Position numbers and translations under genes: made by a program. DNA of 64,000 nucleotides from contig NC_134961.1 in NCBI RefSeq assembly GCF_965638725.1, positions 3,906,001 through 3,970,000 on the forward strand, written 5' to 3'. The notes beneath the pieces were generated by a model, which did not search any database, had not been told where the DNA came from, and saw only the letters and a program-made list of their open reading frames with translations. This DNA is from Aptenodytes patagonicus. Its lineage: Eukaryota > Chordata > Aves > Sphenisciformes > Spheniscidae. Positions 1 through 64,000 of the stretch are shown piece by piece (the stretch's first letter is position 1; every line of letters starts with the position of its first letter).

Positions 1-3000
1 TAATCCTGCATAACTTTCCTCAGAAATAAACAACCAAAGACCAACTAAATCTCTTTAACTTAACCAAAGGAAAGGCTAAGTAGTCACACCAGCCATAAGT
101 ATCTTAACATGGTAAGATGATTTCAGGTAGGATTGTTGTGGGTTTTTTTTTTTATCTACTAGAGAAAGATGGAAAGAATCCAGTAGTTAGACACTGAAGG
201 TAAATACAATTAGACAGAAACAAAGTGCAGAATTTGTACAAAGGGGACCTACCTTTATTGCTGGAACCTCTTGCCTAAACATATGATCCAAGACTTGTAG
301 TCTATAAATCTTGGTTAGGTATCTTAAAAAAACCCAAACCCTTAGCTCAGATGGAAGTCATGAAATTGATGCAGGACTTAGTTATAATTGTCTGTCCTAA
401 AGTGATCATGATAATGTTCTCCTCTTAACATCAGCAATCCTCAGCCTTGCAAAGGTAAACCTATAGTGTATCCTAAAAAGCTGGTTCACAACTTCTCAGT
501 AACTGCCAGACACTTGTGAAAAAGGAAATAATCGTACATTTTGTAGTGTTCAGGGGAAACACCAATTGCAAGCATAGAGACATATTAATGAGGTCATTTG
601 AGTAATGTCTGCTGATGCTTGCAATGAGTTTGGCCTTGCAAGAAAATAGCTGCAAACTTTGCTAGAATCCTAGAGATGCTCTGATGCCTTTTCTCATCTT
701 TCATATTGTGCTTCCCACCTGGTTCAAGTCACTCAGCTGTGGGAGAAGAATTGCCACATTACCCTAAGGCAGGTTGAGCTGATGATAGCCCAGCCTGACC
801 ACAAATGAACTGTTTTGGCAAGTCTAAGAAGAAAATGAGCGCTTTGGTGAAATTCTCTTCCTCTTATGTAGGTCAATATGAAGGTTTTGATAGGCCATGT
901 AGCAAAATGGACAAGGTCAATTCAAACCTCAGCTCCTCTTGGTGCTGGTCAGCAGACAACCACAGAGTGGGACAAAAATGAGGCAAGTGCAAAAGCACTT
1001 TTCAATTTCATTGAGAATGGATGGGTGAAGGGATTCTTGGTTACATAGCAGGCATTCATCATTCTTCCTAGTGACCATCATCTCTGAACACTGCCAGTTC
1101 TTTCTGCAGCTGGAGGAAAGCAAGAAGCTGATTATCAAGCCAGGAACGAAGCAGAAACCAATATGGTGCCAGCACCATTGCAAGGCAACATCTTGTTGGC
1201 ATGCCCTATGTCCAGTGCTAGCAGCAAGGGCACTATTACAGCAGCTGGAGGACTGGAGGACAAATCAAGTTCCTAGGCAGGCTGCTTGATGCTTTTTTTT
1301 TTTTGTTCTAACACCCAGTTTCTGCAACACTGCTGAGTTGTGGGTGAAGGCAGAAAAGCCCTGTGAAAACTGCAGGTATCGGAGTTGTCAGAGGAAGGGA
1401 GAAGAACCACTTCACTCTGCAGGAAAGAAAGAGACCAAACTTCTGAGAGAAAGCCCTGAAATGATACACCAGGTATGCTGCCACCAATCCAGGTGTTGGT
1501 TCAGCACCAGAAGCTGACTGGTGACCTCGAGTTCCCAGGTGCTCTCAAGCTGCTTGCAATGGTGTTTCCATCCTTTCTGTATGTTTCCAGGGTAGAGTTC
1601 TTCTGCCTGTTATCTGCTCAAGGAAATGAGGCCTTGCAGCCACGCCTTTCCCCTCCCCTCCTGTAGTTCCATCAGATGCCTCCATTTCCCAAAAGTCACT
1701 TCAAGTAATTTTAACCAGAATTTGTACAACACATTTTCCAAATGCTCTCAACTGCTTATCAACAGAAAGACAGGTGATTGCCTGTTATTGCTATATCTGT
1801 TTGTATTACCAGAAATCCATATTCAAAGTTTTGGCTAACCCCCACATTCGGAGTCCAGTAGAACACAATAAAAAGATGGCCTTTCCTTTTAAGAATTTCT
1901 AGGGTAGAACAAATTATTTGATAGATACCACTGAGAGGGGAGGTAATACAAGAAGGTGACAGCACAGTCTCAGCATGTGGGTAGCCTAGATATCGTCTGG
2001 GTTTTAGCAACACAAAGCAGAGCTTTAACGAGAGACTTGAATGAGATTGAGGTAGCTCAAGAGAATTGTAGGCAGCACCTTCAGTGTGTAAGGAGTAGCA
2101 TGAAGGAAGGTTAGGAGAAGTTTGATGATCTAGTGGGAAGTAGAAGGTGGCATCATAGAAAGAGTTGACTTCTTGATATGGAAGTGAGAGATGACAAGAG
2201 GACAAGGAGAGGCTGCCAGTGACTTTGAAAGTGGGGACAAGAAGCTTGTGTTTGATGTGACAGAGAAAGGGAGATAGAAGAATTGTGTAAAGAAATGTAA
2301 TGGGTTCAAAGTGACAGACACAAAAAAGGACCTTTGCATCTCTGACCTTTGGATGACTACAAGGAAGACGATCCACTTTACAAAGGCCTGATAAAACATG
2401 AAATTGAAGCGTCATACAAAATCAAGGATTTCATGTGGAGATGTGTGCATAAGATTCTTCAACATGCTTGAGTACCCTTTGATACATGTAGTGATGTTAT
2501 ATTCCAGCCCACAGCAGACAGCCAGGACTCCTAGGTTCTATCCCACCTCTGCCATCCACTTTTATATAGAGTAGATTGTTTTGTCAGTGCAGTTTTTCTT
2601 GTTGCAGTTCACTCGTATGCTCACCTAAGTCTTAGAGGAAGTCAGAAGCTTCAGGCTCTGATTTGGCAGTGGCTCTGAGCTGTTCCAAAATGTGCTCTGC
2701 TCGCTCTCCCTTCCACAGCAAGATACGAGTGATGCACAGTGGGAGCAGGCACAGCAGACCTGGGGACCCTTGAATACTCTGTTTCCATTCCTTACATCTT
2801 AGCAATTAGTCATAAATGACCTGCTCTCCCTTGGCCATAATCCCTTCAATCTCTTCGAGAGGCAGCACCAACAGGCACTGAAGAAAGGCAGGACACTGAC
2901 TCGCACCTATGAAGTAAAACAGTGACAGGCAATAGTGTCTGTACCAACATGCACATTCCTCCATCCATTAAGGTTAACTCCAAGTGCACATTCTCCAGAG

Positions 3001-6000
3001 CAATCCATTGTGCTACTAAGTGTGATTGTTGATCATGGGCATTCTTCAGTCATCCCTGCCTACAAGAAAATATTTTGTAGGTCCTTTAAGAAAAATTAAT
3101 GCTAGATTATCTACCTCCTGAATACCTAGGCCTCTAAGCACATCTGACAGAAACACGTCAAGTGCACATAGTAGACTCACATGATCAGCATACAAACTGC
3201 TGTAGAATAAGGAAGTAGTAGGATTTCCTCATCTGCACAGATTATCAGAGAACCCCATATAACCAGTCTCTTTCTCCCTTCACCTTTGAAGAGCCATTTT
3301 TTCAAAATTTGATGCTCACGAACAGCTACGTACTTCTAGATTTGACAGAGTTGGATCCCAGAGGCTGAAAAAAAAGCTGCTACAAAGGATGACTACTGCA
3401 ATAAAGTGATATTCATACACACACATATGTACATATATGTATGTATATACATATCTATACGTACATTAAAAAAACATTTTTGTCTGCAAAGTCCCAGACG
3501 CTGAGGGCTATTTTGGCTGGATTCATTTACATTCACCTGTTTCAGAAAGTAGTACCTAAAAATCATTTGTTCAAGATGGTGTTTCTTTCTAGCACAATCC
3601 ATATCAGAATTAACGCAATAGCGTGGTTTTGTGCTCAGCAATCTAGCAGAACAAAAGTGCAAAGACCCTTCTAGTGGTTTTATTGTTCTAAGTTCCTTGT
3701 ACAAGAAACAATACAGAATTCCATATTTAAAGAAATTATTTTTCAATATCTTAGCTCAGTAGATGTATCCTATCATTATTTACTGGCATACATAGCACAG
3801 GAATATGTTAAACTGTCTTACCAGCTCAAAGGAAACACCGCTTTTCACACTGCTTCTTGTCCCTTGATAGTTTAGGCTCTGTGGTTTGATGATCAGGCAG
3901 TAGCAGCAGTGGCATAATAAAGCAGAGCTTACTGTGCCCGATTCTAAAGATAATCTCAAGAACCAATGAAAAATTGCTCAGATTATCAGATTGAGTTAAA
4001 GTAGCTGTATGTGCAATCACTCATTAGTGATGCAGAAACTGAGGAGTTTCTGTTAAAGGGTTAACATTTAAAAGGCCAAGTAATTTGCCGAATATAAAAG
4101 TACCTTCTTGCAACATTTATATAAAGAGGCCAACAGAAGAGCTCCAAGTGACCTAAAGCCATTTCCTAGCCTTGTCTGAATGTGAGGTGAGACTGCTTCC
4201 ATCCAAGGCCTCTGCCCAGCTGTGCTCAGACACCTGAGGCATCCCTGAACTGCCCTGTCCTGCACTTCCTCCACAGCCTATTGCTGCACTGTGCTCAAAG
4301 GGGCAACTCTGGAAGCAAAGGCAAACAAGCATTGCAGTGCTTCCATATCCAAATCTTAGACTGTATAAGGAATAGATCTTTCCATTCCCAGCTGCAATGC
4401 TGCAGTAGTAGTGTTACAGTCAGGATCCATCAAGTCAGTCACGTACATGGGGTCTAGTGCCAGAGAAGGGGAAAGAGAGAAGCAGGCAAAACACAGACTG
4501 AATAACAGTGTGCCAGTATTAGATTTAGGGGCCAAGAGACAGGAAGACAGAGGCCATGCAGAAATGGAGACAGACATTTCCAAACTGGTACTACAGATTG
4601 AATTATGGTCCTTCTCCCAATACCTGCTTTTGGGCCTTCTCCATCCAGTAAGACTCCTGCCAACTCCCATGAGGCCCCATGGTTACCTATCTAAATGTAT
4701 ATTACACTTTTTATAGTTACAACAATCCTGAACAGGAGCAGAAACAGAAAGCCCCTAAAACGCAAGCAGCCTTCAGAGTGTCATTTAAGCAAATAACACC
4801 TGCTGCCTCAGAGCTGTCCAGATGCCTGTAGTTTGCCTGCTGCAGCAGAAAACATCTTGTGTCCTGTAGGGACAAATTGTATCCCTGCATCTTCCCAGCC
4901 TACTGTCGCAGGTCACCATAAAGATGCTATGGCTATGTAAGACCCACAGCTTTTATAATTTTCTGCCTACAGGGCAGACAGAAAGAGCACTACAAGAGTT
5001 CAGCAGCAGTTTGGCTCAAACGGCTAAGCACAAACTTGTTTTCCCAGTTTCCTTTCATATTACTATTCCAAAATACAGAGCAGTATTTCTGACAAGAATA
5101 TCACAGCTCTCTGCAAGTTACCTTTTTTCATACTTCCCCTGTACCCCAAGTGCCACTCAGCCCAAAGACCATTAACTGAACTCCTGCTCTCCAAAGGCCA
5201 CTCAGACCCTTCTTTCATGTTTTCTAGGACCCATTTGCACCTGCCCCACTATCCCACAATTAGCTTCCATCAAGTGAACAGTGTTTCTCACCAGGTGATT
5301 TGTTTTAAGTTGCATCTGCCTTGAAGTTTGGTTTTTTTTGTTGTCGTTGTTCAAAGTTCCCCTCCTCCCTTAAGCAGCCTGAGGCCAGTTACCACAATGT
5401 AGTTTCTGAAGTGCAAATAGCTGCAAGATGAAGCTGCAGAAGATCGTGTTACAGACTATCAGCGATGCTTCTGCCCAGTACACATTCGCATAGACATTAG
5501 CACGATGCAAGCAGACCTTGTAGGACAACGCGGGGCAGGCTCAGCTCATCAACAAGGAAGTGGAGTTGGCTCGATCCTCTGCTGCCTCGTGGAGGGCATG
5601 CAGGGTACTTGCAGAACAGCAGGGAGGATGTATAAGCACGCTAAGACAATACCTCCCACAACTTATCACAGAAGATGACAAGAAAAATGGAAAACAAGGA
5701 AGGAAGGAACCAAAAAACCTGATTTCTTGGAGCAGTGCCCAGGAAGCCCCTGAGCTGGGGGTATATTGAGGGAGTAATAACACGGGCAAAGCTAAGTCCT
5801 GCAGGTTCAAAATCAATATAGCAGATACCATGGCTGTTCTAAACAATCAAACCAGGGATGTGGACGCATAGAAATACTCTCCCAGCACTCAGCTGTGAAA
5901 GAAACAGCTTCTCTTCATTAAAGTGCTCCCTCTTGTTTAGGGAGCTGTGGGGTTGGCTAAAGTCTTGGGTAAGGGATGGGGGAGAGAGAAGAGAGTTTAT

Positions 6001-6244
6001 TGGTATCACAGCAACAACAGATTACTACTGCACTGGAAACATACATCATTCACCACAAGGATTCTCTCAGTGTAAGATCTTCTGGAGCCAAGCAGCCCAT
6101 GTGTTAGTAGCACTGTGCCTACATAAGATGTGTCTTCACATTCAATCTCAGTATTACAGTAACTTTTAAAGACAATTATCCTAAACAAAACAGGGATGCA
6201 GACATGTCAGAGGGAAACATATTCACAGTTACAGTGCAAATAGC
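1..6244. other. No recognisable gene; downstream of IL21R
   Basis: I see no exon that I can assign in this stretch. In mammals the next gene beyond IL21R is GTF3C1, transcribed towards IL21R, so its 3' end would be expected on the plus strand near or left of here, but I recognise no GTF3C1 coding sequence. A 218-codon open frame lies on the minus strand at 1759-2415; it resembles no family I know, has no splice or domain support, and I treat it as chance. The rest is AT-rich unique-looking sequence with short homopolymers. Confidence 0.5.
3414..3464. repeat. Alternating purine/pyrimidine AT-rich microsatellite
   Basis: An imperfect run of CA/TA/TG dinucleotide steps (ACACACATATGTACATATATG and similar). 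It is a simple low-complexity repeat of the kind that can be length-variable. No gene is associated with it. Confidence 0.6.
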
Positions 6245-6259
6245 AGTTTCATGGTTGGC

Positions 6260-6265
6260 TTTATT
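6260..6265 (-). terminator. Predicted IL21R polyadenylation signal
   Basis: TTTATT on the plus strand reads AATAAA on the minus strand, about 930 bases past the IL21R stop codon. It is the first canonical AATAAA I find downstream of the gene, which implies a 3' UTR of roughly 0.95 kb (about 6245-7194). This is inference only; no downstream GU-rich element was scored. Confidence 0.45.
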
Positions 6266-7194
6266 AGCTAGCAGAAATTTCTCAAGCTTTGTGCTACTGA
6301 CCTGTTAACTGCAGCAGACCAGGTCCAAGGCAGAAGATGGAGTTGCAAGCACATCCAGGTAGGACATTTCTGAAATTTCTGCATAGTTCTAAAAGCTGCT
6401 CAATGTCTCAGTTAATGTGCTTGGAAAATGCTGGGAGAGATGCTGATTCAGTAGAAAGCCCTGGTAGCAAGAGTTTGTCTGGAATTATATGTATTTTGAA
6501 GACTTTTCATTTGCAGACTCCACCTGGAAAGGCAAAGTCTTTCTGAAACCCAAGTTGTGTTTGGTCGCTTGGACATGCAGTTCTGTGATGATTATAAGAA
6601 TTGTTTTTGATCAAACCCCATGGACAGGGCTGGGACCCTCCATAATTAACAAACTATTACAGCTGGGTTTAAAGAGCCAAAGAAAAAGTAGGAAAAGTAA
6701 TACCACCTGTGTTGGTTGGAAAGGGTAGGGGAATTTTAAATGTAACAAACATGCTTACCATGGGTTATGCTTCTAAGATTCCATGTACATCCAAACTCTC
6801 AAGTCATGTGAGAATACCAGGGAAAATAATTTAAAGTTTCATACTCTTTATAAGATTACTGTCAAAACAATTTGTACATTTACATAAGCTAAAGGGCAAT
6901 TTTCAAGGTACAGTTGCTTTTTCTGCCATTATAAAGGGTTTGACCTAGGATTCTAAAAAAAAAAAAAAAAAACCCACCAAAAAAAGGGAAAAAATCAATC
7001 ATGTCAAGTTTGAGATATTAACAGGATAAGTGGCAATAGAAATAGGCATATACTTCTATGGACCTAACAGTTTTTAGTTGTATGCAATAGAGCTTACACA
7101 AAGTAAACCTTGTTTCTCTTCTGAATTTTGCTAACATTTTGCTCCTGGCACAGCATGGAAAAGGCCCTACACTCTGCAAGACAACATCAAGTCC

Positions 7195-8112
7195 TTAGTT
7201 TGTCTGTGTCCCATTAACAGGGCTGTCAGAGCGACAGGAGACCCACTGCTTGACGTAGCTTCGTGGAAAGTCCTCTCCTTCCCGCTCAAGAGGGATGGAC
7301 CCACAGTTGGTCTGACTGTTTTGCTCAAATTCACAGTCAACCGGACTCCCACAGTCCGAGTCCACAAAGCCACTGTCAATAGTGTCCAAGTCTACGCAGA
7401 TCATAGGGTAACTGTCACCAGGCCTTGCAATGTGAGGGAAGAAGTCATAGGAGCCTTCACTGTAGGAAACACTTTCACCATCAGGAAAAGTTAGAGAAGC
7501 TGGATTTTCAAAATCCCACTGATTAGGCTGCAAGCAAAGGGCTTCTAGGATGCTCCCCATCCCTCCTTCCAAAGCCCTTTCTACTTGCTGGTGGGCTGGG
7601 ACACTTGTACTCCTCAGGTGATCTGTGGACACAGAGCCTGAAGCAAGTATTTTGTCCTGCGTGCTCAGGTCAGCCAGATGCAAGTCATTGGATATCTTTC
7701 TGTCTTCTTCATCATCAACGTTAACCCTGGGGTAACCAGTTTCTCCAGCACTACTATCTTCCTCATTGGTGTGCTCATGTCCCCTGTACACACGGTTACA
7801 GTTGTACTGGCAGTTACAAGGTGTAAATTCATCAGCCACAGTCACAGTGTCAATGGACAAATGCCCGTATGACCGGTCCCGAGTCCCACTGCTACTGTTT
7901 GCACGAGACAGCAGGGACTGGCTATCCTGACCTGGGGCAGTCAGGCAAGACACACAAGGTTTGCAAGACAGATCTTTTCTCAGCTCATGCAGCTCCTCTC
8001 GTGAGGTGCTGTTGGAAGGACGCATGGTGTAAACTTCTAGAACTTCTGGAAGGACCATTCCCCATTCAAAGAAATCGAGGGTCATTTTCGTATGGGATAC
8101 ACCAACCCACTT
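7195..8112 (-). CDS. IL21R: IL21R last coding exon: cytoplasmic signalling tail
   Basis: 918 nt, 305 residues (290-594) plus stop. It opens KWVGVSHTKM as in human KKWVGAPFTG. Further landmarks shared with human are RSYGHLSIDTVTVADE (human RPYGLVSIDTVTVLD), DTIDSGFVDSDCGSPVDCEF and FPRSYVKQWV, the latter holding the YxxQ STAT3 site at Y575. The acceptor CAG at 8113-8115 lies just below a long CT/C microsatellite. The tail is longer than in human. Confidence 0.96.
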   Translation of the reverse strand, partial: KWVGVSHTKMTLDFFEWGMVLPEVLEVYTMRPSNSTSREELHELRKDLSCKPCVSCLTAPGQDSQSLLSRANSSSGTRDRSYGHLSIDTVTVADEFTPCNCQYNCNRVYRGHEHTNEEDSSAGETGYPRVNVDDEEDRKISNDLHLADLSTQDKILASGSVSTDHLRSTSVPAHQQVERALEGGMGSILEALCLQPNQWDFENPASLTFPDGESVSYSEGSYDFFPHIARPGDSYPMICVDLDTIDSGFVDSDCGSPVDCEFEQNSQTNCGSIPLEREGEDFPRSYVKQWVSCRSDSPVNGTQTN

Positions 8113-11100
8113 CTGCATAAAAGGACATACAGGGAGAGAGGGGGGGGGGGAGAGAGAGAGAGAGAGAGGATAGTATCATCAGGTTTGAGGTTCCACAGAA
8201 ATGACCAAAGTTCTTATGCTTTTAGAGGCAAAGTCAAACTCCAAAATCACTGAATCCTCCAAAATAGCAGGATATGAGATGCTGTTATTACCAGACGCAG
8301 GCAGCTGCAGGAGAACTGACTCAATTAATTGAAAATAATTAGCTCTGAGAGGTTTGCATGGCTTTGCAGTTTTCTCTGTGCTGCAAAGAATGCCGCTGCC
8401 CATAGCAGCATTCCTTCGTGCATCAGCCAGAGGTCTCCTCCCAAATGTCCCATGCCCTATTGTCTTGGGCACTGCTTCTTTCAGGAAGGATGGTCCGCTT
8501 CTCCCCGTGTGCTGCATCTGCACCCAACAAACACACAGCCCTGCTCTGCCACTTCCCTCACCTCAGTTTCCTGGGAACAGGGTCAGAGCAAGGCTTCTCC
8601 TGACCTTCTGTATGCAACCATGCCCCAGACCAGCCTTTTCTCACAGTGACAAGAAGGAAGCAGGGGTAGGGAGGGGATGGGGACCTCAAAGAGCTGTAGC
8701 CTGCTGCAGATAACACTTACTTAGATGATTAGGGAGTGCCACACATTGAATCTTGCCCTTCTGTATCACCATTAGTATTCCATTCTGCCCTGTGCCATGC
8801 CTTATCTCTAGATCACGAGCCCCTTACATTCAGCCACATCTGGGAGTAAAGGCACCTCTGGGTTTCTCTGATCTAAGAACAAAGTAAAAGTTTGTTCTTT
8901 TTGAAGAAGTCACTGAATACAACACTCAGATCACAGCAAACCTTAGGCATGTGCCACTAATGAATGCCAGTGAGTCCTACTAGAGGATTCTGCAGTCCAG
9001 AGGCTAGACACAGCACAGACTCAAGACTTGGTTCTGCTCCCTGTCCGACACTTGCCTAAGGGCTGAGCTGCGTCAAGGCTCTTCTAAGTGCACCACTTTC
9101 TGCTGTGTATAAAATAGGTAACAATGCTGAGCTTCATAAACACTGTGAAGGCTTCTGACAGAGTGCTGCATGATCACTGGGTGTTGCCACAGCTGTGAGA
9201 CTGCCTTAATCATATCAGCCTCCTGTCCGAAACTGCACTCAGCATAACTAGACATGAGCAAAGTACTTGGGAAGAGAACAGCTTGATGCAGCTTATTACC
9301 CTCTGACACAGAGCATGGAAAAATCTTCATTACAGCAGGAAGCACCAAGTCTATTTTAATTTATTTTTAACCTAAGCTACAAAGAGCTTATTAAAGTTGT
9401 AATGGACAGTGTCCTGGTTTCGGCAGGGATAGAGTTAATTTCCTTCCTAGTGGCTGGTACAGTGCTGTGTTTTGGATTTAGGGTGAGAACAATGTTGATA
9501 ACACACCGATGTTTTAGTTGTTGCTAGGTAGTGTTTACACTAGTCAAGGACTTTTTAGCTTCCCATGCTCTACTGACTGAACAGGCTGGAGGTGCACAAG
9601 AAGCTGGGAGGGGGCACAGCCAGGACAGCTGACCGAAACTGGCCAAAGGGATATTCCATACCATGTGACGTCATGCTCAGTATATAAAGCTGGGGGAAGA
9701 AGAAGGAAGGGGGGGACGTTTGGAGTGATGGCGTTTGTCTTCCCAAGTAACCGTTACGCGTGATGGAGCCCTGCTTTCCTGGAGATGGCTGAACACCTGC
9801 CTGCCCATGGGAAGTAGTGAATGAATTCCTTGTTCTGCTTTGCTTGCGTGTGTGGCTTTTGCTTTACCTATTAAACTGCCTTTATCTCAACCCATGAGTT
9901 TTCTCACTTTTACCCTTCCGATTCTCTCCCCCATCCCACCGGGGGGGAGTGAGCGAGCGGCTGCGTGGTGCTTAGTTGCCGGCTGGGGTTAAACCACGAC
10001 AGACAGAAAGTCACTCAAGGTGCAAAAGGCTATTTGAAGAAACAGCAGGAAATCCCTTTCTTAGAACTGAGCAGGAAGAATATTTCCTATTCCCTTTTGA
10101 CAGTTCTTTGCAAATTCCTGCCCAACATGAATCTAAGGACCCATGTACACACAAGAGTAAACAATGTTCCTCTGCTTTCCCTTCTCTTTTTATGTCTTAA
10201 CTTTTCCTCTAACATTTTCACTGCTTCCTACCCAATTCAGGACTGTTGTCTGCAGAGCATTACTATTGTAATTTGCTGATCATTATTCACAGACATAACC
10301 TAACCACTTGCTTTGATGCAGACAGGATGCAGTTGAATAAGCCCTATATCAATTGGTTTCTTGCCAGCCAAAAATGACAAGTCTGTTCACATATTAGTGA
10401 TGTCACCACATCCTCTTGACATGTCCTGCCTGTACATCTTGTGCTGTGGCTGTGTGGGCAACTGCTGCTTTAATCTGCAAATTTATTAAGTTACTCAAGC
10501 TTTAGCAACTGAGGCTCACTCCCTTCCCAGCAGCACTGAACAGCCTAACTAGAAACTAGGAAGAATTTAATTCCCACAGAATAGAGAACCCCATGGCTTT
10601 ACCCTGAGAAGAGCATGGCTCTTGGCATGCAGGGTGCTTTCACTTCCCCTGTGAGCACTTGCCCGTGACTCTCAGGAATTCCCACATTGAGTCCACCTGG
10701 TCCTGGTTCCTCTTCCAGAGAGCAACCAGGGCCACCTGCCTCACAAGAGGATGCAAGTACACCTCTGGTACAGATATGGGAAGCCATAATGAGGCTGAAA
10801 GAGGAAGGCAGGAAGGGAGACAGTCACTGCAGGCTTCAGCTTGAATGGCACCCATCCAAGACTACTTGCTTAACCTAATTGCAAACATCAGCCATGCAGC
10901 AGTGGGAAAGTACCTGAAGATCATTAGGGCCCAGCTGCTGTCCCTCTGCCAGAGGGTCCAAGAAAAAGCAGAAACAAAAAGCAGACACTGAAGTATCTCT
11001 GATCAGTGCTGCTGTAACAACAGGAACTTGTTCAGAAAAAGGCAGTGATGTCTGCACTCATATGCTAGCACTTTTACAGTTTGATAATGGCATTGTGAGT

Positions 11101-14100
11101 TGCTCTTCAACTTAATACAACCATTATTTATGGATGTTCAATGTTCTTTTACTTTTCTATCCTGAGAACTTCAGCAAACTCTGCAGTCTTTGCAAACCAT
11201 TTTGTCACATGAGCAAGTCTGGCTGGTGTTAAATGAGAAGAGAATTTGAGAGGGCTAGGCAGAGTTACTCAAAGACACTTCCTTCATAGGGAGGCAGCTG
11301 CACTATACTATCACACAGCAGTTATTTGCCCCCAAAGCTCTAGCCATCTTTCCAGGATGATATGCATAGCTATTGTCTGCATGAGTGACTCTTCAGAGAG
11401 AACTACAAGGCTTAATGTTGAGCTCATGTCACTGCAGAGGCTGGAGTGGGAGATCTGGCTCTACAATGAGGTCTGCTCCATGGCCTTGATGGCAGCATGG
11501 GACTGGAGCTTTGGAAAAATCCCAGTTACTGTCCTGGTATCCCTTTGTCCACTCCCTTCAGGCTCTCAGGCTTCACAGATCACATAGGAGCTCAGCTCAC
11601 CCACTGAGACAGCACCTACAGGGAATAACCATCACAGATGTGACAAAGGCCTTTGTGGCACAGAACAGACACTGGAGAGCTCTGGTCCTTTATATCTGGA
11701 GTCGTTTGGCATTCCCTTGAGATAGATTTCCCCTCCCACTGCCCTAATGAGAATCCCTGGCCCAGGATAGCATGATGGGCCTTTTAGTTTAACTTTGTCA
11801 CGTGCTCCACTCGCTTGTGTAGCCCGTTTATACCTTGAAATCTCCATTATGCACCAGGTAAAGAGGTTTGAAAAAGGGAGCAGGGTCTGGGATGCAAGCC
11901 ATCTTCTTCCACAAGCTGGAAGAGAAAAGAGAAAGGCTTTGGGGTTAAGCACACATTACAGATGCAAAGCAAGGAATCTCCAGATCCAGTTCAAGCAGCT
12001 GAAATCACCTGCCCAGCCTCACTGGCCTCACAAGTTAGCAAGTGGCTGAGGATCCAAGGCTGTCTTGTGCTGTCAGAGCCATCTAATGGCCTTTCTTGTG
12101 AGCCTCACAGGAGGTGGGGCCTCAGCCCTCAGGACTTGTGCACACAACATTCACGCTAAGGAAAGAGGTTCCAATTTTTTCCTTCCTGGAAAAGCACTAA
12201 GTGCTGGAAATGCATTTTCCCCTCAGGCTGGGCTGGCTCATGGTCTACACCTGCAGGCCACAACTCTGCCCTATGTACTTTTTCTGTGGCTATGGGCTGT
12301 GCCCACAGTGTGAGTGGGCACTCCATACCTCTGCAAGGGCACATGACCCTCCAAAAAGGAGAGAGGCCCCCAGCCAGCATTGAGGGGCCCAGCTTCGGAA
12401 AGGGGCAGGCCAGCCATGGCTACTGCTCCCATCTGGCAACTGCAGAGCCCAGACAAGACCAGGAGAACAGCCCAGGAGGCTGAGTGGCCCCTGCTTAGTC
12501 CCCATGTGCCATTGTCTTGTCCCAACCAGCAGAGCCCCAGAAAAAAGTAAGGCACTCTTGGCAGTACACCAGCTGGAGACCATGCTTTGCTGGCCCTCAC
12601 AGGCCCATAGCTGTGTCCGTGCATGGGAAGGCTGCATGTGAACACCCCATCTTTAACAAGACAGAATAGGAGCATTTACTCCAGCTTCCTGAAGCATTCT
12701 TACCTCCGCTGTTTGGCCAGAAAAGTTGCGATTGAGGCAGCAATTGCCACGGCAACACCAAACAGCAGCAGCCATCCCATGCCTGTGGTCTGTGTCACTG
12801 CTGGAGAAAGAGACAGGGTCATTCAGGCTCACCTTGCATTTCTACCCTGGTCAGTAAGCAGGAGATGGTGAGAGGACACCCTCAATTTCTACCTCAGACT
12901 TTCTCTTAGGGACACTGAGGTTGTCACCTGGGGCCCAGCACTCCAGACATGAGGTCTGAATGAGGATGCTCAGAGGAGACTGCATCAATAAAAGGAGCAG
13001 TGTATCAGCTGTCCTATGGCCTGGCTGCACCACAGACCAACAGCTTGGGGCAGGACAGCTCCCTGCCTCAAAGACCCCTGGTGTTTCTGACTCCTCATGG
13101 TTTAGGGACACCTCCACAGATGATCCATGAAGTAAAAAGAGAGTGCAGCTGGCCAGAAACATGTGAAGAGGTGTTGACTAGGTGAGTGCTTGTTGGCTGC
13201 TCTCCACCTGTGATGGAAAGGAGCACCTTTGAGACCCAGAACTCAGATAACTCTTAGCAAATGGACCCTGACCCTACTGCTACAGCACCATGTAATACTT
13301 CAGTTCGAGCTGCAGATCAGTGAGAGCAGGAAAGCTCAGCACATCCTGCTGACATTGACCACAGTCATCCTGCCCTACTCTATTTGAACAAAGACTCCCT
13401 ATTTTCATAGCCTCTGTTCCACCATGACAAGCACTGGTGTACTTCTGTGCATAAGGTACTGTGCACTCCCTGTGGAGTGGTGGCTACCAAGTGAAACAGC
13501 TGTGCCCAGTATGACCAAACATCAGAGTCCAGACACGGAACTTAGCCCTGAGAGCATGCTCCCCTCTCCCCTCAGCTGAAGGCAATACTAAGCCTCAGTA
13601 GTGGAGGCACCTCTACTAGATCTCCCCCATTTCTGAAAGCTGCAGGCAGGACCCTGGACGTTTGACACTGGAAAGGAAGCTGGAGGCTGCACTCCTGCTG
13701 TGGCACCCAAACCTACAGCCAACCCCACCAAACCCTCTTCCCATGGGCCATGCTGTAAGGTGAGCTTTGCAGCACAGTGAGAAGGTCCATTCAGACAGCA
13801 CATATCAGCCTAGGCCTGGGGTTCATGTACTCAGTAAGCAAGCCAAACATGCTTGTCTTTATTAGACTATTTAGAATTTGTTCTAATTAATTAGATTTGA
13901 TTAGAGTTCTAGAAGCATTCTCTGACATTGGACCAACTGGAAGGGCAAGGAGAGCTGGTAGTATGTACCGGCAGGGCTGGTTTTCAATGTCAGCAGAGGA
14001 CTCCATTCACTCCAAAATCCATGGTAGCCAGTATCTTCTCGGGGTCTGGCTCTCACTTGGAACTCATACTCAGTGTTCACCTGGAGTTCCCATGGCAGGA

Positions 14101-17100
14101 TCACCAGTGTCCGTTTATCTTCATGGACAGCTTTAGTCCTCTGAGTCTGTGAATGATTAAATACCAAAACACTCAGGGCTGGAGTAACTGCTCCCACCTT
14201 ACCCTCACTGCTGCACAGTGAGGAGCCCTGCAAAGTAATCTCCTCTGCTTTCACGTTGTTTCTGCAAGGCCATGCTCTGGGTGGTCAATAGCTGCATGGG
14301 GCCCTGGGAGATCCTTCCATGCAGGACAACATGAGAAGCAAATGAACTATCAGCCTTCCCCACAGGGTCTAATACTTCTCAAACAGCTTCTGCTTCTCGA
14401 TTTTTTTTTTTTTTCAGTTTTGCCTGTTAGTCTAGGCAAGTAAAGAGACACCTTTTCCAAACCATGAAAACCCTTCTTCCACGCCAGTGGTCCTATCCTG
14501 GTTGTGCTGGCCTCCTCTTTGCTGGTACATCCTACTTGATGGTAAACTGACATCACTTACCTCCCAGGTGTCGGTCCTTCTTTTATAACGCAGCTGATAT
14601 TCCAGCTCCTCATTCAAGAAATAGAAAGGAGAGTTCTGGTAGATGGTTTCCCAAGAAATATTGTAACCCTCTGAGAACACAGCAGTCAGATTGAACGGTG
14701 GCTGTGGTTTAACTGGAAGACAGGATGGTGTTACCCTTCATAACGTTACTGCAGACAAGAGGTGGCCCAGCATGGTGTCAGCAATGCCGAGCAAGTAGGG
14801 AGCAAAACTGCCCTGGCAGGGGTGGTTCCTCCTACATAGGACAACATCCACAACATTTCTGCCTCTCAGGCTCAGCAGTCCTGAGCCATGCACAGAACCT
14901 CACACCTCAGCAGCATAGTGAAGTCAGGCCCACATTTCCCTGAATATGCCTTCTGCCTGTCTCTGAACCTCCTCATCACCGAAGGAGAAGATAAACACAA
15001 GGGGCTAATACCTCCTCGGAGATGTAAAGGGTAGAGCACCTTGTTCTTCTCATGACATAGAGGACTCCGTGTAATCATGGTCACTTGCAAAGTTAGGGAA
15101 ATACCCCTCAACATAACAGACATCAGGAAAAACTGAGGCTAGTGGACACTGCATAAACCCAGTGGAAATCCCCATGTTGTAAGTGCCTAAAAGGCAAGCT
15201 TTTGTATCCCCTGCAGGGTGTTTTCATATATCGAAAAGCAGTAATGCACAAAGTCCAGCCCTAGTCTGCAGAGTCTGTCACTGAGCTATGATGCCTCTGT
15301 ATGGGGACATCTAGGAGACATGCAAAGCACCACTATCCAATCTATAGCCTGTCAGTGGGGGCAAGACACCTTCCTGAAATGTTATGGCATTTATCAAAAA
15401 GATGACACTTCTCATGTAAAGTTTAATTTCAGAAGAATCCAGGTAGAAAAATCCTTTTTCATATGCTTGCATGGTACCTGTCTGCCTGGCTAACCACCCC
15501 TTTTCTTCAGTTTGCTGCACAACACAGAACACACCAGCATTCCACCAAGTCAACTGTATGATTGCACCCAGTCTTCCTGCCATGCAGAAGAGATGGTTAG
15601 GAATTGCCCCAGAAAGGGGAAGTGCCACCTTTACTGTGTCTAGGACACCTTGTGCCACCCATAATAATGTCATGTTGGTTCAGGTGTCCACTGCAAGAGC
15701 CTCCTGGGACTCCTGTGAGGACGTTTGTGGCATTTGCAATTAAAGCAGTTCCCTCTGCCCTTTAGATTCTAGCCAAGAACAGACACTTGCATAGTCTAGG
15801 TATGAGACTGGTCTAAGGTGGAAATTTATCACCTACTGCTTCATGAGGAAAAGGAGTTTCCCCATGAAGAGGCTGAGGCCAAGCCAGCTGTAAACTCAGC
15901 CTCAAGCATAAATGTTTCTGTAGTTTACAATGGCAACGTCTACACAGACCACTGTGCTCTTATTGAGTGCACACCAAACATAGCCCCGCACCACTGGCTG
16001 CCATGCCCACTCCTTGCCCAGACTATCCTAGCAGTTAGACATAAGGTCAGACAGTATTTATCAAATCCACTATTTTTGTACTTACTGTTCTCTGCCATAT
16101 AAAAGCCTTTGGAAATCACATGCCGCCTATCAGCTATCTCTGTAACATTCACCCAGACTTTGATATCTGCCAGGAGTTCAGTCATGTCCACAGTGCACGT
16201 GTACTGTGTGTGACTAGTGTTCCTGGACAGTTGCAGGAGACTGCAGGCAGCCACAGTATTTTCTGGATCTTCCTCAGGAACCCTAAAACCACCAAAACAA
16301 ACAAACAAGTCCACATCTACCACATGCTGTAGTTGGACTAATTTGTTGCTGAACCACCAGGCATAGAAAAAAGAAGGCAACATGTTCAAATCAAAATTTA
16401 TCTTTGAACTTTGACAGATTTTTTTTGTCCTTCTAAGCATCTTTAAGGAGGAAAGTGATGCTGAAGTGTTTGTGGAAAGCAAAGGTGCCTGCCAGGGCTG
16501 CACAGCCCAGGACTGCACCCACTTTCTTGCTGGGGCAGAACAGCAGCCATACGGGGCTTGGACAAGCTGCCTGAGCCCTGCCAACACACTCAAGTGAAAG
16601 TCCATTGTTAACAGCAGCAAAGGGCAAAGTATTCCCAGGGCAGGAGAGAAAACAATGCCAAGGAAGCCAGAGTCAGTGTAGCAGTCAGTGGCAAGCAGTA
16701 CAGTCAGTGGACACAGAAACCAGGGATCCTTTGCTACGGGAGAAACCAGTTGATAACTGGAGTGTGAGGTACCAAGTAAAAACCAGCATGGCAGCAAGAA
16801 CAAGAATTCTACCTAACAAAGAGGACAGGACACCACTGTGTTATGGCCATGTTAGAAGTTCCTGCTGACTGTACTTTGCTTATCCTACTGAGACATACCA
16901 TGTTGCAGTGAGGTTATATGAACTGGCACCCAAGTCATTTCTCAGGATACAGGACAGGGTCTGTACATAGTCCACAAAGCAAGTGAGGTTTTCACAACAC
17001 GTAGCTGTAGGTTTGGAAAGAGAAAACACAATATCAAGCTTCCATGATGAAGCAAGCAGAACTTTATATCAACATACACAGTCCTCAGGGCTCCCACTAA

Positions 17101-20100
17101 ACCTGAAGGGAACAGACCACCCTGTGCCAGCCCCCCCCAAAAGTCTCCCGTTTTGGAGCATCGGATGTGTTCCATCTCTACAGGGAGGCAAGTCATTGAC
17201 AGCAAGATAAGCTTCAAACAAAAATCTATTAAAATGCTGTGGCAGCAAATGGTGTGCCAAAATACCAGGAAGTGCCCAAATTGTGACTAAATTTTCAAAC
17301 TTCTGTCCCCACTTATACAGTCACTAGAGCAGTCACATATTATTTCTGCAGGAGTCCTAGCTTATGTAGCACAAGAAGCATGGTTACCCAATCAGAAACC
17401 GTGGCATATTCAAACATTTTAATGATACCACTTCCTAAACTGAGTACTGTTCTTTGCTAGTCTAGTTTTTGTTTTATGACATCTACATGGCACTCTGCAC
17501 ATTTTAAAAAAGTGGTGTTTTAGTAATTCTTTCTTTACCATTCTCTCTGCTTACTATTTTCTACAGCTTGATAGCTGCAGCATCAATATGATCAAAATGA
17601 AAGTATTGATTTCATGTCCAGTTCCAGAGGCTCGGAATATGCTTTCCATGGAATTTTGGCAAAAAATATTTCAAATTTGTAGTTACTATAATTTCCATAA
17701 ATCATTCTGGCACTAAAGTGGTAGGCACAATTTATTAATCACTTAAACTGAAAGACTTCTAAAGAGAACTTGAAAGGCAATTGTAGAATTTGTGCTGGTC
17801 ATTAAGAAAATTAGCTAATTTGAAAGTGGTCACAAAGCAGCATTTATGCTCTAATTGTTCTGCAAGAGCTCTGCTCACATATCAATGCTATGTATCTGAT
17901 ATGTGCTGTACAAAAGCACTGTTGTTCTATGCATAACGCACTTAAGTTATCTCCCTGGATTTCAAGCAGGGAAGATGGTAGTACAGTGAGGAATGTCTGC
18001 ATTGGTGAGTCCTCTCCTGACAGCATCTTGGGCTGACAAGAGCCACCGCTACTACACTAGGAATAACTGAGTGAGGAAAGGCCTGTAGGAGATGCAGCAC
18101 GCCATGCTGGTGCAAGCCATGCCTACTACAGTGACTATTCGTCTCTTACGTGTACAGTATCACGCCTTTTGATGGGAATAAAATTGTCATCATCTAGGGA
18201 AAGATCTCAAGGTTGTTACATCCATGCTTAAATCAAGCATGGGTCCCCCCCTTACTATCAGGACTGCCCCCAGCCTGATGGGAACATGTTACTTCACAGC
18301 CATCAGGCACCCAAAACCTCTGATGCTAACCATGTTGTGAGTTCACCTCCCACTGTCATTCTGTTGCTTGCTTGCCTGGTTAGAGAAGCTGCACTCCCTG
18401 CTTCCTACCTTCCCTTTGTTGAACACGCTTTGTGTTCAGAAGAGTTGTTTGCATAAGATGAAAGCAGGCCTACGTGATATGCTCAACAACCACAATGCCT
18501 GATTTTACAGTTAAAGAGAATGCTGTATGCAGAGAACAATCGACATGGAACACAGGCAATGTGTGCATTGATACACCAGAAACATATGTTCCACCCTCCA
18601 GATAAAACGACACTCCTGACAAACAGGTTGCCTCTGCATTTACAGTCACAATGCACAGCAGGCACATCCAGTGGAGGGTGCAGCCTAATTCTAGGTCAGA
18701 GTAAATTCAAAGGAAAATAAAGTCCAACTTTTCCCACTGGCTTCACTCATCACAAAAGTTTCTTCCCAGTCCTGTTGCATCAGAGCACACACTGCTCTCT
18801 CTACATGAGCTCTGGGCAGCACTCAGATTTGTGTGCAAGACTGCCCCCCCTGCAAAGAGTCAGGATGGCAACAGAAGAAGTTTGGGGATGCTCGTGACAG
18901 ACCAGGCCAAAGGGCATACATATGCTTTATTAAACCGTAAGTGATTCAAATTATGTGGTTGTCACTTGTTTCATTTTGACTTTTTCATTTCACACTGACT
19001 TAAGAATTTTGTTCTAAAATTTTCATTAAGTTTTAACTCTCCATTTTGAGCCCTCAATAGGCTCTTCTGAGGGCCCTAGTACAAGCACTGTTTGTTCCAG
19101 AGTCTTGAACAACGTACTTTTTCTCCCTTAGCCTAAATTTACTCTCCTACAAAAATGGGGCTATAAAACACTTGCTTTCCTTTAGAGGGGGCAGCAAGTA
19201 CTAATAAGCATTGCTAATTAGCATTCTTTATGCTATTATGTTAATCAGTCAAATGGACTACTATTCCTAGGTAGCTGGTAAGCTGCAAGCATATCTTCAG
19301 GCAAGAATCTGTTAACAAAATTAAGAAGAGGACAGCTTTTTAGTGGGAAGGGCATAATTAAGTGTCCTAAAATCAGTTAGATCTAGGATGATTTGTTCAT
19401 CCTTGGCAGCTTCAGAAACAAACAAAAAACCCAAATACTTTTAACAGTAAGACCTAGTTTGGTCCAAACTGAAATTAGTACAGGGTAATTCCCTGGCTTG
19501 TGTTACACAAAATTTAGACCAGACATCACAATGGTCCTGTATGGCAGGGAAGATGTAACACTGAATTCATCTTTTCTACTAATTTAGGTTTGGAGCAGGT
19601 CCAATGCTCTGCCTAGAAGCAGCATGTAAATGCTAAACTTGCACCTGTTCCCTGCAGACACTTGTTGCTGCCTTTTTCTGTCCAGCTGACCTGTTCAGAA
19701 AGTCAGCTCTGAGTCAGCTGAAGCTTTCACAGTGGGTAGGAACCAGCAAGAAAGGGGGAGTGACTGCACAGTGCAGCCCTGAGAAAAGGGGCTCAGACTA
19801 GGAGAGGTTCACTCCACTGTCCCTGGCTGGCTGGCCAACAGCAGCCATGAACCCTGGGGATACACTGGTCTTGGCCACCAGAACTTTCCCTATAGCAAAG
19901 GTGTTTTTTTTTTTTTTTTTGGGGGGGGGGGGGGGGGAATCCTACTCTAATGTCAACAGGAGACATTTCAATGCAAGGCAGGCACTACCTCTGCACTCTC
20001 CCCACTGGTGCTGGTATGTATGTACGAGTGGTATGCAATCTGGCTGAGCTCTGCCCAGATGTGCACCTTCTTATGTCTGTCCTCCACTGTCCATGGAGCC

Positions 20101-20322
20101 TCTTCCATAACTTGTTATCCCATGGAACCCTCTCCCCTGGTACCCTATCTTGTGCTTGCTGTCCCATGGCAACCTTGTGCCATGCACATCTCAGCAGAGC
20201 CTGCATCAACAGCCACCAAGATAAATCCTGTGGGTGTACAGCCTGGAAGAGATATCTGGGAACTTACTGTACTGGAATAAAAGGAAAAAGGAGATACTCT
20301 GGAGCCACAGTTTGTTCCTCAT
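7195..20322 (-). CDS. IL21R: Interleukin-21 receptor (whole coding span, 8 coding exons)
   Basis: Type I cytokine receptor. By family knowledge it pairs with the common gamma chain at the lymphocyte surface, binds IL-21 and signals through JAK1/JAK3 to STAT3 and STAT1. Joined minus-strand exons: 20268-20322, 16899-17004, 16086-16282, 14561-14712, 13969-14146, 12704-12800, 11834-11915, 7195-8112. Every junction is GT/AG and phase-consistent, giving 1785 nt, 594 residues plus stop (human IL21R is 538). Layout: signal peptide about 1-18, fibronectin-III domain 1 about 19-120, domain 2 about 120-228 with WSEWS at 215-219, membrane helix about 236-258, Box1 (CIPDP) at about 269-273, then a tail with a conserved DSGFVDSDC patch and RSYVKQWV near the C-terminus. 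Y575 sits in YVKQ, a YxxQ STAT3-docking motif that matches human Y510 (YLRQ). A UTR-only first exon must lie upstream of 20342. The last intron carries a solo LTR on the opposite strand. Confidence 0.96.
8131..8169. repeat. (GA)n/G10 microsatellite at the IL21R last-intron acceptor
   Basis: On the plus strand this is AGGGAGAGAG, ten G, then an (AG)n run; on the minus strand it is an almost pure CT/C tract. It lies 17 bases or so from the acceptor of the last IL21R coding exon, so it forms much of that intron's polypyrimidine tract. Confidence 0.85.
9410..10001 (+). mobile_element. Solo endogenous retrovirus LTR with 5-bp target duplication
   Basis: A 592-bp element that begins TGTCCTGGTTTCGGCAGGGA and ends GGTTAAACCACGACA (TG...CA). 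It is flanked by GACAG at 9405-9409 and again at 10002-10006, a 5-bp target-site duplication as seen for ERV-L-type insertions. In the plus sense it has a perfect cAMP-response palindrome TGACGTCA at 9666-9673, a TATA box (TATATAAAG) at 9681-9689 and ATTAAA at 9870-9875, the usual U3/R order. There are no internal retroviral genes, so this is a solo LTR left by recombination. It lies in the last IL21R intron, antisense to the gene. A relative lies inverted at 62548-63099. Confidence 0.9.
11834..11915 (-). CDS. IL21R: IL21R exon: JAK-binding Box1
   Basis: 82 nt encoding LWKKMACIPDPAPFFKPLY and HNGDFK, aligned with human LWKKIWAVPSPERFFMPLY and GDFK. The proline-rich core is the Box1 element that recruits JAK1. 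Acceptor is a pyrimidine tract ending CTTCCAG, and the donor is AAG|GTATAA. Phase 2 in, phase 0 out. The exon is not visible as a long open frame and was found from the alignment. Confidence 0.93.
12704..12800 (-). CDS. IL21R: IL21R exon: transmembrane helix
   Basis: 97 nt encoding VTQTTGMGWLLLFGVAVAIA and ASIATFLAKQR, a single hydrophobic helix of about 22 residues followed by basic stop-transfer residues. Acceptor TTTCTCCAG|CAG and donor GGAG|GTAAGA. Phases 1 in and 2 out agree with both neighbours. Confidence 0.93.
13969..14146 (-). CDS. IL21R: IL21R exon: ectodomain D2 with WSEWS box
   Basis: 178 nt encoding residues 171-229. It contains NTEYEFQVRARP followed by YHGFWSEWSPLLTLKTSP, the class I cytokine-receptor hallmark WSEWS at 215-219. 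The acceptor is ATTCACAG|A and the donor CCG|GTACAT, a somewhat weak donor. Phase 0 in, phase 1 out. Confidence 0.96.
14561..14712 (-). CDS. IL21R: IL21R exon: ectodomain D2, first half
   Basis: 152 nt. It begins (I)KPQPPFNLTAVFSEGYNISW, which matches human IKPAPPFNVTVTFSGQYNISW at the start of the second fibronectin-III domain, and ends at RTDTWE just before GTAAGT. Phase 1 in, phase 0 out. Confidence 0.96.
16086..16282 (-). CDS. IL21R: IL21R exon: ectodomain D1, second half
   Basis: 197 nt encoding a segment with AACSLLQLSRNTSHTQYTC, TVDMTELLADIKVWVNVTEI and GFYMAEN, matching human TSCSLHRSAHNATHATYTC and the following strands. Sequons NTS and NVT are present. Acceptor TTTTAG|G and donor ACA|GTAAGT; phase 2 in, phase 1 out. 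Confidence 0.95.
16899..17004 (-). CDS. IL21R: IL21R exon: ectodomain D1, first half
   Basis: Encodes TCCENLTCFVDYVQTLSCIL and onward to NLTATW, 106 nt, phase 1 in and phase 2 out. It aligns with human IL21R CPDLVCYTDYLQTVICIL, including the paired cysteines and aromatic positions of the cytokine-receptor N-terminal domain. It carries two N-glycosylation sequons (both NLT). Donor is ATG|GTATGT. Confidence 0.94.
19904..19937. repeat. T17-G17 homopolymer junction
   Basis: Seventeen T (19904-19920) run directly into seventeen G (19921-19937). It lies in the first IL21R coding intron. Such a junction is prone to length error and assembly artefact, and the G run could fold as a quadruplex. Confidence 0.85.
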
Positions 20323-20342
20323 GTTGGTTGTGACTGGATGTC
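20268..20342 (-). CDS. IL21R: IL21R first coding exon (5' UTR tail plus signal peptide)
   Basis: Coding part is 20268-20322; 20323-20342 is 5' UTR. The peptide begins MRNKLWLQSISFFLLFQY, with a basic N-region followed by a hydrophobic SFFLLF core as expected of a signal peptide. The acceptor is a pure T tract ending in CAG just above 20342, and the donor is ACA|GTAAGT. It ends in phase 1, exactly what the next exon needs. I chose it over other candidates because it alone gives a hydrophobic leader, strong splice sites and correct phase. The exon is too short to stand out as an open frame. Confidence 0.88.
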
Positions 20343-21435
20343 CTGGAAAAAAAAAACCACAAGCTTAAAAACCCCCATACAACCAATTAAAAGTTCAGCT
20401 CAGCCATCTACTTTATCTTAAAGGTTGAGCTGGAATTAATCTTGCTTTCATTTAAATGTCTAAAAGTAAAGTGCCTGAATTAGGCAAGTCATCTCAGCTC
20501 TCCTGTATGTATCTACTCCATGGGCTAAGGGGAGATGACCAACAGCCCTGCCAGCTGGCCATAAACCAGGTCAGTGAAATCTCTGCTCCTTGCCAGCAGC
20601 ATGTGCACAGAGAAAGCAGCAAAGTGACTGTAGCCTCAGTCTATCCATGCAACAGGAAGGCACTTGGGTTAAGTGCTAGCCCATTTTTTCTTCATCGGTT
20701 TCCTGCAACTAGAAATGGCTTGCAACTAGGAGAAGCGACATTGCTGTGACTTAAACATCTGTACAGTGAATTAGTCAAATAGAGTCTGAATGTCACTGTG
20801 GGTCTGTATGAGCAAGGCTTGTGAGAACTCATTGATTTGGCCTATCCATGGTTAAATAAGCATGGAATATCTAGTTAAGGGACTCCAGGAAGGCACACCA
20901 GACAAAAAACCCCAACAGCCTCCCATGTGGCACAGAAGAGAATGATGGACAGCACTCACTGCAGGGGAAGGCTATCCTGATGCAGTTTGGTGAAGAGAAC
21001 CTACAGGAAAGTCTTTAGAGGACAGAGGATGTTTACAACACACAGATGACTTAAAATGAGCTCCCTGCAAAGTATTAGCTGTTGATACCCAGTACATATT
21101 TCGGCACTGTTTTCTCAAGCTACTCTGAAATGGGCTAGGCTTCCCGGGGACAAGACTTTGGAAAAGCAGTCTGTATTATTTTTGGGATATACTTCTGTTG
21201 GCAGCAAGTTGCAAGGATGCACAGACAGCAGGGAAGGCCCACATGCTGTGCCACAGAGCAGCAACTTTGTCAGTGACTGGACACACAGGAGCATCTCTGC
21301 AGAGCCCGAGAGCTCTGCAAAACCTCCTGCACCAGATTGCACAGAGGCACCTGTGAAAGTGGTATAGGTGAAGACTGGGCAGCAAGCTGTAGCCACCAAA
21401 AGATACCCAGTGCTCCTGGCAAGGCCTGGTGCAGG

Positions 21436-22215
21436 TCACAGAATCATAGAATGGTTTGGGTTGGAAGGAACCTTTAAAGGTCATCTAGTCCAACTCCCCT
21501 GCAATAAGCAGGGACATCTTCAACTACATCAGGTTGCTCAGAGCCCCATCCAACCTCCAGGGGTGGGGCATCCACCACCTCTCTGGGCAGCCTGTTCCAG
21601 TGTTTCACCACCCTCAGCGTAAAAAAAAAAATCTCACCATCCTCATTGTAAAAAATTTCTTCCTTATATCGGTCTGAATCTACCCTCTCTTAGTTTAAAA
21701 CCATTACCCCTTGTCCTATTGCAACAGGCCCTGCTAAAAAGTCTGTCCCCATCTTTCTTATAAGCCCCCTTTAAGTATTGAAAGGCTGCAATAAGATCTC
21801 CCCAGAGCCTTCTCTTCTCCAGGCTGAACAACCCCAACTCTCTCAGCCTTTCTTCATAGGAGAGGTGTTCCATCCCCCTGATCATTTTCGTGGCCCTCCT
21901 CTGGACCCACTCCAACAGGTCTGTGTCTTTCTTATGCTGAGGGCTCCAGAGCTGAACACAGTACTGCAGGGGGGTCTCACCAGAGCAGAGGGGCATAATC
22001 ACCTCCCTCGACCTGCTGGCCACGCTGCTTTGGATGCAGCCCAGGATACGATTGGCCTTCTGGGCTGCGAGCGCACATTGCTGGCTCATGTCCGGCTTTT
22101 CATCCACCAGTACCCCCAAGTCCTTCTCAGCAGGGCTGCTCTCAATCTCTTCATCCCCCAGCCTGTATTGATACCAGGGGCTGCCCTGACCCAGGTGCAG
22201 GACCCAGGTCCTGGA
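21436..22215 (-). mobile_element. CR1 LINE 3' fragment
   Basis: The plus strand starts TCACAGAATCATAGAATGG, the reverse of the ATTCTATGATTCT tail of avian CR1. On the minus strand it encodes the C-terminal part of the CR1 reverse-transcriptase ORF, including [58 protein letters not shown] and RTRGNGFKL. It is 5'-truncated, as nearly all CR1 copies are. A local irregularity near the [13 protein letters not shown] segment and later frame breaks show it is dead. The 5' edge is approximate. Confidence 0.9.
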
Positions 22216-25200
22216 GTGCCTGTGCCTCCCCCCCCAGCAGCAGCAAACACCCATACAGTCACTCAGCAGAGAATGCCAGTGAGGCCTCTCCCACTTGGGG
22301 AACATTTGTGGTGTTTAAAAATTTCCCAGGTTTACTCAAATAATGAAAGCAAATTAAATTTAGCAGCCACCAAAAAGCCCCTGCAGCCCCACGTGAGCTC
22401 AGAGACTTGCTCTCAAGGCACCACAGTGTCCAGATGAGATCAGCAAGGCTCACTCAGGAGGTGCCACAAACACCTCATGGCTGCAGCACCTCAGCCCTGC
22501 AGTGGGAGCAGCCATGCTGCTGCTGCCCCTCCTTTCCTGCCAAACATACTGTGCAGATGAAGCACATGCTCCAACTCAGCAACGAGCCCCAGGCACCCTG
22601 CTCATCTCTCGCCTGCTGTGAGTGGCAAGACAGAAACTCTTTCCTCAGCCTCCATCCCTTCTTTCTGCATCACACATTTCCTTGAGGAAACACCTTTTCT
22701 TGACCCCTCTGGTCCCAGTTCTCCAAGTTTTCTCTGTATAATAACTATTGTCATTACCACTACTTCTGGTGGTGCAGACCCTGATTGCTAAGACACAGCC
22801 CACTATCTAACCCCACCTTGTGCTCCCACTTGTCATTCCACTGCTCTTCAAATTCTCATTCCTTTGAGGAAGGCACCCTGTTATCCTGCCACCTGAAACC
22901 TGCTCATCTGACTTCATGCTAAGACTGGCTGCACCATGAAAACAGACACCCTCAGGATGGTCAGTCTCCTGATGCTGATGCAGCATCTGCTTGTGACTCC
23001 CTAGCATCGAGGGCCCTGTTCCTTGCAACACATTTAATAGAAGAGCTGTGCCAAATGAACCAGCCACTGGGGCCCAGAGGCTACAAGCCCTACAGACATG
23101 ATACATGTCATTGTCCACTGCCTTTTAAAGTCATCCTTCTCCCTGCAAAATACCTAGAACCTATTGTTGCTGGGCTCAGAATATTCAGGGGTCCCCCAGC
23201 TTAGGATGCCAACAACCTGCCCAAATGGGCCTGTTCCCACCCTGAAAGAGTGCACAGTCCCCAGGACTGCTGTTGTTCTTCCTCAGGCCTTCATGACCTC
23301 TAACTGACTGTAACCCAGCACATGCTCTAGACTGCAGGACAGACTAGTGCCATCTAGTACTATGCCCTGCTGCAGAAGCCCATCTCAGCATCACTTTGCT
23401 TTGTGACTGTCACACTCCACAGTCTCAGCCACCCTATAAGGCCAAGAAAGGCAGCTTGCTGCCTCTTCTTCAGCAGAGGAAGGAAGCATTGGGCCCTCAG
23501 AGAGCTCTGCAGACCCTCTGCTTGTTTCAGAATCCAACTGGCAGTGCCCCCAATGTTTCACGTTCATGATATTTCTGTAGCTCCCTCATTTTACCCCCAT
23601 TCCTGCCTAAACGGACAGAGCAATGCAAGAGAAGTCTTTGCTACTTTTAGCTACTGGACCGTGGTTTCTTTAAAGTGCCTTCCCTATTTTCCTTCCTCTT
23701 CTCAGAGAATAGTACCATCAATCCAACGGGACAGGAAGGACTGAAAAGGAAAAAGTCAGAGCAACAAGCCCAAGTAGCTCATTGGGAAGATGTCTTATGG
23801 AGATATCAGAGGCTGCCATTACACACTGGAGAGAAGTTAACATACAAGGTTGTAATCTAGAAGGAAGCTTCCTGAGTAAGAGCACAGTAGCAAAAATAAG
23901 ACAGAAAAGCAGTAGGATCTGCTAACACAGGTGAAGCAAGGAGATGATACTTCTTCACTTGGGACTCCACTGTCCCATCTCTTACCCTTGCCAGTGCCCA
24001 CAGATTAGTCCAACACTTAATCTCCTTCACTTCTTACACAGTTCTACCTCAGCGTGGTGGGGAAGGACTCCTACCTCTGAGAGCACCATAGAAAGTGTCA
24101 GTGCTATGTGTGTCTGACCTCCTGGCTGTGCTCCAGGTTGCGATGACAGACATGGATGTGTGTGCAGAAGAGCTGGGAAAGATGCAGCTCTGCAGCAGTG
24201 TCTGTGATCTTTGATGGCTGGAAGACCTCACAGCTTTACAGAGAGATATAGCAGCCCCTGTTCTGAAGCTTCCTACAGTCAGGCCCTCTGCAAGCCTCAA
24301 TTCCAGTCTATGATTAAGACCCCCACCTTTCCTACATCCCTCCATTTGTTACACCCTTCCCATTTGCTGCCATCTGTCAGCACCCTGCTCACGTGATTGT
24401 TCACTTGGAAGGAAGAATGGCAGCAGGCAATGAGCGGAGGCAGGAACTTATTCCCTGTCTGGCATTAGAAAAATCCTTTCTACCACCTCAATTTCTCTGT
24501 CTGAAATGGGGACTCTGAGACAGCTTCATGCATCCTTGAAACCCAGTTACTCAGTTCTTATAAAGTGTCAAGCATTGTACAGCTGCTAAACACCATTGCT
24601 GCAAACTCTGTAATATCCTAGGGAACAGTGTGTGAGAGCACAGTAATAAAGTTGATTAACCATTCATATAGATGTGCACATGTAAATGGTGCTACAAGGT
24701 TTTAATATACCAGAGAATAGGAAATAGAACCAATACAGATGCAGACATTTACAAAGATTTTTGTTAAGTATCTGGAAATATGGTGCTATAAGCTGCCAAA
24801 GATGGATGCAGTCTAAACTCACAATTTGAAGTGTCTGCAGGAAATGTATGCACTTACAAAACTTCCACAAAAAAAGCCCAATTAAGAACTCAGTTTAAGT
24901 AAAATAAAAACCCCTGGTATTTCCAAGCATGAGAAAATAAATTTCATAGCTACACCCAAGCAAAAAAGAGTGGAAGTCTCTCAGTCCATCAGTTATGTGC
25001 AAAACCAAGATTTCTTCTTGAAAAAAAATTCATTATCAATGTACACTGCCATCTAATCACAAAGTTAAAGCAACAGGGAGACAGAAGGATCCTCTAGCTG
25101 TCCAGTAGAGGCCAACAGCAATGACAGCAGGGGCACAAGGGCCACGTCAGCTATAGCAAAGATTTGTAGCGAAGTCAGATATCAAGCAGTAACAAACCAA

Positions 25201-28200
25201 CAGCAGGGAAAATTGGTGGAAACATGGACATTACCTTGCCCCATCCTTTCAGCTGTCCATTTCAGCCCCCCAACACTTCCATGGCTGGCCTGGCTAAATC
25301 ATTACTGCAACCGCAGACACTGCATGTGCAAGAGCTGGAAAGCAGGTGGATCTCATCAGCACTGAGTAAGAGTAAAGCCTACTTGTACACGACCAAGAGC
25401 TGTAGTGTATTGGAATACACAGTGATAAATGGCAGTTGACGTCACTGCTGTATCAGTATTACTGTGCTGATAGAAGGATGTGGTGAGCAGAGGAGGCAAT
25501 GAATTCAGGTCTGAACACCCACACAATCTTTATTACTGTATTGCTCTGCTCTCTTACTCTTATGTGAGAAAAAGGTGGGAGAGCAGATAAAAACTCATAA
25601 GCCTCAGATCCAAAAGGTCATAGTGGGGCTGGTGGAGTTAGAGCCTTGCAGTGGGGAGGCATCAGTTCAAGGCATTAAATGGTTAAGCCTAACTATATAG
25701 TTCAGCATGTACCATATCAGAGACAACCAAGTACCACTGTGCTCTGCTTCCACCTGTCCCCAAAACAGCCTCTTGGGACCAGGGCAACAGCACCAATCCT
25801 CAGACCACAGGCAGGGAGGTGGTCTGGCTCCTGCACAGGTAGAGGGGCTCACCCCTACCCTGATCTCATGCCTGCAGCTTATGTCTGTGCCTCTGCAGAT
25901 TGCAAGGCTGACACTGAGGGACGGTATGTCTACTCACCTCCATGTACCTTAAAAGGGGCTGCAAGGAGCCCAATGCATGCTCCTTGTGTCCTTGGGCAAG
26001 AGGGAAAGGAGCAGCACTATGGAGGGGACTTTGCACACACAGTGTAGTGTGGCAGTAGGACGGTAAACAACAAAGAGCTCAAATAACCCAAGGAGACTGC
26101 AGCAGTGAAGCGGACACAAAGCAGCTGGGTGCAGGGCGAGCAGGCTCCATGTTCAGCCCCAAGACCTGCTGAGCTACAGAAGTAAGAGGAAAAGGGACAT
26201 TTGCTGTGGTAGGAAGACTAATGGGCTGTCTTCAGAAGGATGCAGGATAGTTTCATACCTCCTCAGAGCCCACTGCCCCTACTGCACAGTGAGAGGAGAT
26301 GCAAAGACTTGGTGTAGCACAGCACAACCCGGCCAGGCAGCCTGCGGCAGCAGTGGCACAGCCAGTAGGGCCCAGCTCTTACCCAGACCTCAGGGGTCCT
26401 CAGGTAGCTATAAGGGAAGTTACAGATATGGGGGAGTCATGGCTGGTCAGTCTAAGTACAATACATCCTTGTAGTAGTTAAGAACAAAATAAATCCTATC
26501 CCCCGTGTAGGCAAGGATGCAGCAATCACAGGCCATAGAGGGCATAAGATTGTCAGAAGGTGCTCAAGACAGAAGATCCCAGCTCCATATTCAGCAGTAG
26601 CAGCCATCTCTCATGTACTGATAAGATATTTGAAAAATAATCAGGAGATTACTGCTTCCAGCATACATAACATCTGTTTGAAAGGGAGAAATCCGGACTT
26701 AAAAGGCTGCTGATCCCAGTCTGGAGCAATGAATACACAGCCATGGGGAACCTGCTAATAACAGTGCAAAGAGAGCAGCTCTGATTTCTATGCTGATATA
26801 TAGGCAGGAACAAGGTGAGGTGTCACTATGTCAGGGGATGTTCCCAGGAGATTGTAAGAGCGTTAACAACATGCCAGAGTTTTTATAAAAGGAAGTAGGG
26901 TATTCGGGCCATAAAGCAGGCCAGCAGGTCTAAACCAAAAATATTAGAAAAGCTAACATGGATTCAGTTAATATACAACAAAAGGATAATAATACAGAAT
27001 AATTACAGCCTAAGCAGTTATACAGAAAATATTAGCACAAGTGATTTTTCATCTCTAATGAGTTAAGTTTGAGAAAAAACAGTCAGTGAGGTGCAATATG
27101 CTTAAATTTATAAAGCAGTTGGTCTTGGAGTACTACCAGAACTCTTGTTTTAAAAATCAGCTCTGTAATATCAGATGCATATTATTGCATGTTTTAAAAC
27201 TAGCATGGCTTGTGCCTGCCAGACTATCACTCTTTGGACTGATCACACATGCTGCCCCTTCCCTCCTTCCTCTGCACAGATAATGGTGCTAGCATACCTT
27301 GGAGAGTCCTGTGTAACCATGGAGCAAAAGCTGCACCGCTGTCCTGATCTGCTATCCTCACAAGAGGAAGCTATTACTAACTGCCTGGGAAATGTCTAGC
27401 TTAGCTGCTCAGCCTAATTGGCCCTGTGCTATCCCACACTGCACCCAACAGCGACAATCTCCACAATCCATAGGTGGCATCAGCTGAGACAGGTCTTTTC
27501 TAGAAGCTTGGGCCTGACACCACACCTGTAAGTGATCCACAAAGTGTGCAGAAGGAAGAGCTGGTCTCTCTTACAGAGATTCTGCTCCAAACACAATGAG
27601 GAATAGCTGTTGGGCTATGGAGCTGTACATACATGGAGAAGATCCTGTTACAACAGTGCACAACCAGCACATGAGCAGCCCAGTTACCAGCAACTGCCTG
27701 GCAAGCATGGTCAAGAGCCACCTGCCCTGGCCTGAATAGTCCAAAACATCTGTTTTTCCCCAGGGTGAGTCAGGGGCATAGGGGTGTTTACTGTATAGAG
27801 ACAAGGAAAGAGAGGTAGGACTGAAGGTAAGTAATGAGCCCTAGGAGAAGGCAGCAGTGGCAGTTGGAACTTCCTTTTCTAAGACAGTTAATTTTAATTT
27901 AAGAAAGTTTATCCTTCACTGACTGCCAGAATTCAGATGTGTACAGTTTTCCTTCCCTGATGCTCACTGCTGGTGAAGCATAAAGCCAAGAGAAGCATTA
28001 AGGGCTTGCCAGAAGGCTGGAGTAGCTCATCATGCATGGATGTGTTGAAACTTAATGATTGATTCTCTTCTGTCATCTAGCACTGTGCCTATACCTGTGT
28101 GCATGTGCAAGTACATGCATGTGCACATGTGAAACTGTGCAAGTGCTGCAACGTGAAGAGCAACAAGTAGTCTTGCCCCTGCAGAGCAAATGCTTAACAT

Positions 28201-31200
28201 ATGCCTAGCTCTTCAGTCCTGAGAAGCCCAGCACAGTGTGACCCACCAAATCTCTCTCAGTGACTGAGAGGAACTATATCTACTATATCCAGCCTGGGAA
28301 GAGCCATGTTGTAGAACACATGCAGGATCTCTAGGAGCCCTGACACCTGTTGCCACCTGGAGCACAGTACATAGATACACCTCCTGCATGGAACAAAGCA
28401 AGTCAGCAGGCTCAGTGTGCAGTGACCATCTCCAGGGGCACACAGCTCTAGAGCTACTCTGTGCTGTGTGGGTACTGATTCCTCTACACCTGAGGTTCAT
28501 GATACTTCAGGGCAGCTCAATCCAGCCCCCAAGGTAAAGCACTTGGAGACCTGAAGCAGTTCAATTGCCATGAATTTATATTGATTTGAGATAAGAGGCA
28601 ACTACTTTCATCCAGCTGTAATCTCAGCCCAGCCTGCAGTGGCAATACTCACCAAGAAGCAAGTGTGAAGGGCACACCAGGGAAGGCTTGGTAGATTCTG
28701 CTAAAGTTATTGATGACCCAAAAGCATTTTGCCATGACTGGAAGAAGGGCAACATCTGTATGTATTTGTCAACAAGAATAAATACACACAGAGGAAATAA
28801 CAATCAGAGCTGACAATTCCTTTCTCTAGGAGAGAGAATTAGTGACACTTGCAGTTACCAAGTTCATGATATGGAGGAAGAAGTCCCACACAAACAGTAC
28901 TACCTCTGTATTTTCTTCCTGTCACAATAGAATTAAAACAATATCCTCAGCATCGTCAAAGATACAGACCTGGTATAACTCTAGGGTCAAAGGCACCTTT
29001 ACTGGCTGGTGACATTTAGGAGGAAGATAATCATACATTACGATAAGTAATGAGTAAAAAATGGCAGGAGAACAGCTGAGACATGAGTAACAGTGATCTA
29101 CTGGAAGGGAAAGCAATAGAAGAAACCACCTCAAAGCTCAGGAAATGGGGTAAAACATGAATGAGCCTGGCAGAAAGCGGAGGTGTTAGTCAGCAAAGCA
29201 GCAGGTTGAAAAACAACAAAGCTCCCCAGCTGGCAGCCTGTGAGCTGACACAGGATGCTGCACAGAAGAGGGAGTGCATTGCTTTCGGTCTGGGGAATGC
29301 TAAGTGCCACCTACAGAGACCCCAGCACCCTGCCCTCCTGCCTCCCTTTTGCCATTGCCAGTTGTCTCCTTGTAGCCACCAACATTGGGCTCAGCCTCTT
29401 GTTTTCCCCAATATACATCAAGTCCGAACGCATTCTGCATGAAGGCTGTAGTAGGACATCACTTTGGCTCCTGCCAGAGGAAAAGGGCTTACCTTCACAG
29501 AGCTGTGACTATGTGCGTCTTGCTCACACAGAGGGGATCGCACAGAGGCTCTTATCTTCTCTTAGGAAATCACCAGACACATACTGGTAAACAGAAACAG
29601 GAATGACTGTGCCTGTGAACTCACCCTGACCATCTGGAACAGAAACCTACAACTCTGCTCAGGCTCAAACCCACCACCCTCATCTGCACCATGCAAAAAC
29701 ATGCCTAGAGTATCTCCCCAGATGTCTCACTACACTGTATACATTCAGCCCACAGGAAAGCATGCTCTCCCCAAGACAGCCTCCACACCATCAACCTCTG
29801 AGAGCCTAAACCCCTTTGGATAGCCCACAGGCAGTACTCTCCCTCCATATATTTGTCAGAGCCCTGCACCACAGCTGGGTTCCTGCAGCTTCACAAACTA
29901 AGCATCAGCCTTTTCTTGTCTGTTCAGCTGATGTGTCCCATCCTCTCCACCCTCCCCTATCACAGCCATTCTCAGACTGATCCCAGATCACACCTTCTGT
30001 GTTTGTGCTTCCAAAGAGCACTGACTCTGCATGAGGTCAGCAAGTCTGTCACACATTCCCACAGTGCTCACCTGAGTCAGCAGTGCTAGCAGAACTCACT
30101 GCTCCTTTCATACAGGTTAGCAGAAACTGACCCATTTAGAGCCAACATCCATCAGCTTGTCCCCAGATCTCTGCTCATGGGGATACACCAAGACCAGAAC
30201 TCTGCTGCTGGCATACAGCTATTTATGGCAAGAACCTCACCTAAACCTCTTGGATCTCTGTTTTACCACAGCTGTCAAAAATCAGCATGGCCCACCCATG
30301 CTGCCCTTACAGCAGGCCTTCCACACCTGAGGCTGGGTACAGCAATTGAGTGTGCCTTGGACAGCTTCTGGCATCTCTAATAGGGTGAAAAACACACTAG
30401 CTATTTTCAACCTCTGACTGTGGAAGCACTTTCAAAGCAAAAGCTAATGGCTCACATTGCATGCTGCCTCCATGTGGCAAGCAGTGAGTTGCAGGAGATG
30501 ATCCGCATGGCAGACCACAGACTCCAGCAGCATTGCTGGCTCCATCCCAAACCCACAGAACATGCAGTCCTAACACAATTAGTGGCGTCTCATGTCACTG
30601 GCAGGGAGGCAGGGATGTACTGTGTCTTTAGGAGAAAAGGCAGGATGACGGTGCAGGATTGACAAACAGGCAGAGTTATGAGAAGCACCTTGCAATATGT
30701 TGGGGCATATTAACAACATTGGAGATAAACAGGATTTTCACAGAAACAGATTGCTCCAAAGTAACTAATGTTTCCAAAAATTCAAAATACATTTCTGCAT
30801 AGAGAAGCCACAAGGCTTCGTGAGACTTTCTTGGGGCAGTTCAAGTTTTCTGAAGCTGTGGCTTTGCTATGATGCTGGTAGGAGTTCACTGTAAGGTGGC
30901 AGAAGGCAGGAACTTGTTTTATTTGAGGCTAAAAAGGCCCCATAACATGGGGTTATTGGCTCCACTAGAGCTCAGGGACCAATGCGATGAAACTGTGTCA
31001 CATCAGTGTGTCTGCAGCCAAATCAGCACTGGTAAACATTTGCAGTGCTCAGCAAGAAGAGTAGGAGTCTGAAGGTTGTTCCTACAAAATGTAGGGGCCG
31101 GGGGATTCCATACTCCACAGTGGCTTTGGTTGTGGTGTGAGGCTCTTGCTTGAACAAGGAAGCTGCTTGGGTCCCCTGGTTGCTGTTCTGTGACCAGCTC

Positions 31201-34200
31201 TGCATAGCCTAGTTTCCACACTCCTTACCCTGCCATTGTGCATGTGCAGAAGTTGGAAAGTGATGTGCTAGGAGCAGCAAGAAGCTGAAACAATGGCAGG
31301 TAACATGCAAAATAGAGACAATATGGACAGCAGTTGAATGTATTGGTCCCTCACACTGGGGAGCGCAGCTGGAGGTTTTTAAGACAAGTCATAAGAACAG
31401 CAAAGGTGGCCTGACCAGAAGTGGGAAGAATCCCTGATGCTTCCAGATGACAGTGTCTGTTGCAGGGGCCCAGCACAGCTCAGAATGAGGCCATGGAATA
31501 GGTAGCACATGCTAAACTATGGGTCCTAATTCCTGCCCTTGTGGAGGAAACAAGGCACTTGATGGCTCTGTTGCCTCGCTCATGTTGTGGAGGAGCATAC
31601 TATGTCAGACACATGCACTGGTTAGTGAACTCAGCACAGCGTGAGCCTGCCAGAGCCAGCTCCTTGAGACCTCTGCTGGCTGCTCAGCAAGGGCCAAGAG
31701 TTCTAACTTCAGGGCCAACCATGGCCAGTGCAGACCTGGTTCTCACAGCAACTCTCTACAGCATCAAGACGAGAACTGGGGACTGGTTACAACCCTGAGC
31801 GAGGTGTGGAAATTCTACCCCCAGAAGGCAGTCCAGTGCTTTCTCATCCTGTTATAATTCTTGTTGCTGTGTGGGTGACTCACTGCAAGTGAAACCGGCA
31901 GTGGCTGAGCTGGGGAGAAGCAGCCAACCTCAAACTCTTTAGCTTATGGCAAATTCCCCCATGTCTAAGAGCTGGGGAAACAGCAGCAAGTAGGAAAGTC
32001 CCAGTGATATGTTAGTCACTGACTCCGTAACCTTCAGGCAGAGGACAAACACCACAGTGCTGTGAATACCCTGCTCATACAATGGAGCACAGACAGGACC
32101 ATGGAAGCGGCTGATCCATCACTGAACTGGGACAGGAGCTCCTTAGGACGCCTGCCACGCTCCATGGACTGGGGCAGGTCTAGCGCAGTCATCCCTCTAT
32201 CAAAGACAGGCTGCAGGTCACAGGCTGGTACTATACCAACTCTTGCCATTACAATTGCCTCTCTGCATTCAGAACACAGAATGTTAGGTCTCCTGCACAG
32301 ATGGTCAGAGTTTTATAGAAAGTATTCTGGCTAAAAGCAAAAAAAGAAGAAAACAGCTGCTCCTCACCCCTGTGCAGCTAAATGTGCCACAGTGGTCAGT
32401 TCCCCACCCTGTTCATCTAGGGCTGCAGCCAGTTTTTCTTCTCTTTCATCTTGCAGTCTTGCTGGAGGGGTAGAAGGTGGCTGTGTGGAAATTTCCATGT
32501 TGTAGAAAGCCACAGAAAGGACAGGATGGAAGCAGGACAGCACAAGGGACAAACAGAGCAAAGCACCTTTGGCCAGAGTACAGCAGAGATGTAAAGTTCC
32601 TTTCAACATTGCTTTCTCAGCTTGTGAAAGGAATGAGAATAGACAGGACTTAGCAGTGCTGCTGATGGCTGTTATTAGGTACTCTGGGAAAACACACCAA
32701 GGTATGGCAATTTAGTAAGCTTTAACTTTGGTTAAGTGTGTTAGTGAAGTACCTGGAAAGTGCCCTCTTCCTCACTCGGCTGTTTTTTTTCCTTCGCTTT
32801 GGAGCAATCTGCTTTGAGAGACAATAGTCCTGCAGCTGAAAACCAGACCGGTTCATTGGTCTCATTGCTCTGATTGTCAGCAAGTTCATGCTGAGCTGTT
32901 GCTTGGCTTCCGTCCTCGTCACCGCAGTTTAGTCAGAGGGGCCTTGAGGGCTGTGTGCCATGGCTGCAACAGCTGATGAAAAGCTGACGAAATGACATGG
33001 CTGCCTCAGTCATAGCAGCGTGGTGAAAAAACCTAAAATTCTGGGTAATGCGTAATCATGATACATCACCATGTGGGAGCCTGGGGCAGACCTTGTACTC
33101 AGCAATCTGCAGAGGGGGGGAAATGATCTGTGTGTGTGTGTGCCTGTGCATTGCACGAGCACAGTTCCCCTGAGAATTAGTCAAAAACACCTATTCTTTG
33201 TAAAAGCAACTCTATGCAAAATTACACACTTTGGAAGCACCTCTGTCAGAGCTAGAATACAAACTGCACTAATCATGCTCCCTAAGGTGTTTTCTACAGA
33301 AAAGACATGGCTAGGAGAAAGCAAACTGTCCCTTCAGTCTCTATTTACTAAGGAGTTTTGTCACATAATTCCACAGTCAGAGGTAAACATTAGGGAGCTG
33401 GGTTTTGGAAATCACAACCCCCTCATTTGGTTCTCTCACCCCTTGCTCCTTTGGCCATCTCACTGCCAGAATGCAACACCTAAAAGAACTTGTTTTCTTA
33501 GATAAATTTTGTAGCTCGTGATGGATAAGCACTCGGACATCCTTGCACCCTGCCTGAACAATGCAGGGTCCCAAAGCAAGATGCAGAGATGTTATTTAAA
33601 GAGCTGACCCCTCCCTCACCCTAAATTAACTTGTCCCTACCCCCAAGAACTTGACCCCACATCCTCAAGCTCCTGCTCCATACTAGTCTCACCCTCGTCT
33701 TGTGGCTATTGTTAGTTTTCCACAGGCAATGACAAACCTTGTGATAGGAATTTGCCAACAGCTGTTCCGTACAGGTGCGTATTTCCAAGGAGCTAACACT
33801 GTTCAGAAAGAAGAGAAAGAAAAAAAGGCAAGGCTGTGGCATTCCCTGCAAGGGAAAAGCAGTGTATCAGAACTAGCTTCTCCTGAACTGGGAATACACC
33901 TGCTTTTCTCAGGAACCCATTTCACTCATGGTGAGTCAGGTTGCTAATACTCAGTAGGCAGCCAGGTGAGAAAGGTGGAGTGATTGTGAGCGAGTAATAA
34001 ATAGCATTATAACTAGGCTAAAACTTGGCACAAGCCTCCACTTGCACTGCAGTCTTACAAAACAAACTGAAAAACACTGAAGATACACTTACTACAATCA
34101 GTTATTCTCTGTCCTGGTAGGAGCCCTCCACTAGCTGAAAAGGACATGCTTGGAGGGTCCCAGCCTTCAGGAATGAACTTCCTCCCTCGGGAGGGTAAGC

Positions 34201-34490
34201 TGCCTTTGCAAGCACAGCCTGGTCCACGGGAGGTACAGCTCAGGTGAGTACACCTCGCTGGCAGTCCTGGGAGCCAGCCCAGTCAGAACTCCCACACACT
34301 CCGGGCAGATCATCATCTTTGGCCAGACGCCTGTCATTTGAAACCTGTTTTATAGCCTGGCAATAGCTCCGGGTGGCAAAAGTGGAGGCGGTGGAGGACG
34401 GAACATGAACTTAGCTCCCACTGCAGTCATGCACAGTGCCTATCGCAGGACAGGGTGTGAGCTGGCCAGCTGCTGTTGCGGAGGCTCACA
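22216..34490. other. IL21R upstream region; no coding gene recognised
   Basis: I find no coding exon of a known family here. The IL21R untranslated first exon or exons and promoter should lie somewhere in this stretch, because the signal-peptide exon has a splice acceptor above 20342. Minus-strand donor-like sites that could close such an exon occur near 28649 (CTTG|GTGAGT), 30070 (CAG|GTGAGC) and 32735 (CAG|GTACTT). The last follows a short segment (32.74-32.95 kb) rich in GGAAG/GAGGAAG ETS-like purine motifs. None can be chosen from sequence alone. Confidence 0.4.
28081..28140. repeat. Alternating purine/pyrimidine (TG/CA-rich) stretch
   Basis: Short degenerate run of TGTGCATG/CATGTGCA steps that can in principle adopt Z-DNA. 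It is low complexity and no gene is associated with it. Confidence 0.45.
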
Positions 34491-34499
34491 GAATCAAAT

Positions 34500-35150
34500 T
34501 AGGCAGGTGATAGATTAAAAAATAAACTTTATTTAAACCAAAATTGTTTAGCAGAAAACTAACAAGAAATGAGGCTCATCAAAATCATTCAACACTCCAA
34601 CAACATCAGTAAACCACAGGTTCAGGATGGTGTACGAGGAATTAATACTGCACAGCTGGCTTTAGAAATGAGGATCCAAACGTTCAGTCACCCACCTATA
34701 AGATGAGGGCTCTCAACCTCGAGGATTTTTCTTGGGCGGCATCCTGACCCAAGGGGAGAGTACCCAACTGCAGACCCGCTGCTCTGAGGAGGAGGACCCG
34801 CTCCCCTTGCCCTCTGGCAGGGCTCCATTTATACCCTGGTCGAATCTGATCTGTGTTCAGTTCTGATTGACTGAGGGCCTTGACTTTCTTAGCCCTCGCC
34901 CCACCTGTATACATGTATACGTAACAGTAACTACTGGCCCAAAGTGTGTATGTGATGGTCAGCACTTGCCACAGTAAAGGCGAGAAAAGTAAGGACATGA
35001 AAAGTAAGGACGCAGTGGTCTTAATGCCCCCAGTCTTTGTCAGGGCAGGTGCACCTGCCACAGCCTCCCAGCCAGCCCCGGTGTTTATCGCCAGTTCTGT
35101 GTTATGTATGCAAAGGCATAGGAACAGGGCTCCCCCTTCTCGAAGAGTTA
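34500..35150 (-). mobile_element. Putative LTR-like unit with TATA box and poly(A) signal
   Basis: On the minus strand there is a well-placed TATA box (GGTATAAATGG, core 34828-34834), then about 300 bases of GC-richer sequence, then AATAAAG (34528-34533). That spacing is typical of a retroviral U3-R-U5 LTR. A possible left boundary in the minus sense is TGTAACTCTTC near 35152, but I could not find a matching end or target duplication, so the limits are rough. The alternative is a TATA-driven first exon of IL21R or a short non-coding transcript. No retroviral coding sequence is present. Confidence 0.35.
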
Positions 35151-35159
35151 CAGTTTGAT

Positions 35160-36570
35160 TTCACTGAAGAAATACTGAAGAGAGAGAAGGGGAAGAATAC
35201 CCACGCACAGAACGCCATCCAACGGAAATGAGAAGACAGGAGGGCATAGCTATGTAGAAGAAAAAAAGCCAGGGAAAGGCAGAATGAAGCTGGGGCTCAG
35301 CAGAGAAGTGCTACAGCAAACAGCTTTCCAATCCTGGCCTGGGCAGACCACTCCTGGCTGCTCCAGCCAAGTGCAAGCCTTCCAGGAGGATTTCACAAAG
35401 AGCACAAGGGAGAGGTCAGGAGCAGAAGGGGAAGAAAGCACCGCTGGTGTCCCTGAGCCTCCCTTAACAGCCCTGTGCTATTACAGTAAACAGTGAGTAA
35501 CCCATTCTGGGTAGCTGCAATAACTAGCTGTGGGTTTTTGCTTAAACTTGACTTTGCTTGGATTTAGGGAAGTGAGTCAGCTTACTCATGAGGCAGACCA
35601 TGGCCTCTATGCATCTTCCTGTTCCACCATTTCAGTGTGGGTTTGGTTGATGGGTCCTGGAAAGCCTCTTCACCTGTCTGCCTCACAGCCCTCCCACTTC
35701 ACGGAATTTGTGCTGATGTTAACTACGGCAGTGACTGCCCTCATGCAAAGAAAGAGTATTTCTGATAGAACTAACCCTCACCTGAGTGAAAATAAAATTC
35801 AACCTGATACTTTCAGTAAAAACAAATAAATAACATGGTCATCAGCACCTTAGCTACAAGCAGTAAGATCTTTCACTAACCACCACCTTAGTGAAAGTGA
35901 GCTACAAACCAGTGCCTATACAAATACTAACTATCACATCTAAATACAGACACTTCACTGCAAGTCTCCTTCCAGGGCTTACATACCCTTTTTTACTGCT
36001 GCAAAATTGATGCATAGATACCTCTACTACTTGGCCAACCTGAACTTTGAAAAGATATTTGCAGTACAAAAATCTTACAAAACACGTTAAACCAGTTTCT
36101 GTGCTTAGCATTATGGTTTCCTTCCTTATGAATGGCAATGCAAATAGGGTTTTCTAACTGAGAATACACATACATATTTTAATACACACAAAATTACTTA
36201 ATGGTTCTTAACTATTTTGTGCCACTGCCAGCATACTAGGGTGGAATTTACCATACCAAAACGTATGATAATGCCCTAGAAAAGTTCAGAGTTGTGATTA
36301 AAACTTTTGGAACAATTATCCAGCAAGAAGTATATGCTGCCTTAAAGCTGCAGGCATAATTCCCATTCTGACTGCACAAGAACAAGAAGCTGAAAAAATG
36401 CTCCATCAATTTAGGGAGTCTGACCATAGACTGGATAAACTTTCTGGGAAAAGACTGCTTAGAAATGTCTGATTCCATTTACAGCTGTAGAAGTATGAAA
36501 TAACTCCGTTTGCTTCTACAGAACAAGAAACTAATCATCAATAATAGCATTGCTTAAGCCCAAATGACAG
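35160..36570. other. IL4R/IL21R intergenic, nothing recognised
   Basis: AT-rich sequence downstream of IL4R. I see no exon, structured RNA or clear repeat family. Open frames of 60-100 codons occur on both strands but have no composition or motif support. Confidence 0.45.
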
Positions 36571-36575
36571 TAATC

Positions 36576-36581
36576 TTTATT
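36576..36581 (-). terminator. Predicted distal IL4R polyadenylation signal
   Basis: TTTATT on plus gives AATAAA on minus, about 565 bases past the IL4R stop. It is one of two candidate signals; the nearer one is at 37104-37109. Confidence 0.4.
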
Positions 36582-37103
36582 TCAGGTCTTGGCTGAGCAA
36601 GTATAGAAACATATATCCCCTGCTGGAGCTAGGCACACAGGACCTCCCTCCTCCCCTCCCCGCCCAATAAATAAATTATAGAAGCTGTGTGATGCTGTCA
36701 GTGCAAGTCAGTCACTTCCCCTCTAACCTGCACCTACATCCCATTTCCAGGTGTGTCAGCACCTTCCACATCACCTTTGTGGGCTTCCCAAGCAACATAG
36801 AGAGCCAGGGCAATAACCACAGGAGCTGTACTAAGAACTTCTACTTTACGCAGCTGCTGCTCACTTTTAGAGAACAATCACAGACAGAGAAACTTTAGCT
36901 CTGGCTTCGCCCCCCTGATAGAGTTGTAGCTGCAATTGTGAGGTGCTAACCCCTGCTGTTACCCAGGGGTCTGCATCACATACTGGTTGCCAGCCCTGCA
37001 GCAGGCATGAGTGTTACAACCCACTGAACCCATGTCTGAACTTTAGCAGACCTCACTTCAGGCAAGATTGGAAGAACAAACAACATTTCAACTTGCCAAA
37101 CAG

Positions 37104-37109
37104 TTTATT
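37104..37109 (-). terminator. Predicted proximal IL4R polyadenylation signal
   Basis: AATAAA on the minus strand (TTTATT on plus) only about 37 bases after the stop codon. If it is used, the 3' UTR would be unusually short; the signal at 36576-36581 would give a more ordinary length. Confidence 0.35.
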
Positions 37110-37145
37110 TCCAAAGACTGGTTTGTTTAGTCTTGGCAAGCGTGG

Positions 37146-39375
37146 CTAGGCTACCTTCATGTAGCAGTTGTCCTCCTGTGCAAAGGCTTGTACAAGTTTC
37201 ATTTTTTTCTCATTCTTCCTGTTGTTTTCCCTCAATAGTTCTACTGGTCTTTTTTTAAATGCAGGTGCCAGTCTGGAACCCTCACTGTGAATGGTGTGAG
37301 AATCAGGAGGACAGGAACTATCCACAAAAAGAGGACGTGACAACTTGTCTGAGACCAGGAGCTCTGCAGTTTTTCTTTCTAAGTTTAGCCCAATGCTGTC
37401 CAGCGATTCTTCTGGTAAGCTAGTTGCTGAGCCACACCTCCTGCCTACGGCATGCTTTATCACCTCTTTATTTTCCCCTGCATTTCCAAGTTTCCCCAAG
37501 TGGTTGTGCATGTGGCGCTGAAAGTCAGTATTTAGTCTGTTACTGCTGCTCTCTTGCGTTCCTTTACCAGTATAGTTAAAGCTGTTAGGTTTTGTCCCCT
37601 TTATAGTTCTTTCTCTGTTGTTAAAATCTTGACAGTTCAGCTCTAACAAATGCAACAGCTGTTCGTCTCTGCTGGTATTTTCATCTTTGCTATCACTAGA
37701 CAGCTCATTAGAGTTGATGATCCAAAGGCTGCCATCACTGGTCTGCGTGACATTCTCACTAGAGGCTAAACCTGGGACAATGCTGCAGTCAAAACCCTGT
37801 AGAATCAAACATACATGGCCATCTGCCCTCTGGTCAGGTTCACAGATTATAGTATCTGGAGGTGTTTCTCTCAGGTTGTTGTACAAAAGATGAATGAAGG
37901 GTTCATATAGTGTCCTAGAGATAACCTCGCTGTCATTGTCACAGTATATACCATTACATTTAACTGCATTATCAAAAGGTTGATAACCAGATGGTTGAGG
38001 TCCAGTGGGGCAAGAAATTATATTGGCGTTCTTTTGAACATTTTGGTATGTTACTTGCTTATGCATTTCTTCCTCTGGTAGGAAAGCTGAAGCACTGTCA
38101 TTTGCATGTGCAGAGAAAGATGGAAAATCAGTATGTTCTGAACAGATGTTTTGAAAATCAAGCTCAGTGCAGGGAGATCTGTAGTTGGTATAACATGTCT
38201 GATTGCTAGGGGGTCGATAAATTTGATCTCTGCAGCTAAGTTCTGGCGTCTCTGAAAACTGTGTCAAAGGTGGTGAGGAGCACACATTTTCAAAACACAG
38301 AGTCAGGCTACTGTTAGCCATAGATGGAGACATAAAGGTATCAAAGCTCTTATATGCAGAGCTACTTGGTTCCTTGAATGCAGACACAAGAATATCAAAG
38401 CTCTTGTATGCAGAACCACAGGGCTCCACGGATGGAGACATAAGGGTGTCACAGCTCTTGTAGACAGAACCACAGGGCTCCACGGATGGAGACATAAGGG
38501 TGTCACAGCTCTTGTAGGCAGAACCACAGGGCTCCACGGATGGAGACATAAGGGTGTCAAAGCTCTTATATGCAGAGCTACACAGCCCCATGGATGGAGA
38601 CACAAGCGTATCAAAACTCTTGTGTGCAGGGTTGCTTATTCTGTCTTTTTTGGTCCCAAAGGATGGTTTATTTGGAGATTCTTGGATCAGGACACATGAG
38701 TCATGCTGACTTTCAGAACTGCATGGAAAAAGGCTTTGATGAACCACATGTTGAAGATCTCTTGCATCCAGAGAAGCAGAATTTATACTGGAGCTCTGAT
38801 AGCCAGATTCAAAGGATTCTTCTGATTGTTCTGACTTCTTGCTGGCTGTACTACAATTGTAGTCATCTTGAGAGGCTTTGGTGAAAAGGGAGTCACTATG
38901 AGAAATATCACATGGCTGCTGACTCTGGGCTGCGCTTTCTTTTGGATTTCGCTGTGACGGATTTGCTGACTCAAGTTTCTCAAATGTTTTATTCTCACCT
39001 GTGCTGATGTCTGGGTCTTTATTGTCTTGCACGTTGTTTTCATCTGCCAGGAGCTCAATAAACATGCTAGCTAGTGCATCATTGTGTTCAGTGTGCTCTC
39101 TGAAAGCAATGACACTGCTCTCACAAGGCTCAAACATGGTGATCTGGTCACTAGTCTCCTCCTGGCTCTCAGCCTCAATGTCTGTTAAACATTCACAGAT
39201 TTCTATAGACTCTTCAACCACAATTGTCTCCGGGGTTAAAACTGCACTGCTGCCTTTTGGAAACCACTCTTCAGACTTGCTGTGGCAACTGCAACATTTC
39301 TCAACATTTCTGATGTTATCTTTTCCCTTGAAGTTTTGGCTTGGCAAACTTTGAGCCAGACAGTTCTTGCAACTT
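37146..39375 (-). CDS. IL4R: IL4R last exon: cytoplasmic signalling tail
   Basis: 2230 nt, residues 293-1035 plus TAG stop. It begins SCKNCLAQSLPS (human HWKNCLTKLLPC). It carries an acidic patch, SMFIELLADENN, serine-rich stretches, the 18-residue tandem array, GYQPFDNAV (human GYQEFVHAV) and a C-terminal CYMKVA. The acceptor is ACTTCCAAAAACAG at 39376-39377, a rather weak pyrimidine tract. The tail of about 770 residues is some 200 longer than in human IL4R. Confidence 0.95.
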
Positions 39376-42300
39376 CTGTTTTTGGAAGTCAAAAGGAAAG
39401 GACAGTTAAAGTTTATATAATAGGAAACTATTTTATGCTGTAAAGCAGAGGGTTTTTTTTTCCCCTTTATCTTACTTACATTTGGTTTTCCATATGACTC
39501 TGCTTTAAGTCATGGAAAGGGAACTTAATTTCATCAATGTAGCACAAAACTGAAAACTAATAAAGATACAAATGAGATTTAGGACACGTGAATTGTATTT
39601 AGTATCCCCTGCACTAGCCAGACAATAGCACTTATTACATATTCTACTTCTGGTGATCAGGAAAAGGTATTTTTTGCAAAGCCTTTAAATTACCTTGACA
39701 TTTTTTACGACCAAATGGCTCTTTGCTGGATTTGGGATTTGATCCCACCATTCTTTCTTCACTCTGCAAGAGAAGAATTAAAATTGTTTGCTTTGACTGC
39801 ATTTTGGCTTCATCAGTGTACACTTCCCTCTTCTGTTCTTCTCTCCCTCTTAGCCATCTGCATTGCAGCAACAGGAAGCGCTTGTTCTGTGCATCTCCAA
39901 GTGCTGCTTTTCATTAAACTAGTGCAAAGATGTTTATATGTTTGGTGCGTGACTGCTCTGCACAACCACAGTCACGTGTTCTTCTAATCATGTTTGAAAT
40001 GATGTGCGAAACAGATAGGATCCCACTTTCACCTTACCACTAAAAAAATTTAAAAAGAAATACAGATATTTAACCATCATTACTGGAATTCCAGCAAAGA
40101 CTGGGGTTCAAAACTGACAAACCCCGTAACTGCAGCCTGTTTTGGATGCTGTAACAAGCCCATTCTAGTAAGATTAATAAAGAATATTCAGTTATCTATT
40201 CAGAAAATGACAGCGTGCAACTGACTTGAGTTTATAAAACGTTTGCTCCTAGAGAGTGAGATAAAGGTGCTGAGGAAAAATAAAACATTAGATTCCTGTA
40301 CTACTAGACATTCAGCTAATCAATAGCAATACTGGTATGTGTGCAAACTGCTACTCTATAAAACCTGTGGACAGTATGACACTTACTTGGTAAAACAGAA
40401 GTAACAAATTACAGATACTGCCATGATCAGTATGCAGGATACGGGAACAGCCATCTGCAGAACGTCTTCAGCTGTTACTTGGTAATCTGTTAAACAAACA
40501 TATACATTTACATGTGTATGTGCATATAAATACAAGTACTGGGCAATACCAAATTCATTGCTCTTCTTTTGCACCTTAAAAAAATGCTCCTTTAGAGGAT
40601 GTAAAATAAGGCCTCCAGCAGATAAACAACAGAACATACACAGCTACCAGTGGTGACGGTGTGTAGCATGTCTGAAAGGTCAATGCAGGTACTGCAGTCA
40701 GTTACTCTGAGTGTTAGGAGTTGGGAGAGCCAACATGTACTGTGAGGCCATTTGTCAGCTCTCGGGGACAAACCTGTCACACAGTCCCTAAAATGGCATT
40801 ATCATCTCCATTGTAGTGCAGCTATGCTTCTTGTCCTCTCCGTTGCTCTGCAGAGATTTTTATAAACCCTCAGCCCTCTGATGGTTAAAGTATTGCTTAA
40901 TTTGCAGCCTAAATATCTCTTGTTCATTTATATCCACTTGCTCTTACGTCAATGTTGTTCTTTAGTTTAAACATCTCTTCTCCTTCCCTGGTGTCTACTT
41001 CATGAAATATTTATAGAGAATAAACACATTCCCTTTCAGCCTTTTTTTCCCACAAGGCTAAACAACCCAACTTCCCTTGGTCTTCTCTTCCTCAGTTTCC
41101 CCAGGAGTTGCCTTTTTACATTTAGTCTCTTTGGAAGCCTTTACAGATGTATCCACAATATATTCAAAAGGATGAAGATGATGATTCCATAACTCTCCTC
41201 TGAGAGGAGAGCAGCGGGGTATATATGATATGGTTTATAAAAATATACCATACTTTTATCAAGCTGCTATTTGTTACAATACTTACCGTAGTGAAATTCA
41301 ACTTCTTCACTCCATTCACTCCAGTACGCCGGGTAGTCTGTATAGTTACACCTTACACTTGCAACGTAATCATAGCCTCTCCTCAAGGAGCTTGCAGTAA
41401 TTTCAAAGCTTTTTGCTTGGTAGTTAATTGCTTTTACAGAAATCTGAAAAGAAAGTGAGAAAGTTCACTTTGGCTTCTTTATGAGGTGAAAGGTTAGTGA
41501 CAGCAATTAAACAACAATAGTGTTATGTGTTTCAGCAACCTTTCACAAATGGGCAAATGAATGACTGTATACCTTATCCGCTGTGTGTGATACTGCATTT
41601 TGTTGTCATGAGCGGGTGGTATTTGTGACATGCCACCGTGCATGTTCATCCCCTACCAGAGGAAGCCCAGCCCTAAAGTGCTGGATTGTTCAGGAGGGTG
41701 TCTGAAATGCCTCAAGTGTGCCAGAGTCATGAACAGCCTCCAGCTTCCTGACGTCTAAGGAGCAAATGAAGTTCAGGGAACAGAAGCATTGTATTTTCAA
41801 TCTCTGCCCTGTCTACTGTGAGCAGCAGACCATTTTGGGGTGGCAGTCAGAAGAGTTTCAGTCCTTTAAAGCCCAGCTGAATCACTTTGGGACAATGTGA
41901 CCTGTGGCAAGCGTGTGATCAGGAACATTGTGTGACTTGCCCTTGCTTGGCCCTTACGCCATTATTCATGAAATGGTTTCAAGACTTTTCAGAGGACTTT
42001 TTAAACCTGAAAGCTCCAGAGAGACAGAAAAATCAAGAGACTGGCTGTCTCTTACCTCTGTCGGGTGCTGCTTCCTCCAGTATTTCACTTCATAGATGAC
42101 CGGCTGTCCAGAGAGCATGGATGGAGGAGAGTAGCTCTCCTCCCAGCTCAGATTGAAATTACCATTTTCAACTTTCTCAATAGCAAGATTTTTGGGGGCC
42201 CTTGGTTTAACTGTATGTTAAAAAATACAATTAAGGAGAACATGGCAATGGGAAAGCACTGAGAAGCAGAGACACAAACATTCACCAGAGACCAGAATCT

Positions 42301-45300
42301 CATCGCAGTCAATGCATTTAGCCCTTTTCACTATGCTGTAGCATGAGGATATAGAGGCCAAAACAGAGCATACAAGGTATTCATTAACAAGCACTGAATC
42401 TTCAAGCTGGCTGAACAAACTGCAAGGTCAACCTTTTGGTGCACTGGACGCAGCTTTCAGCCTGGAAAAATGGGAACAACCTGCACCCTCACAATAGCAT
42501 GCTGTGCCATGGGGTAGGCACAGAGCTTCTGACAACTTTGCAGCCAGGCTGTCCTGGCTACCTGTCTCTTAGAAACTGATGCAGGCTCCTGCTTATTCTG
42601 CTGATAAGTAGCAGCGGCAATCAAGTATTCTGAAAAGAACCAGCTCATTGATGCAGATGAATGCCCACCTAAGGTATGTGAATGATATTCTCTGAGTGTT
42701 TGAGGTGACAAGTGTTACGAACAAGCACACTGTTCTAAACAAAGTAGGTGCAAAATAGAGAGACATAAACTGTATCTATGCTCTGTCCTGTGAAAGAGCG
42801 GAGTCATTAACTTTTTATCACTGGTTGTTATAATCCAACAGCAATTACTGTAAAAATCTCTGTTCAGGGGGATGATTCAACTAGCATGAAAAATCAGAGT
42901 ATGACAGAGACAGGAATGGAAGAAATTTCAGTACGGATAGCCTAGTATCTTTCTAGAAACTGGAAGTAGCACATTCCTCTTCATCCTTGAATTCTACTGC
43001 CACAAGTAAAATGCACGTCTAAGCCCCCAAACTGCTGCTGTCTGGCAGCTGAGAGGGTACAGCTAGAGGAAGAATCACTCTCTGCTTGCCCCATTACTTA
43101 TACTCTTTCCTTAAGAATCTACTCCAGAATCAGGTTTCTAAGCCAAATGGATTTTGCATTTAAGCCAGCATGGCACTTTTCACCTCTGGTAAGGAAAAAC
43201 TCTTCCAGTGAAATGAATGAGGAGTTAGTTAGGATTGCATAGCCTGGAACCAGATGTCCTGGTGACAAAGTAAACAGTTTCTTACCAACCAGGGCTGGTG
43301 TAACACTGTAATTCCACATATCAGTCCCATTGAACTGTAGAGCTAGTATATACGTGAGGCCTGATACAAAATAATCCGGATGTATTGTGCAAGCGCAGCT
43401 TAAACTGTCTTTTCCATTCTCAGGGACACACACACGATTTCTGAAAAACAGGCAGAAAATTATGTGATGTTTAGAGTGTGGCACACTATTTCTTGAAAAG
43501 GTGAAATCGAGCTTCCCAATGTGTAGAGCTAATCAAGTCTGAGGCAAACAAGCTCAGGTCCTAGAAACGTTTAGCCCAAACAAATCCAAACAAAAACTGA
43601 GCTCTCCCAAACAACACACCCTCCCCAAACACCCCTTGGATATCTGTATCACACAAATGAAAAACTTGACAGAAAGGCTAAGGATTGATCCCAACAGGAA
43701 AAATTAACACCCTTTGTCACACTTCAACATCTGAAGGAGCGGACTGACAGCTTGCTAGTACAGGAACGGTTTACTACAGTGTACATCTTTGGATGTCTGT
43801 GTGGAGAAATCATATGGAGAGGAACAGGAGAGTCCAGATGCATCTTCCTTTGTAGGAGATGACGACTGGCCCTGCTGCAGAACAGGGACAACAGTCTGTG
43901 CTTGAACAGAGTTAGACTGTACGCAGAGATAATCACCTGGGCTCCAGGGGAGAGTACCTTTGCTACAGACTGGTAAATTGGGTGAGATTTCTCCTGAAGG
44001 AGGTAAAATTTCTCGTGAAATGAAGGTTGGGTAAACTTATGAGAGCCCTACCACTCCTACAAGTAGGACTTGATCACTCCTCTGTACTAAGAGTGCAGAG
44101 AGGTCTGCAGAAGAGTAGACCACCAAACAGAGAGTGCTGTTAATTGCAGCAACCCATTTTCCTCCCGGCAAGAATAATAATCTGGATTACATTTTGTCCC
44201 ACACACCCACAGTAGAGGGAGGGAATCAAAGCTGATAATGGCTATAGGATATATGAAGTTCCAACAATGATAATGTAACACCTTATTAAACACTTACGGC
44301 AGAACAAAAAGTTCCTTCCAGTAGTAGAGCAGGAATTCTTTGGAGCAATTCGTTTGTGCAGGCACCTTCCAGTGACAAACCAGCTCTTTGTCATAGTCAC
44401 TGAAGCATGCAAATTCCTGTACATGTCCTGCAGCTATAACTAGGGAGAAGCAGCACACAATGAGAAGCAAGAGAATCAAAAGAATAAACTGGACTAAGCA
44501 GAAACATTAACTTTTCCATCTAAACAGAGTTACCAACCCCCTATAAATGAAGTGAAAGCATTGTTGTTTTTCGTGTTCTGGGTAAATGGAAAGAGATGCA
44601 TGTCACCAAACGTCTCCACCTTTCTGGAGACAACGTCTACGGTCTTGGAGAGGAAAAAGGTCTGCAGTAGTAATATTGAAATAGAAAGGCACAATTCATC
44701 CAACACAGTCTTCCAAGCATAGAAAATCTGATTCTGATAGCTCTATCTAAAACACATCAACATTTAATTATAAACCAGCATCATCCTATGTGTTAAATAC
44801 AAAAGCCAAAATGCAGATAATCAGAGTCAGACCAAGATCACTGCCTACAGGCATGTACTCGTGCTTTATCTACAATGGTTCTAAAGCTTCCCAAATGCAT
44901 GCTCTCTGCCTCCCAAGAGCAGTTCCCCATTGCCTAGAAGATCTTCCTGTCACAGGCTTTCTTCTAGTATGCACTTTTTCTTAATTTCACTCAGTATTTC
45001 CTGTTCTGTCTTTTACTTTTCATTGTTATGACAGTGTTCGGAGACCTGGAGAGACCGAGTCACATTGTTCCAGGCATTGAGAGGGTACAGAAAAGCCCAA
45101 AGTCTCTGCACTCCCAATGTTCGCCTTTACAATCTCTTTCACTGGCAGTATTTAAGAAAAAAATAGAAAACATCAGTCAAAATATCTTTGTTAGAATTGG
45201 AAAGGGAGATGGAATACACAATCCTCAGCATCACTTCCAGCCTCATTTTCCATTATTTCAATGCACTCCACATGACTGAAACAAGGAACAGAAGAGGAGG

Positions 45301-48300
45301 AGCTATGTGACAGTAAGGTCATGCTGTTATTAGGACTAACAGTGTGCCAAGCGTGGTACTGGAATGTGATAATTTCTAAATGAAGCAGTCAGAAATAGCT
45401 AATACTTTTATCATCCCAGACAATTCTTTGCCACCTTTGATGTTTCACTTCTCTGTTATTGGTAAAAATTAACAATATCTCCCTTTTCTTGCACAAGTTG
45501 TACAGATCTAAATACTTCTCTCCTGCTCTACATCTCAATTCGCTGTAAAAATTTAGAATAGCTTTGGCTGGTTTTTAGAATCCTATTAATTGATATTTTT
45601 CTGATAGTTTCCTAAGGGATTCTGCTAGAAGGTTTCCTGTGGCAATTATACAAGGGCCATATAAAGACACGATTTCATTTCTCTATAGTACGTACATAAT
45701 CTTGTTTACACGGCCCAGCACATTACTAACTCTCCATTCTTGTCATTTACATTGCAAATTCAAGATTAAGATGCCTACAATTCACATCCTGTAAGGTCTT
45801 TGTCCTTCAGCCACTGCTGCTTCACAGAGTTATTCTTTCCCATGGGTACCTAAGTTTCAGATTATTCCTCCCAAGCAAAACCTTTTGTTGTCAAAAATAC
45901 CTAATTTCATTTTATCCTTCCTACATTTCTACTTTTCTGTAGTCCACTTGTGTTATTTATTCTGACATAACTTCTGCATACTCTGATACAGTACCGTATC
46001 TACAAATGTAATAAACATGATGGTCAGATACGTTTTAGTGGACATGATACAGTACATACAATGGGATCTACCACCAGACCTTCTGGTACTTCAATAAAAA
46101 CCTGACTCAAAGAAACAACTGTTTAGTACTGTCAGTGTATGGCCTTTTACCCTCTTTAAAATCCACACATCACTTTCACTTGCCTTTCCAAAAGGCCTCC
46201 CACAAAACTTGACTACCAAGCAGTCCTGGATCACTTGAGCAAACTCAATAACCTTAGTGAGGCTCACTTATGCAAATGAGGATGTACGGCAATGTCAAGG
46301 AACCACTGAAAAATTCTGTAAAAATCATAATCTAAATTGTCTGGTATATTGACTGGTTATAAACCTAGAACTGACTGCAGCTCACAGTTTCATTAGTGTT
46401 CAAATATTTAGAAAATGTTTTGTTTTGTTTTAGTTACTAAGGCTAGATATTTATCTTGTAGATAAGAGCTATCACTCTCATATCCTTTCTGGGTGGCAGC
46501 ACCACATATAGTTCCCTTTTGTTCTGCATGGTCCCCAGTTCTTAAAAAAACCCCCAGGAATCATCAGAAGAGCAGCAAGTTAAAGATTAAACTTCTGCAA
46601 CACTGTAACAGTCACACTGCTCATTTATTTTAAAAGAACCATTATCTATTTATCCTGTTGCTGTTGTTTATATTTGGTTGCCATTTGTATTTTTGTTAGT
46701 TTCTTTTTTTTTCCACTTTAAGATGCATTTTTAAAAGAAGTACTAACATTTTAAGCCCTTTAAAGAATGTAATTATTTTTCAATGTGTTAATGATCTTAC
46801 TTTCAAGAATACTTCAATTAAATAAAGCTCTTCCTGCTGTGTTAAGCTATGATGATTAGCAGCTTTACTTTATCTTGCCTTTCAGCGTCCTCAAGTATTT
46901 TCAGAACTCTAAATTAGCTTCCGTATTCTTTTCCTGTGACCTTCTCCCTTTTCCACCTCTGGTACACCGTATTTTTTTTAAACCTCAGATATTTGAGAAT
47001 TTCCTTTTGAAACCACATACAGTACAGAGTTTGTTTTCAGTTCGTGTAGCTAAAAAGGGAACTGAAACATGGGATTTCTTTTTTAATCCTCAACTAGAAT
47101 ACCATGCTGAAGAAACTTAAAACATGTAGTTAACTCGGGGGGGGGGGATCTGTAAAATTAAACCTTGGTAAAGATCATTTACTGAAAATGTGGGACTACC
47201 TAGATCAGATGACCCAGCCAATGCATGCTTGCAAGCCTTGATCCTTCTCATTAATTCAAATTGCACTATTTCACAGTACATAAGAAAGTAGCTAATAAAC
47301 CTTCTTTTTTAGAGACAGGCTATTTTTAATTGTCTTTTAACTATTTTCGTTTGCTTTAAAAAAAAAAAAAAAGAAAACTAAAAAACTGTAGACTACTGTG
47401 GAACTACTTAATAACTACAGAAAGCAAAATGTAAGATTCTTTTTCCAGAGAATAAAAATGCATTGTTGGAAAACATGATTTTATATACCTAACTTTTCTT
47501 TATAATCAAATATCATAAAAGATACAAGGAAAAAAACATTTTCGTATTCAGCCCCTGCCAGTTGAACTTCAGAAAATAACCATCAGCTAACAAGCAGCAT
47601 TAAGACTTAACGCAGCTACACGTCCTGGCAGATCAAAAGAATGGTCTAGTGAAGAACACATAGGACATCACGTGGCAGTCACCTGCCCCTGCACAGGCAC
47701 AAGTCAGAGCACGTAATGTCTCACAGCAAGCGCCTGCAAAATTTGTTCAAATTCAGTCAACTACATTTTCCAACTTAGTAACTCTGCACACTTCAGAGAA
47801 CACAAATCGACAGATGCCCTTTAACAGTAGATCTACAGGCTCCATTTCATGAGCGTAGCTCCCTCAAGGTCCTGCATGGTGAACAGTGGCAGTTATGAAA
47901 ATAAGCAAATGAGAGACTAGTGCTTTCTCCTCTTATGGGGTTTCTACAGAGATGTTCCTGGGTTATTGCTGAGCACCTTGTTTGCAGCAAGGTGTCCAAC
48001 AGAGGTTAGATAATGGGGAAGCAGGGAGATGACTTTCCAAACCTCAGTTTCTCCTTCCTGCAAATTCCTATTTTTTCTTGCCCATATGGAAAAGGTCAAT
48101 AAAAAGAAAAAAATCTAAGAATTTATTCTAGTATTCTGATATTTCTGACATTTGAAGTTACACATTTTATATTAGTTAATTAATGGTAATAGTGTTGCCT
48201 ACTAGTCATGAGAAAATGCTGTCGATAAACACTTCAGTATAATAATTTAAAACATTGACAAACTTACCTTCATTTGTTGTATATGAAAAGAAAAGGATCC

Positions 48301-48346
48301 ACAGGGTATGCGGTGCAGCACTTGGGAGTCTTGCCATCATTGACAT
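37146..48346 (-). CDS. IL4R: Interleukin-4 receptor alpha chain (whole coding span, 9 coding exons)
   Basis: Type I cytokine receptor. By family knowledge it binds IL-4 with the common gamma chain, or IL-4/IL-13 with IL13RA1, and signals through JAK1 to STAT6 and IRS adaptors. Joined minus-strand exons: 48268-48346, 44298-44439, 43286-43440, 42056-42210, 41287-41443, 40387-40486, 39694-39763, 39480-39499, 37146-39375. All junctions are GT/AG and in phase, giving 3108 nt and 1035 residues plus stop (human IL4R is 825). Layout: signal peptide about 1-26, D1 about 27-125, D2 about 126-229 with WSEWS at 218-222, membrane helix about 238-261, Box1 WWDQIPNP at 268-275, an acidic patch about 346-366, a conserved SMFIELLADENN (human SLFLDLLGEENG) at 396-407, a six-unit tandem repeat at about 543-650, GYQPF at Y757 (equivalent to human GYQEF), and a terminal CYMKVA with Y1031 (human TYMRVS). 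The extra length over human is all in the tail. Confidence 0.96.
38304..38627 (-). repeat. In-frame 54-bp tandem array in the IL4R tail (6 units)
   Basis: Six consecutive 54-bp units, each encoding 18 residues. Order from the N-terminal side: AHKSFDTLVSPSMGLCSS, AYKSFDTLMSPSVEPCGS, AYKSCDTLMSPSVEPCGS, VYKSCDTLMSPSVEPCGS, AYKSFDILVSAFKEPSSS, AYKSFDTFMSPSMANSS. The tyrosine-position residues are H544, Y562, Y580, Y598, Y616 and Y634. Units 3 and 4 are almost identical at the DNA level, so at least part of the expansion is recent. Unit 1 is preceded by N-P and so aligns with human NPAYRSF. Confidence 0.95.
39480..39499 (-). CDS. IL4R: IL4R 20-nt micro-exon
   Basis: Without this exon the Box1 exon (phase 0 out) and the last exon (phase 2 in) do not join in frame. 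The 20 nt between TTAAAGCAG and GTAAGTAAG encode SHMENQ plus two bases, restoring the frame into ISCKNCL (human CPHWKNCL). It takes the place of the longer human segment GSQWEKRSRGQEPAKCP. The donor is excellent; the acceptor is acceptable. It is a prediction from phase and splice sites, not proven. Confidence 0.82.
39694..39763 (-). CDS. IL4R: IL4R exon: JAK1-binding Box1
   Basis: 70 nt encoding VKKEWWDQIPNPAKSHLVV then KNVK. It is nearly identical to human IKKEWWDQIPNPARSRLVA. Acceptor TTCTCTTGCAG, donor AAG|GTAATT; phase 2 in, phase 0 out. Confidence 0.96.
40387..40486 (-). CDS. IL4R: IL4R exon: transmembrane helix
   Basis: 100 nt encoding (D)YQVTAEDVLQMAVPVSCILI then MAVSVICYFCFTK. It parallels human LLLGVSVSCIVILAVCLLCY. 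Acceptor TTTAACAG, donor CCAA|GTAAGT; phase 1 in, phase 2 out. Confidence 0.95.
40850..41110 (-). mobile_element. Old degenerate CR1-like remnant
   Basis: Plus-strand text such as AAGGCTAAACAACCCAACTT followed by CCTTGGTCTTCTCTTCCTCA strongly resembles the diverged minus-strand image of the CR1 'GLFSLEKRR' region. It lies in the IL4R intron between the WSEWS and transmembrane exons. Edges are approximate. Confidence 0.45.
41287..41443 (-). CDS. IL4R: IL4R exon: ectodomain D2 with WSEWS box
   Basis: 157 nt encoding residues 178-229: ISVKAINYQAKSFEITASSL and onward to RCNYTDYPAYWSEWSEEVEF. WSEWS is at 218-222, and RCNYT...YW parallels human AQCYNTTWSEWS. Acceptor CTTTTCAG, donor ACG|GTAAGT; phase 0 in, phase 1 out. 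Confidence 0.96.
42056..42210 (-). CDS. IL4R: IL4R exon: ectodomain D2, first half
   Basis: 155 nt that begins (V)KPRAPKNLAIEKVENGNF, matching human VKPRAPGNLTV at the start of domain 2, and ends YEVKYWRKQHPTE before GTAAGA. Phase 1 in, phase 0 out. Confidence 0.96.
43286..43440 (-). CDS. IL4R: IL4R exon: ectodomain D1, second half
   Basis: 155 nt. It opens NRVCVPENGKDSLSCACTIH, matching human HTCIPENNGGAGCVCHLLM, and continues through LTYILALQFNGTDMWNYSVT to PALV. Sequons NGT and NYS are present. Acceptor TTTTTCAG, donor TTG|GTAAGA; phase 2 in, phase 1 out. Confidence 0.95.
44298..44439 (-). CDS. IL4R: IL4R exon: ectodomain D1, first half
   Basis: 142 nt encoding (V)IAAGHVQEFACFSDYDKELV, then CHWKVPAQTNC and YYWKELFVLP. 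It corresponds to human QEPTCVSDYMSISTCEWKMN and the following LLYQLVFL segment. Both characteristic cysteines are present. Acceptor CTTCTCCCTAG, donor CC|GTAAGT; phase 1 in, phase 2 out. Confidence 0.93.
44440..48267 (-). other. IL4R: Large first coding intron of IL4R
   Basis: A 3.8-kb intron between the signal-peptide exon and D1. It is AT-rich. The stretch at about 45.6-46.5 kb has scattered phrases that look like very old CR1/LINE sequence, but I cannot delimit an element. No exon is evident inside. Confidence 0.45.
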
Positions 48347-48381
48347 TGGCCAGGTTCAGTAGGACAAGTTGTGATGAAATT
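48268..48381 (-). CDS. IL4R: IL4R first coding exon (5' UTR tail plus signal peptide)
   Basis: Coding 48268-48346; 48347-48381 is 5' UTR after the acceptor GTTGGCAG. The peptide begins MSMMARLPSAAPHTLWILFF, with LWILFF as hydrophobic core, and ends before GTAAGT in phase 1. Three in-frame ATGs lie close together (48346, 48340, 48337). The third has the best context (A at -3, G at +4), so translation may really begin at MARLPSAAP; I gave the most upstream one. The upstream UTR exon is probably in the CpG island near 53.6 kb. Confidence 0.88.
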
Positions 48382-51300
48382 CTGCCAACAGAAAACATTA
48401 TTATAAGCTTACATCAGTGTCCCAGTTAAGGTAAGGGTGTAGTTTTTCCTACCACTCTGCTAGATGTTAGGATTCAGATCCCCTGCAGTGCCTGATCCCC
48501 CTAAAGTTAGCTCATGGAACAATGAGAAGTGTAGAAGAATAAGGATAATAGAAATAAGCTACAAGACTTTTCTGCAAAGTTTTAGTTACAGAGGATACTG
48601 GACTGACATTGGCAGTGGACCCGCTCTTTTCAGCTACTAGAAAAGCAAAGCTGCTAGTATGTGAGATATTAAAAGAGTAAGCACTAGACCAAAATCATTG
48701 ACAATCAACATGTCACCAAAGCCCTATGATTCCACTCAGATAACTGAAAGAATTTAAGAATGAAGTGCCTGATCTATTGACTAAAACGTTTTCCCCAAGT
48801 CCTATCACCAGTACCCTAAATAATAATAATTCTCCTGAAAAATATTTATCTTATATAGAAATAAACCTTGCTTCAACAGAATGCAGATTCATTAAAACAG
48901 TAAATAATTAGAAGTTATAAAACACATACCTAATCATGATATAACCTGCACAACTTCAGAGAAGGAAAATTATGCAGCTTTCACATATTAGATTCTTTAA
49001 GCATAGCAAAGCTGTTTAAGTAAACTGAAAACAGATGAAATAATTAATTTAAGACTTTCAAAAAACTTATTTCCCCAATATTCTTTTGCTGATGCAACGT
49101 AGCCACTTAGTGGAAGATCATATTCTGGATTAGATATGGCTACCAGCTTTCCTATCACTAGAAATGTATGCAATGCCTTTAAAATTTTGGTAAATTTGTA
49201 GGTAAAGTCATGCTAACTAATATGGAATAACCATGACTTTGCATTCAGTATAAAGAGGGATGAAACTTGTTCAGCAGCCCATTGTCTGTTAATACACAAC
49301 CCTTTTGTCCCTTCCTCTCACGCTCTTGATATTCTCTAATCTCCGAGTCTGGACACAGTGTTCTTACTACCTGCGTGCTACAGTTGCTCTGCTTACACCT
49401 GCAAAGTTCCCAGGTGGCATTTGATTTCAAAACCTCATGATTCCTTCTCTGTGATTGAGTAAAGAGGAAGGAACTTCTCAGAAGATCTCCTTTAGCAGGA
49501 GAGTGGTGTTGGGCTTTCTGCAGAAGTTTTGTTAGATTCTGAAGTAGAAGAGACCATTGAAATGTATTTGTTGATGGTGGTTCAATACTCTCTGCTCCAA
49601 CTACAGTAGTAGAACAACCTTTGACGGTTCTAACAGATTTGAGTTTCACCACCACAGAAGACAGAAGGCATTGGCGAGGGATCAGCAACTCTGCTGCAGT
49701 GTAAACTTGTTAAGTGATTAGCTTCAGAAAAATTTAATGACCTTTTGGAAGTATGCATGTGGGCACTGTATACATGTAAGGACGTGCAGCCTCAAAGGCA
49801 TGCTACCAAAGCTGTATCCCCTCAAATAACTCCTCTCTAAAAGTGGGAAGATTCTCAAGCACAGCTGCTGAATATTTGTTGGCAAATATTCGAATAAACA
49901 CAAGGCAGGCAACAGCCGGACTCTTTCTCAGTTGAGTAAGGGACAGAAAAATCAATTTTTTATAAAGAAGACCATACCTTTTATTGATAAATGTATCTAC
50001 ATAAATCAAACTATTGTGAAATGTAGCAATAGAATCTTCATTTTTTTCAATATATTTAGAAGTACTAGCACTTCACTTATGCTCAATCTTTACTTCAGTA
50101 TGTCAGATTCAGCTCCAAGGCAATTTCCTCATAATCCAAGTTTCTGCACTCGTCAGAAAAGTCACATTTAATGATACTATATTTCTTCCATTCTCACATG
50201 CATGATTGACCACTCTTTAAAACAAGCTTCTAAAGATTAAACATGGAAAATTTCAATCTTAGAGGTTAAGGGACAAGAACATTGTTAGTGAAAATAGAAG
50301 ATTAGAATGGAAACTCTTTTGTGACCTTCTCTGAGACAGTTACTGCTCATCTAGTAATGAAGGACATACTTGAAAGACAAATTTCTCATAAATGCTCAAG
50401 AAAACTATTACTCAAGAGCTGAGCTTGTCACATTTTGGGAACAGACAAAACAAGACTGAGCATAGTAATACATTTCTTGAAAAGAACACAAGTGCCTTTG
50501 CTGCTGCTAAGAAAAAAAAAGAGCAAACTGCTCCAGCCTAAAAAAAAATCCTTCTCTTTTCCTCCTTTTTCCTGGAATTGTCAAGAGAGGAAGTGTTTGC
50601 TTTCCAGTCCATTCTTAAGTAATACTGTCGCATGACTGGAGTTCCAAGAAACTCTTAAAACTTTGGCAGAGAATCCTGTATCACATAAGCATGTATGAAT
50701 CAGCAGATGGCAGAGCAAAAAATCTCCCCCATTGGAGAAAAGATCTACACGTTGATGAAAAAGGAGTTAACCCATAGCTCTAATGAAACTGCAAACTTTT
50801 TTTTTTAATACGAGTAATGAACTATAAATCCAATGCAAAGGGAGAAAATTTTGAAATGGCAATAGCTTTCCTGTCTATTAGCTCTTAAGTTTTTCTTTAT
50901 ATCAGATAATGAAATACCAATCTTAAAAAAGTATATGACACAGAGAGAGAATACTAAAATCACAGAAAACCTAGTAATCCCAATATATTTGAGGAAAGTA
51001 AGGTGTAAAAGACGTGACTTCCCCAAAACTGTGAAAGAAATCTCTATTGGGGCTAGAAGCGGGTCTACGTGATTACTGGCACAAGTTATGTGCTTTTAGC
51101 ATTTATCATTTCTGTCTCTTGAAAAAAAATATGATGCAATTGAAAAGATTTCATTTACTATCAAGAAAAACAGTAACAACTTCTGGTCTGGGCTTCTAAA
51201 TAAATTAGGGTCACATTTAATCTACAGGCATAATTTGCAAAATTGTTATGCTCAAAGAGTAACTCATGCCCAAAAGACAGGAGATAGTAATTTCTACATA

Positions 51301-53050
51301 AGACTGCTTAGTTTACCTTTGCTGCAATTGTACAGGTAAAGGACCGCTCCCGGTTTTAAAACCGGATCTTTTTAAAATTAAAGCATATCTTGTCTTATTC
51401 TTTCTGGTTTAAAACACTGGCTGTAACTGCAGACTAAAGTGAGATAAGAAGTATATAGCAAAGCAAAGTAAAAGGTCATCAACTGATTTTGTATCAAAAT
51501 TAGAAAAGAAAAAAGTTAGGGAGTAACTTCCATCTTTTTTTATTGCTGCTTTAACTGATTTTTTTTCCTAAATGCCTATACAAAATGGCAGACCTACAGG
51601 AACATAAATCGTAATACCTACTCTTAGATATGCAGTGTGACTGTCAGAGGCAACCGCACAAAGTATGTGTATGGTGAAAAGCGTAGGCGTCTCAGACAAA
51701 GTGGGTTTTCACAAGAATTTGGAAGCTGAGGAGGGAGCCCTGTATACTACATTAAGGAGGAGGTTTAGATGAAAGGGTAGACTAGAAGATATTTAGAAGT
51801 TCCAATAATTAAGGATGGCAACTTTGGTCAATGAAGGGCCAAAAGATAAAATTCAATAGTTCCCACTTACTTTGTGTTATCTAAACTGAACAGTAAACCA
51901 TTCCCATATGCTTCTTTACCATTCAGCTAATACACCATTGTGTTAATGTTCTCTCTTCTTGCTGAGACCACTTCAGTGGAAAGTGTTGGGCAAGCAGAAA
52001 CCCAAATCCATGACCAGGTCCTTAGACTATGGATTCTTTAGTGGTGAGGCTTTGTCCCATTTTTTATCTTAAAGGGCGTAATACACATATTATTGCTTAT
52101 CTAACACTATTTCCTGCAGCATTGTACGATCACTAAAGGAAGAATTTAACTTCAGAATGGTGGATTTTAAAGGAGCAAGACATTCTTTTTTATTCTTTTT
52201 AAATGAGTAATTTTACTAGTATTTTAATGTTATCCTCATTCCACAAATTGCTTCATGTAGTTTGGGATACTTACCATTAATGTCATTTTACACGACAACG
52301 TGCAACAACATACAAATGTATCTGCATTTCTGGAGCAGGACAGGGCACATCTGGATAAATCTCTCCTCATAAATATGAGAAGAACCTCTCAAAACAAGCA
52401 GATGGGTTCTCTTTAAAAAAACTTGAAACTGGTCAATTTTTATTTATGACTTAAGCTGAAGTTTCTGCATTCCAGCATATTTTCATATTGAGATGATGGA
52501 AGTCAGCAAAGGGCATTTGGGCCTATAAGGAATACAGTACTTTCACATAATTTGACAAACTGCAAATCACAGTCTGCAAGCAGCAAGGTAACTTCAGATA
52601 TTTCCTAATTTAGAACCGACAGAAACTATAGAAACTGCTGAATTTGGACATGCTGAAAAAAAATGCCCAAAATACAAAATGTCTAGACTAAAACGACTAG
52701 AACAGCTCACTTCTGATCCTACGTTTCTGAACCCCTGGTTCTGAAAATTTAGCCTAAATTTGGCTTAAGTTTTCTTGGAATCCATACACGCTAAGAGTAA
52801 TTTTTAAAGAACGAAATCTGAGATTCGGGAACAGCTCTGCCGTTCAGAGCGAGTTCAGTGTGGTGGATTCTCTGGTCACGGAACACGGGTCCTGGCTAAC
52901 GCGGCTTTTAAAGTGAGCGCAGCGAGAGGTCTCGTACTTCCTGCGCCCCTCAGGCAGGATTTCCAGCAGAAAGGAAAACTCTGGGAATTACACCAGTTTT
53001 GCCTTAAGTTATTTCAAAAGGAGCGCCCGAGCCAAACGACCCCAAGGGAG
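48382..53050. other. IL4R 5' intron / upstream region, no coding exon seen
   Basis: AT-rich sequence between the first coding exon of IL4R and the CpG island. It should be the 5' UTR intron if transcription starts in the island. Minus-strand donor-like sites at about 51315 (AAAG|GTAAAC) and 52273 (AATG|GTAAGTAT) could mark alternative non-coding first exons. Confidence 0.4.
51350..51365. repeat. Perfect 16-bp palindrome
   Basis: CCGGTTTTAAAACCGG reads identically on both strands. It lies beside a minus-strand donor-like site within the putative IL4R 5' intron. Function unknown. Confidence 0.9.
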
Positions 53051-54830
53051 GAAAAATACTTCTGCCAACAACAACGCTTTTGCTGACTCGCGGGCTCCAG
53101 CAGCGTCCTGAGCCCTCCCACCCCGAGCGGGGCCCGAGCCGGGCGGCACCGGCACCCCGGGGGTGTTCAAGGACCCGCGCCGGGGCGAGCACTCCACGCT
53201 GCCGCCACCGCCCCCCCCGGCAGCCCGCGCGTTCCGGGGACCTCCCGCCCCCCACCCCGGATCCCTACAAGACCAAGGGACCTTTCGCAGCGGTGACTGG
53301 AACTCTGCCCGACCCGTCCCCCGTCACCGCCAGCCACTCGGCACGCCGGCGCGAGCCCGGCGCCTTGTCGGGCCGCCTCAGGCTGCTCCTCCGCCCGCAG
53401 GGACCGCCGTCGCACCGGGGTCAGGAGCACAGAAAAGCGAGCTCTTTTTCAGCATCGGCGAAGAGAACGGCAGACGCCGCATCAGCCGCGAAGCGTAAAT
53501 CGTATCGGTTCAGCTCCAGCCACAGTTAATAAAAAGGAGACCTTCCTTCCGCCGAGCGGGGAGGGGAAGGAGGAGCCGTCGGAGGTACCTTGCCTGGTCC
53601 GGCTCCCGGTCGGAGCGGCGCGGCGGGCTCCCGCGCCCGGGCTTCGGTCCGGACCGGGGCGGTCCCGGCCCCGCGGCACCCGCTGGTCCGCCCCGACGCG
53701 GGCACCGCGCTCCCCGGATCCGTGTCCTCCGCCCCGCCGCAAAGCACCTCCCCGCCGGCGGCACCGCGGCCCAGCCCGGCGGAAACGGCTGTGGGCCGCG
53801 CGGGCAGACCCCGCCTCGCCGCTCCCGCTGGCAGCGCGGCGCCGCCTACGCCGGGCGGAAGCGGCCGAGCACGCGCGACAGCCCCGCGCGGTACCGTGGG
53901 CAGGCCGCCCTTCCGCGCTGGCGGGGGCGCAACTCAGCCAGGCCCTCCTCCAGCGGGACCGCGGGGGGCGTCCGTCGCTGCCGCCGCCCCGGCCCAGGGC
54001 GGGATGGAGAACCGACCCGGCACCAGGCCCGCCACCCGCCTCGGGACGGTGCAAAACACGCGGGGGGGGGGCCCCTCCCAACCGCCGCGGGGCAGGGCCG
54101 GCCTCCACACCCGCCCCGCACCCGTCGCGGGGCGGGGCGAGGCGAGGCCGCCGCACTAGTGAGGGGCGGGCACTGCCGGGCCCCGGCCCGCCTGCTGCTG
54201 AGTCGATCGATGGCAGGCGGTTGAAGCGATCACCGAGCTGCCGAGCGTGGAAGGCAGCGGCGCCAGAGGCCGGCGGGTGAGGCGGACTGGGAGAGCGGGG
54301 GGGGGGTCGGCGGGGCGAGCGCCCGGAGGCCTCGGGGGAGGTAGGCCTCGGCAGGGCCGCGAAGGTTGCGGGCGGCGGGGACGGGGCGGTTTGTCGGACG
54401 GTTGCCCGTGGCTTCACCGGTGGGCTGCGGCCGGCGGCAGGCCCGAGGCCGAGCGGGCGGTGAAGCGGCGATGGCCGGGGCGGGCCGGGGCTCGGCCAGA
54501 GGCCGTCGGTCGCTCTGTGAGTCTGAGTGAGGAAGAAAGCTGCCACGAATTAAGAAAGCTGATGAGGAAGCTCTTTCCCGTTTTCCCTTGGGCAGCTTCC
54601 AGCGCGCATCGGTCTAACAGCGTGCCCGCGTCGGCATCTCCCGCGCCAGGGCAGCTGCGGGGGCCTGGGGTGCGCTGGGGCTTTACGCCTGGGCAGGTGG
54701 GAGCGGTGAAGAGCAGCAGCGTGCTGGGCTCTGTTCTCCCGAGCGCGTCCGCGGGCTCGGCGCTGCTGGCCGGGGACCGTCCGTGTGCCAGGGCGGGGTG
54801 GAAGAGCGAGGCTTTAAAATTTCAGCACGC
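53050..54830. promoter_or_regulatory. CpG island; probable shared IL4R / NSMCE1 promoter region
   Basis: Composition shifts sharply from AT-rich to very GC-rich with abundant CpG, the only such block in the window. It sits between the divergently transcribed IL4R (minus) and NSMCE1 (plus). On the minus strand a good donor (CAAG|GTACCT, at 53588) could end an IL4R non-coding exon 1. On the plus strand donors at 54275 (CGG|GTGAGG) or 54340 (GGAG|GTAGGC) could end the NSMCE1 exon 1. Long open frames here (for example 53482-54546 on minus) reflect only the scarcity of stop codons in GC-rich DNA. Confidence 0.75.
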
Positions 54831-55385
54831 ACCAGCTTTTCTCAGTTTGGTCCGTTATTTGGTCCTTTAGCTTGGAGGGGTCTGGAAGTCTGGAAGCTTC
54901 TTTTTTCTTGTGGACTGTTAACGATTATTTGGCTGCGGTGGTCAAGGAATTTCTTGAGATGCTTTTATTTAGTTCTGATGTTCTTCAGAACATTTAGAGG
55001 AGGATCTTCTGTCTGAAGTAAGTTACACTCTAATTAGACAAATTATTAGGATATGTAGTAAGCAGAAGCATCTAACACAAAACTATGCAAGGTGTTCTGT
55101 TGATTGTTACACATACAACACTACTATTTTTGGTTTGGGGGTATGATAGCGCAATGTCTACGTTGTTTTATCCTATAGCTAAAATTAGTTGGGCTTTATC
55201 TTTTGCATCCTTCTCCTGGAACCTTGGAGTTAGTCACCATTGGTATTCTGAGAACAACCTGGAGGATCTGCTTTTTTGCCCTGATTCAATGTTAGAGAGT
55301 TTAATTGAAATCTTATGTATGCTTGGACTATGTATTTTTAATTTGCGTGAACATGTGCATTAATTCCAGCTTATACCTCTTGCAG

Positions 55386-55529
55386 CATTTGAAGCCTGGT
55401 GGAATATTGCGATGGCAGCTCAGATGACTGATGCTCATCGACGGTTCTTGCAGGTCCTGATGTCTCATGGGATAATGGAAGGCTCAGAGGCTAGGAAATT
55501 ACACAGGTGCTCCTGTGAAATCCATCAAG
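55386..55529 (+). CDS. NSMCE1: NSMCE1 first coding exon (partial gene)
   Basis: NSMCE1 is the RING-finger, winged-helix subunit of the SMC5/6 complex, which acts with NSMCE3 in DNA repair in the nucleus. The exon begins after CCTCTTGCAG and the ATG is at 55412 with strong context (G at -3, G at +4). It encodes 39 residues starting MAAQMTDAHRRFLQVLMSHG, which match human MTDVHRRFLQLLMTHGVLEE and continue to HRCSCEIHQ (human QTHCYKVHD). It ends CAAG|GTGTGT in phase 1. Translation could also begin at Met5, the equivalent of a human MTD start. The remaining exons, including the RING domain, are not in the window, so the intron exceeds 8.4 kb. Confidence 0.92.
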
Positions 55530-56230
55530 GTGTGTGTTTCTTTTGGAGAAAAAGTAGGGAGATGGAAGAATTACTTTTTTTCCTGGTGCAGCTTACAAAT
55601 AATTAGATTTCTGAAAAGCATACACTATCTAAAAAAAAGTTTAAAAACTTTAATGATGTGAGTGTTCTCTCCCTTTCCTAAAAGATAAATAACACAGCAA
55701 TGAGGAAATAAGCTTTAATCAGGTCAGACTCATACAGAGCAATTTCTATTTTAGCAAAGATGTTTTTTATAGGTTATACATTTAAAAAAAATTTTTTTTG
55801 ACACTGATAGTATCACCAAAAATCAGGAATAAAACTCCTTAACACTGGGTGTATTAAAGAGCAGGCATTACTTTATTCGGCTGGGTGCATGGGGCATCTT
55901 TCCTCCTAGCATGCACACCATATGTTGCATCAACCGTCCCTTGTATGGCTCTTCGATATACATATTCATAATAATTTCTTGGAATAATCGTACATATTCA
56001 TTATGTTTCTAAGAACTAATTATAATATCTGCATAGTCTTTCACGCATGCGTTTTGAGTCCTTAGGAGCATCTGCAGGTGTCTTAGGTGGTCTCTTGTGG
56101 TCTTTGCAGGAGGTGAACTTTTCTTGAACCTTTGGGCTCCTTCTCCTCATTTGGAGAATTGGCTCATCACTGCCGTTTGCCACAGTTTTGGTTGTCCTTG
56201 TCTGGTTTCTGCTAGTACTTATCTATCTCA

Positions 56231-56290
56231 TGATGTGCTCATTAGCTTTGGCCTTGTATGTGATGTGCTCATTAGCTTTGGCCTTGTATG
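56231..56290. repeat. Perfect 30-bp tandem duplication
   Basis: The 30-bp unit starting TGATGTGCTCATTAGCTTTG occurs twice in direct succession without mismatch. It lies in NSMCE1 intronic sequence. Perfect identity suggests a recent or polymorphic duplication. Confidence 0.9.
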
Positions 56291-57405
56291 TTTGACACAT
56301 GCTTGATTAATCCAGCAGTTTATCTTACAAGTATTTACAACAATAGTGCTGAAATTTCCAGAATGTTTTCCTTCATACTTACTTGGAAAGATTTCCTTTG
56401 GAATATAATATGAAGTGTATGCTGTTATCCATCTTGAGTAAATCTGTCACATCTGACTGATTACATGGTCAGCTGGTTAGTTTTAATATATGCTATACCA
56501 AGCTGAATTTTATGGCACACGTAACAAAAATTTGGTTGTATACTATCAAATCTGTCTGAAGTTCATGTTCAAACTTAAATAGTACAGAAACGTGTAATCA
56601 ACTTGATAAGGATTTTTTTCAGAGATCTGTATTTCATCTTCACTAATCTTGAAAATGTGGGCACAAACCAAAATAAAGCTGTAATGAGTGATGTGTTTAG
56701 CACTAATTAATCAGTAGGTATTAGATGTGTCAGTTGCTTGTTCCCAGAAAATAGTGAAAGAATAAAATACCTCTATTTTCATCTTTTCCTTATTTATGAA
56801 CAAAATTGAAAAGGACAAGGAAGGTGTAAGAACAAAAAGTGCCATTTAAAAGGAAACACCCAAATGCTGTTCAAATTAGTGGTTTTAAACCATTACTGTT
56901 GAAAGGCAGATAACTCCAGCAAATGTTGTTTAAATGACACATTCTGAGATCTAATACGCACTGAATATATGTCTCAAGTTATTTTCTAGTTCTCTAGTAT
57001 TTATGACTTTAAAAATAAAAGCCTTCTTAACAGTTATTTAGTTAGTCAGTTCAGGATATCTGTGTGAGTCTGTTGAGAGCTGAACCAATAAGTGCAGGGG
57101 AACTGAACTATTCAGTTGCTGGTGGCTAACTGGGACGGTAACTTTAGCATCACAATTGCTAACTATTCTTTCTCTCTGTTAAGAGAGAAGAGACTGTAGT
57201 CACTGATGCACACAATCTGTTGTGAACTCCTCTTGCTTTGTTGCCACAAGTGGAGTCCTTTCTGGGTGGTGGCACTTTTGATGTATTTTTCCTTAGTTAA
57301 AAGGAGTCAAGCAGACTCCATAGGTTTTCAAACTCTCTTGAGCCAAAAGAGCTTATTTCAGCATCTGCCCAAATTTCTGTCTGAAAAAAGTGGAAGTGTG
57401 GAAAA

Positions 57406-57965
57406 ATAGAATCATAGAATCATTAAGGTTGGAAAAGACCTTTAAGATCATCAAGTCCAACCGTCAACCCAACACCACCATCCCCACTCAACCATGTCCC
57501 TAAGCGCCTCGTCTACACGTCTTTTAAATACCTCCAGGGATGGGGACTCCACCACTTCCCTGGGCAGCCTGTTCCAATGTTTAACCACTCTTTCAGTAAA
57601 GAAATTTTTCCTCATGTCCAATCTAAACCTCCCCTGGCGCAACTTGAGGCCATTTCCTCTCGTCCTATCGCTAGTTACTTGGGAGAAGAGACCAACACCC
57701 ACCTCGCTACAACCTCCTTTCAGGGAGTTGTAGAGAGCGATGAGGTCTCCCCTCAGCCTCCTTTTCTCCAGGCTAAACAACCCCAGTTCCCTCAGCCGCT
57801 CCTCATCAGACTTGTTCTCCAGACCCCTCACCAGCCTCGTTGCCCTTCTCTGGACACGCTCCAGCACCTCCGATGTCCTTCTTGTAGTGAGGGGCCCAAA
57901 ACTGAACACAGTATTTGAGGTACGGCCTCACCAGGGCCGAGTAGAGGGGCACGATCGCTTCCCTA
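57406..57965 (-). mobile_element. CR1 LINE 3' fragment
   Basis: The plus strand opens AATAGAATCATAGAATCATT, the reverse of the CR1 tail. The minus strand encodes [60 protein letters not shown] and [20 protein letters not shown], the C-terminus of the CR1 ORF2 protein. The frame is open over about 150 codons, so this copy is younger than the one at 21.4 kb. It is 5'-truncated; the right edge is approximate. It inserted in the NSMCE1 intron, antisense to the gene. Confidence 0.92.
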
Positions 57966-60900
57966 AACGTTGCTTTTTACAGGTTTACTCCTGTATTTGT
58001 GAGAACCAAGCCACTGTGATTTGTAAAAGAATTTATCATAAATGCTAGAGATGGCCTAAGCCAATAGCATGGCTATAATGAGTTTACTGTGTGTTAAGAA
58101 CACAGGACCTTAAGAAAAAAAACTTCACAGCTAGATCATGTTTTCAGTGTGCAGGATCAGTGAGCTGTACTGCAGTGAGAGCTGATAGAGTTATTATTCA
58201 TTAGGAAGGTTTATTTAATATAAGGCTTTAGAAAAAATGGCTCCATTGCAACTGCTGCCTACCAAGCATTTGGTATTTTTTCTGCATAGCGACAGTTGAT
58301 GTGTAATGGAAAAGTTTGTGAAATTACACAGATACAGTGTGGGAGTTTTAACTGTTGCAGTTTAATTAAATGCTCCCTTAGGAAAGCTTTTTATCACATT
58401 GGGAGGCAAAAGGATGTTAAACTTGACTCATTGAATAGAACACTTCCTCCCCCCCATTTATTTTATGAACAAAAGAACCAGCGATTTGACAAACCCATCC
58501 TTGCTAGGGGCAATGTTAACAGTATCACAATTTACGAGATCACAGTAATAGCATTTTTATGAGGAAACAGCTGACTGGACTGTTTCTAGATGAAGCTCTG
58601 ATTTTGATGTTGTTTCTTCAAACACATCTTAATACCGCTTAGTGCAATCTGAACAATAACTTTCAAATTGGATCAAAGCTAATGTTACTAAAACTAGCTT
58701 ATTTGAATTAATTCCTTTCTCCTGCAGGTTGTAAGCCTTACATAACAAGGCGGTCTCCTCTCTATGACATTGGTTTCCTTAAATACAAAAGGATAAAAAA
58801 GCTGCGTCAAATGAAGTCAAGTCATACAGCCTGTGCAGCCTCTGAGCAAAGCGATCTGAAAACTTTCCCTCCTGGTGTTTGGCACATTCTCTTGTTCTGG
58901 TTTATTTCAAAATCCTAAGCCTTTTGGCCAGGAGACACCTTATGTTTTGTGTATCACCTGCATGCTTCCTGTTAGCAGACAAGCGTCTATGCTAAAATCC
59001 ACACACAGCTCTGAAGGAAAAGCTCCAAACATCTATCGAAGTGCTGCGTAGGACCACTAGAAAGTGTACAATTCAGTTAGGATACAAATTGCAGGCTTGT
59101 TGAGGAAGGTTATTATAATTGCTAATGCTTTTTTTACTGGAATCTCTTAATGCATGCTGTTTCTGTCTGCATTGTGTTATGGCTTCTCCAGTTATGAAAC
59201 ACATTATAGTAAAAACTTAAGTGCAAAGTTAAAGACATCTTGCTGATCTCTAGCATTGTATAATAGCTAAGGTACCATGACATCGTCAGCATCCTTTCTG
59301 GGGTGGCTTTGTGTGTTGTCTGTGGGTGCAAGCTGGCTTTTCCTTTGTTTGTGTAGTTAGGGAAATGGTAGTATCTGAGTTGGCTGTTGTTGGATCCCTT
59401 TACAAGACACTGTCTGTGGGAGGAGAATATGTAGAATATTATTCTGACCCTGACCCCAGCCTGAAATCAGGAAACAGTAAAAATAGGAGAGTTTGTAGTT
59501 ATTTTTCCTGCTGTTTTCCAAGCCAGCTGAAGTTCTTTAATAACTGAAGCTCTGGGTTTACACTACTCTAAATAGTACATACGGCTGGAAAGATGGTGCC
59601 TCTCCCCTGGAAAACACATTTCTCTCTGTAATAGCATGGCTTTTTTTTTTTTTTTTTTAAACGGATCATGGAATAAATATTGAGATTCATGTGCTTTCTA
59701 TCCCTTGATAGACTTCCAAGTTTATCTATTTTTTCTTGGATTCAGCACATCTTCATTTGATGAGTATTTAAATATAATAATATTAGGTATTTTTGTGACC
59801 AGCATTTTATTTTCCAAAGACATGGTCATTCACAAGAGTTTTCTTTGCCACATTCTTCACGGCCAGAAGGTTAACAGAAAACACAGATATATTTTCTTTT
59901 GCTATATTTTTGATGGACCTAAGGATAATTTGGAGGGACAAAATCAGGTTGCCTTTGAAACCAATGGCCGTATTTACTGAAGGACAATATTAGGTGATAT
60001 TTATACAATTACTTATAAAATGTAACTGTATATGAAGTTACAGTGAAGTTCATTAGAAAAATGGCTGATACAGTCTGTATATGAAAGGATGTTTAGAAAA
60101 ATGGAAGAATGAGAGAAAACTGCTTTTTTCTTGTCTATTTGGATGTACAGAAGGAGTGTATTGATTAACCATTCATTAACGTGGATTGTATCAGACTGGC
60201 TTTTGTCTAACTATGTTTTGTATTTTATTTAACTGGCTTGGTAGCTGAACTCAGAAGAAAGTAACTGTTAGTGTCAACTTTAGTCTACAGTCATGCCAAT
60301 TTCTTAAGCAGAATATATTTTGTGCTTGGCCGTTGAAAGACCCGCTAAATAAATTACATGTGAGAAACAGGGATTCATAGAATAAGCAAGCATTTTTGCT
60401 TTACATGTTTTGTATGTCTTTTAGTATTTAGTATTCTAGGAAAAGCCCCAGCAGCTGCTCCTATGTGTGACCCAGTATGCTCATTATGCTTCTATCTTGT
60501 CTGCAAAGTTCAGCTAGAGCTTAGGGGAATTTTTCTTATCTGTGGTGGAATTTGCAGATAACAATTTGTTTGAAGTCTATGTTTTATGTTACCAGAGAAG
60601 TGTTTGCATTGCAAAACAACAGAAAAATCCACTGTACTGTTGTTTTGATATTTTGCTTTATAGTGCATCAAATACGTCAAAACTAGAAAAACAAAACATG
60701 GCTCTTGGCTCCTCAAACTAGGCATTTTTGTGTAGACAATGAAGAACATCACAAAGCACTGACAGAAAAGGGACTGGGGGAGATGAGTGGGAGTATAGAC
60801 AGTGAGATCACACAATTCCTCAGCAGTACTTTGCTATAATGTAGTGAATGCTTTTAAGTAAATGCACTTAAGTTATTTTTCTTACGTGTTGTGGGAGAAG

Positions 60901-62547
60901 TGAATGCCAAGGAAACGTTTCGGTGAGGATGAGATGAGGTTTTCTGGTGGATGGCTGTACCTTCTCCCATCTCACCTGCATCATATTGCCCATTACTAGT
61001 TCTGGAAGCCATGCTCCTGCCAGGCTTAGTAGTATTCTTGTATCTTGTCACAATGCTACCCACTCTACAGGGACTATTCTGTTTTTACTGTGGATTTGTA
61101 TCTACTTATCCATAGAATTTAAGGTCAGAATGCAGTAATCTATTTTTGTGTCCCACGTAATGCAGGCCGTATTTTCTGCTAAATATTTTTTGCTGCAGAT
61201 CAGATGCCTTGTAGCTGGATTGAAACATAAAATGTAGAGAAGCTTACCAATTACTCATTTAGATGTTCTGGTAATGAAGACTGACTATATCCCTTGGGTC
61301 AAAATTCAGCACTCCCTGTGTTAAGAAGACTGAAAAAAGATTGGATGTGTCAGTCTCAAGTTCTACTGAACGAGCACTGTAGCAGAGTGTAGGTGTTAGT
61401 CATTACTCAGGTAGCGGTTTAGTGGTTACAGTTTAAAACTGAAGTCTTGGCTATGAGTTCTTACTGAAGTTCATTAGAACTTTTCAAGTGTATCAACATT
61501 GCAGTGCTGGTGAAAATCCATCTGTGCCGTCTGAATAACTGAGTATTTTCCCCCCCTAAACTCCTTTGCAGTCTGATTGTTTTTGTTCTAGATTGTTGTG
61601 TTGCAGTATGCTACTAGAAGCAGCAACTTCTTCCCAGCGATTCTATTTTTTATGGGGAGGCTGAAACAGGTATCATAGACATATGTGTAGAAAGAAGTTT
61701 AATGTGAATGGTTTCATATGAGTTTAAAATAATGTAAAGCAGGATACATATAAAAAAATTAACAGTGAATGACATAGTCATTCCATAGTTCAAATGTCAT
61801 TAAGCTCTCTGAGGCAGGGATTGCCTGGTTTTATGTATTTATGTATAATACCTTGTGCTATTACAAGGAAGTGTTCTGGCTTGTTTTTGATGTTGTTAAA
61901 CAGAAGGAAAAAAAAAGGTATTGTACAACATGCTGCTGCGAAGTGTAATTAAGAATGTTTTGTTTTTAAAGAACTTTGTAAACGTGCTTTTAGTTTCTCT
62001 TACAGGTAATGGTCCTGTTGCTTCAGTTTTTTCTAGCTATAATGAAGTTAGATGGCAGCATTTTCAAATCCTGATAGGAAGCTTCTTATTATATTAATCA
62101 CCTTAGTACTAAGAGAGTAACTGAAGGAAATGGGGGAAAAAAAACCCCAAACCCCACCACATTTTTTTCCTCAAAGAAATTAACTTTTCTGAATGTTTTA
62201 TTCTTCTGTGAAATGAAAACTGAGCATCGGTGACTTAAAATACAAAGTAATTTGTCATGTTATTCTTCATGGTTTGTTCTAGTTTTTTGTTTAATTCGGA
62301 AGTTTGCAAACTGATTAACTATGCCAAAAGGTGTTGTATAGTTATTAGTTTTTTAAATATGGTTTGATCTTGAAAATCAGCTGTAAATATCAACACTGGT
62401 CGTCAGTGGCTTATATTACATCTGCTCAGTGTCATCAAAGTAGAAGAAAAACATGACATCTTTGTAATGCTACTTCGCAGACTACAATTGTACTTCTGCT
62501 TAATCTTCTGGTTACAGAGAACATGGAAGCTGAAGTACATAGATATG

Positions 62548-63099
62548 TGTTGTGGTTTAACCTCAGTCGGCAACTGAGGACCACACAGCCGCTCGCTCAC
62601 TCCCCGCCCCCCCCCCGTTGGGATGGGGGAGAGAATTGGAAGAGCACAAGTGAGAAAAACTCGTGGGTTGAGATAAAAACAGTTTAATAATTGAAATAAT
62701 AGTAATATAATAATAATAATACACAAAACAAGTGATGCACAGTACAATTGCTCACCACCCGCCGACCGATGCCCAGCCAGTCCCCGAGCAGCGGCCCCCC
62801 CCGGCCAGCTTTCCCCCAGTTTATGTACTGAGCATGACGGCACATGGTATGGAATGTCCCTTTGGCCAGTTTGGGTCAGCTGTGCTGGCTGTGCCCCCTC
62901 CCAGCTTCTTGTGCACCTCCAGCCTTCTCAGTCGGTAGAGCATGGGAAACTAAAAAGTCCTTGGCTAGTGTAAGCACTACCTAGCAACAACTAAAACATC
63001 GGTGTGTTATCAACTTAGTTCTCATCCTAAATCCAAAACGCAGCAGTGTACCAGCTACTAGGAAGGAAATTAACTCTATCCCTGCCAAAACCAGGACAA
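62548..63099 (-). mobile_element. Solo endogenous retrovirus LTR, same family as 9410-10001, inverted
   Basis: Read on the minus strand it begins TGTCCTGGTTTTGGCAGGGA and ends GGTTAAACCACAACA, matching the element at 9.4 kb end to end in its U3 part. It is flanked by ATATG at 62543-62547 and 63100-63104, a 5-bp target duplication. The cAMP-response site is degraded to TGCCGTCA and the TATA to TACATAAA, so this copy is probably less active. It holds an internal ATA/ATT microsatellite near 62695-62722. No internal viral genes. Confidence 0.9.
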
Positions 63100-64000
63100 T
63101 ATGATAACTATGTGTTTAGGTTTTATGAGTAAAGGTCCTATCTCGTGTCTTTTAAAACATTCACTTAGCTTATTTGTAGTCTTTTGCTGTAAACAAGGGA
63201 GCTCTAATTTTATAACCGTGCCAGTCTATTTTTAAATTTATCATGAAGCTGTGGCATCTCAGACTAATCTAAGTAATAAAGATTCCTGTTGTTTCCTTGT
63301 CTTTAAGCAAGAAAGTTTAAAACAATGCCTGTTGAAAAGTGATAATTAACCAAGAGTGTAAGTTTGTTTGTTATGCTACCTGCTGTTTAGTTTGCATACA
63401 GACACATTCAGAAAAGTTTATGGTTTCTCTGAGCACCTCTGCTTTATCTTCAGTGAGGGATCTGTTCAGCATTTCTGTGGAAAATATTTGAGTTTATTAA
63501 GTTTGTTTAAATTTAGGAGAAAAAAAACCACCAAAACCCCAAAGCCCCAGAATATTTGTGTTCCATTTATTTACTGTTTGCTGTTTCCTATTTGCTCATC
63601 TGCTATCTGTCATTGAATTGAAATAATTTCTTCTAAAGAAAATGCTCCCAAGCAGTGTTCCAGGGTAACACATCATGAGCTCTCTTTCTAATGCTGTCAT
63701 GTGTTATCTTCATTAAGACTTCAGGGCTGAGAATTTTTCATTGACAGAAAGAATAATACCTGGTTCCTGCATATACTTGGTTTTAAATGCTATGAACAAC
63801 TTTGTTCTGTTCATAATTGGGTACTGGAATAGCAATTTGCTTTAATTTTATTTGACTGAAAACAGATTACAATAAGTACATCTGTGATATAGTATTGGTT
63901 GAGATTGCATTTTATGCCCTAGAGAAGGAAATAATTTATTTCTGTTACAAAAATTAATTTACAGCAATTGTAACTAAGTCTTAGTTGTTTGTTTTTTTTT

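Follow-up and report, generated by a model that had tools for sequence, protein, structure and literature searches.

The 64,000-nucleotide stretch of Aptenodytes patagonicus DNA analysed here (the window) carries an IL4R gene on its minus strand, in which no damage was visible. A tblastn search with the emperor penguin IL4R protein (P0001) gave nine matches, eight lying in the correct order at 39479-48346 and the ninth corresponding to the last exon (39374-37149). Exon ends displayed GT donors and, wherever the boundary was exact, AG acceptors, and the last exon lies in a frame that stays open from 39509 until its stop codon (37146-37148). P0001 matched the Pfam family IL4Ra_N at 6.7e-33, with fn3 slightly under its cut-off, and the WWDQIPNPA box (box 1) fell inside the P0001 match at 39694-39777. 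With the domain, the transmembrane segment and box 1 all in place, the gene is IL-4 receptor alpha.

39479-48346, minus strand: upstream IL4R exons, encoding the signal peptide, extracellular domain, transmembrane segment and box 1 (some boundaries approximate)
37146-39374, minus strand: coding portion of the final IL4R exon, encoding the cytoplasmic tail (742 residues plus stop), with an acceptor AG immediately 5'

The tail was predicted to be disordered, as docking tails commonly are, with a pLDDT of about 30 over the repeat array described below (mean 33, 37 rows). No solved structure matched it up to an E-value of 10, and the sole Pfam match of the tail frame was DUF5074, below its cut-off. 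Two helices were predicted in the otherwise disordered tail, one at 39027-39116 (residues 87-116; block pLDDT up to 69) and one at 37152-37247 (residues 710-741; up to 75), both on the minus strand; the second adjoins a conserved C-terminal YMKVA. EESFESGYQSS (38775-38834, minus strand; tail residues 181-200) ranked with the most conserved segments of the tail; its ESGY was invariant across 37 aligned sequences, and it is not known to have a role.

Elsewhere in the window, minus-strand reading frames at 7195-8175 and 15940-16812 resembled by eye the tail and an extracellular exon, respectively, of IL21R, a neighbour of IL4R; against Pfam these frames gave no match up to an E-value of 0.01. Frames at 21664-22314 and 57451-57927 (minus strand) looked by eye like remnants of CR1-type retroelements, and a 30-bp tandem repeat in two perfect copies was seen at 56231-56291.

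The last exon of IL4R contains a tandem array of six units, reported by Tandem Repeats Finder at 38323-38629 (period 54, 5.7 copies, 84% matches, 0% indels, score 383).

38304-38627, minus strand: array of six 54-bp units of 18 residues each, head to tail and in frame
38574-38627, minus strand: unit 1, AHKSFDTLVSPSMGLCSS; NPAHKSF when preceding residues are included, with His in place of Tyr
38520-38573, minus strand: unit 2, AYKSFDTLMSPSVEPCGS; AYKSF
38466-38519, minus strand: unit 3, AYKSCDTLMSPSVEPCGS; AYKSC
38412-38465, minus strand: unit 4, VYKSCDTLMSPSVEPCGS; VYKSC, present in two copies in P0001
38358-38411, minus strand: unit 5, AYKSFDILVSAFKEPSSS; AYKSF
38304-38357, minus strand: unit 6 (last), AYKSFDTFMSPSMANSSL; AYKSF

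An earlier note on this DNA had described six in-frame 18-residue units in the IL4R tail, and repeat finding, the open frame and the P0001 exons bear this out. Its assignment of Tyr to five units, with Phe at +3 in units 2, 5 and 6 and Cys in units 3 and 4, was also correct, although its residue numbers run 19 below those of the P0001-based model, in which the tyrosines are 581, 599, 617, 635 and 653. Units 3 and 4 shared 53 of 54 bases, units 2 and 3 shared 51 and units 2 and 4 shared 50, with 36-42 identical bases in the remaining pairs. The emperor penguin receptor has seven units against six in the window, the additional one being another VYKSC unit; over the 631 residues of the tail that lie outside the array, the two proteins differ at a single position. 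Both observations uphold the earlier proposal that a tyrosine motif grew in tandem and are signs of recent unequal exchange.

A protein search with the tail returned 109 homologues from birds, crocodilians, turtles and the tuatara, in which units were called by a position matrix. In this count across bird and reptile tails, which the earlier note had proposed, 107 of the 109 had two units or more (range 2-17), the remaining two being short partial proteins; the array is therefore not a chance resemblance. Before counting by group we removed P0107 and P0108 (short partial proteins with no unit), the near-duplicate or isoform entries P0027 and P0034 from the birds, and P0099, a second Chelonia mydas entry. 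P0110-P0112 lay outside unit calling; P0110 has two units by eye. The 94 bird sequences (a count of sequences, not of species) had 3-12 units, most commonly 4 (37 of 94), followed by 6 (20) and 5 (14). Crocodilian arrays comprised 16, 17 and 11 units, the 11-unit model stopping soon after the array; the seven turtle entries had 2-4 and the tuatara 15. The step between units was 18 residues except for single steps of 15 in an alligator (P0097) and 13 in the turtle Carettochelys (P0105). Since S-Q-S and S-L-T occur in the last unit of birds and of turtles alike, we infer that their common ancestor had at least two units. The coding array is real, old and changeable, and it is not peculiar to the window.

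Mammalian IL-4R alpha tails are described as carrying an I4R motif, NPXYXSXSD (human Y497), a docking point for IRS1/2, Shc and further partners, together with three STAT6 sites of the motif GYKxF (PMC5962649). The array units share features with both. As in the STAT6 sites described there, YK occupies positions 0/+1, and units 2, 5 and 6 complete the YKxF core with Phe at +3; the core is absent from units 3 and 4, which have Cys at +3. The array differs from those sites in its 18-residue tandem arrangement and in position -1, which is Ala or Val and never Gly in all five Tyr units. The likeness to the STAT6 motif drawn in the earlier note extends to the core in three of the five Tyr units and fails for the missing Gly. 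Because three of five have the core of GYKxF, STAT6 docking by these units is plausible as judged from the motif. With the I4R motif as described in PMC5962649 the array shares NPA-x-KSF in unit 1 and Ser at +2, and it may share its place in the tail. Unit 1 is the likely position of the I4R (NPxY) site, but NPxY with its Tyr is absent from the window array: unit 1 reads NPAH and units 2-6 are without NP. The I4R motif further differs from the sauropsid unit in that the latter is multiplied 2-17 times, has lost Tyr or NP in most birds, and is without NP in the internal units of birds and turtles.

To compare the units with mammalian sites, a pooled matrix of 434 distinct sauropsid units was slid along one database mammal (elephant, P0112) and along a human tail. 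The top position in elephant was the I4R site DNPTYRSLSTFLSQSPGSGEL at 15.9 bits, followed by GYKAF at 2.6; on the human tail the I4R site scored 13.4 and the best STAT6 site -8.3. The top score was not attained in any of 1,000 shuffles, whereas that of elephant GYKAF was attained in 0.2% (p 0.002). Sub-matrices split by lineage and unit position ranked the I4R site highest in 39 of 48 scans. Exceptions numbered nine: one each with turtle internal, bird internal and non-avian first units on elephant, five with crocodilian matrices, and one with the tuatara first unit on the human tail. All four crocodilian sub-matrix scans on elephant ranked a STAT6 site first, and the pooled crocodilian matrix gave GYKAFSSLL 9.5 against -5.3 for the I4R site.

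Two single-copy sites downstream of the array also bear on its origin.

38034-38048, minus strand: YQNVQ, a pYxN-type motif conserved in birds
37971-37985, minus strand: YQPFD of the GYQPF site, single copy
37893-37907, minus strand: YEPFI of the LYEPF site, single copy

GYQPF best matched elephant GYREF (p 0.005), and LYEPF best matched GYKPF (p 0.003 in elephant, p 0.081 in the human tail), so that sites follow one another in the same order in sauropsids and mammals. By these matches GYQPF is the likely counterpart of the mammalian STAT6 site Y575 (elephant Y577) and LYEPF that of Y603 or Y631, which leaves the I4R site for the array if order is kept. In birds, GYQPF has its Tyr in 88 of 93 sequences and Phe in 85, and LYEPF its Tyr in 68 of 88 and Phe in 55. 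In TYQNV, the remaining motif listed, Tyr is present in 89 of 93 birds and replaced, by eye, by Cys or Ser in the turtles and the alligator inspected. The pYxN type is that bound by the Grb2 SH2 domain, and TYQNV may be a bird gain offsetting the loss of NPxY considered below.

Alignments gave a mixed picture. With the array collapsed to one unit, hhalign agreed with the matrix in placing the unit on the I4R site and in the placement of GYQPF, and set the second downstream site on GYKAF. In stricter runs (24 settings) the confident part covered no more than the initial 138-154 columns and ended ahead of the array, which none of the 18 settings containing a unit reached; the extended alignment is consequently weak alone, and the matrix scans carry the point. 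Contrary to those scans, MAFFT of full-length proteins with elephant laid the array over the STAT6 sites. We weighed this less because tail lengths differ greatly and GYQPF and LYEPF then find no counterpart. A second protein search, aimed at mammals and lizards and limited to the segment between the extracellular domain's end and box 1, returned sauropsids exclusively.

The main competing origin is an expanded, GYKAF-like STAT6 site, with the sauropsid NPxY lost or located elsewhere. It would account for the MAFFT placement, the nine contrary scans with their crocodilian preference, and the second rank of elephant GYKAF in the pooled scan. It has to contend with the pooled matrix in both mammals, with the 39 scans led by I4R, with the pairing of both downstream sites, and with NPAYKSF in crocodilian and tuatara arrays, and we regard it as rather unlikely. 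The claim of the earlier note that the array is a run of GYxxF STAT6 sites was accordingly not sustained: the unit matrix prefers mammalian I4R, and the STAT6-like sites stand singly downstream. Its statement that mammalian STAT6 sites are spaced apart is true of elephant (577, 605 and 633), but at exactly 28 residues the spacing is not irregular. Beyond the motif, the three elephant sites (P0112 residues 575-660) are weakly similar (summed p 0.0086), with a p of 0.85 for the third pair in a tandem test; an old 28-residue tandem triplication of the mammalian sites is suggestive only. For the array itself, growth from the I4R (IRS) site rather than from the STAT6 sites is probable from these comparisons, the nine contrary scans and the few changes in NPxY state described next having slightly lowered our estimate.

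The array tyrosines and the NPxY site have fared differently in birds. The Tyr position of unit 1 was occupied by Y in 26, H in 30, D in 22 and other residues in 16 of the 94 sequences, while Tyr was retained in 317 of 322 internal and 92 of 94 last units, where YKSF and YKSC were the prevailing forms. At +3, Phe was present in 93 of 94 last units and Cys in 99 of 322 internal units. Changes were placed by parsimony on a FastTree tree of the protein without the array (103 rows; window and tuatara P0109 excluded) and compared with 484 four-column windows of the tail. N, P, x and Y of unit 1 changed 11, 20, 9 and 20 times, a sum of 60 reached by 0.6% of windows; two further unit-1 columns also showed 20 changes. 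Y, K, S and F of the last unit changed 2, 5, 0 and 1 times (sum 8), among the slowest 5.6% of windows and hence slow, yet not extreme. For YKSF of the second unit the values were 1, 1, 2 and 12, an unremarkable rate within the slowest 17%. Scored as yes/no traits on the bird tree, unit-1 Tyr changed seven times, last-unit Tyr twice and intact NPxY twice, so that sequence counts overstate the number of independent events. The loss of NPxY may therefore consist of few old events followed by drift.

NPxY was found anywhere in the tail in 5 of 94 birds (one New World vulture and four ducks) and in none of the other 89. The seven turtle arrays contained none and the tuatara array two. Every bird array had at least one Y-x-x-F (range 1-11). 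In the crocodilians P0097, P0098 and P0106 we observed 6, 13 and 8 NPxY motifs in the arrays, whose units often read NPAYKSF or NPDYKSF and so combine a PTB-type and a YKxF-type core within one unit.

Retention of this kind could arise in a neutral coding minisatellite, gaining and losing units by slippage in a disordered tail and copying Tyr by homogenisation, with no docking role. Unit number has indeed changed at least 45 times on the tree among the 94 bird sequences, the region is predicted to be disordered, 39 of 416 adjacent bird unit pairs (in 23 of 94 sequences) are identical in protein, and YKSF of the second unit ranks no better than the slowest 17% of the tail. Against this, the last unit, which is unlike the rest, holds its Tyr and its +3 Phe almost throughout and has one of the slower cores of the tail, while the unit-1 Tyr, in a similar setting, has been replaced in 68 of 94. 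Homogenisation is also modest: for just 113 of 319 internal units was the match within the same array equal to or better than the closest unit found in any other sequence. It may explain part of the retention of internal Tyr but is unsupported as its sole cause, and we consider the neutral account unlikely.

Part of the variation in unit number might instead be assembly error, as units up to 53/54 identical are prone to collapse. Equal numbers were found in five of seven listed pairs at or above 97.6% identity. Gallus P0063 has six units and the 99.1% identical P0072 has three; P0072 lies on a 5949-base contig and its count possibly results from collapse. Numbers differ on contigs of more than 10 megabases too, however (11 units in P0002, 6 in P0010), and unit sequences differ between lineages, which makes this explanation quite improbable. 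That the units are endocytosis signals whose copy number sets receptor turnover is very unlikely: YKSF conforms to YxxPhi, the signal read by AP-2, but YKSC, by its +3 Cys accounting for 99 of 322 internal bird units, does not.

Starting from the observed array, its variation in number, the retained Tyr, the lost NPxY and the predicted disorder, we lean, by a small measure, towards a mechanism in which a coding minisatellite turned a PTB-type (IRS) site into a multivalent SH2-type YKxF array in a disordered tail. Unequal exchange or slippage would have multiplied a 54-bp unit, probably at the single I4R position, in the sauropsid receptor, the reading frame being kept because multiplication went by whole units. 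The first unit of birds has since lost its NPxY by decay, the other units mostly staying Y-K-S-F or Y-K-S-C, so that the tail would have exchanged its PTB-type site for 2-11 SH2-type tyrosines in a disordered stretch. These tyrosines would most likely be phosphorylated by the JAK kinases of the receptor, units with +3 Phe would dock STAT6 or a similar SH2 protein, and unit number would determine both the valency at this place and how output divides between STAT and IRS. The STAT6 SH2 pocket for pY+3 has been modelled with Phe, residues before the phosphotyrosine being described as mattering little (PMC3320567). YKSF should thus suit this pocket and YKSC, with Cys at +3, should fit it less well. 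Engineered receptors are reported to show that Shc is strictly NPXY-specific and that an IL-4R motif activates STAT6 almost specifically (PMC11685922). Given these specificities, PTB domains of this kind should not recognise the avian units, whereas STAT6 may do so.

STAT6 has a single SH2 domain where SHP2 has two, and any gain from multiple units in IL4R would therefore depend on partners that cluster or dimerise, or on higher local occupancy. In Helicobacter CagA, which likewise contains a variable number of copies of a phosphotyrosine segment (EPIYA-C), a change from one to two or more segments is reported to raise SHP2 binding over a hundredfold (PMC4623810). CagA differs in being a bacterial effector with another motif and partner, and we claim no evolutionary relation; what the IL4R array has in common with it is tandem in-frame Tyr units whose number varies between close relatives. 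The YxxP substrate domain of p130Cas, a disordered segment in which tyrosines that dock SH2 domains recur many times, offers a second parallel, but p130Cas is not a receptor and its repeats are not known to be head-to-tail units of varying number. Among the matches listed in our literature search, most subscription papers being outside its scope, there was no title on IL4R-tail repeats. Chicken IL4R has been reported to show balanced diversity (PMC3224688); the words repeat, tandem and insertion are absent from the main text of that paper.

Taken together, the array more likely originated from the IRS site, and a function for it is plausible from the motifs. More tentatively, and as a possibility we rate clearly below the mechanism above, sauropsid IL-4R alpha may be a heritable signalling rheostat. 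Its I4R-derived unit, varying in number between and within species, would tilt output between STAT6 and IRS by lineage and allele length, with the IRS/Shc site dismantled in most birds and in turtles, where a multivalent YKxF array would have taken its place, and with NPxY kept and multiplied in crocodilians. Should STAT6 or a different partner dock on the units, they would form a natural series of 2-11 array tyrosines in birds and up to 16 in crocodilians, which would let the relation of docking-site number to cytokine output be measured directly. The findings suggest that in most birds the IRS arm of IL-4 signalling, which has been studied thoroughly in mammals, is without its NPxY site, a loss that bears on applying mammalian type-2 immunity to poultry and wild birds. 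Length alleles of the array would add a novel type of candidate to those considered for immune variation.
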